Assembly: GCA_001986395.2 (NCBI GenBank)
Contig: MQVO02000002.1
Location: 248,001 to 312,000, forward strand
Direction: 5' to 3'
Length of the DNA: 64,000 nucleotides
From: Irpex lacteus
Lineage: Eukaryota; Basidiomycota; Agaricomycetes; Polyporales; Irpicaceae
Part shown: positions 1 through 64,000 of the stretch, in pieces
How the letters are laid out: each line of letters begins with the position of its first letter
Numbering within the stretch: position 1 is the first letter of the stretch
Notes under the pieces: generated by a model
The model's input: only the letters and a program-made list of their open reading frames with translations
Told to the model about the DNA's origin: nothing
The model's database searches: none
Translations under genes and position numbers: made by a program

Positions 1-898
1 CTGTTCCATTTCATGGAATTTGGTAAATTCATCACGGAGGTATACACGCTGTTACCGTCACCATCGACGCGGAAGCCTGTTATCTGTCACATTGCTACCT
101 TCGATTACCCAGAGGTACGACTCGCGTACGTTAGGGCAGTAGGACACAATTCGTTCACTGCAAGACGATTGCGCAATGGTGTACTGGCTAGAAACGCACC
201 TCCACCCCCTTTCTTACGCTCCGAAGCGACCCAACTCCTCATGGTCCATCGTACCTACGGAAACAGTCATTACGCCCTACTACATTGCGTCCCGATCTCA
301 GTCTTCACTTCTATCGTTGCACGTCTTAGGCCTTCGAAACAACCCCCTACAGCGTCTGTTATGCCATGGGAGGCATGGGGTCCTCATAGTAGCCGCTGTT
401 TCCTGGACAAGGATTCTTGCGTGCCAGCCAACTTTGGCCACCGAATACTTCGACCGGACTTCACTCTCATTGACTTTAACCGCTTGGACATTGCAAGAGA
501 CCTCAAACGTGCAGGAAAAGCATATCCCAAGTCGGATCGGAGCGCAACGCTTGAAGAGAAAGCTGTTAGATTCCTACGAGGTCAAAGAAACCCTGGCCAG
601 ATGGAAGACGTCTCTGTGGGGGCCAACGAGCGAATAGTCAGGCATCCTACAGTGATACACAACGATGTTTTGTTTGACAGGGACATAGTTACCATGCTGC
701 CATACCGGGAGACGAGACTTCAATGGAACGGCCCGGAACCTATATTCTTGTTTGGTGGGGAGACATGGGTTGCGTGCACGCAAGGCGAAGTCAACGTAAG
801 TTTTTCCATTTACATGAAAGCAATATTTACGGCTCACACTCCAATTTTAGGGCGTACCAGGTGACCAAGCCTACTATGTATTGCGCAGGAAAGCGTAA
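1..898 (+). CDS. F-box-like protein, C-terminal part (5' end outside window)
   Basis: The reading frame is open from the first base of the window, so the gene probably begins upstream; an ATG at 13 is only the first internal Met. Exon 1 runs to 795 (AAC before GTAAGT). An intron with acceptor TTTTAG ends at 850, and a last exon 851-898 ends in TAA after DQAYYVLRRKA. The segment around MPWEAWGPHSSRCF, followed by a later IVxxLPY-like stretch, resembles the C-terminal domain of mushroom F-box proteins, which serve as substrate adaptors of SCF ubiquitin ligases. The F-box itself would lie upstream and is not visible, so the family call is inference from the tail. Joining the two exons keeps the frame. 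I am fairly sure that this is a real gene and less sure of its function. Confidence 0.55.
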
Positions 899-1400
899 CA
901 ATATACTACAGGAATGCATTATGCCACCTACTTATACCATCTCCACCCGCGAGACTCTATTCACGATCTCGAGAGCCTGGCTACGATAAGAATCAATACT
1001 AGCAGTAGAATTTGCATCTGCTCGATAAGGATTGTGGCCGTATACAATTCTGAATATACGCTATTGTGAGTCCTCGCTTTTTGAACTCCGATGCTGACCT
1101 TTTGTCTTTTAGTCCTTTGTCTCTTTGGCAACATGGGTGCACGTCACTCCCTCGGCGGCAGCCACGTTCCGCTGCAGACCGGTGAACCATGCTGTAAATC
1201 TCCGATCTCGACGCGTCAGAGTGCCACTCGAACGCGTCGAGGGTGTTACACGTGAAGTGGCCTCTAGCAAGAGGCGCGCATAAGGTTCGTGGAAACCAAT
1301 GCTCGGTATTTGGGACGCAACCTCTTGGTATACCCCATCACAGAACTTCACCTCTCGCCACATTTATCCCCGCACATCCCATCATCACTGTGGAATCAAG
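899..1400. other. Intergenic, no gene seen
   Basis: This 500-base gap lies between the F-box-like gene and the small membrane protein. Short frames exist on both strands, but none has a plausible splice structure or protein-like composition. It probably holds the 3' end of the first gene and the promoter of the second. Confidence 0.4.
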
Positions 1401-2073
1401 ATGTCACCCTTAAATCGCCCCGCGCCTTCCAAAGCTCAAACTTCCTTTGACCACGACCTCGAGGCGCGAATTCCAACCGCAGGGCATGTGGTAGAGGGTC
1501 ATCATAAACCGAAACTATCGAACTGCATTGTCCTTCCCCCACGTGCAATACATCGAACATCGCGCAGCTCCCTCGCTATCGAAGATAGCATTGATGCCAT
1601 CGACGCCTTCTTTGGAGTGGCACGCTCCCATAGTTCGCGAACGAAGTGTTCTCACCACAAGAGCTATGTGGCCGGTCAAGAGGACACACCACCATCATAT
1701 GCAGATGCTACCAATCCTCCCCCATACGCGTCTGCGGCCGAGCCTCCGACGCTCGCCATGTATCTTTTCAAGTTCGGGTTCTGTACGTACCTTATTGACA
1801 CCATCCCCACACGAACATGTACTCATGTAGTTGAATCTTTTGTTGAAAGTTTTCCCGCTCTTTTGGATAGCTGGTAGCCTCGTTCTGGTTTCTCAACTCC
1901 AGCCTCCGGAGAACTGGGAGCCCTCGAAGTCCGAAGCAGAGAGACAGAAATTGCTGCAAGTATTGAGGAGCACGGAAGTCAAGTGGGGGAAGAGGTGTCT
2001 TCTCGCTCTCTTGCTTCTCTTATTGCTTGCAGCTATAATAGTATTGGCTGTAGCCTTTGCTCTACGATTTTGA
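1401..2073 (+). CDS. Small single-pass membrane protein with proline/tyrosine-rich N-terminus
   Basis: Two exons, 1401-1782 and 1850-2073, encode about 201 residues. The intron (GTACGT...AAG, 67 nt) splits a TTT codon and restores KFGFFPLFWIAGSLVL. The N-terminal 100 residues are disordered and basic. They are followed by repeats of PPSYAD/PPPYAS type, typical binding motifs for WW domains. A hydrophobic stretch FPLFWIAGSLVLVSQL, the acidic PENWEPSKSEAER segment and a second hydrophobic run (LLALLLLLLLAAIIVLAVAF) follow, so the chain may cross the membrane once or twice. Proteins with this PPxY plus EDWEPSK-like layout are common in agaricomycetes, to my knowledge without a function. The ATG at 1401 was chosen because it precedes a frame with no earlier Met in good context; an upstream Met at 1299 is possible. 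A role in membrane trafficking or ubiquitination through PPxY motifs would be speculation. Confidence 0.7.
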
Positions 2074-2718
2074 GCGCGGTGATCTTCCACGTCTTTTAGC
2101 ACATCTGCCATAACAGTGAGTATTCGTACTCTTTCGCCTCTTAGATCTCCGCTTATTTACTTGTGGCATAAAGCAGCTATATTACTGTGGTATAGCGTAA
2201 ATCCACGTAATTAGCACACGACGTATACTCTATTCACTTAAATTCTCCAATAACGGTTTATTACTACCTTGAACCTCGAGTTCTCGTTTCAAGATTAGCC
2301 AGGTCCAGCTAGATGGGATGGGCATAGCCTTTTTTGTACTCATACTCCTTCATTAGCCGTCATAATGTGTGAGCTTGTGTACAAACCTTTCAGTTCGATC
2401 AAGGCGTGTGACCTCCACCAACGAACTGCTGTGGCCACATTGTGGGCGGCTATCAGCGACTGCTGGCGCCTATTAGTAACGTGATCCCTTTCCAAATATG
2501 GATTTTGCAATCAAGTGCGGCCGCCACAAACTGTAGCGAGCTCATCGTCGTCGACATCGCCAACTTCAACGGTAAGATTTCTCCAAAGTGAGTGTCCAGT
2601 ACCTCTGATGCTGCCATATGTCCCGTCTATATTGTTCCTCTGCAATCAAAATGGGTGGAACGGGCTGGATTGGTTACGCTGCCGTCGGATGACCCTTGAC
2701 TGACTGCTCGCCCTCCAG
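2074..2718. other. Intergenic and probable 5' UTR intron of the ribosomal protein gene
   Basis: No coding frame is supported. Immediately before the eL20 start codon lies CCCTCCAG directly abutting ATG at 2719, a good splice acceptor. A donor GTAAGATTT sits at about 2571. A 5' UTR intron of about 147 nt is therefore likely, as is common in ribosomal protein genes. Confidence 0.45.
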
Positions 2719-3450
2719 ATGCCTCTCCAGGAATACCAAGTCGTCGGCCGCCATCTGCCAACCGAGCAGGACCCCTCTCCCAAGATCTTCCGCATGCGCA
2801 TCTTTGCGCCCAATGAGGTCGTCGCCAAGTCCCGTTTCTGGTACTTCCTGCGGTGCGTGTAAGACCACTTTTACCATGCTCTAGGTACTGACATCCCCCA
2901 TAGTCAATTGAACAAGGTCAAGAAGGCCAGCGGTGAAATCCTGGGTGTCAATGTCGTTAGTATCATCACATGTTGTCCCTTGCAGCCGTTCAAGTGGCAG
3001 GCGGAATGGGAACTGACCTTAGCGATCCGTCCTTTGTTGGCGACGTGAACGCTGTTTATTTCTAGATCCACGAGAAGAAGCCCTTGAAGGTCAAGAACTT
3101 CGGTATCTGGCTCCGCTACGACTCTCGTTCTGGCACACATAACATGTACAAGGAGTTCCGTGAACTCACTCGCTCCGATGCCGTCAGGTCCCTCTACCAG
3201 GACATGGCTGCCCGCCACCGTGCTCGCTTCAGGTCTATCCACGTGCGTTTCACAATTTTGTCGAGATGGATCGTATAAGCTAACTTTTCTTGGCCTACAG
3301 ATTCTCAAGGTTGTTGAGATCGAGAAGACCGATGATGTTCGCCGCCCCTACATCAAGCAACTCCTCGTGCCCGACCTCAAATTCCCCCTCCCCCACCGTG
3401 TCGCCAAGTCGCGTTCGACTTTCGTTGCTCACCGCCCTGCCACCTTCTAA
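2719..3450 (+). CDS. RPL20: 60S ribosomal protein L20 (eL20, L18a)
   Basis: Four exons (2719-2852, 2904-2955, 3066-3242, 3301-3450) join in frame to 170 residues, close to the 172 of yeast Rpl20. The product starts [14 protein letters not shown] and carries the eL20 signatures [58 protein letters not shown] and LKFPLPHRV. The protein is a structural component of the large ribosomal subunit. All exon joins are supported by the conserved protein: for example CG plus T makes the Arg of FLRQLNK. The start codon lies right after a splice acceptor, so transcription probably starts upstream of a 5' UTR intron. The two neighbouring genes are unrelated. Identification is very secure. Confidence 0.97.
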
Positions 3451-4163
3451 GTGTAGGAATTTTACCTTCGGTTGCACTGGATACCTGGTATGTAGGGGAC
3501 AAAAGCTCGTTCAGTGTGTGGTTCACTGGTACGAGTCTGCCGCTCATCATCATGCGTTACTCTGTAATACTATTTACATGCATATTGATGTTATGACACA
3601 TGCGCTCGTTCGCTCAGATGTAGTGATGTTGAGGATCGGGCCCTGGGCTTTCATGGTGTGTACTAGTGGGATCAAGAAAACGATGAGAAGCATTAGTCCA
3701 GAAGCTCTGTCAAGAGTCCCCGCACGGAGTCTCGCACGAAGTAAGTGCTCGGTGTGGACCCGAATGTTGCCAGGAATAAATTCAGTTGAGTTAGCACTTG
3801 AATCTTCAAGCGTCCACGAGTATCGGTGAGCAGCAAGTACTGGTTGGTCTTCAGAGTTGTCTCAAAGCACGCAGGATTTATCTGCACTGAGGACACGACA
3901 AATTGTAACCGAGCTCGTTTCACGAAAGATCCTATCTAATACGCACATCAAAAACAGCAGAACGTGCACCTCGTTCCCCAACTGTCTACTTCTACAATAA
4001 CATACAACATAGTCCAAGATAATGACACAAGCAGTCAGTCAAAGAGACGAGTAGTTTCGAATAGTCATCGCGCACGGTATGCGTTAACCAGAAATGTCTA
4101 TTCAGGCCGTGTGGTGAGCTTCGATACACAAAGCCTTATGTGCTACACCCCTGCTCGGGTTCG
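3451..4163. other. Intergenic, convergent 3' ends
   Basis: This stretch separates the ends of the plus-strand RPL20 gene and the first minus-strand family copy. Frames on both strands lack protein-like character; I see nothing else in it. Confidence 0.4.
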
Positions 4164-4740
4164 TCACAGAATCTTGCGCAGGAGACATTTGAGTAGCCCA
4201 TCAGCCTTGGCACTTTCCAGTGAAAAATATTTCCCACTTTCCATCGTATATTTTGCCAGTGCAGATCTTGAGGGGTGGGTTTTGGCGACGCTATCTTTCG
4301 TACGCTTCGCATCCACCAGGTCCACCAGATTGACATGTGTCCGTCTAAACAACTAAGATCCGTCGCATTTTAAGTATGCGGTGGATATCGGAGCTTCAGA
4401 CACATGGCTTTACCTTCTTACATCCCTCCACCGTGGTTGGGACTGGATCTGCGTTGATCGCACGACACAGTTTCTCCCAGTTTTGCAGGTTGGTTGCATC
4501 TTCGCCGAATGTCGTGTTGAATTGCCGCGCTATCGCGGTCTGCAAAGCGCGAAGTTCCCTCCTGCGCTTATAGCTGGACCATTCCATTTGTTCCACCAGA
4601 CGGTTGAATTCCTCGATTGTCTCCTTCGATTTATTGTAGCGAAAATCAGGGAATCGTTTGAAGTAATTCAGTATGAAAACCTGTGTCTTTAATGAGTACA
4701 TGCTCCACAAAATCAACAGAAGTTTCACCCTGGAAGACAT
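4164..4740 (-). CDS. Tandem family copy A (conserved fungal protein, unknown function), truncated tail
   Basis: Minus-strand gene with three exons: 4729-4740 (MSSR), 4414-4680 (267 nt) and 4164-4352, giving 155 residues. It is the first of five neighbouring paralogues. All have the same layout: a 4-7-codon exon 1, an 89-codon exon 2 containing NYFxRFPxFxYxxSKETI and FGEDxxxLxxWxKLCRAI, and an exon 3 starting LFxRxHVNLVDLVD and ending in GLLxxLLRxI. Both introns are phase 0 at matching positions. I know no characterised domain for this family; it contains conserved acidic and aromatic residues but no catalytic motif I recognise. Copy A stops right after LLRKIL, whereas the others continue with an asparagine-proline-glycine or similar motif and a lysine/arginine-rich tail. 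A small indel that brings TGA into frame explains this. Copy A may thus be a decaying or tail-less version. Confidence 0.75.
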
Positions 4741-4851
4741 TTCGAGGCAAAAATGTGAACAGGACCCTGGATGCGAGGCGGATTGGTAGGTAGTAGTTGC
4801 GTAGACGTGTTGGTGAGAGGGTCAGACACGGAAGCTTCTTCTGCGCAGCCG

Positions 4852-4857
4852 TATATA
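4852..4857 (-). promoter_or_regulatory. TATA box of family copy A
   Basis: TATATA about 112-117 nt upstream of the copy A start codon. A comparable element lies at a similar distance in front of all five family members. Confidence 0.45.
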
Positions 4858-5007
4858 AGGCACTCGGTCTCCTCGAGGTTTACGTACGGCGGACTGCACG
4901 AGCCTCTCACGTTTCGCGAGTTCGAAGTTCGCAGGCCCTCAACGCGCTGATAATTCGGGCTGATGTACATACGCTCTGTTCGGTTCTCACGACTTCGGAC
5001 TCAGAAG

Positions 5008-5055
5008 CAGAGCGGGATCTACATATGTTCGACAACCTATGCATGTCCTGCTCTA
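5008..5055 (-). promoter_or_regulatory. Inverted-repeat upstream element, copy A
   Basis: An arm GCAGAGCGGGA and an opposed arm matching the reverse complement of ATGTCCTGCTCTACC flank a spacer of roughly 20 nt. The core matches 9 of 11 bases between arms. The element lies about 268-315 nt upstream of the copy A ATG and is clearly related in sequence and position to those in front of copies B and C. It is the most diverged of the three. Confidence 0.5.
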
Positions 5056-5309
5056 CCGCAAGAAGCAAACAGACTTAACGATAAAATTCAATACGAGGCA
5101 GCCGCGCAAATCATACACAATTAGAGCGACCAACTCGTCGTGAAATTCACGTCTCAACCTGACTTTAGACAACCTGAAGAGCAAGAAATGAGATCAAGGC
5201 GAACGTGAGTATAGCGGTGATGGCAAGCGATCAGGTTGGAAGGACTAATGGTCTACTCGGGTAACATGTCAATCAGCATTGCAATTCTCAGCAGAAATAC
5301 TGACTTACC

Positions 5310-5941
5310 TCAACGCCTCCTGGGACCACGCTTCTTTGGGTTGCTCTTCCCGAAGTCCCTCGCTCCGGGATTCATGATGTGACGGAGAAGCAGCCTAAGG
5401 AGACCCCCTGCTTTGGCATGCTGGCGAGGAAAGAACTTTGACGTATCCTTCGTATATGTGGCCAGTGCAACCTCAGTTGGAAACGTATCTACGGTATGCC
5501 CGGTGCCTTGGGTGTCCACGAGGTCGACCAGGTTGACATGTATCAATTCAAATAGCTGAAAATCCCTTCAATGCTTCGAGTAATATAGATATCGGAAATG
5601 CATGAACATACCTGCTTGCATTCTGTCACACTCTCCGGAGTGTGATCGAGGTTTATGGCTTGACATAGCTTCTGCCAGCCTTGAATATCCTCGTCGTCTT
5701 CGCCATACGAATCGTTGAACTGCATTACTAATGCAGTTCGCAACTGGTCGCGCTCATCATCGCGCTCATCTTGCGACCATTGCTGTTGCCTGGACAGACG
5801 TTTGAACTGGCTTATGGTCTCCTTCGTCTCATCGTAATGGAAGTCGGGGAAACGATTGAAGTAGTTCCTCAGATATACCTGAGCGAAGGATGAATACACA
5901 AGGCAGTGGGAGGGTGACTGAGGCCTTACCTGCCGAGCCAT
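5310..5941 (-). CDS. Tandem family copy B (conserved fungal protein, unknown function)
   Basis: Three exons, 5930-5941 (MARQ), 5612-5878 and 5310-5555, give 174 residues. Exon 2 is 267 nt, as in every copy. Recognisable family positions are VYLRNYFNRFPDF, YDETKETISQF, YGEDDEDIQGWQKLCQAI, HVNLVDLVDTQGTG and GGLLRLLLRHIMNPG. The protein ends in a strongly basic tail (KSNPKKRGPRRR) that could act as a nuclear localisation signal or nucleic-acid contact; that is inference. One base after the TGA stop there is a consensus splice donor G|GTAAGT. The same site is present in copies C and D, so an intron may follow in the 3' UTR or an ancestral fourth exon may have been lost. A TATAAAA box lies about 90 nt upstream. 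Reading frame and splice sites are well supported by comparison with the paralogues. Confidence 0.85.
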
Positions 5942-6029
5942 TGCGCGGGGCTGTAGAGTAACAGAGACCACGAATGGGGGAGTAGCAGAGGGGTGATATC
6001 GCTCATCACTCGTCGGTTGCGTAGGAAGA

Positions 6030-6036
6030 TTTTATA
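6030..6036 (-). promoter_or_regulatory. TATA box of family copy B
   Basis: TATAAAA on the minus strand, about 90 nt upstream of the copy B start codon, matching the spacing in the other family members. Confidence 0.5.
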
Positions 6037-6181
6037 GGAATAGCGCCACTGCCGTTTCACGGGATCATCTTCTCGACATTGGGCATTAGGAGTAGACCTT
6101 ACGTACAGCTTGTGCAAAAAGAATCTTGTCTACTGACACGTGTCGTACGCATGTGCACCAAGACTGTCATCTGATTCAGAG

Positions 6182-6227
6182 GCAAAGTAGGACATAAACA
6201 CGTCTGGACATGTATGTCCTGCTTTGC
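6182..6227 (-). promoter_or_regulatory. Inverted-repeat upstream element, copy B
   Basis: Arms GCAAAGTAGGACATA (6182-6196) and TATGTCCTGCTTTGC (6213-6227) are complementary at 14 of 15 positions, with a 16-nt spacer. The element lies about 241-286 nt upstream of the copy B ATG. It is the best-conserved palindrome of the three and could bind a dimeric transcription factor or form a hairpin. Confidence 0.6.
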
Positions 6228-7534
6228 AGCTGACTCGACAGAAAGATACATTCCATAGTATAATATCTGTCGCTTCACCTGCAGTTACTTCTGAGAGAAA
6301 ATCTTGAGTTCTACACATTTCGGCTCTAATACATTGTCGTCCGGATACTGCTCGCTTGCGGAGAACTTCAGTTCGAAGCCGGAGCTCAAAAGCGGAAGAC
6401 TATAACCGCCGTCATCCAACTACGCCGTTTGCGAATCTTGTGAAGAATAGGCGCAGTTAATCTCTGCAGATATGCCGTATTTTGGAGGAGTTTCAGTGAT
6501 GCAGGGAGGTCATCTCGGTGGCCAACGAGGTTCGACAAGTACTATACATCGAGGCTTCCCTGATTGACTTGAAGCCTGGACAATGACAGTAGAATTGCCT
6601 ACTGCTCCGATGGGTATGCGAGAAACAAGCATGTGACGGCTAGTAGAAGCATAGTGAGTAAGATGCCAAATAAGAGACAAGTTACCGTGCGCCATGGAAA
6701 TGAAAGTTGCGACTTGCTTGAGTAAAATTGAGAAGCGATGCGGCGGCAGCCGCGGCTTTGCAGTCCCACGCCACAAAGGTTGTCACTTGCCATTTTAGAT
6801 CAGGCGGGCGGCTGCCAGCTACGTCCGCAAGTCTCGCCGTCAACACCATCAACTTCAAGTTACTAGAAACAACTTGAAGTTCTCGCGGATCTTGGCCAGT
6901 GAAAAATGCACTAGCTTGGCTTTTCACTCACTTTAGGTGTCTTCAATGTCAAAATGTGCGATCATACAGGCTCCAAAGCCTGCGTATGCTGCAGTTGCCA
7001 ATATTCAAGTTCTGACCTAGGCGGAACTCGGTTACAGTCTCGTCACTCGTGTACGTGTTCGCGCACCTGTTCTTTGTCGACTCTCCCAGCTGACATCCTC
7101 CTAAGTGTTCATCTAGCTGTCAGGGGTACACAGGGTTCACGGATAGCCTGATGTTGTGATCGGCGTTCTGAGCTCAACTTGTATCAGTTGATTACTGGTG
7201 ACTTTTACGAACCTTTTGGGCCACGGACATCTATATGCCTCATATTAAATAGCAACTTGTATAGTGAAACGTTGTACACCATACACAATGACATACTTTA
7301 CATCACATCGCTTCCTCCATTCCCGTGTGCTTCTTCAACGTTACTTTACCTCCAACAGTGTACAGCGTCAACTCCATACCATTGCTGGCTATCTGTTAAA
7401 CTATTGTGTCGGCACATATCCGGAGCACTGTCGATCAGAACGTGGTCACCGAGCTTCTGTGTCACTGTTAAGTAAACAGACACAGGTAGTTAGCACAGAT
7501 GCTTCGAGACAAAAACGCAACTTTATCCACTTTA

Positions 7535-8130
7535 TTACCTCCTAGGCCCAGGGTTCATGATTTGGCGAAGTAAAAACTTCAGCAACCCTCCCTCTTTAGC
7601 TTGCCTCTTATTAAAGAACTTTTCGTTCCTCCTCGTATACCGCGCCAGTTTGAACCTATTCGGGAATGTACGCACACGACGTGTGGTTCCGTGAGCGTCC
7701 ACTAGGTCGACTAAGTTAACGTGGGTGCGCTTAAACAACTGGAAGTAGTTTAGTTATACAGACAGCACAGCTTCTCAAGGAAATAGCTTGTCGTACCTTT
7801 CTACAGTCAGCCACGGTCTCCGGGATAGGGTCTGCACCTATCGCACGACACAGTTTCTCCCAACTACGCAGGTCGTCTGGGTCCTCGCCGTATATCTCGT
7901 TGAATTGCAACGCAAGGGCAGTCTGCAAATCGAGGTATTTATCCTTGCGCTCCTTGTCCGACCAATTGTTCTGTTGTGCCAGGAGATTGAATTGAGCAAC
8001 CGTCTCTTTCGACTCGTCGTAGGTGAATTCGGGGAAGCGACTGAAGTAATTCCTCAAAATGGCCTATATCTCTGGTTAGCCCGCACGACGATGGGAGACG
8101 CAGTAACTCAAACCTTGCCTTGGATGACAT
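7535..8130 (-). CDS. Tandem family copy C (conserved fungal protein), probable GC-AG first intron
   Basis: Exons 8119-8130 (MSSK), 7797-8063 (267 nt) and 7535-7738 give 160 residues. Family motifs include AILRNYFSRFPEF, YDESKETVAQF, YGEDPDDLRSWEKLCRAI, LFKRTHVNLVDLVD and GGLLKFLLRQIMNPG. The first intron starts GCAAGG right after AAG, where copies A, B, D and E have GT donors. Using GC gives MSSKAILRNYF, which aligns with all paralogues. A GT-AG alternative (GTTTGA...TTGAG) would delete three residues that the others keep. The tail is short (GPRR, stop TAA). The stop overlaps a possible donor AG|GTAATA, so a further short exon reached by splicing cannot be excluded. Confidence 0.82.
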
Positions 8131-8218
8131 TCTGAGGCAAGGATTCAGCTACAAGGATCGTTTGGGGTGAGCGATGTGGTGAACACTGGCCTCTGAGTGC
8201 GGGTGTGAGTACACGGGC

Positions 8219-8224
8219 TATATA
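8219..8224 (-). promoter_or_regulatory. TATA box of family copy C
   Basis: TATATA about 89-94 nt upstream of the copy C start codon, in line with the other copies. Confidence 0.45.
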
Positions 8225-8372
8225 CACAGCGCTAGAGCACTCTTCTAAAGTCATGTGTAGGACACGTCAATAATGAGAGCTTTTCACACGAAGGTCGCAT
8301 GTGTTGCAGAATATACCGTATTGACGATGACACGAGCGCACCTTTGAATACTTTAATGACTAAAGACTCAGA

Positions 8373-8424
8373 GGCAGAACAGGAAGTACAGGAATCTTTA
8401 TCCCAATGTATGTCCTGCTCTGCC
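8373..8424 (-). promoter_or_regulatory. Inverted-repeat upstream element, copy C
   Basis: Arms GGCAGAACAGGAAGTA (8373-8388) and TATGTCCTGCTCTGCC (8409-8424) are complementary at 13 of 16 positions, with a 20-nt spacer. The element lies about 243-294 nt upstream of the copy C ATG. A flanking GACTCAGAG is also shared with the elements of copies A and B. Confidence 0.6.
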
Positions 8425-8616
8425 ACGAGGGAAGCTTAAGTAATGCAGATCAATTCAAGATAGTCGCACAAGGTAGAACTTGTCCGGCCTAAACGCGATG
8501 GAGGTACTACGTAGCCCGGGGATTCAAAATAAAGGTACAACGCGAATTGCACGCGATCGAGTCGAACATAGGTCGCATAAGACATCTCAGTCATCTGCCG
8601 AAGTAGCGGTGATCAA

Positions 8617-9284
8617 TTAGAGAAACCCTGCAGCATAGATACTCGACTTACCTCCACGTTTACGCCTTCTTGATTTACGCTTTCTGGAGTCACGCTCTCC
8701 CGGATTCATGATCTGACGGAGTAACAGCCTGAGCAGACCTCCTGCCTCGGCGTCATCTCGAGGAAAGAACTTCCCAGTCTCCTTTGTGTATTCAGCGAGC
8801 GCCACCTCAGAAGGAAACGTGTCCACAGGGCGACCTGTACCCTGTGCATCCACGAGATCTACCAGGTTGACGTGGATGCGTTGGAATAGCTAAGAGCGCA
8901 TCAGCATTTCGAATGATGTCCATGATATATGAGAGGCTTGAACTTACCTTCCTACACGCTGTTACATTTCCTGGTACGCGTTCCAACTTGATTGCACGAC
9001 ACAGCTTCTGCCAGCCTTCCAGATCTGCTTCGTCTTCACCATACGTATCGTTGAATTGTAAGACAAGTGCAGTCTTCAGAGCCTTGCGTTCTTCATAGCA
9101 CTCCTTTGCCGACCAAGACTGTTGCGTGGACAGAATTTGGAACTGCTCTATCGTCTCCTGCGACTCGTCATATTCGAATTCAGGGAACTTCTCAAAGTAG
9201 CTCTTGAGATGAATCTGGGCATTGTTTGAGTGCAAGATCTGGAACCAGTGGTCAAGTTCTCACCTGAGAGGACGTAAAGGACAT
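8617..9284 (-). CDS. Tandem family copy D (conserved fungal protein, unknown function)
   Basis: Exons 9264-9284 (MSFTSSQ, slightly longer than in the others), 8948-9214 (267 nt) and 8617-8889 give 186 residues. Motifs are IHLKSYFEKFPEF, YDESQETIEQF, YGEDEADLEGWQKLCRAI, LFQRIHVNLVDLVDAQGTG and GGLLRLLLRQIMNPG. They are followed by a tail very rich in Lys and Arg (RKRKSRRRKRGG). Within the tail lies a consensus donor G|GTAAGTCG. Splicing to the acceptor CGGCAG at 8595 removes a typical 57-nt intron and ends the protein as KRGD, with a stop at 8587-8589. Both ends are possible. A TATATAT box lies about 85-92 nt upstream. No inverted-repeat element like those of copies A-C was found upstream. Confidence 0.82.
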
Positions 9285-10154
9285 GATAACTGGGGGAGTG
9301 TGCAGGAAGGTCGAGGTTTGGTTGTGAGTTCGCGGGTTGAGCAACCGCAGCGCCATTCGGCTATCGAAATATATATGTTTCGAATCTTACGTACACCCTA
9401 CCATTCGTAAGCTCACGCGTTGCGTAGCTTCGGCCACAGCCGTGGAAAGGGAGACAAATATGCCCAGATGTCCACGTACCTCTTGCTAAGCCACAAGGAA
9501 GGTGGATACAGTGTAAACATGGCTTTGCGTAAGTAAGACTCTGCATCGAAGAAAATAACGTGATGAGTAAAGAAAACTATACACAAATTGCTCAATTAAC
9601 TGACCTTATCATTCTCCTTGAAACCGTACAGGTCTTTTAGAATTAGCATTGCCCATTACTTGACGGCCTTGCAGGATATCCCAGAGCAACGCAACATTTG
9701 ACTGAGTCTGCATCGGGCCCTGAGCCAGCCCTGACAATGACTCGACTGCCCAGTCCCTTGGGATGAGACACGGGAGAAGCACCGAATGCTTTCAGTACGT
9801 GAGACACAAGTGCACGCCGCCGTGAACTGAAGTTCGAGTGTAATGGAGGACAGGCTGGACGGGTAAAGCCAGCCATGGCCATGGTGGTTGTGAACAAAGT
9901 TGTGGTTATGCAACACCACCACAACGGCCGTCCGAGAGACACCATCTCAGGTAGCCGCTCGCGTTCGGCCGGCGAGCCCGTGTTCCGAATACCTTGTAGT
10001 ATGTACTACTACCAACTTGAATGTGTTTTTTCCCATAAGACCCTCAATCTCTGCATTAAATCACCAAATATAGTTTCGACATACAATAAGCTTGAAGAAG
10101 TTGATCTACAACGGAAACACAAAGATACAGGCTAATGGTGACAATCAAGTCCGC
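9285..10154. other. Intergenic between family copies D and E
   Basis: Holds the copy D promoter and the 3' flank of copy E. No further coding frame is supported. Minus-strand frames around 9650-9940 are Cys/His-rich but have neither a start in context nor plausible splice sites. Confidence 0.35.
9369..9376 (-). promoter_or_regulatory. TATA box of family copy D
   Basis: ATATATAT about 85-92 nt upstream of the copy D start codon. Confidence 0.4.
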
Positions 10155-10813
10155 TCAAAGATCGAGAGTAACACAACTTAAACCCCGTTGACTTCGACTT
10201 GGCCGCTTCCTAGCGACTCCCGTTCTAGGACGCATGATCTGACGAAGGAGAAACTTGAGTAGACCTCCTGCCTGAGCATTTTTTCGAGGAAATATCTTTC
10301 GGGTCTTCTTCGTGTATTTCGCTAACGCGACCTCAGTAGGGTACGTAGCAACATGCGCCCCGGTACCCTGCGCGTCCACGAGGTCGACAAGATTGACGTG
10401 AATTGTTTTAAACAGCTAATGCTCGTTCAATATCTGAAGTAAAGCCAGTCGGACGGGAGTCAAGGGTGATTCACCTTCTTACACTCTGCCACACTTCCTG
10501 GAATGGGATCTACGTCTATTGCGTGACACAGCTTCTGCCACCCTTGTATATCGGTCTCTTCTTTGCCGTACGTGTCGTTGAATTGGAGCACCAGAGCAGT
10601 TTGCAAAGCCTTGCGTTCATCCTTGCGTTCATCTTCATCCCAGTGTTTTTGCTTCGCTAGGCGATGGAAGTGAGCTATCGTCTCCTTCGATTCATCGTAA
10701 TTGAACTCGGGAAAACGATCGAAATATTTCCGCAAGTGGATCTACTCTGCTGGTCAGGATCCAAGGTACGGGTCTCATAAGAAGTTTGATTGCGATCTCA
10801 CCTGAGATGCCAT
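10155..10813 (-). CDS. Tandem family copy E (conserved fungal protein, unknown function)
   Basis: Exons 10802-10813 (MASQ), 10475-10741 (267 nt) and 10155-10415 give 179 residues. Motifs are IHLRKYFDRFPEF, YDESKETIAHF, YGKEETDIQGWQKLCHAI, LFKTIHVNLVDLVDAQGTG and GGLLKFLLRQIM. In place of the NPG motif it reads RPRTG, and the basic tail (RKRPSRSQRG) differs from the others. It is the most distal copy of the array and shares exon 1 (MASQ) most closely with copy B (MARQ). A TATATTTA box lies about 65-72 nt upstream of the ATG. Upstream DNA lacks the inverted-repeat element of copies A-C, so regulation may differ. Confidence 0.85.
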
Positions 10814-12761
10814 CCTGCAGGGCAGCAACGAGGACCGGAGGCTAGGATGGTAGACGATTACGGTCGGCAGTATGAGGTAAATATAGGCTGAGGTCTCCAA
10901 GGAAGAGTGGGGGTAGCGCCTTCACTTGGACAACGCGAATAGGTCTTCGGCTAAGCTTCTCTCAAAGAGTATCACCTTGTTGCACAGGTTGACATACACA
11001 TGATCAGAGGTGCTAGAACGAATTCACTTCAACATGCGTTGTGGCGGCACTGGCGGGAAGACCCAACTTGAAAGGCAAAGAATGAAGGTAGTACAGTACC
11101 TGTGGATTCCATTTACGTCCCGTTGGACCAGGCTAGATGCGTCTTCGCTGTGTAATTCCGCCGAGCAAAATTTCCATGGCCAAGAAGCCATCTACGAGAA
11201 GCAATGAGAATACGCCAAGTGCACGAAAGACTGGTCACTGACCGATACTGACCCTTTAGCTTGCTGCGCCTCGAGCAGATCCTGCAAAAAACCGTAACAT
11301 CTATGCCCAGTGCGTTTATACGGTTCATTCACTGAGATAAGTCGAAACGATACATATAGATTACGCAGTGCCAAAACACAACAAGCTTGACGGCAGTGAC
11401 GACTACTATGACACCTCGACGCGCTACTCGGCGGGTGGCGCAGTCAGCAGAAGAATATTCCTTGATATACAAGTCGGTTTTAGGAGCTAGAAATAGAAAC
11501 CTCAAGAGCGAAAGTGGGACCTGAGGCCTGAGGGTTAGGATGAACTGAGTTTGGACCTGCGAATGATGGTGTCACGTATGGCGCCAATAACGCCACAAAG
11601 ACTGTTACTTACCATTCCCGGAGAGACTAGAACTGGCTCAGTAGACTCTCTTCGACGTGCTGAACTTCATAGACTTGACTTCGAGTAGCGAGGGAAGATC
11701 ATCATCCATTTGCGATCAGAGATGCACTCCCTGCTGTTCAACATTGCTACTCGGTGGCGTTGAGGCCTTCCCACTGAACTTAGAGATTACCCCAGAGAAC
11801 ATAGAGGAGAGCCACCCGACGTCAGGTTCACTCCCATTCTGAGACCTGCCATCGATCTGATAGTCAGCCTGTGTAGCAAACAACATTCGATAACCTGGTA
11901 CATACTGATCTGCTTTGGCTGTGCTGACCTCTGAATCGGTCAAGGGCGTAATCTGCTCCCTAACATTATCATCGAGCGCTGTCTGTTCTGCTGATCGAAG
12001 GGTCCACCCAGATTACGACAGGGTTCGATCTCGCAACTCTGTGGTCTAGCAATAGGGCTTCGGTCTACCGAATCCTGAACCAGTGCCAAGTTTGCCATAG
12101 GTATGCGGGCCTCTGTCTTGCCAGAGCTGTCGGGACTAAACAGTGCTACCGCACAATAAAATTGATGTTGGGCTCCTTCACGGTTTGCACAATCATCGAG
12201 GGAGTCAACGACTGCGTTCCGCGTCGACGTCAGGTCTTCTCGGAAAACATAATTCTCCATACGGCTGAGTTCCTGCAGGGCCACCGCATGGAAAAGGTTC
12301 GACTGGGTCCTATTAGGTGTGTACAATCAGCGTGGACTGAGGAGTCCATTGAGGTCGACAACGTTGGGCCCGCTTGAGGGGACATGACGAGGAGAAAGAA
12401 CGTCGTCGAGGAGCTCCAATTTGCGACCGACGCCTTTACATCGATGTGGGAGACGCCACGTGTAACGACTGAGAAAACTGAGATAAAGTTTATCTGTAGA
12501 TTTCGAGCCACAATGCCCAAGTGAGCCAGACAGTGTCAGAAGTCCACATAATGAGTAGTATAAAGACGAAACAAGGGAGAGTGTACGGGGCATATATCAT
12601 GGAGCATACATCATGAGGGGCATAGACACCGACAAGATAAGTTGCTTGGAGAACTGACAAACTCATGAGCATAGTGAGTAGAAATTGGCATGGTGAGTCG
12701 GATTGCACGGAGCCTGCTCCCAAAAAATAAATAGTTTAGTTTACCTGGCTGCATCTGCATC
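10814..12761. other. Gap of 2 kb with unresolved minus-strand frames
   Basis: Three abutting minus-strand frames (12327-12593, 11940-12326, 11716-11943) have moderate protein character. The last of them ends with a possibly amphipathic segment (WLSSMFSGVISKFSGKAS). I could not join them with convincing splice sites or recognise any domain. This may be a species-specific gene, a decayed gene or plain intergenic sequence. Transcript data would decide. Confidence 0.25.
10878..10885 (-). promoter_or_regulatory. TATA box of family copy E
   Basis: TATATTTA on the minus strand, about 65-72 nt upstream of the copy E start codon. Confidence 0.4.
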
Positions 12762-14334
12762 TCATGCACGCAACTGCAGGGCAACAAGAACAACGCTAGT
12801 GGAATAACGATCGTGTAAGCCGGGATTTACGCGGCCAAAGTGTGCACGTACATAAACAGCAGAGTCTCCGCAGGCGCAAGACTTTCCGGAGGTTGAACGA
12901 AGACTCGCCCTCCATTCGTGGCGACATTGGTAGTGCTGTACGTCGTATAGGAGGCGATCGATATGTTCTTCCAAGGCATCGAGCCGTCGAGTATCGATTG
13001 TGGAGTAAGAGACGTTACTCTTAGGAGAAATGGGTGGAGGTGGTTCTTCTTTGTGCTTTGCTCGACGTTCTTGAGCCTCGATGCCACGTAAAACAACGGT
13101 TTCTCGAGCGTGTATGTGACCTTGTAGCTGAGCCGGAGCACTGCTTCTTACACTTCGTTTCAAGGGTGGGTCAGGAGGTCGCTCAGGAGGGGGAGGATGA
13201 ATCCAAGTCTGGCGAAACCTCTCCGGGCGAGGGACAGGTGGTAGAACCGGAACTGAAGGCGGTCGTGCCATATCATCTCCGTCCACATCACTAGCAATCA
13301 GACGACCCTCTTCCCAAAGCGGACACTTGCATGTCTTCCACTTCACCCCACATCGGTAACAGAACTGTGTCTTACACACGCACGTAATGTGGAAGCAGCC
13401 GCTCTTGAGCTCGACCAGCCTGTCGCATCCAGGGCACTGCTGCGCGCAGCCTCGCTGCACCAAACGCCGAGGGACGTCGTCCGGTCTACACGCGTGCAGG
13501 ACGTGCTTCTTCACTTCGCATCGACATCTACTGCACGTGCGGGTCGCGCATCCTGATTCTGTGCAAGTGTACGCGTGAGGTGGGCCACCCCTGGATTTCG
13601 TCCGAGGACCAAGGAAGCGGTTACAGGTCACCTTTGAACAGTAGACGCGTTTGGGCGTGCTGAACTCCTGGGTCTTGAGAGAGAACAGGCATAATAACTG
13701 CGGGTCCATGTGCTTCTCGAATAGAGAAGTTGGTACTGTATCTTGACAGCATCGTGGGGGAAAGATGGATTCATCCTGCGTAGAGGCCCTGATCAGACTA
13801 AGAAGACATGGTATATCGTAGAAGTGTCCGCAGGGTACTCGGACCGCATTCGCATCCATAGCCATATGTTGACACGCAACACATTCATGTTTCTTGAAAC
13901 CATGACTGTAAGGAAGCATTATCAGCGACAATAACTTTAATGAGCCCATGTGATGAACAGAACATACAGAGATCGTCGAAGGAACAGCCGTGCGGCCGTA
14001 CTTGCGGCCGCTACATGCGATTTCCGCTCAGCGTTCTGAGCAGAAGCAGTCGGCGGTTCTACAAAGATCAGTCCGGACCTGACAGAACAAAGTAAGACGC
14101 CGAAGTAAACGTGTGAACGGCACCGTACCTGGGCCCCGTCGGACGCGCCACGCTACTCAGGATATCTCTAGGCCTACTGGGTGTCCTGACCGCTTGAAGC
14201 TTAACAGGACCTCCTAGGACAACAGAGGGTGGCTTGGAGTTCAAATCAGCCCAGAGGTGAATATCTGTGTCGGCCAGCTTGAGCGCAATCTTGGCATTCT
14301 GGACAAAGGAGTCTCGAGGACCGTCGTAAATCAT
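12762..14334 (-). CDS. RBR-type (RING-IBR-RING2) E3 ubiquitin ligase
   Basis: Minus-strand exons 14129-14334, 13968-14078 and 12762-13905 join in frame to 486 residues. The N-terminal third has no recognisable domain. RING1 begins at HECVACQHM with CGHFYDIPC and a terminal PPRCC (about residues 110-165). The IBR region follows (YCSKVTC, YTCTESGCATRTCSRCRC). RING2 reads CPGCDRLVELKSGCFHITC, then CKTQFCYRCGVKWKTCKC, and includes the SGCFH cysteine that corresponds to the catalytic thioester cysteine of HHARI/Parkin-type ligases. Such enzymes carry ubiquitin on RING2 before passing it to a substrate. A Pro/Arg-rich linker, a short helical segment (LDALEEHIDRLLYDV) and a Cys/His-bearing tail end the protein. 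The start at 14334 is the first ATG after an in-frame stop; a further upstream exon is possible. The two splice joins restore an open frame from the IYDGPRDSF region into RING1. Confidence 0.85.
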
Positions 14335-16737
14335 GTTGCAATCTTGTCAAGGAGAGTACTTGGTCCGTGTGAGTTCCTAGTGATCAAACAAAACATAGAA
14401 GCTGGATAGATCGACTCAGCAGTTGAAAAGGAAGGGCCAGCCTTAAGAGAAGAGATTGAAGATATGTCGAGGAGAAAGATCCGCGAAGAAGGGGCGATTG
14501 CGATAGCCCGACAACGTCCCACATACAGACCCTTATCATCTACAAAACACGTTGTAGGGGTGAGCTGGAGTCTTTATGCTTCCACCGCTCAAATGACCTT
14601 GACCTGATGGAGTCTATAGATCGGTACTTGCACGCACATATTAGGCCAGCAGTTGGTACTTCATGAAAGTCTACAGGCAATCAGGTGGTCGGTCAGATCG
14701 GTCTCTCGCTAACCACGTGTGGCGAACATACCGTAAGCTACTTCACGAGTGCGTTTGTTAGAAACTCAAGCTCCATATATTGTGCGACCTTGAATCACGA
14801 AAACGCAATGCAGTCGGCGAACAACCGAGCCGTGACACTGAGCGAGGCGTACTTACCCTACTTCGGCTAATGCCTTTGCTTCGAGAAGTGGATGTCGCGC
14901 CTTGCGCGGATAATGTCCATGAAATTGCCAAAGATACTTAATGCAGATCTATGCCGTTGCATGCAATACGTTCCACAGCTCAATTTGTTTGGCAAAGAAT
15001 CAAGGTTCGTGTAGTTGGCGAGATTGCAAATCCTCGCATTACAATCTGACGGGTATCGACGAGCGGCCTATGGCAGAGAAAAGTGAACACTACCTGCATG
15101 ATAAGCACGAATAGTAAGGCACTCTGACCGGGAGTATACTCACCTATCTAGGCGACGAGAACAAAGCACCCCTACCAATGAATCATCATCCCGCCCTTAG
15201 TGATACTTCCAGTTTTATTCATGATACGAAACAAAGGGGACCCTAAAGAGGTAAGAATCAGTGTTCTTTCTGTGTGAATAGACAGCAATGGCACCAGCAT
15301 ACCTCATTTAATATTTAGGGAACGATACTGCGCCAAACCACAAGGTTAGTTCGTTAGAGTTCGCGTGAGGCTGTAGATATCTAGATCCAGCTATTTGCTA
15401 AACCATCTGCAAATGTGGTTTTATGGATCTGGTCAACTTCTTCGAGATGATTTGTGCATTAAACTTGAAGCTTGAGGTTCAAAGGTACCCGTGTAGTGAC
15501 AACGTAAAAGTGACCATTGCAGGCCCCAGCTGGTAGTACGGTCTTCGCGGGCATTGCCGGCCTGCCAATGCCGGCCTCCGGTGATGGTGGCCACTCATCG
15601 GCGCCGGCCGCGGACGTAGCTTTGTTCACTACACTCAACTGTCTTTCTATCATGACACGCTCAAGCTACATATAGCCAATATTTTCAAGTTTGAAAAAAT
15701 GGTAATAGGAAGTTGTGAGACAGCTTACAACGACCGGAAGCGAGAACTAGTGAGTACGCCCTGTGCCTTACTGAGTCTACACGACAGTAACTGCAGGTTC
15801 TTATCTGACATTTCTATAGACAGAAAGCGTAACTGCTACATGAGTCGCTGCAGCAGCTACAGGTAGAGAACTATAAACTATAACGGCGAACTTCAGAGCC
15901 GAAAGAAAGCTTCAAGTTCAGAACGGCTAGCACGCAGCCCGCGGACGCAAGTGTCACGCGTATTATCTACACCAGCATTGCCAACTAGCTCAGCTTGGCA
16001 TCTGCGCAACCTATGACATATGCTGTGTAGATCGTAGCAGATGATCAACTAGGTATGCTTGCAAATACGATCTTTCATGGTCCTGCTCAAGCATTTTGAT
16101 GGCTCCACTGTAGCCTAACAACCACCCAACTTGCAGCGTTAACGTTTACAGTCGGCGGTGGTACCCTTCATCTAAATAATTTGAGCAAACGTTGTTCAGG
16201 TCTTCTGCGAGCGCGAAGCGACGACGACCTCTGACGAAGACAGATCAGGATGGTTTTAGTCGCTTCTCCGCGATCTACGGGAGTCTTTGCAATGCAGGTG
16301 AATAAATCAACTGAGCCAATGATACCCCCTAGACACTGATCTGCAGGTTTTCGATACAGGAACGCTTCTTCAGCCACCAAAGGGCGGCCAACGTTCCTGT
16401 ATGCCCGCGCGATTGGCCACGAGGATATCTTCGGCCTTGACGATCACACATCAACGTCAATAATGTCATATGGCCATTTCCCTCTTCGTGCACTATAAGT
16501 CCGATCTTCTTCATGCCAAACTTAACACAACATCGCTGTGCTGCTCTCGGCTGTGAAATAGATATAAGAACGGACGATGCGCCTGGGGAGAAGCTCAAGC
16601 CGCGCTGAGCGTTGCCCCCTCCTAGTCGTTTCCCTTTGTTTTTGTTTTGACGCAGGCGTGAAGTTGCTACTGTAAGATCTTCCATTTTGTTTAATATCCC
16701 TATCGGCTTTCTGGTGTAGCTTGGGCTACCACTTGAA
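14335..16737. other. Gap of 2.4 kb, no gene supported
   Basis: No frame in this stretch combines a start, splice sites and protein-like composition. A GC-rich patch at about 15540-15620 contains a short imperfect inverted repeat around GCATTGCCGGCCTGCCAATGC. A minus-strand frame at 16329-16685 (118 codons) looks accidental. The right end serves as the promoter of the 7TM gene. Confidence 0.35.
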
Positions 16738-18511
16738 ATGGGTGCAAATGTTATTCAGGGAACTGCAACGGATTTTCCGGAAGAGCAGATGTAAGTCATA
16801 AACATCGTTCTCGCTCGCCCTGATATAGAGCTGACCCGCGGTACTTAGTTATGTCCACAGTTTCCTACATCTAGTTGGCATTAGTAAGTATCTATTGTGA
16901 CTCTCATGTACAAAACGCCTTGAGTCTGAACTGTCCCCATAGCGATACTCTTTTACGACCACCTTCTCACCTTCGGCCAAGAACTCTCACGAATATGGAC
17001 GTCTCCTGGCTCAGGTGCTTCTGTGCACTTTTTACTCACTCGTTATTTTGCATTCTTTTCCGTAAGTCCTCTCTACACTCCTTGCCAACCATGTCTTCAT
17101 TTCTGACAAAACAATACAATAGATTATAACGATCACATTCGGGAACTTTGCAAACTCATTCCAAACAGTTGAGGTATGAACTCTCTCTAATCACCACCCA
17201 ACATAGAACAAATCAGCTCACCATTCTAAAGAGGTACAGTATGGTTCAACATTGCCACACACAGTCAGCGTCTGCTGAACTTTGGCTCCTAGCTGTGTGA
17301 ACTATGCATTCTATCGACAGATAGTTCTCATGGCCACGCAGATATTGGTCGCAAGTGAGTCTAAGTCCCCTCCTTGTCGACTGACCGAACGCATGATTGT
17401 TGATTGCTCCTCAAGATATGCAATTCCTCAGGACATACGCTTTGTATTCGAAGAGTAAACGTATCGCCGCTCTTGTGTTTGGTGTGGGCTTTGTACTGCT
17501 CTCTCTTTCTATAGTGAGTGGTACTTTCGCTTTAGACCATTGACTTTAGTACCCTAGAGACTGATCTTCTGCGTAGTGGGCTGTTACTGGACAAGCTGCC
17601 GAAGTCTCGCTTCAACAAGGCTGCCATATCGCCCCTTCAAAGACGTCGTGAGTAGACACTCTGCATACACAATGATTACATCTAATGCACGACAATAGCT
17701 CCATCCGTAGGTTTACCACGTTGAAGTGCAAAATGAAAATGCACATACTAATCTGATCGTGTTGTATCACAATAGATATTGCAGTAGCTTGGGAGGCGCT
17801 ATTTGCGTTCGATGCCATGATCTTCATCTTGACGATCCTCAAGACGTATAAGGAACGTGTTGGCAACAAGCTAGTAGGGCGTTTGAACCTCATATCACTC
17901 ATGTTTCGAGATGGTCAGTCGCTCCTGACAGTTTGCTATTGTCAGCCATTACTGATGTATCTCTTGGATGTGTAGGTGCAATTTACTTTGGGTAAGTTCT
18001 TTCGATGCTTCGCACTCAACAAAGATCTCAAGAACAAACAGCGTGATGATGCTTGCACAGGGTGCCAACGTCATCACTTTCTACGTGAGACATTCCTTGT
18101 ACGTATTATGGATTGTACTCATGGTTCCACCGTCACAGGTTGCTGCGGTACGTATACGTGGCCTCTCAAAGAATGTAGTTTGATATTTATGACCAATACA
18201 GCCAGCGCTGCGAGGCGCGTTGTCGACGGCTGCAAGCACGTACGTGACTCTCCCATTTTCTATCGCGGTTGGTGTTGAACATCAGTATTAACTCCTCGAC
18301 ACCGAGCAGTATCTCTGTAACAATGATGTCCAGATTGACTCTCAACCTGCACAATTCAGCGGAACATACAGACCATATCAACGCAACAACAGTGCCATTC
18401 TCAACTCATATCATATCAACTCTGCAGTTCACGACGCGGCATAGGCTCGACGAAATAGATGAACAGGGAGAAGAATATGATCCCGGCGAAATCGGACGCA
18501 GCCAGGCTTGA
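16738..18511 (+). CDS. DUF6533-type seven-transmembrane (GPCR-like) protein, 15 exons including microexons
   Basis: Exons: 16738-16790, 16861-16883, 16943-17061, 17123-17173, 17232-17233, 17293-17354, 17416-17513, 17577-17647, 17699-17706, 17776-17913, 17976-17991, 18042-18084, 18139-18147, 18202-18239, 18286-18511; total 957 nt, 318 residues, in frame throughout. The N-terminal part (TILFYDHLLTFGQELSRIW, then LLTRYFAFFS) is the DUF6533 signature of basidiomycete receptor-like membrane proteins. Seven hydrophobic segments can be placed. ESCVNYAFYRQ before TM3 and QQGCHIA in the second outer loop supply the cysteine pair expected in GPCR-like folds. The tail after SVTMMSRLTLNLH is short and acidic. 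Exons of 2, 8, 9 and 16 nt are required to keep this protein. The 2-nt exon is supported by normal flanking introns of 58 and 59 nt. A single longer intron joining 17173 directly to 17331 is the main alternative, but it would lose the conserved Cys. Ligand and partner are unknown. Confidence 0.82.
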
Positions 18512-19565
18512 GTGCACGCATGTTGGTGGGGATGTCGGTCGCGTTCAACAATTGTATCATTAGATTGACAAATTATCAGCACAGGTTTCTGAGAAGAGGG
18601 AACGTACTCCTAACCTAGTTGCAATGCACACGCAGATCCCGATGATTGCAAGTTGCTGTTCAGTCAGCCTACCTATAGTGGGTTATGGGGATCTGCAATC
18701 GAGGATCAGACAAACGTGGTAAGGGATGGACATCATGCTCGATAACAGTGGGAGTGGATTTACAAGTCTACAAGCGATGACTGTCTCAACCAACTCTCAG
18801 CCATCCTTAAAGCTTGAAGCTTCAGAAATCAGAATGTACTGTATATTTTGCTTAATATTGTCAAAGGATGTATAAACATGTGTTTGCGTATGACGCATCA
18901 CATTCAAGTTGATGCGGGTATCTAGAGCTCTGCTGTTCACCACCACTACATTACCAATACGCCCCAGTCGAGCCCTTACGACACGTCTCGAATGGGAAGC
19001 CCACGAGCACTGAGACATATGTGCCCACCGTACTTCTATCTTCCTCGCACCTCGTTTCGGGGAAACTGATGAGCAAATACTGCCCAATTCATAGTAGGAC
19101 CATGCACGACCGGATGACTCTCGGTGACGGAGAACCACCACAGTCTCAGCTGAGAAGTTCTTATGAACGTCAGCCGTGTTGCTTCAATAGCGATAAAGGC
19201 AATCTTCGGTGGTTGTGGCCCAGATATGACCTGCACGAGCTGGCTACCACGAGTACCGCTGCGGCCGGTGTCATTACGAGAGCGCTCACTGCTCAGACAA
19301 TCACCACGACGACCGTGTATATTTCAGTCGCTCAAGTATGGTCTTATCTCCTACTTACCCCCTCCCCCAAGCCGCTGGAGCAGTGGTGAAGATAGGTTTG
19401 GGGTGCAGCCGAGAGGAATATCTTCCGACCAGCACAGCCATACGAGACATCCTCATCCGAGTCGTTTAAACAATCATCTTCAGTAAAAGCTAGAACTTGA
19501 ATAGGTGAGCAGATAAGCCGCACTGAGGAGTAAGTTGACTAACTGCGTTTGTTTCGTGTCAAGAC
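18512..19565. other. Intergenic, no gene supported
   Basis: Frames on both strands around 18800-19480 overlap each other and look accidental. The stretch probably holds the 3' end of the 7TM gene and the promoter of the F-box gene. Confidence 0.35.
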
Positions 19566-20987
19566 ATGCCACGACACATCGAAGACCTCCCTACAGAGCT
19601 CATCTGCTCTATTCTCGAGGAACTTACTCCTGTTCCTGAGCCATACAATCAGGCCGACGGACTTGATTGGTTCGGTCTTCAATCACACTGCAGTCCTGAA
19701 CCGGACGACATCGACCTCAGACGGGACCTCGCGACATGCTCGCTCGTCTGTAGAACATGGCGCGAGATCACACTTCCTCTTCTATTCCGAACACTACCTC
19801 TTCAGGTGTCGCCGGAAGGTAGAGGCAAGGGCTTGAGCGAGGCCCTCTCCTGGCTGAAGACTGTGCCATGGATCTGCGACTGCGTCAAGAACGTCCAGTT
19901 CACAGTGCCGTTGGCCGAGGCGTTCGCGTCGGACCTGCCAGACGATGGATCGCAGTATTACAGCCTGTCACTACTCGGAGAGGTCCTCGACATGTTTCCC
20001 AAGCTACAGGAGGTAGCGATGCAGGACATCCTCCTAAGACCAGACGTATGCGAGTCGTTGCAGCTTCCGAAACGCGCCCTCAATCTCAACAGGTTCTCGT
20101 TCATCTTCCGTCATCGCTCACCTTTCGACATGTGTCTGACGGATGTTCTCTGCCTTTTCCCATGGCTCGGCAACGTCAAACGAGTCTCTCTGCAACGAAT
20201 ATTCGGCCTGCAGCTGCGCCCGTCGTTCCCACTCCCCAAACTTCAAGCGGGTCTTCACATCGAGTCACTCGACATCTCCTCGGTGACCGGTATCCACGGA
20301 CTCACCCGGGTATTGGCTCAAACGACCTCCTTCCGCGCCCACGGCCTCAGAAGCCTCAGTCTAAACCTCAACGCCATTCCAGGTCGCTTTGACGAAGGCG
20401 ACGTCGAGGAATTCCTCGCTCTCGTCGCTCCCCAATTAGAGGAGTTCAACTGCAACGTCGGTTGGTTCATCGCCCGTGAGTCGTCCATGTCCTCCCTCGT
20501 ACGACCATGGCACCTTCATCTTAACTCCACCCTCCACCCCCTCTCCTGGGCAGCCCGTCGACACGCTCGTCTTGACTTGTCTGGATTCACGTCACTCAAG
20601 AAGTTACGGGTGATGTTCTACACCATCGGCGACTTCAAAGACGAAGAGAACCGTGCTGATATGCTCGCTGTCGCCAATATCCTCGCGTCACTTACCGCAA
20701 ATCAGACATTGACGGGAGTGTATTCGTCGGTGGAAGAGGTGACGATGACCTTAGTGCTTGACGACTGGTTGTATGAACCCGAGAGACGTGTGCCTGGGAA
20801 GTACCTCGCCGGCACCTGCTCGGCTGAGTTGGCCCAGATCCAGCATGCGATGACCCAACTGAAGATGCTGAGGTCGTTTAGGATTATGAGACATGGTCAG
20901 AAGATACGTACATTCGACGAAGACGATCGAACGGCGTTCGCTTCGGCTTTGCCGGTGCTCAAGAAACGAGGGGTGTTACGCTTTTAA
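19566..20987 (+). CDS. F-box protein, single exon
   Basis: An uninterrupted frame of 473 codons starts MPRHIEDLPTELICSILEELTP. The N-terminal IEDLPTELICSILEEL, together with CSLVCRTWREITLPLLFRTL at about residues 55-75, is an F-box, which binds Skp1 in SCF ubiquitin ligases. The remaining 400 residues contain leucine-rich-like strands (LHIESLDISSV, LRSLSLNLNAIP, LRVMFYTIGDF), typical of the substrate-binding half of mushroom F-box proteins. F-box families are greatly expanded in agaricomycetes, and targets are generally unknown. The lack of introns is unusual next to its neighbours. The gene converges with the Ser-rich gene on the other strand, with about 380 nt between the stop codons. Confidence 0.85.
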   Translation: MPRHIEDLPTELICSILEELTPVPEPYNQADGLDWFGLQSHCSPEPDDIDLRRDLATCSLVCRTWREITLPLLFRTLPLQVSPEGRGKGLSEALSWLKTVPWICDCVKNVQFTVPLAEAFASDLPDDGSQYYSLSLLGEVLDMFPKLQEVAMQDILLRPDVCESLQLPKRALNLNRFSFIFRHRSPFDMCLTDVLCLFPWLGNVKRVSLQRIFGLQLRPSFPLPKLQAGLHIESLDISSVTGIHGLTRVLAQTTSFRAHGLRSLSLNLNAIPGRFDEGDVEEFLALVAPQLEEFNCNVGWFIARESSMSSLVRPWHLHLNSTLHPLSWAARRHARLDLSGFTSLKKLRVMFYTIGDFKDEENRADMLAVANILASLTANQTLTGVYSSVEEVTMTLVLDDWLYEPERRVPGKYLAGTCSAELAQIQHAMTQLKMLRSFRIMRHGQKIRTFDEDDRTAFASALPVLKKRGVLRF

Positions 20988-21368
20988 GTAAAACCCTTGT
21001 CATTGTACCACAGTAGATCGATACTTCTGCATACGGCAACACAGTCATATGAGTATCCACGTAAATTCCTGTATTCTAAGTAGTAGTATGAGTATGAGAG
21101 ATCCATCCACGAGGTTGAACACGAAAAACAATCAAAGATGTCGACAAAATGCGAACGAAATAAAAAGGACCGAGTGACCAGCTGTAGTATACGCACTTAT
21201 GCACGCACCGCACAGAAAAAGGATGAGCCTGCAACCACCACTGAATTCTCCAACGCCCCGCGCAGAAAACAGAAACAGAAACAGAAAAACAACACACAAG
21301 GAGATTAATTAAATGCCATACACTATATCACCGACGTTGACAAGACGTCTTGCACTCGCTGCTCGTGT
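20988..21368. other. Convergent 3' ends
   Basis: About 380 nt between the stop of the F-box gene and the stop of the minus-strand gene. AT-rich stretches on both strands are compatible with 3' UTRs and polyadenylation signals. Nothing else was seen. Confidence 0.4.
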
Positions 21369-23100
21369 CTACCAATTCCACTCATCGTCGTCGTCGATTT
21401 TCTTCTGCGAAGGTGTAGGAGATGATGACGAGTTCACCACGCTCGGGATTAACGGCGCGCTGAGCGTCGACTGCTCGGGCTCGTCGTCCAGCAAGGAGAC
21501 AGAAGAGGAGCTCGTCGGGTCGGAGGAGAGAGGCGAGGACTTTTGCATTGGTGAAGGACCTGCAGACGGTGTAGGAGATGCGAGAGCTGCGAACAAGGAC
21601 TGGGAAACGTCGGACAGGAGAAGGGAGGCGCGTTTCTGGGACTTTGTGAACCTGTGTTATCGAGGGAAGGTTAAAACAGAAATTCAGCGTCGTCGTAAGT
21701 ATAATAGTATAATGGGACGTACGTCTCAGTTTTCTGCATCTCTTCCCACTTGCGCCCGACACTCGACCCGACGCTGCCCATCCATGCCGACACGGGGGTA
21801 GGCAAAGGAGAGTTCCCCAGAGCTATCGAAGGGGGCCGTGTCTTAACTTTCCCCGTAGCAGTCGGAACATGCTCTGTTTTCTGTGCGTCATTCGCTAGAG
21901 GCGACGAAGAGATTGGCGGACGCGTGAGCGAATCCTTCTTGTCCTGAGACCGCCTTCTCAGAGTCTTCTCGGATCGGTTGGCTTGTATCGGAGAAGTTGC
22001 AGAGGGCACCGACGGGTCGTCCAGGAGAACTTCTGCAGGTGAACTCTCCTCGATCGGGTCGTCCAGAGAGAGCGAAGATAGTAACGAGGATGCCGACGAC
22101 TGGGATAGTCTCTGGCTACTCTGTGTTGTAGAAGTGCGTGTAGAGGTGGCAGTTGAAACAGAACTCATACTCTGTGTAGTCTCATGCCGAGGTACAGCCT
22201 TCTGAGAAGCAATGGATGCTCGTGAGATTGTTGCGAATCCGGACATGGGAGCTACGATGGGCGAGACTACCGAGGGAGTAGGGGAAGACTGCTGGGGCTG
22301 GTCTGGAGAGGAGAAGTCGTTGAGACCAGCTGCTAGGAGTCGTGCACCTTCTTTGAGAGCGTCTCGCGCGGACGGAATGATAGAGGAAACAGTGGAGGAT
22401 GAGGCGGGAGTGGACGTAGACCCAGGAGTTGAGTATGCTCGATCCATACCGCGGCTCACGATCCTCTCCCACTTGCGCTTCAGTTGGCCTAACTCTGCCT
22501 CGTGCACCTCCAGCTGGGACCGCAGTTCGAGGCACTTGGCTTCTTTCTGTGCAATGAACTGGAGAAGGTCTGCATGTCTATGGGAAGAGCGTTAGGAAGC
22601 GCGGTCAATGGAAAGAGCAAACGAAAGCTAATCACTCACTTCTCCGTGAGCGTAAGAGGCCCGTGGTCCACGACGGGACTGGACGGTGGATTCTCTCTAC
22701 TCCCTATCAATGCACCCATACTTCTTCTGTCTCTCTTTATCGTCGAGAAGGCACCCGCAACGTCGTCATCCCATACACCTACGGACGCGGTTCTCCGTGG
22801 TGACGGTTTGCTGAACGGACTACTTGGTGTCGTCGGAGAGCGAACGCTGGGTGAACGGACATAGTCGCTCGGAAAGTACGATATCGAAGACTGTCTTCGA
22901 GGGTTTCCCTGCTTGAACGTGCGGGCAGACGGAGGAGGGGTTGACAGACCGAGCGCTGAGCTGTGCGGAGATGTCAACGCAGACACAGGAGAGTTCAGCG
23001 CAGAAGGAATATTGCTGTCTAAGAGTTGCAGTGGTCGTGGGCCAGTGGGAGATGTCAAAGAGGGAGAGGCGGGAGGTGCAGTTACGGTGCCGGTGCTCAT
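21369..23100 (-). CDS. Ser/Pro-rich coiled-coil protein, conserved, unknown function
   Basis: Exons 22640-23100, 21723-22577 and 21369-21651 join to 532 residues. The N-terminal half is disordered, rich in SP/TP sites and Arg (RRQSSISYFPSDYV, RRTASVGVWDDD). A coiled coil follows at about residues 150-195 (LTLTEKHADLLQFIAQKEAK, LELRSQLEVHEAELGQLKRKW). The rest is Ser/Thr-rich, with an amphipathic segment (ARDALKEGARLLAAGLNDF) and GSVGSSVGRKWEEM. A distinctive acidic end DDDDEWNW closes it. Exon joins are confirmed by continuity of the coiled coil across intron 1. I chose the ATG at 23100 because the upstream open frame (to 23256) lacks an ATG and looks like pyrimidine-rich 5' UTR. It resembles a conserved uncharacterised fungal family (possibly DUF4048); many phosphorylation sites would suit a cell-cycle or trafficking regulator, which is speculation. 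Confidence 0.7.
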
Positions 23101-23489
23101 TTCATGTAGGTCGTGGAGGATGTCGTGTAAGAGGGTAATGTGTGCGCGAGATATGTCTTTACGAGCAAAGAAAGTCGACAGAAGGCAATCTGTCGGTTGT
23201 GCTGAGCGTTGGAAGAGAGCGAGGACGTAAAGAAAGACGAGAGGGTCACTGGGCACTGGTGGTTAGGATGAAAGTTGGGGACTCGGCCTGGCGCATCAAT
23301 CCCGCCCTCTCAACCGAAAACGGCAACCAGATATTCAGACACACAACTCTCATTCAATAGGACGTTTCTTTTCACACAGCGCACATAAGGCAAGGACGGG
23401 GAAGCAAAGAGTGTCTATATTGCGTCGTGAGACAGGTGGGAGTGGACCATGGACTCTATGTGCGTGTTTTCACTGGTACGCTGCTACTG
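23101..23489. other. Intergenic, 5' region of the Ser-rich gene and 3' end of ATP19
   Basis: Between two minus-strand genes. The part nearest 23100 is pyrimidine-rich on the minus strand and is probably the 5' UTR of the Ser-rich gene. No other feature was seen. Confidence 0.35.
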
Positions 23490-23921
23490 TCAATGTTTTG
23501 ACTCCTTCTCCGCCTCCGCAATAAAGTTCTTAATGCTGTTAATCCTAATCAGTTATTGTTGGACTGCTCTCTCGAATCAAGAGATCATAAGATACGCACA
23601 ACTGCTCCTCCTCACTGTTTGCACATTTCAGAATGACATGAGTTCGGGGTACGCATGAAGTAGCACAAGACTACTCACCTTGAGCCAGCGTTGATTTTCA
23701 CAGACTCCTTGACCTGCTCGAGCGTAGGCTTCGCCGATGTTGTAGGTGCAGCAGCCTCTTTCTTTCCGCCAGTCAATGAAGTCGCCAGCAACCCGGTCAG
23801 ACCAAGAGTGCCGAGGGCAAGGTACTCGTTCTTGATGGCACGGCCAAAGATAACGCTGCACCAGTAGATTTAGCAGTCAGACCCTTTTCATAGAGCAAAT
23901 ACCGAAGACTCACTAAGACAT
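23490..23921 (-). CDS. ATP19: Mitochondrial ATP synthase subunit k (Atp19 family)
   Basis: Four exons, 23914-23921 (8 nt), 23679-23855, 23600-23614 (15 nt) and 23490-23535, give 81 residues. The product reads MSYVIFGRAIKNEYLALGTL, then a single membrane segment (LGLTGLLATSLTGG), then an Ala/Thr/Lys-rich linker and a charged tail (EEEQFIKNFIAEAEKE). That is the size and pattern of fungal subunit k. This subunit of the F1Fo ATP synthase sits in the inner membrane, where in yeast it is associated with the dimeric enzyme. The start codon is split from the rest by an intron after eight bases; the very short 15-nt exon encodes part of the acidic EEEQ stretch. All four joins keep the frame and match the family, so the model is well supported. 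Confidence 0.9.
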
Positions 23922-25326
23922 GGCGAAAGAGGTTTGGTGGAACGTAGAGGTCAAGTACAACTCGCCGCCGACAACGTCCGCCGGAAATGTCCGAAGACGG
24001 CCTGATGGCTGGGGTTAGGGTTTGATTTCAATGCTCGAACTTGAAATTTGAATAACGCTTGTCTTTCACTCGTCTTTCACTGCAACTTGCATAAGTACTT
24101 GCATCGTCACGGTCATACCATATACAACACCTGTACCAAATAGCTCGTATCTACTATCATGGCACAATTCTAACCCTCGACGGCTGCATCTTCCGCGATA
24201 CCGGTGTCAAACTGGCTAGAACCCTAACATGCGTTGGTGTACTCGATTCCTTCTCTCGAGTATTACCAATGGACGGGGTAATTATCCATCATCACCCTAA
24301 CTTACTCTCCAACGACACGGTACAGAATCAATAGCCTTTTCCACCTCACGAAGTGGCCACGAGTTGGGGTGGAAGCCGCTAGTGCTTAGATAGAGGGCCG
24401 CTATCTCCATCCTTATCCAAGGACGCTCCTCCGAGGGTTCTGGCTACCGTAAACGCGTGGTGGAAGAAGAAAGCTGGATGATAGGATAGTTGCCTAGCGC
24501 ACATCGATGTGGCGACATGTAATTAGTGCTACTTATCCGGACTGCTCGAACTGGTAACCCAGCACAACAGCCAACGTACATACAGTGAGCTTGTCTTCGG
24601 TCCTGCTCATATTACGATTGGCATACCACAGCTATATTCCACGTATCATTCATGAACTTGAACGAATCAAAGTTCATGACGCCCTTCCAAATCGAGAATA
24701 GCACTTGCGACGAAATGACAGTAATAATATTGCGATTGAGAGTTAGAGTTGTAGCAGCCACTCACGCTGCCATGTTCTAAGTTTGCCAAGTTTATGCACT
24801 TGAGGCTAGTGTGGGCGGTATGTGGAATATATTGTCCATGCAGCGGAAATGAGGTGTCTTTTGTGAGTGCGGCCAGTGCATACTCACACCGTCGGCTTTT
24901 GCCGCCGCCGGCTACTCAGAGGCTCAGATGCGCTGCAGAGGTTGTTCCCCACTTCGACGACGGCGATATAAGGTCCTCTGCCTCCCAACTCGCCAGTACT
25001 CGGACACCGAACACGTCTCGGAACAGCCTCTCGACATCGTCTGGCACAGCTTGCTCTTCCGACCGCCCATATAACGCGACATAACAGACCTACCTACACC
25101 TTCGTTCTGACAGCCTTGTCAAGCCTCCCGATATATTACTGCCTTTGCGATCGTCGAGTACGACGCACTACAAGTGCGTCTTGTAGTTCTGAATGCTTTG
25201 TTTACGCTGACAGTAAGTAAATTGGCCTTTATCAGCGTTGGCGTCATACACATCTATGCTCTTCTTGATATATCCAGACCCTCCAATCCACGATACCCCC
25301 ACCTCGAGCGTTGATCGCTGTACTGT
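23922..25326. other. Gap of 1.4 kb, no gene supported
   Basis: Divergent-promoter region between ATP19 (minus) and the large low-complexity gene (plus). About 95 nt upstream of ATP19 there is a GGGGTTAGGGTTT motif (AAACCCTAACCCC on the gene strand), which resembles the AAACCCTAA elements found before many housekeeping genes. Two more CCCTAAC copies lie near 24225 and 24295. Short frames such as 24794-25084 look accidental. Confidence 0.35.
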
Positions 25327-28089
25327 ATGGCTGCCATGATGGCATATGCCGCCCCCCAGCAATATATGTGGAACGTTCAGCCCTCAGCGCCGCACAACTG
25401 GTCGGGTCCTTGGCCGCCGGGTGCTCCTTCAGGCTACCCTGGGCCTCCTCCAGCACCAAACGGAGTCGATCATAACGCATGGAAGTCGGGTCAGTGGACA
25501 TTCAACCCGGCTTTTGTCCCTACGGCGGCCGTAGCAGCTCAGGCGCAGGCATGGGCACCGCATCCAATGTGGGGCGCGGCAGCTATGCACGCAGCAGCTC
25601 AGGCTGCACAGGCTCAGCAGGCGTCCGACTTCAATCCGTACAAACGACATCCTGTTCCCCCAAGCGCAGAGTACAATGCGACGAAGCTGATAGAGAACCC
25701 ACTAGGTCTAGAGAATATGATCCCGTGCGTATTCACTCATGCCGATTGAACTGGAGTCTCATGTATTTCACGTCATACCTGACCACGGATTATAGTCGGT
25801 CTGAGTTGGAGAAAGACCCTAGTCTGACTTTACCACCTACCACTCCGTGGTTATGGACACCAAAGGAGCTCAGTGAGGATGATGGCCGTAGCAAGAACGA
25901 CACTCGAGGTACTCGCGATTCGCGAGACAGACGCGAAGATCGAGAGCGGACAAGCTCCTCGCACGTGTCATCGGCCTCTGCGAGTGCACGGCATCCCCAG
26001 TATCCACCGTCTACGCCACAGCCACAGCAGTCTTCCAGCAGTCAACAGCCGCTGCGGCGCTCAAGTACCATGCAATCTTCACAATACTCCAGTGATCCTA
26101 ACTCACATAGATCGCATGAAAGGACTGACTACCATGCACGCTCATCCGATCCACGCACGCCTCCCGCCTCCGCTCCGGTAACGACGTCGTCATTCTCCTC
26201 GCAATACCAGCAACAGCAGCAATCACAGTCGTCACGCACACCGGCTCATTCGCGATCTCATTCTCAGCATCGTTCGCACTCCAGGGAGCCGTCGTCTCAG
26301 CGTTCTTCGCAATATGAACAAGCACAGCGCTCCGACTCGAAGCAGCAGCAGTCGTATCGTCAGCAAACTGAGCCGCCGGTCATCCCTGGTCAAACGCCTC
26401 GAACTCCTGCGCACGTTTCTTCGGCTTCTGCTCAAGCTCGCGACTCGGAGCAGAAGAGATCGGAAGCATTCAGCTCGCATGAGACTCTCCGGCCGACCTT
26501 CTCGCCCAGCATAGTGCGCACTCCAGGACACTACACTGGTACGCCTACCCCTGGCGGCAGCGCCAATGGAACACCTTCGCGCCGGTCAGCTACTGACGAT
26601 ATGCGAGACGACCGAGATCCTACTCGAAGATTAGCTCGCGAAGACTCGATATCTCGATCTTCCCCAGCACGACGCGACAGCACGCGTCGCAGTGGGCGAG
26701 ACGATTCGAGGACTCAGTATAGGGACAGAGAGTACGAGCGGCCCAGAGACGACGATAGCGACGACGAGTCGCCTGTTCGTCCTCACTTCCGCGGCCCGAT
26801 CTACGGGCCTCCTACGCCCACTCCTGGGGCTCAATCTCGCAATTCGACGAACGGCACAAGTCGCTCTAACAGCTCTCCCACCAGCACTGGCAGAATGCCC
26901 TCCCTCACCACTTCCATGTCCACACTTTCCGTCGACACGGCGCCGAACTCGGCGTCCAGCAACGGTAGTAATGGGTTCTTGGGCTTGACTGGTTTTTCCG
27001 ACGAGCCGGAGGGCATGCTCAGCCCGTTGATAGTCGGAGGTTCTGTGCCCTCTGCGAAGTCGAGTCCGCGTGACCTAGGAAGAAGCCAGACTTACCCTTC
27101 TATACCCTCGCAGTCCCAATCGGGAAATTTTGCTTCGATACCTGAAGAGGCATCGCCTCCGCCTGCTTTATCAAGAACGTCGTCGAAGACACCGCGACCG
27201 TCGCCGTCGCAGCCGTCTCCGAAACATATACGTTCTCCTAGCTCTGTTGGTCGCAGTCGTACATACCCCTCCCTGGGTAGAGACCCTCTGGACGGGGAAC
27301 CGCCTGTGATTCCCCCTAAGCCGGCAGTATCGCGTCCGCCGTCGCCGCGGCGTCCGCATGCGAGGTCTCCCAATCCGCTCCCTGCCCCGCCCATGCCTAT
27401 CAGTTTCTCGACTTCGGGTTCTTCAGCTTCAGCCTCTGCCTCTGCCTCCGCCTCTGCGGCTGCCTCTCAACATCAGCAACAACAATCTTACTCACGATCT
27501 CGCACGCAATCTCAGTACTCTAGTCCTCCTTCGTATAATCGACACTCGCCGTCAGCGGCTCCTCAGCCCTCGCCTTCTCGTTATTCTCCTCATGCGTCTT
27601 CCTCGGCTCCTACACCTACGACTTCCTCTTCGTCCGCCTCTGCGTCAGCTGCCGCCTCTCGTCATGCCTACAGCTCGTCGACCACTTCGTCGCCGTACTC
27701 CCAATCCTACTCACAATCTCGCCACACTCCTGCGCCACCGCCGCAACCTCAACCTCGCAGAATACGACACGGATTCTGGAATCGCCGCGGCGACTATCTG
27801 TACTTCCCCTCCTCCGCGTCGAAACCTTATATTGTCTATGCGCCTCGCCACATGGCGAACCCGGAGGAGCTGGCGACGTATCCTAGTGCGACGGAAGGGT
27901 TCAGGAACCACCATGGCGAGTTCTTCAAGTACGACCCAAACGTTGCTGAGCTTCCTGAGAGTCTGCCGACCCACGGTAACCCGCCTCGTAAGCCGTATGA
28001 AACTGTGAGTTGTCGAATCGCCGCGTGTCTTGTAATGTTCATGAAGCTAATGTTGACGTTTCTTGTAGTTCGTTCGCTATGTCAATTAA
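25327..28089 (+). CDS. Large low-complexity conserved fungal protein, unknown function
   Basis: Exons 25327-25724, 25796-28004 and 28069-28089 give 875 residues. The N-terminal 100 residues are rich in Ala, Pro, Trp and Gln. A conserved-looking block NPYKRHPVPPSAEYNATKLIE...NPLGLENMIP follows and is split by intron 1. It then reads PTTPWLWTPKELSEDD. The next 600 residues are disordered, dominated by Ser, Arg, Pro and Gln with many SP/TP sites and long Ser/Ala runs (27420-27480, 27620-27660). A globular C-terminal block (RRIRHGFWNRRGDYLYF, IVYAPRHMANPEELATYP, GFRNHHGEFFKYDP) ends the protein, completed by a 7-codon last exon FVRYVN. I do not recognise a named domain. The conserved ends flanking a long disordered, phosphorylatable linker suggest a scaffold or RNA-binding regulator; that is speculation. 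Confidence 0.75.
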
Positions 28090-28583
28090 CTTTGCTTCTC
28101 ATTCTGCCCGTGGCTGCATTTGACACTTCATTGTAGCCGTAAGTGTTTGTTGGTGCTTCATATTTTCTAACCTTTTCTGTTTCACTTTTCTCTGCTGTTT
28201 ATATCCGTCGCCGCTCGCTGGCTTGTACTAGCGTGTGTTCGGGAACCACTCACGCTAGTGCCCCTTACCGGGAACTGGCCGTTCGGCGTTCGGCGGGATG
28301 TCAATCAATACCATTTGGTGTGGGGCTGGGAGTGATGGATTTTTGTGGTGCTGTGATCTAAATGGATGAACGGACGGACGCACATTTGTATGAATATCAA
28401 CCACACTCGCATTTTCTGTTGTTGTAGCAACTCTTTTTCTCTATGGCATATGCTGTGTTATTCGTTTACAAATATTTGTGCGCGTCGAGTCTCATATATC
28501 TACGTCTTCGCTAGTATAGCTGACAACAGTAAGCCTTAGAATGTCTACTATATACTGGTAACCTGGCCTTGATACGTCTATCA
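28090..28583. other. Convergent 3' ends
   Basis: About 490 nt between two convergent stop codons; AT-rich toward the middle, consistent with 3' UTRs. No feature beyond this was seen. Confidence 0.4.
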
Positions 28584-30176
28584 TCACGTCTCGAACACCA
28601 ATGCATTCTTCTCAAGTAACATACCCAATCGACGACTTATTTCCAACCTATCACGTTCTTCCCATTCCCTGACCACGGGGATGACATCTTCGTCCCATTT
28701 ACCACGACGACGACGACCTCGTGGCTTCTCCAGCCTCCTGACGCAAACCCTCTGCAACCCCTTGAACCGAAGACACTCGCGCTCTATCTTCTCCCAATCT
28801 GGCACGTCCCTCAGATGTTTGGAGACACAGCGCGCGGGGCCTGTGAGCTCAATCGAAAGGGTGATGGAGGTGATGGTATTCTGAGCGGGAAGGAGCGAGA
28901 GGAGGAGGGGCGGAATGGCCCACTCTTCGGGAGTGTATAGGGGTGGCTTGGATGCGAATCGCACACTCACACCCCGCTGGTCTTCTGCGCGGCATTTCGC
29001 CTGCGCTTTCCTTGCGAAGTTCGGCGAGGTGGTGTCGATAAACTTGAGCCCACCGTCTTTGGGATCGAGCTGAGCTCCGCGGCGCTTTGCGGCAATATCC
29101 TCCACCTCTTCCATGTCTGTCATCACTGGCCCGTCGAGAACCATGTTGATGGAGATTGATTCCAGCGACTTACAGCTGTCGAGATTTAGAAGGTCGGTGA
29201 ACGCCTGCGCAGGGTCGATGGCTGAATCTGACAACGGTGTTTAGCGCGGTCGATGACCATAATCCCAGGATACGAGAACTTACGGAGATCGTGCCTAGGC
29301 AAATCAATCTCAAACGTCCGAAAGGCAGAGCCCATCTTGTCGCGTATGATTTCGCCAACTAAGTAGAGATCCTGGGTGTTTTCGAGGTCTAGGTCGCGAA
29401 GAGTGAGGCTCTCGAGCGTTTCTAAAAACGGTTGTCGCCCCAGGCAAAGCAGAAATACCGGATACTGGTCTTGTAATGAAAGAGTGAGAGCCTTCACTTT
29501 CACACTGGCCGATGCAGGTATACACTGATGGGCTGGCTCGTCTTCGGTGCTGTCCTTATCAGGTATGCGGACATGCTTGAAGTAGAGGTGGTCTATTTGT
29601 GAGAAGAAGCACAGGATGTCGAACCTGCTTTGGCGACGACCTGTGATGGCGCGAAAGCTGTCGAGACAGAGATCTCCAATACGCTGCCGTGGCCAGTCGC
29701 TGAGGTACACGTTGATGTCTCCTTCGTCGAGCCACCCGGAGTTGAAGATCAGGAGAGCCTTAAGATTGGGAACTTGTTGGAGCCATCTATACAAATGGCG
29801 AAAATCTAGCTTGGCTTTTCTGGTATCAGGATCATGGGAGTTGTAACCATCAACGCAGATGACACGGATGATAGGCTGAATGTCGAGATTGTTTCTGAGA
29901 AAGCAGTAGAAACTGGCGTAGGCGTCGCGGTGATCCTGTCTGGCTACGAGGACAGACTCGAAGAGGTGGTGGCGAGCACGGCGCTTCCAAGAGGGGGAGA
30001 CAAGTGTACAAGCGGAAAGGGCACACTTGTCGCCGCATAGGTTATCAATGATCATGTCGCAGAGTTCTGGGGGCATCGTACGCGTGAGTGCATACATGGA
30101 CTTCACGTACTGTAGATATTTTTATTGCTATCAGTAATTCTCAGATGCTGATGCGGCGGGAGGCCCGACTTACCAT
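28584..30176 (-). CDS. F-box-like protein with leucine-rich region; start codon alone in exon 1
   Basis: Exons 30174-30176, 29284-30109 and 28584-29227 give 490 residues. The first coding exon is just ATG, followed at once by GTAAGT. The next exon continues YVKSMYALTRTMPPELCDMI, and no other in-frame ATG precedes it. The segment MPPELCDMIIDNLCGDKCALSACTLVSPSWKRRARHHLFESV is F-box-like (about residues 12-55). Later blocks such as VPNLKALLIF, IDHLYFKHVRIPD and LESLTLRDLDLENTQ are leucine-rich-repeat-like strands. A substrate-adaptor role in an SCF ligase is the family expectation. Intron 2 splits a His codon (C plus AT) and keeps the frame. The C-terminal third (LYTPEEWAIPPLLLSLLPAQ) is consistent with mushroom F-box proteins that begin PPEL and lack a canonical F-box score. 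An alternative start at the internal ATG 30097 would remove five residues. Confidence 0.7.
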
Positions 30177-31501
30177 TGGCTGAAACGGCGTTCCAGGTCC
30201 TAGGAGTTACTGTCCCTGATAATAAGCGAGTGGTGAGACAAAACTTGTGTACAATGCAGGCTATTTATATGCAGGCCATTGACATGGACCATGGCTACAG
30301 GATGAGATATCATGGTTCTTGACTTCATGCCTAGGCGGGTGTTGACTTGAGCGCTCGAACGATCAGAACGATCATCGGGATCTGTCGGACGATCCCCGTG
30401 TGGAAGGTGATTCCACCAGACAGCGATCGCACAAAAGTTGGAAGTACAGAAAATATACAACGCAAAACACAAAACATAGGGGAGCATTTTGAGGTCAAAG
30501 AAATACAGAAAAAACGACGATTTAGCGAACGGGGTATTTGGTCTTATTTGTTCTTCCTCTGAAAGACAGGCTCGTTATTATTATTATTACTCCTTCCTTT
30601 ACGCATGTCTCCTTCACCTTCAAATTTTATCTATTGGCCTTCATTTTTACTTCCTTGCGTTCCTTACGATCGGGAACCGGTCTTATCTCAGTTCATTTCG
30701 TCTTATTTGTCTCCTTACCCCTTTCCTCGAGTTTCTCCCGCTCCCCTTCGTCCTTCACTGTCGTTTATTCTGCCTAGGCTGTGTGGGATTTTATTACAGC
30801 CCAGCTGAATGCTCCATCACGGATGTTCCAGGAGCCTGCTTTAATCTTCCGCCCTCCCGTGACATGCTTTTCGGGGTCCTTTCCCTCTTTCCTGCGTTTC
30901 TGCGGTGTACTTATGGCTTCCATCTCACTCCTGCCTTTTCACCCGTGTGTCTATTCCTTTTTGTCTTCTGATGCCTTCCACGCGCTCTTCCTTGCTTTTC
31001 TCTCCCATCGTCCTGTGATCATTTCGCTTTGCCTTTGTGATCGGGACCCCAGACCACTTCCGCGCGCTTACTTACGTTTCACGCGCGCCCACTGTCACGG
31101 TCGCTTCGTCACTCCGCTCATATTCTCTCGCCCTTCGTTCTTTCTCACTTCTTACATTGTACCACTATCTGTGCGGTGTAACCTCTTACAGTCGTATTGT
31201 CTCTTTTTGCTTTCACGGGGTGTCACGGGCCGCAGCGAAGCAAGGCAGCCCTTGTATTGATTAACTATGCTCGCTTTGCTCTTAATTGCGATTCAGACTA
31301 TGTAGAAAGCTTACACAAAATAGTGATCGACCTGGGCGAGTGAAGTCCCATGGAGGACGTGTGCGCGATCATCATTGATGTCACGTCTAGAAGTAGATAT
31401 CCCGGCATGTCAGCCTCCAGGTCCCCTGCGACACCTGTGTCCTATGAGTCCTGAACAGTTGCTGCAGAGCACCTTAACGTTCCATCTCGTCCGTTGCCAC
31501 A
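30177..31501. other. Gap of 1.3 kb with a long pyrimidine-rich tract
   Basis: From about 30570 to 31240 the plus strand is strongly C/T-rich, with a short TTATTA repeat at its start. All three plus frames are fairly open only because of this composition; none has a protein-like sequence. It could be a degenerate LTR or other repeat, or a long transcribed leader. See the finding. Confidence 0.35.
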
Positions 31502-32764
31502 ATGGTCACTACTCGCACTAAAACTTATCTTGGAAACGAGCAGAAAACTCCAATGGCCAGGGAACATCCTCTGAGTCAGGCTGCCGCTCTCCAGAAGAAG
31601 CCCTCATCCATGACGAACTCTGAGTCCGATTCAAGAACTTGCCGATCGTCCACTCTCGGTTCGGATGTAGAGACACTCTGCAGCATATATGACTCATTCT
31701 CCGTGCCAAAGACGCTTTTCGGCTGTCTTAATGGCTTTTTGCGACCGGTGCCCAACTGGTCTACAGAGAAGAAACACAGCAGCGCTACTCGGGGTCCAAA
31801 CACCCAAACACGCAAAGTATTCGGAGGAGAGCCGATCCAGGTCACAGCATCTGCCGAAGAGCGGGACTCAGTTTTAGCGAAGCTAGCTAGCATCGAACTG
31901 GATGTGGGCGACAAGTTCAGGCTCCAGCCTGACCAGCCTGCCAGTGACGTATTGTGTCTCTTCCTTGCAAGGATATTGGACGAATGGACACTCAAACTGA
32001 AGCAGCGGAAGTATGCCAACGAACGTGTTTTCCAAGACGACACGTGGAAATTCTTGTACGATCTACTTGACAAGATATACACAGAGCTCATGGGAGATAT
32101 GCATCTTTATGGGTTTTATCAGGATGGCGCTGTCGATTCATCTTCAACCTGTCACGTTGACTTCGCCGCTGGTGAACACACTCTGCTGAACAATGCAGTG
32201 CTCACAAGGATTGGCTGTCTGCTTGAGCTGAAGACACCATTTTCCTTCTCTCGTGCGGACATGGCGGACATGGTCCAGCGCATCCGCGGATCAGATACAC
32301 CGGTCTTTGTTGGTGTGGGACCTCTGCCACCTGCTGGCTGTATGTCGAAAGGCCTGAAAGAGGGGGACGGGAAAGTGGAAGGCCGTGTACGATGGACCCC
32401 TGGCATCTTGAACCAGCACAACGCTCGCATCATCGCTCAAATTTGGGAGTACATCTGTACCAGCGACTGCAAGTGGGCTGTTGTGGATAACTCACGCGAC
32501 TTTGTGATCTTTCAACGCAAAGGTCCAAAGCAAGTCTCGGTCATGGGTCCATTCGGGCCTCAATCAAATCGTGCAAGACTTATACGGACGATCATACTGC
32601 TTTCTCTGGATTCACACAATTCTTCCACCGAGTCGCCGTCTAGTACTTCTGATCCTAGCAAATTGGAGGAAGATCCAGATCCATTTGGCCCGGGCGAGAG
32701 TCAGTTGCCAGACTTGTCTTTGGATGACCAGGCTTCGACAATTCAGGACGATGATTATGCTTGA
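31502..32764 (+). CDS. Uncharacterised basidiomycete protein, PD-(D/E)XK nuclease-like
   Basis: A single uninterrupted frame of 420 codons from ATG 31502. The N-terminal 110 residues are disordered. The middle part is globular (SDVLCLFLARILDEWTL). It contains CHVDFAAGEHTLLNN, then RIGCLLELKTPFSF, and later ARIIAQIWEYI followed by WAVVDNSRDFVIFQRK. An Asp, then ExK in a strand, then a helix with Gln (AQIW) is the pattern of the PD-(D/E)XK restriction-fold superfamily. Mushroom genomes contain many such proteins of unknown role, with a similar Q...Y...C...AVLTNY-like region. The C-terminus is acidic and disordered (EEDPDPFGPGESQLPDLSLDDQ). The nuclease-fold assignment is inference from spacing; activity is untested. 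Confidence 0.6.
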   Translation: MVTTRTKTYLGNEQKTPMAREHPLSQAAALQKKPSSMTNSESDSRTCRSSTLGSDVETLCSIYDSFSVPKTLFGCLNGFLRPVPNWSTEKKHSSATRGPNTQTRKVFGGEPIQVTASAEERDSVLAKLASIELDVGDKFRLQPDQPASDVLCLFLARILDEWTLKLKQRKYANERVFQDDTWKFLYDLLDKIYTELMGDMHLYGFYQDGAVDSSSTCHVDFAAGEHTLLNNAVLTRIGCLLELKTPFSFSRADMADMVQRIRGSDTPVFVGVGPLPPAGCMSKGLKEGDGKVEGRVRWTPGILNQHNARIIAQIWEYICTSDCKWAVVDNSRDFVIFQRKGPKQVSVMGPFGPQSNRARLIRTIILLSLDSHNSSTESPSSTSDPSKLEEDPDPFGPGESQLPDLSLDDQASTIQDDDYA

Positions 32765-33091
32765 CGAGATAGACTACGGTTCGCTGCTCGATGTAACATG
32801 TGTGCATTCAATAGCGTGGAATCGCCCCGTCAACTGAAGCCCGGCTTTGAAATGTGATCATGTGATCGATCGATGATTCGAGTCGTCAACGATCAGGCTG
32901 TGCAAGCAAAAGGGGCCACACCGGTTAGCCTCTGTTTTTCGATCGCTGCGCGGGTAGCCTGTGTTAACCTACTTCTTTGGGCCTCGGGGTCCTAGGCCAT
33001 CTTTGTTATATGTGTGAGCAACTGTCGGTATACTTCTCTCCATCCGTCGTAGGGCTTTGTCTAAGCATCAATAGCCAAACAGCCTTCCATA

Positions 33092-33893
33092 ATGCGTCTC
33101 GGGAAAGGTGAATATCAGCAAGCCTGCGATGCCAACACGAAGATGCGTGATGTCAATGTTGTGAGTACGAGTCAATACTTTCGTCATCCGAACGTCTGTG
33201 AAGCTGATCAATTTTGCTCAGGGAAATGAGTGGGAAAAACTCAACAAAGACGATCTATTCTGGGCAGTGGTCTATAATGTCTATTATACGTAAGGTGTCC
33301 AAGTTCCTTCTCGCCCTCCTATTTCTTACCTGCCACCACGCAACTCACAGTATGAACAAAGCTCGCGATATGCCAATTGCGATGCGCCCTTGGTATAAGA
33401 CTGAGTGGAAGGTTCAGCTTTGCAAACACACAGCGAAAGTGTACAAAAGAGTTCGTACAACTACATTTCAAGTCTTCTGGTAGTATCCCTGACGAGTGCA
33501 CCGCGATAACGAACAGTATATGAGACGCATCCCAAGAAGGTACCGAGAAACTTTCTCGGTGAGTTACGAGGTTCTGCTCCGTTATTTTCGAATCAACAGC
33601 TGTGTTATACATCAATTCCGCTAAACTTGTATACACAGGGGCTTTCATCCTACAAGATTTCCGAATTTCTTGCCCAAGACTCGTTTTTGGAGACAGATGA
33701 CTGGTACATGTACTGGGCGCTTCAAATCCCATTGCGTGGCAGATTCTCATTCACATTGGGCGAGCCTCATGCTTCGCAAGAAGAAAGGGAAAAATATGCT
33801 AAGCAAATTGCGAATAAAGACGCATTGGTGCGAAGACGACGCACGTCGCAGTATTCACAGTATAAGATCATCCGTGGAGCTTACCTTCGCTGA
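33092..33893 (+). CDS. Hypothetical protein, four exons
   Basis: Exons 33092-33160, 33222-33289, 33351-33454 and 33517-33893 join in frame to 205 residues. Introns are 61, 61 and 62 nt with GT-AG ends, normal for this window. The product is rich in Trp, Tyr and Lys (GNEWEKLNKDDLFWAVVYNV, RPWYKTEWKVQLCKH, YETHPKKVPRNFLGELRG, TDDWYMYWALQIPLRGRF) and ends with a basic segment (RRRRTSQYSQYKIIRGAYLR). I recognise no domain, signal peptide or membrane segment. The donor at 33455 (C|GTACAA) was chosen because it is the only one that joins exon 3 to the long open exon 4 in phase; reading straight on would meet TAG at 33481. The protein could be lineage-specific or part of a decayed element. Confidence 0.45.
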
Positions 33894-34154
33894 ACAGCGG
33901 TAGTACTAGTGTAATCGTGACCGCGTATTCGGCTGGACTTCACGCGGGCCTAGTTTTTCTCCCCGTAGATTATAAGTTAGTGCGTAGAGGCTTTCTTTAT
34001 AGTAATATGGTTTCTGTAGGAATATAACTTCGAATGCAATATCCATAGTGCACGATAGCATGTTTAATTCAGTACAATTGGGCCGATGCATACGATACGA
34101 TTATTCAGTATGTTAAATAATCTAGTTATAACTTAGAGATATGGTATGAAGGGC

Positions 34155-37100
34155 TCAATAAAAGTAGGATAAGTTAAACACTGAGCTTGAAGTCCAAGCC
34201 GAAAGCACAGCTCGGTAATGTCTTCAATATTCTTGTATAACGGTACCATCGGGGTTCAAGTTTAATACTGGATTACAAGCATCGTCAAAAACGAAGAACA
34301 CGTCCAGGCAAGAATGGACACTTACGGGCAGCCATTTCTTCTACGCTAAGCCCTGAGCGAAAGAGAGAGAAACCATCAGTAACTTAATCACTACACATGC
34401 GCAGACAACGAATACTCACTTCCAAGCTTTGTCGCTCCCCCTTCTCCAAGGCTACCATCCGCTAATGCCTGCTTTTTGTCCTGCAACTGGAGGATACGGT
34501 CTTCAATTGTGTTGGCGATCACGAGCCGTCTTACGAGAACAGGACGAGTTTGTCCCAGCCTATGCACACGATCATATGCTTGCTGTTCCACAGCATTACT
34601 CCATGCTTCATTTCGGTCAGTGACGGTTTCGAATTCATAGGAATACGATAGAACTCACCCAAATCTAAACTGATCACGTCTATGGGACAGCCACGTAGGA
34701 TTATCAGCTGGTTCATTGTTCGGACCGAGTTCACTTACGATTCGCCCTGGTAAGGTTCAACCCCACTCCGCCGCACTTCTGGCTCATCAACATGATTGTG
34801 GCCTTGTCCTTGCTCTTGAAGGCGCTGACGGCCAGCGAGCGTTTGCCAATGCTCATGTTGCCCTGGTATCTAGGATACTTGGTCAAAGTCTGACACCCAT
34901 CGAAATTCATAAACCAGACGCTTACTTGACGTGCAAGAAACCGTTCTCAGTAAGATAGTTCGATACGAGGTCGAGGCACTGAGTCCACTGTGAGATTACA
35001 AGAATCTACGCCGATACCAATGGACGATTTTAGATACCGCTTGCGCGTTAGAAGACTTCATGACACACCTTCTCCTCGGGGTGCTCTTCAGCAATCTTAC
35101 GCAACAGCTCCATCATGTGCTGAAGTGGTCTTAGCTATCGTATAATAGCGAGACGGCCGCAAAAACAAACCTTCATCTTCGTAGACGGCAAGAACGATGG
35201 CAGCGCTTTGATTTGGTCCGGCGTGAAGACGGTTTCGAAGTCCGGTTTGGCACCATGGATGATGTCTCCATCGTATTCGTCGTCCGAGTCTACGACAATC
35301 TTGCGCACCGCACGTTTACCTTTGACTTTCTCACTTGCCCGGGAACGACGTTTCGCTTCCCGACGAGCATCCTTCTCCGATTCAGAATCATCGTCTTCCA
35401 CGATGAAGTCGCTCAAGTTGTCGTCGTCATCCTCAATCTCTTCATCTTCCGAGTCTTCCATGGATTCGACATCAATCGAGCTTCCATGTCGGCCTCTCGT
35501 GATCCTACGAGAACGACGCTGGGATCTTGCTATATTCAGCATGTCCACGTCCTCATCCCGAAGTTCCATCTCAGTGCGCTCAAAGATAGCCCATGAGAAA
35601 AGAGCACCCTTGTGGATATCTGCTCGACACGAGGGGCAGTGAGGGAATTTCTGCTCATCACCCTCGACAGGCTGGAATGCGTCAATGACGCGGGCTATCA
35701 AAAGCCGCTTCAGTACATGGTGTAGACTACAACGCGAAAATGATGACGCACCAATACAGTTTCTGCAGAAAAGATGTTCGCATGCTGTGACTACAGGATC
35801 CTCAAAGACATCGAGACATATTGGGCAGCCCTCATCGTCGTTTTCTTCATTGAGCTCAGCATCAGCAGCGCCGGGCTAGGTGATCATCTACGTCAGCGCG
35901 TGGTCAACTTCAAAAGATTGATTGTCACACCTCCAGTCTGGCTGCTATTTCAGCTCGAGAAGCTGCCATGGCTTGGTACCGTATCTGCATCTTTCGCACA
36001 AAAGCTGGCCCGACGGCTTTTTCAGCTCTCAGAAGCTCAGAGTTCCTGTCGCTGTCCTCCGCTTCTTCTCCTGGGCGCATGAAAGCATAACCCTCCTCAG
36101 TGATCAAGGATGCGTGTGAGCAAATCTGACGCAAACGCAGGAGCATAACGAGAACTACAAAAAAAAAGAATCAAATCAGCTGGCATTCGTGACTAGAAAC
36201 GTAACAAAGCTTGCCAGTGAAATAATTCCTATGATGAGCGAACAATTAACAATCAACTCGAAGTACTTGCACGAGATATCAGGTTACTCACTTGAGCACT
36301 GTCCCCTGTCTCAGGAACCTATTGAATATGGCCTGGGATTGTGACTCCACCATCTTATATGTGTCTCGCTCTTCCTGAGAGAATTCCAGCCTGCACAACT
36401 CAACTGTCTTCGACGGAAGTTTGATGAGTGGTTCACCGTTGAGTTTCTATCGTATAACGGGATGAGTGAGGGCCATGACTGCGATGCATTTCTATGAAAC
36501 TCACGGAATCCTTCTTGCGACGCAGGAGGACGCCTTTGAAGATGGCCTGTATTTGACGCATCGCCGGACCAGCTGACAGCATCGAAAGAATCAGCATGGA
36601 AGACGCACTGGATCCTTAGAACATGTACGTACGATCGCGCTTATGACGAGGCCCTAGCACATTACGCCTGAAAATCTCCCAATCATAGTATGGTCGGAGC
36701 TTCAAGAAGCGGAAGTAAGGATAGACATCCTCGAGGGCGTTGTAGATAGGAGTTCTATACACCCCGGACATCAATCACACATGACAGCGCAGAAAATCGT
36801 AGTCACATACCCTGTTAGGCACCAGCGATGTTGGGCTTCGAGATCTGCTACGGCCATCGACATAACTGACGGATTGGTCAGTATGAGACAGTCTCGAACA
36901 AGATAGAAGAACCTACGAGATTCCTTATTTCGAATATTCTGTGCCTCGTCCAACACCACACGGAACCTGCGTACATTGTCAGTCGATACTACTGTGCGTT
37001 TGTCTCGTCAGAGCATACCACTACTAACGCGTTAGATAATGATAACAACAATTGGGCATAGAACACTGACTTTCATCTTGTACAGCAGGCCTCGTGCTCG

Positions 37101-39680
37101 CTTCTTTCGCAGAGCCTCCCGTTCGTCTTGAGCCATATCCGCCATATCGTCGACAAGGAAAGGTTCCCCAAATCCACCCCTAGATGACCGTTTCTTCTTG
37201 CGGCTTTGTGCAGCGTAATTCGGCCAGTCTAACATCAGAGTCTATTATGCAGACAAGTTAGTAAACTATCGATGTGGTTTGCAACTGATCGCATACATGA
37301 TAAGTGGTGAGGACAATGTCATACTTCTGCAGTACCTCAAGCTTCTTCGGTTTGTTGGTACCTGTGCGAACGTTAATATAAAATGATGATACCGAGAACG
37401 ATCCATAACTGACCATGGTAGGTAACGATCCTCAGGCCCATATTCGTCTTCTGCTCGATCTCCTCGTACCACTGCTCAAGCAAGCTCAAAGGAGCGACAA
37501 TGAGCGTCGACCTCGCCTCAACTTGGTCAGCAGGACCCGGGGGCCTGTTCTTGGCCATCAGCGCGATCATCTGGACGGTCTACATTCGCAGAAGGGAAGG
37601 ACCATCAGATCTTCGACATAATATGCAGAATATAAAGCACCAGTCCCACGCACCTTTCCGAGTCCCATCTCGTCCGCCAATATTCCTCCCCTCCGAGTCA
37701 CCTGCCGCTCCTTCTCGAGCATCCAAGCCACCCCGATCGCCTGGTGCGCCATCAGCGCGACGTTCATGCCCGGCAACGGCTCGTACATGTTAGGCAAGCC
37801 GAGCTTCTCCAAAGCTTCGCTGACGCTAGAGGTCTGGTCGAATGTCTCGGCATTTCCAGCTTCGATGACGAACTGGTTGATACTACAGGAAGTAAAACAT
37901 TTTGCATTAGCGCTATTTGAACCATCAGAGGAGTCCTAGTGTACGGTACTTACTCGTGCTGATTCGCACCAGCCCCAAGAGGCGGCCTGTACATCGGAGT
38001 TTGCAGAGCCGCGGGCAAGTCGTCGCCCCATACGCCTTCGTCATTGTCAGGCTCAGGTTTCGCAGGCCATCCAGGTCCACCTCCGGGCGTCGGAGGAGGG
38101 ATGTTATGCTTTGCGTGCGCGCCAACATGGTAGGCCTCACCGTCGAGCGTCATAGCCAGTGATTGCCGTTGGGCCACTGGGCGCGGCTTAGGTCTCGATG
38201 CGACAGGCCGCTGAAGTTGCGGAAGCCCGTACGCGACGTCGTTGAAGGTGGGAGGCTCCTGTTTCACAGGAGCAAGGTTGGGGAGTTGTACGTTCGACCC
38301 AGACGCAACGGGGTGTTGCGCAGCGTTTATTGTCGGCCGTGCGCGTGTAGCTTCGACTTCGAACATGCCATTAATCCTGTTCCTTTCAGCGGTAAGTTCG
38401 TCCCTGGTCTTCGTAAGATTATTCATCCTCGTCATATCAGCCTTCGTCTTCCCCTCCTTGTCCTCGGCTCTGTTCAGAGACTGCTGCACCTGTCGCAACC
38501 CCCGCTCAACATCGTTAAGCTGGTCTCGCGCCTCCTCAGCATCGAACCTGGATGCCGGTCTGACACCAGGCGAAAATGGCTTTGGCGCAGGGAGGAACGG
38601 AGGAGTTGTCCTCGGTGGCGTGGCACGCTCTGTCTTGGCGACTTTACGCGGTTGTGGTAGATATTCATCAGGTGTCGGGGCCTGGTCTTCTTCCGACTGC
38701 AGGCTGTTGAGAGAGATGGAAGATTTGCGCTTCATTAAGGGGGCCTGAAGGAGACCCGGTGGGTCGAGAGGCTCCAACTTTACGGGAAGCGACAGCCTAC
38801 CGCGAGCCCCCGAAGGACGAGATGGACCTGGGACGGAGCCAGTAGGGTGGGGAGATCCTGCGCTCACGACCCGTGCAGGTGTGGTGGGCTGCGACGACGA
38901 TGGTTTGGCCTTGTACGGAGAGCCAGCCAGGCTTTGCGCGATGCGCTGCCGCTTCTCGGGGGACATGGACAAAGTCTGAACAGCAAGGTTCAGCATCCAT
39001 ATAACGAGAGCAGCAACCCAGAACTCGTGCACCTTTTGCTCCGCTTTGACTGGGCTGGCATGCGGGGTGCTCGTGCTTTGCATGGCGATGCGGGCGTTGC
39101 GCGACTCGATGTGCATTGCTTGCTGTATGTGGACCTGTAACGTGAATAATGGACTGTTAGATGGAAAAGGGAAATTTGGAAGATAGGAAAAGGGAAATAG
39201 GATACTCGCCCTGTATGGAGATAAAGACCCTAGTCCGATGGACTTTCCGCCATCCCTTGCGCCCAGACGTTTCAATAGCTTGATTTTCTCTTTTCTGCAG
39301 CCACTCTCAAGACATGTCACTACACCGACTAGTAGAAGAGATGAGTTTACGAGAAGGATTGATAGCATATAACCATACTTACATCCGGTCTTCGGCTCGA
39401 GCTTAATGGAAAACTGAATAGAGACGTGAAATGAGCGTGATGTTTCCGTCGAAGTCCTGCAGGGCTTACGTTCGTGTCCCTCGGGTACTGCTCTACATGA
39501 TTCTCAAGCTGCTTGATATATTCCTTCAGCGTGGCCTCATCCTACAAAAATACATGAAAGACTGATTAAATTGACGCCACTTGGCTGATAACAATGAATA
39601 CTTGCCTTGACAGTCCTGGGGTAGTCCAAGTGCCTCTTTGCGAGCTCAACGATGTCTTCTGCGGGCTCGATGATAGCCAT
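34155..39680 (-). CDS. SNF2-family DNA translocase with RING finger (Rad5/Uls1-like), copy 1
   Basis: I can trace 27 exons summing to 3912 nt (1303 residues), all in frame. In order: a conserved N-terminal block ([21 protein letters not shown]); a putative C2H2 finger (TCLESGC...[11 protein letters not shown]); a long disordered region; the SNF2 ATPase with [13 protein letters not shown] (motif I), [13 protein letters not shown] (Ia) and [11 protein letters not shown] (II). Next come a C3HC4 RING (CPICLDVF...CEHLFCRNC...CPSC), an acidic stretch with a SUMO-interaction-like FIVEDDD, and the helicase C domain ([50 protein letters not shown]). A RING set between the two ATPase lobes is the Rad5/Uls1/HLTF layout: ubiquitin ligase plus translocase in DNA-damage tolerance or SUMO-targeted turnover. 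Exon 37019-37020 is only 2 nt and exon 36215-36228 is 14 nt; three introns appear to use GC donors. The last exon (34155-34180) is uncertain; reading through its donor instead would end the protein near 34280. Confidence 0.9.
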
Positions 39681-40179
39681 GATCCTCGCTGTCGGGCGGC
39701 GGGGATGATGGCGGGTGGTCACAAAGAAAGGGCCTGGGCGCTGGCCAGGTTAATGAGCGCGACGCGTCGCTTTGTATGTGTTTGGCTTTGTGCGACGCTA
39801 ATCCATAGCAGGCAATGCCCGACATGACTCACCCCGCCCGCCGCCGCGTGGCTACGAGAGCCGACAGCTCAATTGAGACCGAAGAATCGCCATCGACCTG
39901 TATTCTGTACCATCGGCATGAATAACTAGCAAAAAGCTGCATGTATATACCCAAACTAAGGGGATGCATGATATCAAGCAGTCGAGACGGGTGATAGAAG
40001 CCTGAGCGTACTCGCTAAAGATTCGGAGTTCATATGTTAGCAAGTCAGACGCAGACTGAGCAAATTGATAGTGTGAACATCGTCCAATTAATCTCCATAT
40101 AGTACAGAAGCCATAACAGCAGGTTACATGAGATGAGGGGCAAAAGAAGAACGGTGTTGGGGTATGGAGCGCAACGCTT

Positions 40180-40703
40180 TTACCGGACGTAGTTGCCGCC
40201 AGTTGCGCCGTAGTTCACTGGTTGTTGAGCAGGGGGGATACCGGGTTGAGCGTAGATGGGCTCGTAGGCTCCATTTCCGATGTCTACGGGCAAAGTGAGC
40301 AGGGATATATGAACAGAGAGAAACACGACGTACAGTGGTACCCGCCACGACCATACTGCTCTTCTGCCTTCATCTTCTTGTATATGAGCCAGAAGGCATG
40401 CTGTGGCAGGCCATTAGTGTCCCACTCAGGGAATAGGTAGCAATGGACTTACGATGTGGCCCGGGAAGTAGCCAAGACTAGTGAGGATAATCAGTAAGAC
40501 TTGAATCGTACTATGAGCTAGCTAGTACTCACATTGTCAGCAAGATGTTGATGAGCAAGTCACAGCTGCATCCGCTAATAAACGCTACAGCAGCAGGAGG
40601 GAAAAGGATGGCCACCTGCAACACATGGTTAGAATTTGCCACCTCTCCGCTCTCAGATTCCACTTACAAGGACGAGGCAGATATCGGATCCACGGACTGG
40701 CAT
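40180..40703 (-). CDS. PMP3: Plasma membrane proteolipid 3 family (UPF0057)
   Basis: Five exons (40668-40703, 40533-40615, 40453-40477, 40334-40400, 40180-40283) give 104 residues. The product reads MPVRGSDICLVLVAILFPPAAVAF, SGCSCDLLINILLTILGYFPGHIHAFWLIYKK in pieces across exons, then a hydrophilic tail EEQYGRGGYHYIGNGAYEPIY and PPAQQPVNYGATGGNYVR. The two membrane segments and the CDLLINILLT / GHIHAFWLIYKK signatures identify the Pmp3/RCI2 family. These are small plasma-membrane proteolipids that affect membrane potential and salt tolerance. The C-terminal extension beyond the core of about 55 residues is typical of basidiomycete members. Every splice join falls inside a conserved residue run. 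The gene lies between the two head-to-head SNF2 genes, transcribed the same way as copy 1. Confidence 0.95.
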
Positions 40704-41921
40704 GATGGTGTGGTTGAAATCGTAGGTTTACAGCTGCAGAGAGGTCGGAAAGTGTTGTGAAGGTTGAATTGAACGATGAAGAAGAGGTGTGAGCTGGTAT
40801 AAGTACTCTGGCAAGTGTGATGGGCTCCTGGTGGAGACTGCGCCGCGGTCATTCTAGCGCCCCTGTAGTGACGTATGTGCACGCGGGTAGTCACGCCTGT
40901 GACAGGGTGTACCTGTCACATTTCGTGTGGCCCGAGTGCCAATTGGTGGTTCAAGTTCCGACGAAATTAACCCGCAGTACCCGAAGAAAAACATTCCAAA
41001 GTAAGTGCGCAGCTGCAATTGATCTATGGCTCTCGATTGAGGACTGAGTTCCATGTCTAAGATCATTTTGTCGGAACCACGATCAAAAACTATCTGCCTT
41101 CCCCTTCGGGCAGTTGTGGAGCGTGGCATATCGAGCGCTCGAGCCACGTTTGCATTCATACTTTTGTCCTCTCACTACTATAACGTCCGTCATTGTGTTA
41201 TAGTAAGGTACGTCTATATTTGCCGTTAAGAGTCACTCTGCTTAGCTGAGTATTAGAGAATGTCGGACAATCTATTGGCGCGAATAAAGTGCCTTTAGGT
41301 TGCTTACTTCAAATATCGACGAGAGAATTGCTTCGATCGGCCGCGTCCTATCTCCCTCATGGCTTGATTTTCGTGCCACTCACAATTCTTTGAAAAGAAG
41401 TGAAGGGGCTGTGAGCAGCTTCCGTTTGCAGAACTAGCACAGTGGCACTCTCCCTACAAGCGTGAACACCCTGCAGCTGTTACAAAGACTCACATGCGAT
41501 TTGCCACTTTTCGGTCCGTACATGGAGCACAATCTCTTGATTACTGACAAGTTTCCGGACCCAAGCTGCCCTTACGAGCAATTCACGATCCCTATCTAGT
41601 ATCGACTCTCATCTCGCAGGGGCGCTAGTGCACCCGAGTGGCAAATAGACCTTTCACATGGCGCCTTGCACACAAAGCTGCAATGTTGTGGTCTAGTTTG
41701 CTTCTCGGTGCATAACACGCCTGTTCGTGCAGGCAGGACTGAGTACGTGGAAGCCGGATCTTTCCCTCTCTGGTTTAGCGTAGTGTGGCCTCACTCGCGG
41801 CCAAACAATTCGAAACAAGTGCAAAGCAACGCGTCGCGTCCATTATTAAGTGGCCCGCTTAGTATCGACGAATTCCCCTTGCAATAGCTCAGATTCTCCC
41901 CGTCACTTAGTTGCAAGGACC
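40704..41921. other. Gap of 1.2 kb before SNF2-RING copy 2
   Basis: Divergent promoter region between PMP3 (minus) and the second SNF2 gene (plus). A minus-strand frame at 40854-41159 and a plus-strand frame at 41666-41887 lack splice context and protein character. No repeat was noticed. Confidence 0.35.
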
Positions 41922-44900
41922 ATGGCGACCAACGGGTGGCTCGTTGAGCTTGCAAAGAGACATCTGGATTATCCTACGACCGTTAAGGTGCGTATCCCCT
42001 AGAACGATCCCGGCGGCAACTGACTATCTGCCCAGGATGAGGCCACACTGAAGGCGTACATCAACGAGCTGGAGAACCACACAAATCACAACCCAAATGA
42101 TATCAACGTGGGTCATACGTCCCTTGGGGTATATACGCAGCGGAAGACTAATCTCACACCCTCGTCTATACGTAGTTCTCAATCAGGCCTGAACCGAAGA
42201 CTGGATGCGAGTACAATCTATGCGTGTCCAGACCGTCCCTTGAACTGACACTCTTTTCAGTTGGTGTTGTAACATGCAGGGAGAGCGCGTGCAACCAAGC
42301 GAAGATCAAGCTCATAGCACGAAAGACTCTCACAGATGGAGGCAAGTCCATTGGTCTTGGGTCTTTGGGCCCCTATAGGGTAAGCACGCCAGCGCTCTTC
42401 TTCACGTACTTACTCTAATGGTCATACCGATTATACTACTACAGGTGCACGCTGCGCGGGAAGCTCATGTCGAGTCGCGTGAGTTCCGTATGGCCCTGAA
42501 CCCACTAGCAGGGCCACGCACACCGGGTAACAGTCCAGCGAAGTCGAAGCCAGGTAGAAAGGTGGATCAGTTTCAGTCACTTCTTCCATCTCATGGTCGC
42601 TGAAATCTACTTACACAGTCTTCGGAGAAGCGGCAGCGCATCGAGAAGATCCTCGCGACCTCTCCATTCAAGTCCGGGCCCAGACCGCCTTTGTCCCAAC
42701 CAAGCACACCCGCGCGCACTACAAACACAGCTGCCCTTCGCCCTCCCAACTCTGCTCCAGGACCATCTCGTGTACGTCGATCTGTGACTCCAGTAGCAGG
42801 TCCCTCTCGCTCGTCTCCGAGGATGTCGTTGACTCCTACGCCTGAGCACATCCCCATGGACCCGCAGACCCCGCCGCCACCGCCTAGGAAGCGAAAGTCA
42901 TCTATCTCCTTGAATGCGACCCAGTCGGAAGAGATACGGGATCCGACACCCGAAGACTTCCTACCACAACCGACTAAGCTCGCCAAGGTGAATGGCCCTT
43001 CGGGCCCTGTACGCACGACGCCCTCTAGGGATGTCTCTCAATCTCCGTCTCAGCTTGAGCCGAGTGTGGACCCACAGCCTGTTGCATCGGAATCGAACGT
43101 TCAGCTGCCTGCTTTCAGCGCGATGCAGGAGGATTCAGATTTCGATGGTATTGCGGACGGTGTACCGCAGCTTCAACGCGAGCGGTCATCTGAACCTGTT
43201 GAATCGGTACTGCGATCGAATGTGTCGATTCCTGCCCGAGCCTTCAGCGCGATGCAGGAGGGCTCAGACTCTGACGGTATCACTGGCGGTGTACTGCAAC
43301 TTCAGCACCAGCACCAGTATCAATCCGAACCCATAGAACCTGGACCGAACATGCCGCTTACTGTCTACAGCGCAATGCAGGAGGATTCGGACGACGACAG
43401 CATGGACGACAGCGTACCCCAGCCTCAACCCGTTGCATCTGGATCGAACGTTCAGCTGGAGGACCAGCCTGTGCGTCGCACGTTAGCTGAAGCTATCGAC
43501 GGCGAGATGTACCACATGGGAATGTTCACTGGCCACAATATCCCACCTTCCACGCCCGGTAGAGGTGCGCCGTCTGGATCACCTGAGAATGGCGGGGACT
43601 TGGACATGTTGGACGATGATACAGAGATGGCTACTCAGGATCCTGTGCAGCCCTTCTTTGTTGGTGCGGATGGGTTGGGGTAAGCGTGGTTTTGACTTTG
43701 ATCCTTACCACGGGCGAAACTTGTATTGACTCTCATGCACCTAGGTACCGTCGATACGTTACCGAGGCTGGTAACGCCGAGTTATTGGGGGAAAGTACCG
43801 ATGTCAATGACGCTCTTAGTGCACTTGGGCTTCGAAGTCTGAATGAACGTCTTCCTGGGATGAAGACAGTGCTAATGCCACATCAAGTCATTGGAGTGGC
43901 TTGGTTGGTCAACCAAGAGCGCAACTCACCTTTCAAAGGTGGGATTTTAGCGGATGACATGGGATTAGGAAAGGTATGTGCTTTCTCTTGGAGTATAATC
44001 ATCCCATAAGTTATTAGATCATTGACTGGATTGCGTGATATATAGACTATTCAACTTCTGGGGCTTATGGCGAGGCATCAGCCGCGTGTAGGGCTGACTC
44101 CGAAAAAGTCAACTCTTATCGTTACTCCCGTGAGCGTACTCGAACAGTGGCAAGGGGAATTTGAGAAGCACACGAACATGGGGCTGAGAATCCTTAAGTA
44201 TCATGGTTGGTGTCCAATCGTTCTATACAGCATGCCTTTGACTGATTGGCTCCGTTTGATGCATAGGCCAAAGTAAGCCCAAGACACTCGAGGTATTGCA
44301 GAGCTATGACGTCGTCATCACAACCTACGATGTCGGTGATTCCTTCTATTTTTTTTGTTTGGCGATGCTGACTACGACATCCAGACCGTTTTGTATGATT
44401 GGGCGGGCTACCCGGCACTCAGACAAAAGAGGCTGGGAATCCTTGGAGACAGTGCAGTGGACCCTTCTCTCGTCACCCCACAGGGTAAGACATGGGTACC
44501 GGGTAATCTTCTTCACAATATAAAAGTGCGTACTGCCATAAACTTGTGGATATCGTATGTTCACGCTGTCATCCATAGTGGTACACATCTATCAGACTGG
44601 TGTAACCCAATACCCAATATCAACTTACATGATTCCTTGGGCACAGGTTCCGAGTAATATTGGACGAGGCCCATATTATACGTAACCGCAACTCCTGTGA
44701 GCCTTGCCTTCAATTTCTTGCCTCATCCAGACTGATTGTACGCTATTAGACAAGTCTGAGGCTGTTGCGGCCCTCCCCGGCTCTTATCGGCTGTGTCTTA
44801 CAGGGTGCGTCCGTGTAATGTTCAGGAGAACATTCAAGCTGAATCAGGATTGATTTATAGCACACCGATAGTCAACGCTCTAGAGGATACATACCCGTAT

Positions 44901-47091
44901 TTTCGTTTCCTGCGCCTTCGTCCGTGGAATGACTGGCGTGAATTCCACGATAAAATCTTGGGTATGCATAGCAAGACGTATCGTAAGTGCATACGCATAT
45001 GTTCTAGCTTTTAATCGTCTCTAATATATGAACAGCGGAAGGAGCTACAAGACGGCTGCGAAAGTATCTCAAGCCGGTGATCCTTCGACGGACCAAGGAC
45101 TCTGTACGAGGACGTAATAGAAGATCACTAGTTCCTCCACTGACGCATTATTATTGTAGAGATTGAATGGTAAACCACTAATTACGCTTCCTCCTAAGAC
45201 CATCGAACTAGTCTGGCTGGAATTTTCCACGGAGGAGCGGCACGTCTACACCATGGTCGAGAGACAGTGTCAGATCATATTTAACAGATTTCTAAGGGAA
45301 GACACAGTGCTCAAGTAAGTGTCTGCCTTGATCATAATAACAATAGTAACTAATGAACATTGCCACCCGCTGATGGTAGGAACTACATGTCAGGTATGTA
45401 CCTTCCGTTTTCCGATCAACGAATTCCAACTGATCCCAGACACTTTCAAGTCCTTGCAATGCTACATTGCCTGCGTGAAGTTTGTTCACATGCTGCTCTG
45501 ATTACACGAGATGGCTCTGCCTTCATTCGTCCGGGTGAAGAAGCGGACGAGAGCAATAGAAATGAAGAAATTATGAGGGCCGAGCAAGTGGCTGGACCTG
45601 ACTTCGTGCTACGCATGAGAGAGAGGTACAAGAAAGCTGCCCTAGCGCGAGTCGCTGCACAACAGCCGGTGAGCTGCGTCTTCTGTCCATAAATACAGTA
45701 TGCGGTCACTGACATATCTTTAGAATACAAATACCGAAAGCGTTGACGAAGAAGATGAGATATGCCCTATGTGCAAAGACAGGTATTCTGAGCCTGTGGT
45801 CGTACCTTGTGGTCATGTATTTTGCCGAGGGTGTATTAGTGCGTTGTCGAAGACTCATCATCCGCGCGGCTTTGCACTTATTCTCTGTTATAGCGGAATT
45901 TCTTGATAAACCCCACCCAGACGAGGGACAGGAATGTCCGTTCTCTATATGTCCTATACCTACCTGCCAAGAACATGTTTCGGATTCTGCACTTTTTGCC
46001 CGTAGTATCTTCGAACCGGCGGGGGCAGATCTTCCTGCCGAGGAAGCATTGCATGGCGATAGTGACTCAGAGGTGGACGAGCAATTGGTGGACGAAAGTC
46101 TGGATGGCCCTGACGAAGGCATCATCCTTGGGCCAAAGCCAGACCTTTCCCATCTCACTTTACAGCAGAGGGCCAAGCGACTGCAGTTCTTGCCGTCAAC
46201 GAAAATGCGGGTGAGCATTCCACTCATCTCTTCATCGTATTTGTTCGGTTAACAAGCGTGTAATAGCACATGATGGAGTTCTTGCTCAAGCTCCGGGACG
46301 AACGCCCGGATGAAAAGGCAGGCGTCCAGCCTATACACATTCTTCCTCACCCAACTAAACGTTCCGAACTCAGGTTATCGTCGTTTCCCAATGGACGCGA
46401 TGTTTGAACTTGGCCTCAAGGTATCTGACTGAGAAAGGCTTCTACCACGTTAAGTAAGTCGTCTAGCTCTCTAGGTGCTGTATAAGCACATATATTAACT
46501 ATACCCGCGATCACAGGTATCAAGGAGATATGACTCTTGGCAAGCGCAAACAGGCCGTTGATGAGTTCATGAACAAAGACAAGGCTACCATCATGCTTAT
46601 GAGTCTGAGATGTGGTGGGGTCGGGCTGGATCTCAAACGCGCAAATCGTAAGCTACTTGGTACCTCTCGTCGTCAGCTACGCTAACTATTGCCCTCGATC
46701 TTCTACAGATGTCGTAAATCTGGATTTGGGTCAGTTACTTGAAACAGATCCTTGTGTAGATTTTTACTTACCGATTCGTAGCGTGGAGCAACGCTGTAGA
46801 GGAGCAGGCCTATGGTCGTGTGCACCGAGTGGGGCAAGAACGCCCTGTATATGTTCAGCGGCTCGTTATCAAGAATAGCGTTGAGAACCGTATCCTTGAA
46901 ATCCAAAGACTCAAACAGAATCTTGCCGATGGTATTTTGGGAGCGGGAGGAGATATAAGTATCAGCAGTAAGTCTTAGTATGTCACAAGGGGGATATATG
47001 TAGCTAATCTAGCTGTTGCCAAGGCTGGACTGTGCAGGATTTTGCTACTGGTGAGCTAGAACGTCTCTCACATTCTCTTCACAGAAACTGA
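41922..47091 (+). CDS. SNF2-family DNA translocase with RING finger, copy 2 (paralogue of copy 1)
   Basis: A multi-exon gene of roughly 1200 residues, colinear with copy 1 exon by exon. It starts [20 protein letters not shown], has the same putative C2H2 finger (TCRESAC...VHAAREAHVES), a disordered region with a repeated SAMQE(D/G)SD motif, then GGILADDMGLGKT, TLIVTPVSVLEQW and VILDEAHIIRN. The RING begins CPMCKDRYSEPVVVPCGHVFCRGC, and the C-terminal lobe has VVSQWTRCLNLA, MLMSLRCGGVGLDLKRAN and EQAYGRVHRVGQERP. Motif residues of the ATPase look intact, so this is probably active. Differences from copy 1: DEAH instead of DEAQ, a shorter acidic region, and a RING whose last cysteine pair is spaced oddly (CPFSICPIPTC instead of CPSC). 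The 2-nt exon (44579-44580) and 14-nt exon near 45379 are both conserved. Two introns appear to use GC donors. The last exon ends in LERLSHSLHRN at 47091. Confidence 0.88.
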
Positions 47092-47361
47092 TTATTGCCA
47101 AAATAGCGTTCGGGCTGTCCATGGATGGCAGTGTGCTTCCTAGTCCGTCCTAATCCTAGCACTCTACGTGCATCTACCAACGAGCCCTCTCATTTATCTG
47201 TCCCCGTTTCTCTCTTTGCTCCATGTTCATACGTTATAGCAGTATAATCATCACGCAGTGGAATTGTGCTTGTCTCTTCGAATTCGATTGGGGGTATCAT
47301 GTAGTTATCCGCATCTGTACTGGACAGTAGACTTGACCTATCACACAAGAGCATGTAGTTC

Positions 47362-49070
47362 TTAGGGTATTCTCCACATCGCAATACCGCTTCTCTCCTT
47401 ATCGATCTTATCCTTTACCTGTTTACTCTCTCCACTCCTCACAGCGCCAGCCACGAGCAAAGCCACGGCATCCTTGACCACCCTCTTCTTTCCCTCAAGA
47501 TCAGCCTGAACGTCTCCGTCCTTGACGACAGACGCATCTTCTCCTCCTTGTTCGGCGGAGAGAACCAACCTATCCCAATCGACGCAAAGGTCCAGATACT
47601 CGAATATAACACTGACAATCCCACTGAACTTTGAATCGCCGGAGACCTCGTCTTCCTTTGGGAGAGAAACTTTCCAGAGCTGCTCCAGTGTGAGCGCATC
47701 CCAAGCCACAAGCGGTGCACCGACTTTGACAGGCACGACGATCGCAGGGCAACCGTTGAGTAGCTGGTAATACATGACGCTCTCAGAAGGTCTCGCACTC
47801 GTCGTCCACAAACCTGCTCTGTGAGGCTTGAGTCCGACTACAAGTATCACCATGCGCCTCGGAACAGGCGGAGGCGGCAGAGGTGTGAGCAACGGTTCAG
47901 GGGAAGGTGTACGTGAGCGAGAGAACAGGTTGCTCAGGCTGGGTAAGTCCGCCCGAGACGGAATAGACAAGGAGAAGTGATGTTTCGAATCTTCTGGCTC
48001 GGGGGCCGGGGGCGGTGCAGCAGCGAAGCTTATGACGGATGCTGACTCCGCGAGGAGGGCTTCGCCCAAGCTGTAGTCACCTGGGATGGAAAATAAATTT
48101 CGGGTTCAGAGTTCTGATAAAATGAGACCTACCTGGAAGGAAAGGGCCGTGACAGAACACGATATCTGGTTTCATTGATCGTGGTATAGCAGGTCTTCGT
48201 CCACTGGCGAACAAATACGGCGAAAACCATCCCTTCTCGATTGCCAGATAGTCCTTGACATTTGAGAATAGCGAGTTATCCCTTGATAGCCGGAAATCAA
48301 TTTCCTGTCGTGGAATAATGAAAACCTTGGATAAGCTTACTTATGCAACCCACTACGATAGAAGCCCAAGCTTGCATCCTCAAACGTATGTTTGTATTTC
48401 AGCGTGATCAAAAGTTCCTTCACACCAGTTGTATTCAACCTGTCCGAATGGATGGGTACAACCGCCTTGATCGCCTTGTCCAAAACCAAGTCGTTCGCAA
48501 CCTTAGTGGTGAGTTCGAATCCGGTGTGCATCCCGACTTCGACGAGGATGCTGTCCCCAAGGGTTGAGACGATCACATCGGAGACCGGGCCCATAACAGG
48601 AGTAGCCACAGCAGCCACGCCTCCCTGTTGGACGAGAATGTTAGCTGGTATGATATGGAGGAACATTGAATACGCTTACAGTAGCTGCTATGATTGTGTG
48701 CACGGCTACATCTCTGAAACGGATGCAAGGCAGCAGAAGCGGTGAAGAGTCACCCCACTACGATGTAGACAAAGACACGCTTGTGAATGGGAGGGAGAAG
48801 GTCATGATAGAACCTTGAGACGCTTACCGGTGAGAGACAAATGATACTTGTCCCGGATGCTCTCAATGTCTCCCATGAAGACATCACGATCCGTCCTGTC
48901 ATGGACTACATGGCGACCAAGTTAGCACGCTGCATTTCGTTCAGAACTGACAGAAGAATTCGAGCACTCACTCCAACCAACTTTCTAACGATCCAAGGCG
49001 CTGCCTTTTCCTGCTCTGCCTCCGGGACAGAAGCAGGATCGACAGGCCCAAGTGCAGACACTTCAGGCAT
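47362..49070 (-). CDS. Conserved hypothetical protein
   Basis: Best model: exons 48968-49070, 48828-48905, possibly a 4-nt exon 48754-48757, then 48680-48713, 48341-48624, 48133-48281 and 47362-48080; about 456 residues in frame. Readable blocks are HDRTDRDVFMGDIESIRDKY, GDVAVHTIIAAT, VMGPVSDVIVSTLGDSILVE, GWFSPYLFASGRRP, DIVFCHGPFLPGDYSLGEALL and LKPHRAGLWTTSARPSESVM. A Pro/Ser-rich linker separates two globular parts. The alternating hydrophobic Gly/Val-rich segment is compatible with membrane association. I do not recognise the family; the strongly patterned blocks make chance unlikely. Exons 3 and 4 need alternative acceptors to keep the frame: without the 4-nt exon, an acceptor at CAGAG works. 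Details at the 5' end are therefore tentative, while the last two exons are firm. Confidence 0.6.
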
Positions 49071-49873
49071 CTTGACTGCGCCGGCTTCGATTGTAACTTG
49101 TTGACGTCAGATGCTTGACGGTGCGTTCGGGACTCGGAGAGGTGGTGGCTTGGCGGAGCAAGCCGTTGACTGAGACGAGGTGGCCTTCCTCGACTGCATG
49201 TTCGGAGCCTCTAAGGGCTGCTAGAATTCATTGTCACCTATCATATCGTATCTAATCGCCGTCTCCAGGGACAACTACATTTTTTAAGACTCGCTGATTA
49301 GCTGAGAGTCTGAGACTCAACGTTTAAACTCAACTCACTGACTGGAGGACGATCTTCAGTTGAGAACTGCCGCGAGTCTGCCATGGCGATTCATGGCAAC
49401 GAACAGAGAGCGTCGGTAGAGTCGGTACTGGCGGTAGGCCTAGGGCGCCTGCGTGAACCCGACAGATCTCGAGTGAGAATCACCGACAATCTTTGAGACT
49501 ACACCTCAAGTGACGCTAACCTGCGCTCACTGCGTAGCTCACGGACGGCGATGAACACTAATAATAACGATGAACATGTTTGAATTCTATTGCATCGCAT
49601 GATCGTAAGAAACATAATCCGAGGCAGTTGAGGCCCCCAACACATCCATCCACCCAACTCGCGACCACCACATAGTAGCGTATCCGCAGTCAAAATGCAA
49701 ACACACCACCGCCCGGACCTGACCCATACAGGAAGCGTTGAGATCCTGCTTTCTCGAAGGAGGGGATGTTAAGATCCCACCATCCATCTGTCACCGGTTT
49801 TACAGGCTGTTGAGGCCGCCCCTACACACTACATAGATATTTTGAAACGCCAGAAGTCAATGGACTTCCGCGT
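49071..49873. other. Intergenic, no gene supported
   Basis: Promoter of the hypothetical gene and 3' flank of the SAH1 gene. No coding frame or repeat with support was found. Confidence 0.35.
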
Positions 49874-51605
49874 CTAGTAGCGGTAGTGAGAAGGCTTGTA
49901 GGGACCGTTGACGGGGAGGTCGAGGTAGTCAGCCTGCTCCTTGGAGAGCACGGTGAGCTTAACGTTGAGCTGCTCGAGATGGGCACGGGCGACCTCCTCG
50001 TCGAGCTCCTTGGGGAGCATGTGCACGCCGAGAGGGAAGGCCTTGGTGTTAGTCCAGAGAGCGATCTGGGCCAGGACCTGGTTGGCGAACGAGCAGGACA
50101 TGACGAACGAGGGGTGGCCGGTGGCGCAGCCCAAGTTGACGAGACGACCCTCAGCGAGGAGAATAAGATGACGGCCGCTGGCCATGGTGTAGCGATCGAC
50201 CTGAGGCTTGATGTTAACGACCTGCTTGGCGTTAGCCTTCAACCAGGCAACATCAATCTCAACATCGAAGTGACCAATGTTGGAGACGATAGCATCTTCG
50301 GGCATGGCCTCGAAGTGCTTAGCGGTGATGATGTCCCTGTTACCGGTGGTGGTGACGAAAACGTTACCGCGAGAGGCAGCCTCCTCCATGGTGGTGACCT
50401 CGTAGCCAGCCATAGCAGCCTGAAGGGCGTTGATGGGGTCGATCTCGGTGACGATGACACGGGCACCGTAAGAGCGGAGTGACTCAGCGCACTGCGAAAA
50501 ACTCATTAGGAACACGGAGTGCGGTAGTAAATAAAACATGCGTACACCCTTGCCGACGTCTCCGAAACCAGCGACGACAGCGACCTTGCCAGCAAGCATG
50601 ACATCGGTGGCACGCTTGATACCATCAACGAGAGACTCGCGGCAGCCGTAGTAGTTGTCGAACTTGGACTTGGTAACGGAGTCGTTGACGTTGATGGCGG
50701 GGACCTTGAGCTTGCCGTCACGGAACATCTTGTAAAGGTGGTGAACACCGGTGGTAGTCTCCTCAGAGAGACCACGGATGTCTGAGACACTATGAGACTG
50801 CATTCACACAACGTATAGCTGCCGGTTCTCACCCTTCAAGTACTGTGGGTACTTCTCGTGGACGAGGGTAGTCAGATCACCTCCGTCATCGAGAATCATG
50901 TTGAGGGGCTGGCCGCCGGGGAAGGCAGCAAGGGTCTGCTCAATGCACCAGTTGTACTCCTCCTCGGTCTCACCCTTCCAGGCGAACACGGGAACACCGG
51001 TGGCTGCGATACTAGAACACAACTGTTAACTTCTTTGACTCTAAAAGTGATAAGAGATGCACGTACGCAGCGGCAGCATGGTCTTGCGTGGAAAAGATGT
51101 TCTTTAATCGCAGGATCAGACGCGCAGAACTGATAAGCTAGATTGGCGCTACTCACGCAAGAAGACCATGTAACCTCAGCACCAAGAGCCGTCAAGGTCT
51201 CGATGAGGACAGCAGTCTGGATGGTCCTGCAGATCTTGTCAATAACGTAGAAATTATTTGAACTGGAGATGATACTCACATGTGAAGGCATCCAGCGATA
51301 CGGGCACCCTTCAAGGGCTGAGTGGGACCGTACTAATTTCGGGGAGATCAATCGAGCTGTAAGGACATTTCTGAAGACATTGGCACACACCTTTTGCCTC
51401 ATGTACATAAGTCCTGGCATCTCATGCTGAAAGTGACAATCGATACTCAGTATTTTTCCCCAGCGAGGCGATTCGATTCGAGTTTACCTCGGCAATCTCG
51501 ATCTCCTTGCGACCGAACGCGGCGAGAGAGACATCTGGACACTGCTTAGGACCGCTGTATCGACATGCGCAATGGCTGATACTTACCAGCAACCTTGAAG
51601 ACCAT
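49874..51605 (-). CDS. SAH1: S-adenosylhomocysteine hydrolase (adenosylhomocysteinase)
   Basis: Nine exons (51587-51605, 51488-51534, 51391-51426, 51280-51332, 51157-51226, 51067-51101, 50833-51011, 50546-50781, 49874-50491) give 430 residues, close to the usual 430-450. The enzyme splits S-adenosylhomocysteine into adenosine and homocysteine with bound NAD, keeping methylation reactions running. Clear signatures are [23 protein letters not shown] at the N-terminus (in pieces across exons), [47 protein letters not shown], the NAD-binding [23 protein letters not shown] and the C-terminal [10 protein letters not shown]. All exon joins agree with the conserved protein. Codon use is strongly biased to C-ending codons in the last exon, as expected of a highly expressed gene. 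Confidence 0.97.
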
Positions 51606-54511
51606 GATGAAAAGTGTAGAAGAGGTGAAGGTGGTGGGTGAGAGGAGAGAGGTGGAGGAAAGCTCCTGGAAAATCGTGCGCTTTTTAGCGTCTCGCTTTC
51701 CCACGTGTCGAGGGTGTGTCTAAGACCGTGTGCATAATGGGCGCCAAATTGATGTCTTCCCCTCCTTCGTCCATCACAGCGGACTCGACCTCTCCGCCAA
51801 AACCGAAATGTCGATTGGCTGAAATTGTGCAGTTTGACTGTGATCAAGAGACAGACAGCTCTGGTACTCCCAGGTTTCATTGTTGGCCTGTTCCTCGAAT
51901 ATTTAGACTGTGAGTAGGGAAGTGAAACTCGTGGGTTCCGTGCTGATTGTTTACGCACATGTATCCGATGCACGCCTCTTTAGATGCCCTGGCCGCCCTG
52001 CTATTGAAATAACTCGTTACGTTGACACGCACGAGGGTACCGGTGCGGTCAAGCTGTCTTCCGAAGCCAGGTGTGTGACGGTTCCAAACCTCAATGAGAA
52101 CGGTGGGACTGACTGGACGTGCTGAACAGCCAGATTCTCCCAAAGGGGAAGCCCTGGAGAGACGTCCGTAGATACGACAATGAATAGGCTTGAACACACA
52201 AGACCGACTGTCCTTGTTCACGTTGATGATGGCCGGCAGTGAGATGGCAGGGCAAATCACACGTATATCATCGGTGCCTACCACCTTAACAACAAATTAC
52301 ACCATGATCTCTAGGACATAGCCATGTGTAAGTCCGGAACCGCCTATAACGGCCTGGTGGAATGACCAGAGGCCGCCGGACACAATGACTTTGAGGTACG
52401 TGGTTGTCAGGTAGATTGTACAGTTATCACACTCATGCATGCTGTACATTGTCACCAACAGTAGATTATCTCGGGGATAGATTGTACTCCAGAGTCAAAA
52501 GATCAATCATTGTGGACTCACCCAATGTGAACCGACACTGAAGTTGCGTGAGAAGAGTCGTACTCACGGTACTCAGCCAAGCTGTCCATGTACACAGGTA
52601 TATCGCTCTCTGCCCAACCATCTCGTACTCCAGCAAGCTCCGCGATGGGGATGACCGCAGCGGTGCAGCCCAGACCTATCGCCTGATCATCGCAAAGTTA
52701 TCGTTCTTGTCGCGCTATCAAGCTTCCACCGTCAGGCGGATCCCAGCGTGGTTGTGGTGATCACTGCCGCACTGACGCGAGGTGCAGTGTTCATACGCAT
52801 CACTGGCGAAGCTCCCGCCGTTAGTCAACGAGCGATTGTGTTGCGACTTGTAATGATGGTCTCTGGCGGATGCAGGAGGTGCGCTCACTTCTTTGATCTA
52901 ACTCCATAATCACTCATCGACGATATCCATATTAGGCGTGCGTCGATGAAAGACGGTGACAATGCGCAATGTGTACAGACGCAGTCCATCATCGATATCA
53001 TTATGTTGTCTACATAAACAGACACGGAGTACCCGCACCCAAGGGATCAGTCGGCCATGGTGATCGTAGGCGGTTCGCTATCATCGGGACACGCGGACAA
53101 TTGACCAACGTGGTCGGAAAGCGCCGCATTGTCGAGAACGCGTTAAGGAAAGTTGACGAACACCTTTCGTCGATTGTCCAACATCCGGAAGTCCCTTGTC
53201 CGTGGTACTTGCGATGAAGCTGCACCACATGTGCTGAGTCATTGTTTTGCTGACCGACACCCCCGATGGTCATATACTTCGTCGCATTTCTACGTACGGC
53301 TGGTTTTCTGTGCTTCGTATCGTTTCTCTGCGTCTATTTAAATGGGCGGATAAGGTACTGTTACTATGTGGGCAGCGTCATGCATTGCCATCCTGTCGGG
53401 AATGATTGAGAGTGCATAGCATGATTCTTCTGATCTGCAGGTGTCCCTGCGCTTTGCACTTCTCCGTTCCCCACTGAGGATCACACATTGGCGATGCACC
53501 TTGTTACTCCCGTATCTCTCCTGCTTCCCGCTTCCCTCTGCAGCAAATGCAACGTCTATCACTGGCCCGTCTTCTGAGTGCTTACGAGCCAAGGTATGCT
53601 GGCGGATAATCTAGCAAGGTTCTGTCCACGTTCGACATTCCAAGTCGCCCGTGTCGTAGTCACAATCAGCAGTCTGCATCATGATTTGTGAGTACTCAGC
53701 ACAAGAATAGTACTCAGACATGTTTCGTATCGAAATTCATCTAAAATTTCCGAGTTTGAGCCATAGGGTAAACTGTTAACAGGTAAGTGGCGAGAGGGTG
53801 TGGCACCCATGGATTGTCTTGGTTGGTCGGCCACAGGGCGACATATCATGCTCACGATGACGATAACAACTTGCAATGCGTATGCAGCAGGCATTTTTGC
53901 CATAATTATGTGGACTTGTCTCGGGAGCCATATGAGTGATCGCCTGCAGCTTGCCGACGTTAACGTTTAGATCATCAAACGGGAACTGCCACCGTTGCGA
54001 CTTGTCCGAGTTGGCACCGGGTCGCCCCTCCTCTTAGGTCATGACCGCGAATATTTCAACCTCAAAGAGCACAGTGAGCGAAGCTTGCGAGCCTTCCGTG
54101 CAAAACGCGATTAACTATGAGATCAAGCAGGGTCGATATTGGTCTTTGTCAGAAGACGCCACGTTTTGGAACCAGCTGCCAGCTAAACACGGTCTCTCTT
54201 ACGGCACCGGGGTCTTTGAGGGTCGAGCGCATCAGAAGTACCTGAACAAATGATATCCCAGTCTGTGAGTGGCTTGGGGCATCCTCCTAAGCCCCGAAAT
54301 TCTCAGATATGGGTGTTGGTCCAGCTGTCGCTTAGAAGATTTGATCGTACGTATGAAGAACCTGTGCTATATCTACGGCCGTTGGATCAGTGGAGAGAAC
54401 ATGATTACTGGTCCCTCACAACCCTGATCTGGCCGTCTGTTGCGTTGAACTCATCGTCCAGGCAGCCAACACACGACTCTTCGTCGTGCTCTTCACCACC
54501 ATTGTCGCCCC
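51606..54511. other. Gap of 2.9 kb, no gene firmly supported
   Basis: The longest gene-poor stretch of the window. Frames at 51877-52284 (minus), 52969-53273 (both strands) and 54041-54253 (plus, 70 codons, soluble-looking) exist, but none has splice context, conservation or a recognisable domain. The 54041 frame lies just upstream of the next gene and may belong to its leader region. No repeats or terminal inverted repeats of a transposon were noticed. Confidence 0.3.
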
Positions 54512-56052
54512 ATGGTCTGCACCGCCCTCTCCTCTGATATGGCAGAACCCGAATCCTTTAATTACCAGAGCTACTCGAGCCATCCGAGTATTGTCAAGGT
54601 CGAGCCTGACTTAGGTCTCAGTCTGCTGCATTCTCCTCCTTCCTCCTCTCGTTCGTCCTCGAGCGCAAGACATTCGAGTTCGTCCTCCCGCCTCCGACGC
54701 AAAGTCTCTTCGCGTAGTGAATCATCCGTCATGACGCATCCCTACGGTAACTGGTCGTCCTCGAGCCTGAAGAACGAACAAGGCTCAGGACCGAGAAGTT
54801 ACTCCAGTGGATCACAGTCCGCTGCGTCAAGTCGAAGAGGTGGAAGTGGAGATCAGCAGACCTTCGCCTACCAAGACAGTTACGCGCAATCGGTATGTTG
54901 TCGTATGGCCACCTTGGTCCACAAGAAGCTAACAGAGAAACATACTAGTATCGCAGTGGAAGTGCTAGACACCCCGATACAGGCGCGTCTCTTGCACCGT
55001 CGAGCCTTTCAGGTGCAATGGGCGACCTTGGCATGCCTTCCCATTCCCCTCCCAACCCGTCACCGTCCGGTCTGACGTGGACGCCTTCCCCAACTTCTAC
55101 CTTGCCAGAAGGATATGTTGTTATGTCTGGCGAGGCTAACCTCCCTCCTTATCTCGCAACTCCCAACACACCCCTTAATACAGACAGCCCTCCCGGCTCT
55201 TTCTTACCCTATTCCTCTAATAATTACTATCCTACATCGGAGCCTAGTCCTCCTCATATTCATGGCCTTCCTTCGCCCGGTGGATACTCAGACCATTTCT
55301 CGTATCCCCAGTCTCGCGCCGCCTCCGTTCCGCACATGATGTCCCAGCCCACTCTTTCAGGGTCCCCCGGCATGGACATACCTATGGCGATGTCTCCTCC
55401 TCCCTCTGCTACGCCGAATATCTCGCTCAGTCGGTCGTCTCGAGCTCATTTCGAGCACTCCGAAGAGGATGTTCGCATGCTCAAGAACCGGATCCGTGAA
55501 CTTGAGCACGTGAACAAAGTTGCACGAGACAGGATACGCGAGCTCGAGCACATCGCCTACACTAGTTCCCATTCATCTGCGGGCGGTATTCCGACACCCA
55601 TGGCATCACCAGCCTCTTCGGCATCGTTCAACGAGTCCTGGCGCGCACGTACGGACGCGCGAGTGAAGCTGTTCTGCTCATTGAACAGGGCTGGCAATGC
55701 TTTGTGCGCGTGGCACGACTCCCGCCGCGAACGCCGAGCACACCCACCTCGCATGGCGCCTCCCGGTCACCTGAACTGTGGCTGCACGTATGAGGAAGCG
55801 CTCTTCGAAGAGTCCCTCGCACGTCATGGCGTCGGTAGCTACCACCCTGGAGAAAGCGTGCGGATGGATCCGGCCCTGCGCAATCCTCTGCTTCAGCTTC
55901 TCAAGGAACGCTATGGCTATCGCGACGGCGATTTCGAGCGCGACCCAGTCACTGGAGAGTGGGTCGACGGCGAAGGTCCCGCCCGGTGGGAAGCCAAAGT
56001 GTCATCGGGAGCCATCATTTCCAAAAAGCATCGTGCCGACGAACGTCGCTAA
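54512..56052 (+). CDS. Uncharacterised Ser-rich protein with coiled coil and conserved C-terminal domain
   Basis: Two exons, 54512-54892 and 54949-56052, give 494 residues from the first ATG; an ATG at 54539 (MAEPESF) is an equally good start. The N-terminal 250 residues are disordered, rich in Ser and Pro. A short coiled coil follows at about residues 300-330 (EEDVRMLKNRIRELEHVNK, then RDRIRELEHI). The last 130 residues are compact and look strongly conserved: ARTDARVKLFCSLNRAGNAL, CAWHDSRRERRAHPPRMAPP, CGCTYEEALFEESLARHGVG, PALRNPLLQLLKERYGYRDG and DPVTGEWVDGEG. Several Cys and His residues (CAWH, NCGCTYEE) could bind metal. I know this block only as an unnamed domain in agaricomycete proteins. 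A transcription-related role is plausible from the disorder plus coiled coil plus Cys/His block, but it is speculation. Confidence 0.72.
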
Positions 56053-56732
56053 GAGTGCGTTCGTCGTCTTAAAACATTCTGTGAGTACCCTAGAGTCTAC
56101 GCCCTCTCTCTATAATTGGAACGCTGTCTGTCTTTCCGTGTGTTGCTTTGCACTGTCTTTGTCTTTTCTCGTTACATATCACTGGCATTCATTCACCACC
56201 TCCTGTCATTCACCCTTGTCTCATTGCACCCCCCACCGTCTGTATTATTCGTTTCTACTCTCTTGTCTTGCCTACGCCGCACTCAACCGGACTTTTGCGC
56301 CTTAACGCGCCACGACTGTATCCCTAGTTTTCTGTATCTTAGAGCGTAATCTATTGCGTGTGTAGGTTTTGCGTGTCGCGGGTCCGTTCGCGAATTGCCA
56401 CTGACCTCAGAAATGGCTCTTCTGGGCACCATGGTAAGGGCGTTAGTTCATCATGCGTGTAATCTTTACTCTCCAGCCCTGTGGCACGCTGTGTAGGTGT
56501 GGCCTATCCGCGAACAGGGTATTCTCCCTATACGCGGGACCATGTGAAAATATCATCAGAATATGGGACAGTTCAGGGCACATATCATATAAACGCTAAA
56601 CCAATTACAGTGGCGGGCAGTTCATAGACGAGCGGTGCTAAGCCCTTTCAGTCCTTGTTTGGAAGTACAAAATAGGGTTTGTTGGAAACCGGACCAGAAA
56701 TCTGACCTGCCAAATCCAGGACGCTCCATTTC
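56053..56732. other. Convergent 3' region
   Basis: About 680 nt between the stop codons of two convergent genes. Pyrimidine-rich on the plus strand close to the upstream stop, consistent with a long 3' UTR. No other feature was seen. Confidence 0.35.
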
Positions 56733-57832
56733 TCAGGAAGACCCTGTGTGCTCGGAGAGCGGCTTCGCAAACTCGTATTCACCACCTTTCGATAGTGCCT
56801 GTAAAATCGCCAGGATCTTAGGAAACTGCCGTAATAAATCATGGACGCAACACTTACGCGTTGATATGCAGGTCTATCAAGTGATCGGGCATGTTGAGAA
56901 GGAGAAGATGAGTAAGGGAACCGCGGCAATAGATGGTCGACCTTACCGGCGATGGATACGTTCGACGTATTCCTTCGTCTTTGGTCCCAAAGCTGCTGGG
57001 TCACTGTGCTCCCATGCTTCGAGAGGGAATATCATCATATAGTCTGCGAAGGTAGGACCTTGGCCTCCAGCAAACCATTCCCCGCCTTTTGCCAGGTGGT
57101 CTTCAATCTGCATAAGGCAAGCCAAAACACCGGGAGTTAATGACACGATTCGCTCAGGAGCACAGCACTGACGCACCAGCTTGGCATGGACCTTCAGCCT
57201 TGGAGCAAGCAATGTCTCTGTGATGCTACTGAACACGTATCGAAGCAGTGGACGGATGATCCACGGCGCCCGTTCTGGAACTAAGCCGAAAATGAGCTTA
57301 TTGACGAGCAGTGGCATCAAAGTCCCTTCGGAGTAATGCGTATCTTAGGAGCAGTATCACCGGTCAGTAACGATACTCAAGAGCATATCCTAAGTAATAG
57401 CGACCCACAGAATACATCGTCCAGCACAGAGGCAGGTTCGCCGACTTTCCCTTGACCGTACTTTTTGATGATATAATCTAACAGAAGTGACGGGTGGAAT
57501 GAGTGCGCCGATCACGCAGAAGGGAGTGCGGGAATGTTCACCGACTATTGCGCCACTCTCGGCCACTGTGATATCGCCTTCCACAATGATCGGCGCAGTG
57601 CCAAATGGATGTACACTGGCTAATTCCTTCGGCGCCGTCCGCTCAGGCGTACGTTTCCAATATTTGATTTCGTATGGGGCCTCTAACTCTTCCTGGAAAG
57701 GAGTAAAGTATGTTAGTATTATACAGTCTCCACACACGGCGATTCTTGGCTCACAAGTAGCCATAGAATCCTTTGAGAACGGGAATCGTTCAAGTGATGT
57801 ACGACCAGTTTCGGGGACTCTGAGGACGTCAT
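56733..57832 (-). CDS. Glutathione S-transferase, GTT1-like
   Basis: Seven exons (57755-57832, 57542-57692, 57409-57477, 57177-57343, 56947-57107, 56858-56873, 56733-56798) give 235 residues. The thioredoxin-like N-terminal domain reads VVHHLNDSRSQRILWLLEEL, YEIKYWKRTPERTAPKELAS, then VHPFGTAPIIVEGDITVAESGAIV in pieces. SRSQR supplies the usual glutathione-contact serine region and ESGAI the conserved Glu-Ser. The all-helical C-terminal domain has HYSEGTLMPLLVNKLIFGLVP, IEDHLAKGGEWFAGG and PTFADYMMIFPLEAW. It ends RPAYQRALSKGGEYEFAKP. The enzyme conjugates or reduces substrates with glutathione, in detoxification or redox control. Sequence pattern and length fit the fungal GTT1-type group. 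A 16-nt exon carries PAYQR; reading through its donor gives an unlikely basic tail, which supports splicing there. Confidence 0.92.
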
Positions 57833-58163
57833 TCTATCGGTTTAAAAATTCCACGAGAGGGTACTTCGGTCAGAATTGATACTGCAGTGTATTACCAAGG
57901 TATAGATACCTGACGTTCGTTTACGCTGCCTTCAGTGCACGGTTGAGATGCAAGAGGCTGCAAGTGGGGCGCGCCTAGCAACTACAGCTCAGGCAATGTC
58001 ACAGTCTCGGAGGAGCGGCCCAGTCACACTCTAGAACGCTCCAGTCACCCCCTGTGACGGATGCTTTCGTATGTCACACTTCGCATACTACTAATTCGGA
58101 TTCTCTTCACACTTCTCATCTCATGCGTACACACCGCGATATTTGAGCAGTGCCAGGTCCAGG
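57833..58163. other. Divergent promoter between GST and the Kar5/Tht1-like gene
   Basis: A stretch of about 330 nt shared by two divergently transcribed genes. No TATA box or repeat stood out. Confidence 0.35.
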
Positions 58164-60666
58164 ATGTTTGCGTTACTCTATTTCCAGATGATTTCGGTGT
58201 TAGTGGCCGCCGTGCAAGCATTTGCTTGGCCCAGTAGACAATCAAGTCCAGTGAACAAACATGTCGACAATACTGGTGAGTACTCATCAATCTATCAGAC
58301 TGAATTTCTGTTGACTCAAGACTAGTTGCAGAAAACGATATCTGGCGTTCTGGGGAGCTTTCCACCCTCCTCGACAATCATGGTGAATATATGCTAGTCT
58401 GAAGTCGGCTGAAAACTATCTGACGAACTGAATAGACAAACTTGAATCATACACGCGTAAGCCGGACTGCTTTCGGCGCGTTGCAAACTCTATTCGTGTT
58501 CAATGCGGAGATCTGGACATGGACGAAGACGAGCGCGTTCGAGGTACCCTTTCGTCTTCTCACACTGTCGTTTGGTATTGATGGAAAGAAAACAGCGGCC
58601 ATTTCCATGACAATTTGTGAATTGGCAACCGCAAAGCATACCCCGCCGCTAGAATGCACGTCTGTAGACAGTTCTTCAGTTGGTTCCGAAGCTGGAGGCC
58701 CCGACAGATGTGTCGAGTAAGCTTCATGACGCTTCAATGCTTTGTATATGCGTGTCTTTTTCGACTGATGCACGTTTAGGGCACTGTCAAGGAGTGCACA
58801 GTATTGGTCAAGTTACTCAGGATACTTACGAGAAATTCGTACGTGAACTTAACGATATCCGCGAGTTAGCTATGGCTAAACTATACAAGCACAACTTTGT
58901 CATGCATTTCGGCGATGGAATGACATCGGTAGGTACCATGACATCCTCCGTGTACTCCCTTGATCTTCATTCGACTGATGTGTGGTAGATATGGCGAAAG
59001 ATGTTTACAGGAATGCTTCACTGGAAGCAATCTCGATACTCCGTGCTGTAAACGACGCAGAAAAGCGACAACGCAGCTTTTATGAGGGCATTGACGAGAT
59101 AAACCAGGTACGTCATAGAGTATAAGTTTCATGCTTACGCTGACGCGATAGGTCTGGGAAGAACTTAAGAGGTTTTATGCATGAAATGAGCAAGACCCAT
59201 GTCGAGATGGGAGAATCCGCCTCGGGTGTATTACATAAAATACAGAGCGAGAACAAACAGGTCAGTCGGCAACTTGACGAAAACACACAACGCTCATGGT
59301 GATACACGTGTAGGCCGTGGTCGTTCTTCAGCATATACTTAGCTCCGCGTTAGAGTTGCACTCGGAGGGGCATCGTTCCCTGCTCCAGGAGGTTAGTCAA
59401 AATACCTACTCTTTTACGCCTTTTGGGGAGAGCCCCCCTTACATCACTTTCCGTGGGACAGCTAGAGAACAAAATGCAAGATATAACCCAAAGGGTCAGT
59501 AGTTTCTCACAATGGTATGTTTGGGCCACGGACAACTGACCAGTCTTAACATTCGACATTTACAGCATTCTCACGCGTTAGACTTACTTGCCCCCAACAT
59601 TCGGACCATTCTCGAGTCGCAGCTCGGACATATGCTCGACGAGACTTGGAGACGCGTTCAAGATCTCAATACCGACGCAGTCTGTTACACAGCCCGTTTC
59701 ATGATGACAGAGGCTAATACTCCGCGCAGCTTACAGCTCAAGGCAATTGGCGTGCAGTTGTTGTCGAATTCGGTCATACGCAAGAGGTCAGTTGGGTGAC
59801 CATTCGAATACCCTGCGTCTCTAGATCTCAGGCTCTTCCGCAGGCGATGGCCGCCCTTACCAGTACAGTCACCGACGCAACATCGGTTCTCGACATGCAC
59901 GTCGACCAGGCGGTACTCGCAAGTCGCACTCAGGCCGAGACAATTGGCGCTGCTGGCCGTCTAGGTGAGGCTCTCACGAACATGATGACCTATACCTACG
60001 CAGAAATGGAGAAGATCAACGACACTGCTGCTGCTATACATAGCCAATGGCTGGCAGCAGGGAGCACACACTCCTTTGTCGATTGGCGGCATTGGAGCGA
60101 CCAGGTTCTATACACAACACAGTGGTTATTGCAGGTCCTTTTTAGAGGTGCGAAGATTTCTCCCGTGAACGAAGTTCTTCTCCACAAAATTACCTACACT
60201 TTTCAGTCGATTCCACGGTCGTGGATCATATGCTTGGCTCTCGTGTTCTCTATTTCGCAGGCTTATTCTTCCGTGTCCTTTGGTATACAATATGCACCGG
60301 CCTGACATCATTAACGGTATGCTGTTTAGCTTCTCCGTCTCGCGCAATCTTGATCCCTCTCCCTCCAGAGTATTTTCCTGCTTGTTGCGTCGTGCAATGG
60401 CCGGGTGTTCTCAAAAGCAAAGGCTCCTCTTAACGAAGAAACATTGTGGTATGACGCCATCTAAGGCTACCTCCTATTTGTCTCTAACCAGTTACATAAG
60501 TGCCACGCACCCTGAAGCCCAGGAGAAGCCGGTACCTCGTCCCAACGCTCGACTCGTCGTCTCTCGCTCTCTAGTCTCGCGTTCGCAAGCTGGCTCTCTG
60601 TCTGGTCGCTCGCAAGCCTCTTTCTCTCGCATACCTGATCGTCTCTGCAGACCCCCTACAGAATAG
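58164..60666 (+). CDS. Probable Kar5/Tht1-type nuclear fusion (karyogamy) protein
   Basis: A multi-exon gene; the first exons are 58164-58275, 58326-58382, 58436-58543, 58596-58716, 58780-58838, 58890-58928, 58989-59107 and 59162-59260, and more follow to a stop at 60666. It begins with a signal peptide (MFALLYFQMISVLVAAVQAFA). A Cys-containing domain follows with KPDCFRRVANSIRVQCGDL, RAAISMTICELATAKHTPPLEC, CVEALSRSAQYWSSYSGYLREI and PQLCHAFRRWNDI. This pattern, charged helix plus CEL-TA...LEC plus AQYWSSYSGYLR, is that of fungal Tht1/Kar5/GEX1 proteins, nuclear-envelope proteins needed to fuse nuclei after mating. Long coiled-coil-like helices come next, and near the end hydrophobic segments (RVLYFAGLFFRVLWYTI, SIFLLVAS) before a basic Ser-rich tail. 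Joins after 59400 are less certain. In a mushroom, where nuclei fuse only in the basidium, expression should be restricted to fruiting. Confidence 0.72.
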
Positions 60667-61204
60667 ACTTACTCGGTGACTTTAGGCGACCATGTGCTTC
60701 TGCTCTTCCGGAACATCAAACTCAAGGACCATTCCCATCTTCCATCACAGCAACATTCCCAGGATTTTCGCAATGTATTATACTGCAAATACCGCTATGT
60801 ATTAATAGTTCTCTCATTATGGCTTGCCCCATCTATACATCGAAACGAGCATTTGTTTAATGAAGTCTGATACTTGGGCCTAGATCTGTGGCAAAATGAG
60901 GCTTGCGTTTGGTAGACATGAGGCTAGAAAAGACTAACTAGGAATAGTAAGCCAAGCACTTATGTGGTACAGTAAGCGACAGATAAGAAAAGTTAGATTA
61001 CCCCTTAACTGATCTTCTAAGTCCCGATAACATTTCGTCATTGATCAGAATGTATTAACGGGGAGAGGGTTAAGATTCGCCTCCGACTCGCAACGTTCCG
61101 TGACTCAGGCCACATTCTTCCCTTACCACCTCAGTCTTTGTCGTCGTCGTCGTCGTTCTCTCACGACTATCTCTTTGCACTCATCCATATGCACATAGGA
61201 CAAA
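60667..61204. other. Intergenic, promoter of the CCCH gene
   Basis: About 540 nt between tandem plus-strand genes, AT-rich in its middle part. A CT-rich run with a GTCGTCGTCGTC tract at 61140-61155 directly precedes the start codon region. No gene is supported. Confidence 0.35.
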
Positions 61205-64000
61205 ATGTCTCGCAACACTGTGCGAAAGCACTTTCCAAGATCAACCGGTAAAACTACAGTTACGCAGACGACGCAGTCCTCAGGCGCAGGCGGGGATGTC
61301 CGTACTGAAGTCACCGCCACGGTTCCGACAGAACCCTCCGGAAAACCGAAAGCGACCGCGGGGCCTGTTGTAAGCACTATGCAGTCGTCTCAGGTGAGCT
61401 TACGCCACCCACACACAACTCTTCGACTCTAACAAGCCCTCTGTCGCAAATGAAGCCCCTCTCAAGTTCTGAGCCGCAGAAGCGTACTATAACCCCTCAC
61501 TCGTCGAAGGAAAACCATCGGCGTCGAAAGGGAAAAGGGAAAGATGTCCCGAAGGAGGATGTAGTAAGTGCAGAGGGCGCATCGAGCATTGGGTCATCTG
61601 CTGCCAAACCGGAGGTATGTAATTGCGCTTATCAGTCTACGCCATACTGAAGTCCGTCCTCTGTAGGAATCTTCTGCCGCTACGACGATCCCTCCGGTTT
61701 TGCAGAAGAAGTCTCAATCGCGTCGACGGAATGTCCCCCAGTCTTCATATAAGGACCTCAATGAGACTGTACGTGCAGTATCATTCCGCTTGTCGGTTAT
61801 AATGCTCATTTGCCCTAGATATCAGCCAATGATACGCTTACTACATCTACCACAGACGCTAACACAAAGCCTGTAGCTAAAGTCGTCGAGGACAGCCTAC
61901 CGCCTCCTCTATCTTCAAGTCTGAACAAAGGGACCGACGTTAATACTTCCACTCCACCACAGATAGTAAGCGTCTTTCATCGGGATGAAACAATGGCATA
62001 CTCACTCGTTGTAGTATCAGCGTCCAAGACGGGAGTGTGTGGATTTCATACTGGGACGATGCCAAAAGGGCGATACTTGTGAAAGGATTCATGTTCCCCA
62101 TGATCCCTCGGAATGTTTTGCCTTCAAGTTCGGTACCTGTCCTCGCGGATACAAATGTCCACGGCCCCATATACCCGTCAGGAGCGAATGTGTTGACTTC
62201 TCACGAGGGAAATGCGATTTAGGCGAAAAATGTCGACGACTTCATGTTCCTCCGCCGAGTTCTACTACTACGTCGTGCGAGCCCAAGGAGAAAGACGACT
62301 CGGACACTTCGTCGTCATCAGTAGATTCCACGCCCCCCAGCACGCCACGTCCCCAAAAGCGTATGATCCGCACGGCGGAGGAATCGCCCTCAAGCTCTGT
62401 CCAGGATGTGTTGACGCTCAACACGGATTCATCGCCTTCAGCAAAAGCCAGTACACGGCAGCTGGTATGTGGACATCAGCACCTTCACGTTCAATCTCTG
62501 ACACAAATGCCCATCAGGCTAAGCATGACGAGTCTGGGAGGTTAGTCTGTCAGGAATATCTCGCCGACACTTGCAAGCAAGGTGTGCGATGCCCATTCGC
62601 ACACCCTCCTCGTTACCAATGGATCAAGGTAGCAACTTCGATGCTTCGTTTGAAACCTTGTACTGATGCTGCTTCGGTTCAGTACTTACCTCGGAGTGAC
62701 GAAGTGTGCGAGGAATATATCGAGGGACGTTGCTTCCTAGGCGAGAACTGTTGGCGTCGACACCCCTCGCAGTGCCGTCCTACCAGCACTCCTATCCTAC
62801 AAACCTTACCACCACCTTTCGTGCAACCCGCTACTGCTAAGAAAAGCGACGTGAGTGTTGCCTCATATGCTTCACGTCTATCTTGTAATACTCATATACT
62901 CCAGCTATCTACTCTGCCTCAAGAAGCCTCGTCGAACACTGAGAAGCAGTCATCATCGCCGCCTATTGTAAGTATGCGATAATGACTATATAATCGGGCG
63001 TCATGCTTACAGGAGGGTTTTTAGCTCAAAGCTGGTGTTAATCGGCCCGATTCAACTTCAGGTACAACAGCGAGTCGTCTGCCTAACAGGAAGAAGCTGG
63101 TCTCGAGAAATACTCCAAGCGATACCTCATCCCAAACTACTACTCAGCTGTCCCGGCCCGTAAGACAAGCGGTTACGAAGTCGATGCCAGATAATGTTGC
63201 AGCCACGCCGGCTGCGAACACATCTGTTGTAGGTGGCTCGTATTGTGCATGTTGTAGATGCTGACATCGGTTATTTTCGCTACATCCTCAGAAAGCAGCT
63301 GGTGCCGATCGCGTAGTGGAAGAAGGCGTAAGTTGGCGTTATACGAACATGATGAACCTATTGACGATGCGAATCTAGACGGAACGACTTCTCGGTCTCC
63401 TGAGGCAATCCGTTGACGACTGGCACACGAAGTCCCAGACACTTCGTCAGCACGTCAAGGACACCGTTTCTAGTATAGAGAATCGCACAAACCCTGGATC
63501 GAGTGCTACACGACCTGTACCTGACGTCCCACCTGGGCTGAGGCTGGACCAGGCAAGCATCATTCGGAGCTTGCATTGCAACAACGCTTACTGATGTGAG
63601 CTTTTCAGGATGTTTTGCGCCCAAGCAACGAAGGAAACGTGTCGAACGGACCTCCCACGATGTCGCTACGCGTTCTGGACGCTGTGGAGGTACTTTTTGG
63701 CCCAGGTTTTGCAGTCAAGCAGGTGGTTACAGGATTTGAGTCTCGAGTGCTTTTCCTCAAGAATGTACCATCACGTATCCCGTCTTCAAGGATCAGGGAG
63801 GCCTTAGTTCCGTTCGGCGAGGTCCTCAATATCCACATTCCGGAGAAACTTCCGGAGGACAGTGCCATGACGGTCAAGGCTACTTTCGTCGATCACAATG
63901 CTGCTTCAGCCGCGGCGAGAGCATTAGACGGCTGCACTCTATTCAAAGCACGTGTCGCTGCTCGTCTCGCCTCCGAGAGGTCAACATCCTTGGGTAAGGG
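61205..64000 (+). CDS. CCCH zinc-finger and RRM protein (3' end outside window)
   Basis: The probable start ATG is at 61205 (MSRNTVRKHFP); several disordered Ser/Thr-rich exons follow. Between 62015 and 62770 there are five CCCH fingers of C-X7-C-X5-C-X3-H spacing: CVDFILGRCQKGDTCERIH, CFAFKFGTCPRGYKCPRPH, CVDFSRGKCDLGEKCRRLH, CQEYLADTCKQGVRCPFAH and CEEYIEGRCFLGENCWRRH, in groups of three, one and one. After another disordered stretch, 63720-63980 reads SRVLFLKNVPSRIPSSRI, REALVPFGEVLNIHIPEK and ATFVDHNAASAAARALDG, an RNA recognition motif. The window ends inside the gene. In fungi and plants such CCCH/RRM blocks can precede helicase or RING-IBR-RING modules, so the missing part may carry an enzyme domain; that cannot be seen here. 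An RNA-binding role is likely. Splice joins among the disordered exons are only partly resolved. Confidence 0.75.

Follow-up and report, generated by a model that had tools for sequence, protein, structure and literature searches.

Two paralogous SNF2-RING helicase genes of Irpex lacteus very probably share a constitutive exon of only two nucleotides, TG, which would be spliced stepwise by intron definition. Both genes lie in the window, a stretch of 64,000 nt (positions 248001-312000 of contig C308) from a genome of 44.3 Mb in 317 contigs. We observed TG between AG and GT at the same codon of both paralogues and in both haplotypes, where the reading frame requires it and the residue that it helps to encode is conserved; from this we infer its inclusion in the mRNA and the order in which the two flanking introns are removed. 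Judged from the DNA, the microexon is very likely in copy 1 and likely in copy 2. Copy 2 alone makes the weaker case because rival donors exist there; the case is carried by copy 1, the second haplotype and a census of homologues.

The splicing of both genes was modelled by hand, each with the homologous copy as guide (Table 1). The two copies are divergently oriented, and their modelled stretches lie 3.6 kb apart. We modelled 19 introns in copy 2 and 20 in copy 1, 19 of them at matching places, and with TG included both frames are open. A domain scan of the window-haplotype proteins, which are 43.8% identical to each other, found SNF2-rel_dom, Helicase_C and RING in both copies, with the RING inserted between the SNF2 N domain and the helicase C domain as in SNF2-RING helicases. 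RAD5/HLTF proteins proper have an N-terminal HIRAN domain. The scan listed none in copy 1 or copy 2, whose modelled N-termini are incomplete, or in two longer annotated relatives, P0001 from Trametopsis cervina and P0002 from Irpex rosettiformis; RAD5/HLTF proper was set aside as a class for this reason. The label ULS1/Rrp2-like SNF2-RING helicase fits the copies better because no HIRAN domain was listed, and some homologues among the database matches listed are named 'putative ATP-dependent helicase C23E6.02'. A second contig, C248, holds both genes in a 13-kb stretch (positions 7000-20000; L011 and L012) that is colinear with the window and 94.8% identical to it. The simplest view of it is a second haplotype that stayed apart as its own contig. 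Its readings of both genes contain no stop, so that each copy has an open frame of over 1000 aa in either allele.

Several further features were noticed in these genes. The N-terminal region of copy 2 (window positions 43110-43400) holds degenerate repeats around SAMQEDSD that differ between the haplotypes. Both copies have a 14-nt exon at the same place (45380-45393 on the forward and 36215-36228 on the reverse strand) between introns of 57-65 nt, and a third tiny exon, of 21 nt, is also common to both (46709-46729, forward; 34659-34679, reverse). A single GC-AG intron is present in each copy, not at matching positions (36155-36214, reverse; 46318-46373, forward), the counterpart in the other copy being GT-AG.

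Table 1. Modelled features of the two SNF2-RING genes around the predicted 2-nt exon, in window positions
Feature	Copy	Positions	Strand	Remarks
SNF2-RING gene	2	42691..46967	+	spliced model, 20 exons; start and last exons not fixed; open 1056-aa reading
Upstream exon	2	44385..44525	+	141 nt, ends ATA AAA
Intron A	2	44526..44578	+	53 nt, GTGCGT...CCATAG; YTNAY branch-site candidate TTCAC, CTCAC in C248
Predicted exon TG	2	44579..44580	+	2 nt, first two bases of Trp codon; kept in C248
Intron B	2	44581..44646	+	66 nt, 59 nt in C248; weak donor GTACAC; branch-site candidate CTTAC
Downstream exon	2	44647..44696	+	50 nt, rest of Trp codon and motif II (FRVILDEAH)
Rival donor	2	44546..44547	+	CTT/GTGGAT, gives IKVRTAINLFRVILDEAH; survives in both haplotypes
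Rival donor	2	44555..44556	+	ATC/GTATGT, strong, pair score 12.1 bits, gives IKVRTAINLWISFRVILDEAH; TGA in path in C248
Rival donor	2	44600..44601	+	CTG/GTGTAA, 47-nt intron; TGA in path in C248
Rival GC donor	2	44528..44529	+	AGT/GCGTAC, Val for Trp, pair score -0.5 bits; survives in both haplotypes
Rival 23-nt inner exon	2	44579..44601	+	second donor GTAACC, 45-nt intron, gives IKWYTSIRLVFRVILDEAH; window haplotype only
SNF2-RING gene	1	34327..39080	-	spliced model, 21 exons; true start further upstream; open 1197-aa reading
Intron A	1	37021..37070	-	50 nt, GTCAGT...TAGTAG; CTAAC branch-site candidate
Predicted exon TG	1	37019..37020	-	2 nt; kept in C248
Intron B	1	36967..37018	-	52 nt, GTATGC...ACGCAG; CTGAC branch-site candidates
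Downstream exon	1	36917..36966	-	50 nt, with FRVVLDEAQ

The starting point was a sequence-only reading of copy 2, which had placed introns of 53 and 66 nt around a TG at 44579-44580. Both the sequence and the coordinates were borne out: the gene reads ATAAAA/GTGCGT...CCATAG/TG/GTACAC...GCACAG/GTTCCG, with the product IKWFRVILDEAH. The further claim that the same exon is conserved in the paralogue also held, as TG is found at the same codon of copy 1 (37019-37020) and again in both genes on C248. With the microexon the copy 2 transcript would read ATAAAATGGTTCCG, and both genes would be expected to give ...AAATGGTTCCG... Usable splice sites stand on either side of TG, including the flanking AG and GT. 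In copy 1 a CTAAC or CTGAC starts 15-16 nt before the acceptor in each half, while the candidate branch sites of copy 2 (TTCAC/CTCAC and CTTAC) are weaker. The second donor of copy 2, GTACAC, is weak as well and lies at the low end of the range of the other introns (0.2 to 1.8 bits versus 0.1 to 9.5 bits for 35 other introns). An AG three bases before the first acceptor of copy 1 was considered as an alternative site and rejected, because it would read AAA TAG, a stop. On C248, TG between AG and GT is kept in both genes together with the outer GT and AG, while intron B of copy 2 is 7 nt shorter and the second donor of copy 1 is GTACGC for GTATGC. An assembly error was rejected because two paralogues and two contigs agree. 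The exon is kept in both paralogues and both haplotypes and, judging indirectly from protein models, perhaps in other species.

We then analyzed the residue made with TG in 238 homologues (P0001-P0238), composed of the best 120 of 7379 matches in the copy 1 search and 118 new ones from the best 120 of 7819 in the copy 2 search. The census was made by pattern match, and its rows include many near relatives and are hence not independent. The R-x3-DE motif pattern was found in 236 of the 238 proteins; at the TG-made residue, 122 of these have W, 111 have F, two have Y and one has R. The pattern is missing from P0180, in which a W can be read by eye, and from P0002, in which the segment is absent. 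Hence 236 of 237 readable homologues are aromatic at this site; a solved RAD5 chain (6l8n) has Phe there. The sole non-aromatic residue among the 237 is the Arg of the T. cervina protein P0001. In the I. rosettiformis protein P0002 the model runs ...LLYKIN-DAHTSEAVAAL... and motif II is missing, while the other domains are present. These two proteins, both from Irpicaceae, are the best two matches of copy 1 among the matches listed; on the strength of this gene family alone, the window would come from a polypore near Irpicaceae. The Arg of the one and the loss of motif II in the other form the pattern to be expected if annotation fails at a microexon there. The simplest reading, which is a guess from these odd protein models, is that Trametopsis and Irpex carry the same tiny exon and that gene prediction failed on it.

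Regarding the relationships more closely, the closest database protein to copy 1 among the matches listed is 59% identical. P0001 and P0002 are not among the best 120 of 7819 matches in the copy 2 protein search, where the nearest listed protein has 48% identity; aligned directly with copy 2 they score 342 and 344 bits, the best of six proteins tried, compared with at most 306 bits for four of the top matches of that search. Nothing closer came from a fragment search for transcripts, which listed 88 proteins out of 503 candidates, with a top identity of 50% across 80% of the query, and a scan of viral contigs for the pattern gave three matches and no relative. In the trees P0001, P0002 and copies 1 and 2 form a clade with support 100/100. 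The grouping of copy 1 with Irpex is supported with 96/73 in one tree and 62/21 in a smaller tree, and a grouping of copy 1 with copy 2 is not rejected (p-AU 0.071), which bears on whether the genes duplicated before or after the split from Irpex. Copy 2 has a long branch (1.55-1.6).

To evaluate other ways of splicing the interval, we enumerated single-intron readings (in frame, stop-free, introns of 40-160 nt, acceptors at most 40 nt downstream) and two-intron readings (outer sites fixed, inner exon of 1-60 nt, introns of at least 40 nt). Copy 1 has 23 single-intron readings per haplotype. FRVVLDEAQ is retained in 12 of them, with changed residues ahead of it, and an aromatic residue precedes the motif in none of the 23; with the outer sites fixed, TG is its sole two-intron reading. 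For copy 2 the claim that no alternative phase-correct donor exists nearby did not survive: 14 single-intron readings were found in the window haplotype and 6 in the C248 allele, of which 4 and 2, respectively, keep FRVILDEAH, and the window haplotype allows a second two-intron reading. Over the four sequences, TG is the only two-intron reading in three and the better-scoring of two in the fourth, and among the readings found it alone gives the conserved residue without an insert in all four. Frame and conserved motif thus require TG in copy 1, where no simpler reading was found, and do so less strictly in copy 2.

The alternative that survives best would have copy 2 use one of these other readings, namely donor 44546, 44555 or 44600, the GC donor 44528 or the 23-nt inner exon, and leave the 2-nt exon real only in copy 1. 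Such a transcript would carry VRTAINL, VRTAINLWIS or a longer insert, would include the 23-nt inner exon, or would read AAAGTGTTCCG. With acceptor 44646 all of these are in frame and stop-free in the window haplotype. Donor 44555 is strong, donor 44600 retains the Trp right before FRVILDEAH after an insert of ~24 residues, and the 23-nt exon scores near TG (16.6 versus 17.6 bits), the microexon's own donor being weak; GC-AG introns occur in both genes (at 36214 in copy 1 and 46318 in copy 2), so that the GC reading is not absurd. However, in the C248 allele the paths from 44555 and 44600 hit TGA and the 23-nt exon has no valid reading. Only donors 44546 and 44528 remain there, with introns of 94 and 112 nt and with the aromatic residue lost in both. 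These two donors would put seven residues or Val in place of a residue that is aromatic in all but one of the 237 readable homologues, and they need introns of 94-119 nt compared to 51-74 nt for the 35 others. The GC donor also has a poor context, whereas the donor of intron A (8.1 bits) lies at the same codon boundary as that of copy 1. We regard another reading of copy 2 as decidedly unlikely.

The lengths of the introns and the behaviour of the frame also fit the 2-nt exon. The halves of 50, 52, 53 and 66 nt (59 nt in C248) fall inside or one base below the 51-74 nt range of the 35 other modelled introns of both genes, while the unsplit intervals of 104, 121 and 114 nt are longer than all 35. 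If TG is skipped, a stop follows after 39 nt in copy 1 and 36 nt in copy 2, and retention of intron A or B leads to an early stop (24-63 nt range) in both copies. Between the haplotypes we counted 30 silent and 7 replacement changes downstream of TG in copy 1 (dN/dS 0.063) and 23 and 19 in copy 2 (dN/dS 0.233); the allelic dN/dS of copy 2 is 0.284 overall and 0.318 upstream of TG. With allelic dN/dS values under 1 in this downstream part, selection seems to act on the frame past the joint, which these point values suggest more clearly for copy 1 than for copy 2. The same data bear on the very improbable case that copy 2, or both copies, are splicing-defective and leave TG out, giving a broken frame and a pseudogene or a truncated protein only. 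Copy 2 evolves fast, with its long branch and its overall allelic dN/dS of 0.284, and skipping of TG gives an immediate stop, but both alleles are open over more than 1000 aa, the three domains are present in the window-haplotype proteins, and the downstream point values lie below 1, by a clear margin for copy 1 and a smaller one for copy 2. It is barely credible that the interval is a stwintron of nested introns removed whole: its double length with internal GT and AG resembles fungal stwintrons (PMC12403724), but whole-interval removal shifts the frame to a stop after 36-39 nt in both copies, and the first GT is not preceded by the G that a [D1,2] stwintron requires.

For a comparison with chance we shuffled each of the four intervals 5000 times, preserving dinucleotides. 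AGTGGT with both halves of at least 45 nt was found in 0.30%, 0.20%, 0.80% and 0.46% of the shuffles. Laxer controls gave higher values, with AGTGGT anywhere in 1.9-4.8% and any non-stop AG-NN-GT with halves of at least 45 nt in 2.9-6.1%. The claim that chance is unlikely holds for the strict pattern (0.2-0.8%) and is weakened under the laxer ones (1.9-6.1%). The introns had also been said to differ widely between the copies. This was confirmed for intron A, whose similarity between copy 1 and copy 2 is no better than that of shuffles (score reached by 162 of 500), and was less clear for intron B, whose similarity is borderline (26 of 500).

With the 2-nt exon as the preferred reading, TG would supply the first two bases of the Trp codon before helicase motif II (DEAH/DEAQ), and each flanking intron (50-66 nt) would be short enough to be recognized across itself, that is by intron definition. 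If U1 base-pairs at the second donor, it would occupy the first acceptor as well. Therefore, both introns can hardly be defined at once and are probably removed sequentially. If intron A leaves first, the joint would read AAATG/GTACAC or AAATG/GTATGC, a better-scoring donor. This order turns the GTG before donor B into ATG and raises its score by 1.6 bits, from 6.5 to 8.1 in copy 1 and from 0.2 to 1.8 in copy 2, which is a mild hint at removal of A, then B. The suggestion of stepwise, recursive splicing made at the outset thus stands in part: stepwise removal is the natural mechanism, whereas strictly recursive splicing does not apply, since 2 nt separate the second donor from the joint. A zero-nucleotide ratchet point was rejected likewise, as no AG and GT are juxtaposed and TG stands between them in both copies and both haplotypes. 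More speculative, and unlikely as a whole, is the idea that the exon predates the split of the sampled Irpicaceae lineages and that its splicing has since then had to proceed in two steps, A before B. If either step failed, a premature stop would result, so that the splicing of this codon would act as a shared mRNA-level brake on a DNA-repair/remodelling helicase family; loss of the 2-nt exon would have been barred, even as the introns around it were replaced.

If true, the finding adds to the few known exons of near-zero length. Exons as short as one or two bases put to the test whether any minimum length is needed, and they speak for intron definition and ordered removal. One exon common to two paralogues lies here inside divergent introns, and the bases that matter should therefore be findable by comparison. 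Annotation can miss such exons, a practical error that is searchable across fungi; the public models look damaged at this site in the two closest relatives among the matches listed, and the case therefore shows this practical annotation error.

The closest known system is CYP621A of Fusarium. Its 1-nt exon, backed by SRA reads, was described in February 2026 and presented as the first known from a fungal gene (Nelson and Syed 2026, PMC12940212). Both cases are fungal, have an ultra-short exon flanked by AG and GT in a double-length interval (139 nt in CYP621A compared to a 56-nt median) and restore the frame in a conserved motif, and the automated gene models of CYP621A were wrong at the site. 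The CYP621A exon is, however, 1 nt long, from an ascomycete, found in orthologues of one P450 and backed by SRA reads, whereas the exon described here is of 2 nt, from a basidiomycete, kept in two old paralogues with divergent introns and known from DNA. According to the same paper, which cites earlier work, Arabidopsis, Drosophila and humans have exons of 2-5 bp. Arabidopsis APC11 contains a transcript-confirmed 1-nt exon (Guo and Liu 2015, PMC4674806) that is likewise constitutive, required for the frame and flanked by AG and GT; unlike here, it is from a plant, lies 333 nt into a 422-nt interval and was proven with mutated reporters. The 1-nt exons of APC11 and VPS55 are conserved in plants and were overlooked by annotation (Yu et al. 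2022, PMC8831610). The plant microexons of up to 15 nt in that study are, as here, conserved, tiny and missed by annotation, but they are backed by RNA-seq and RT-PCR, and '2-nt' is absent from the main text. Drosophila recursive splicing at ratchet points (PMC8605326) also removes one long interval stepwise. It requires an acceptor immediately followed by a donor that is reconstituted upon joining, takes place in long introns and always skips the recursive exon. Stwintrons of ascomycetes (PMC12403724, PMC9024468) share with our case two consecutive excisions from one interval in fungi; they leave nothing behind, whereas here two bases stay. Among other fungi, 6-bp exons were reported in Phanerochaete P450 genes (PMC1184071) and a regulated microexon in Trichoderma Xlr2 (PMC11121469), and the introduction of the latter paper states that, among fungi, experimental tests of microexons had until then been confined to Schizosaccharomyces pombe. 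While a 1-nt exon has thus been published for a fungus, no fungal 2-nt exon was found among the titles and abstract openings listed from the PMC literature on microexons. What is distinctive here is the size of 2 nt in a basidiomycete together with the survival of the exon in two old paralogues with divergent introns.
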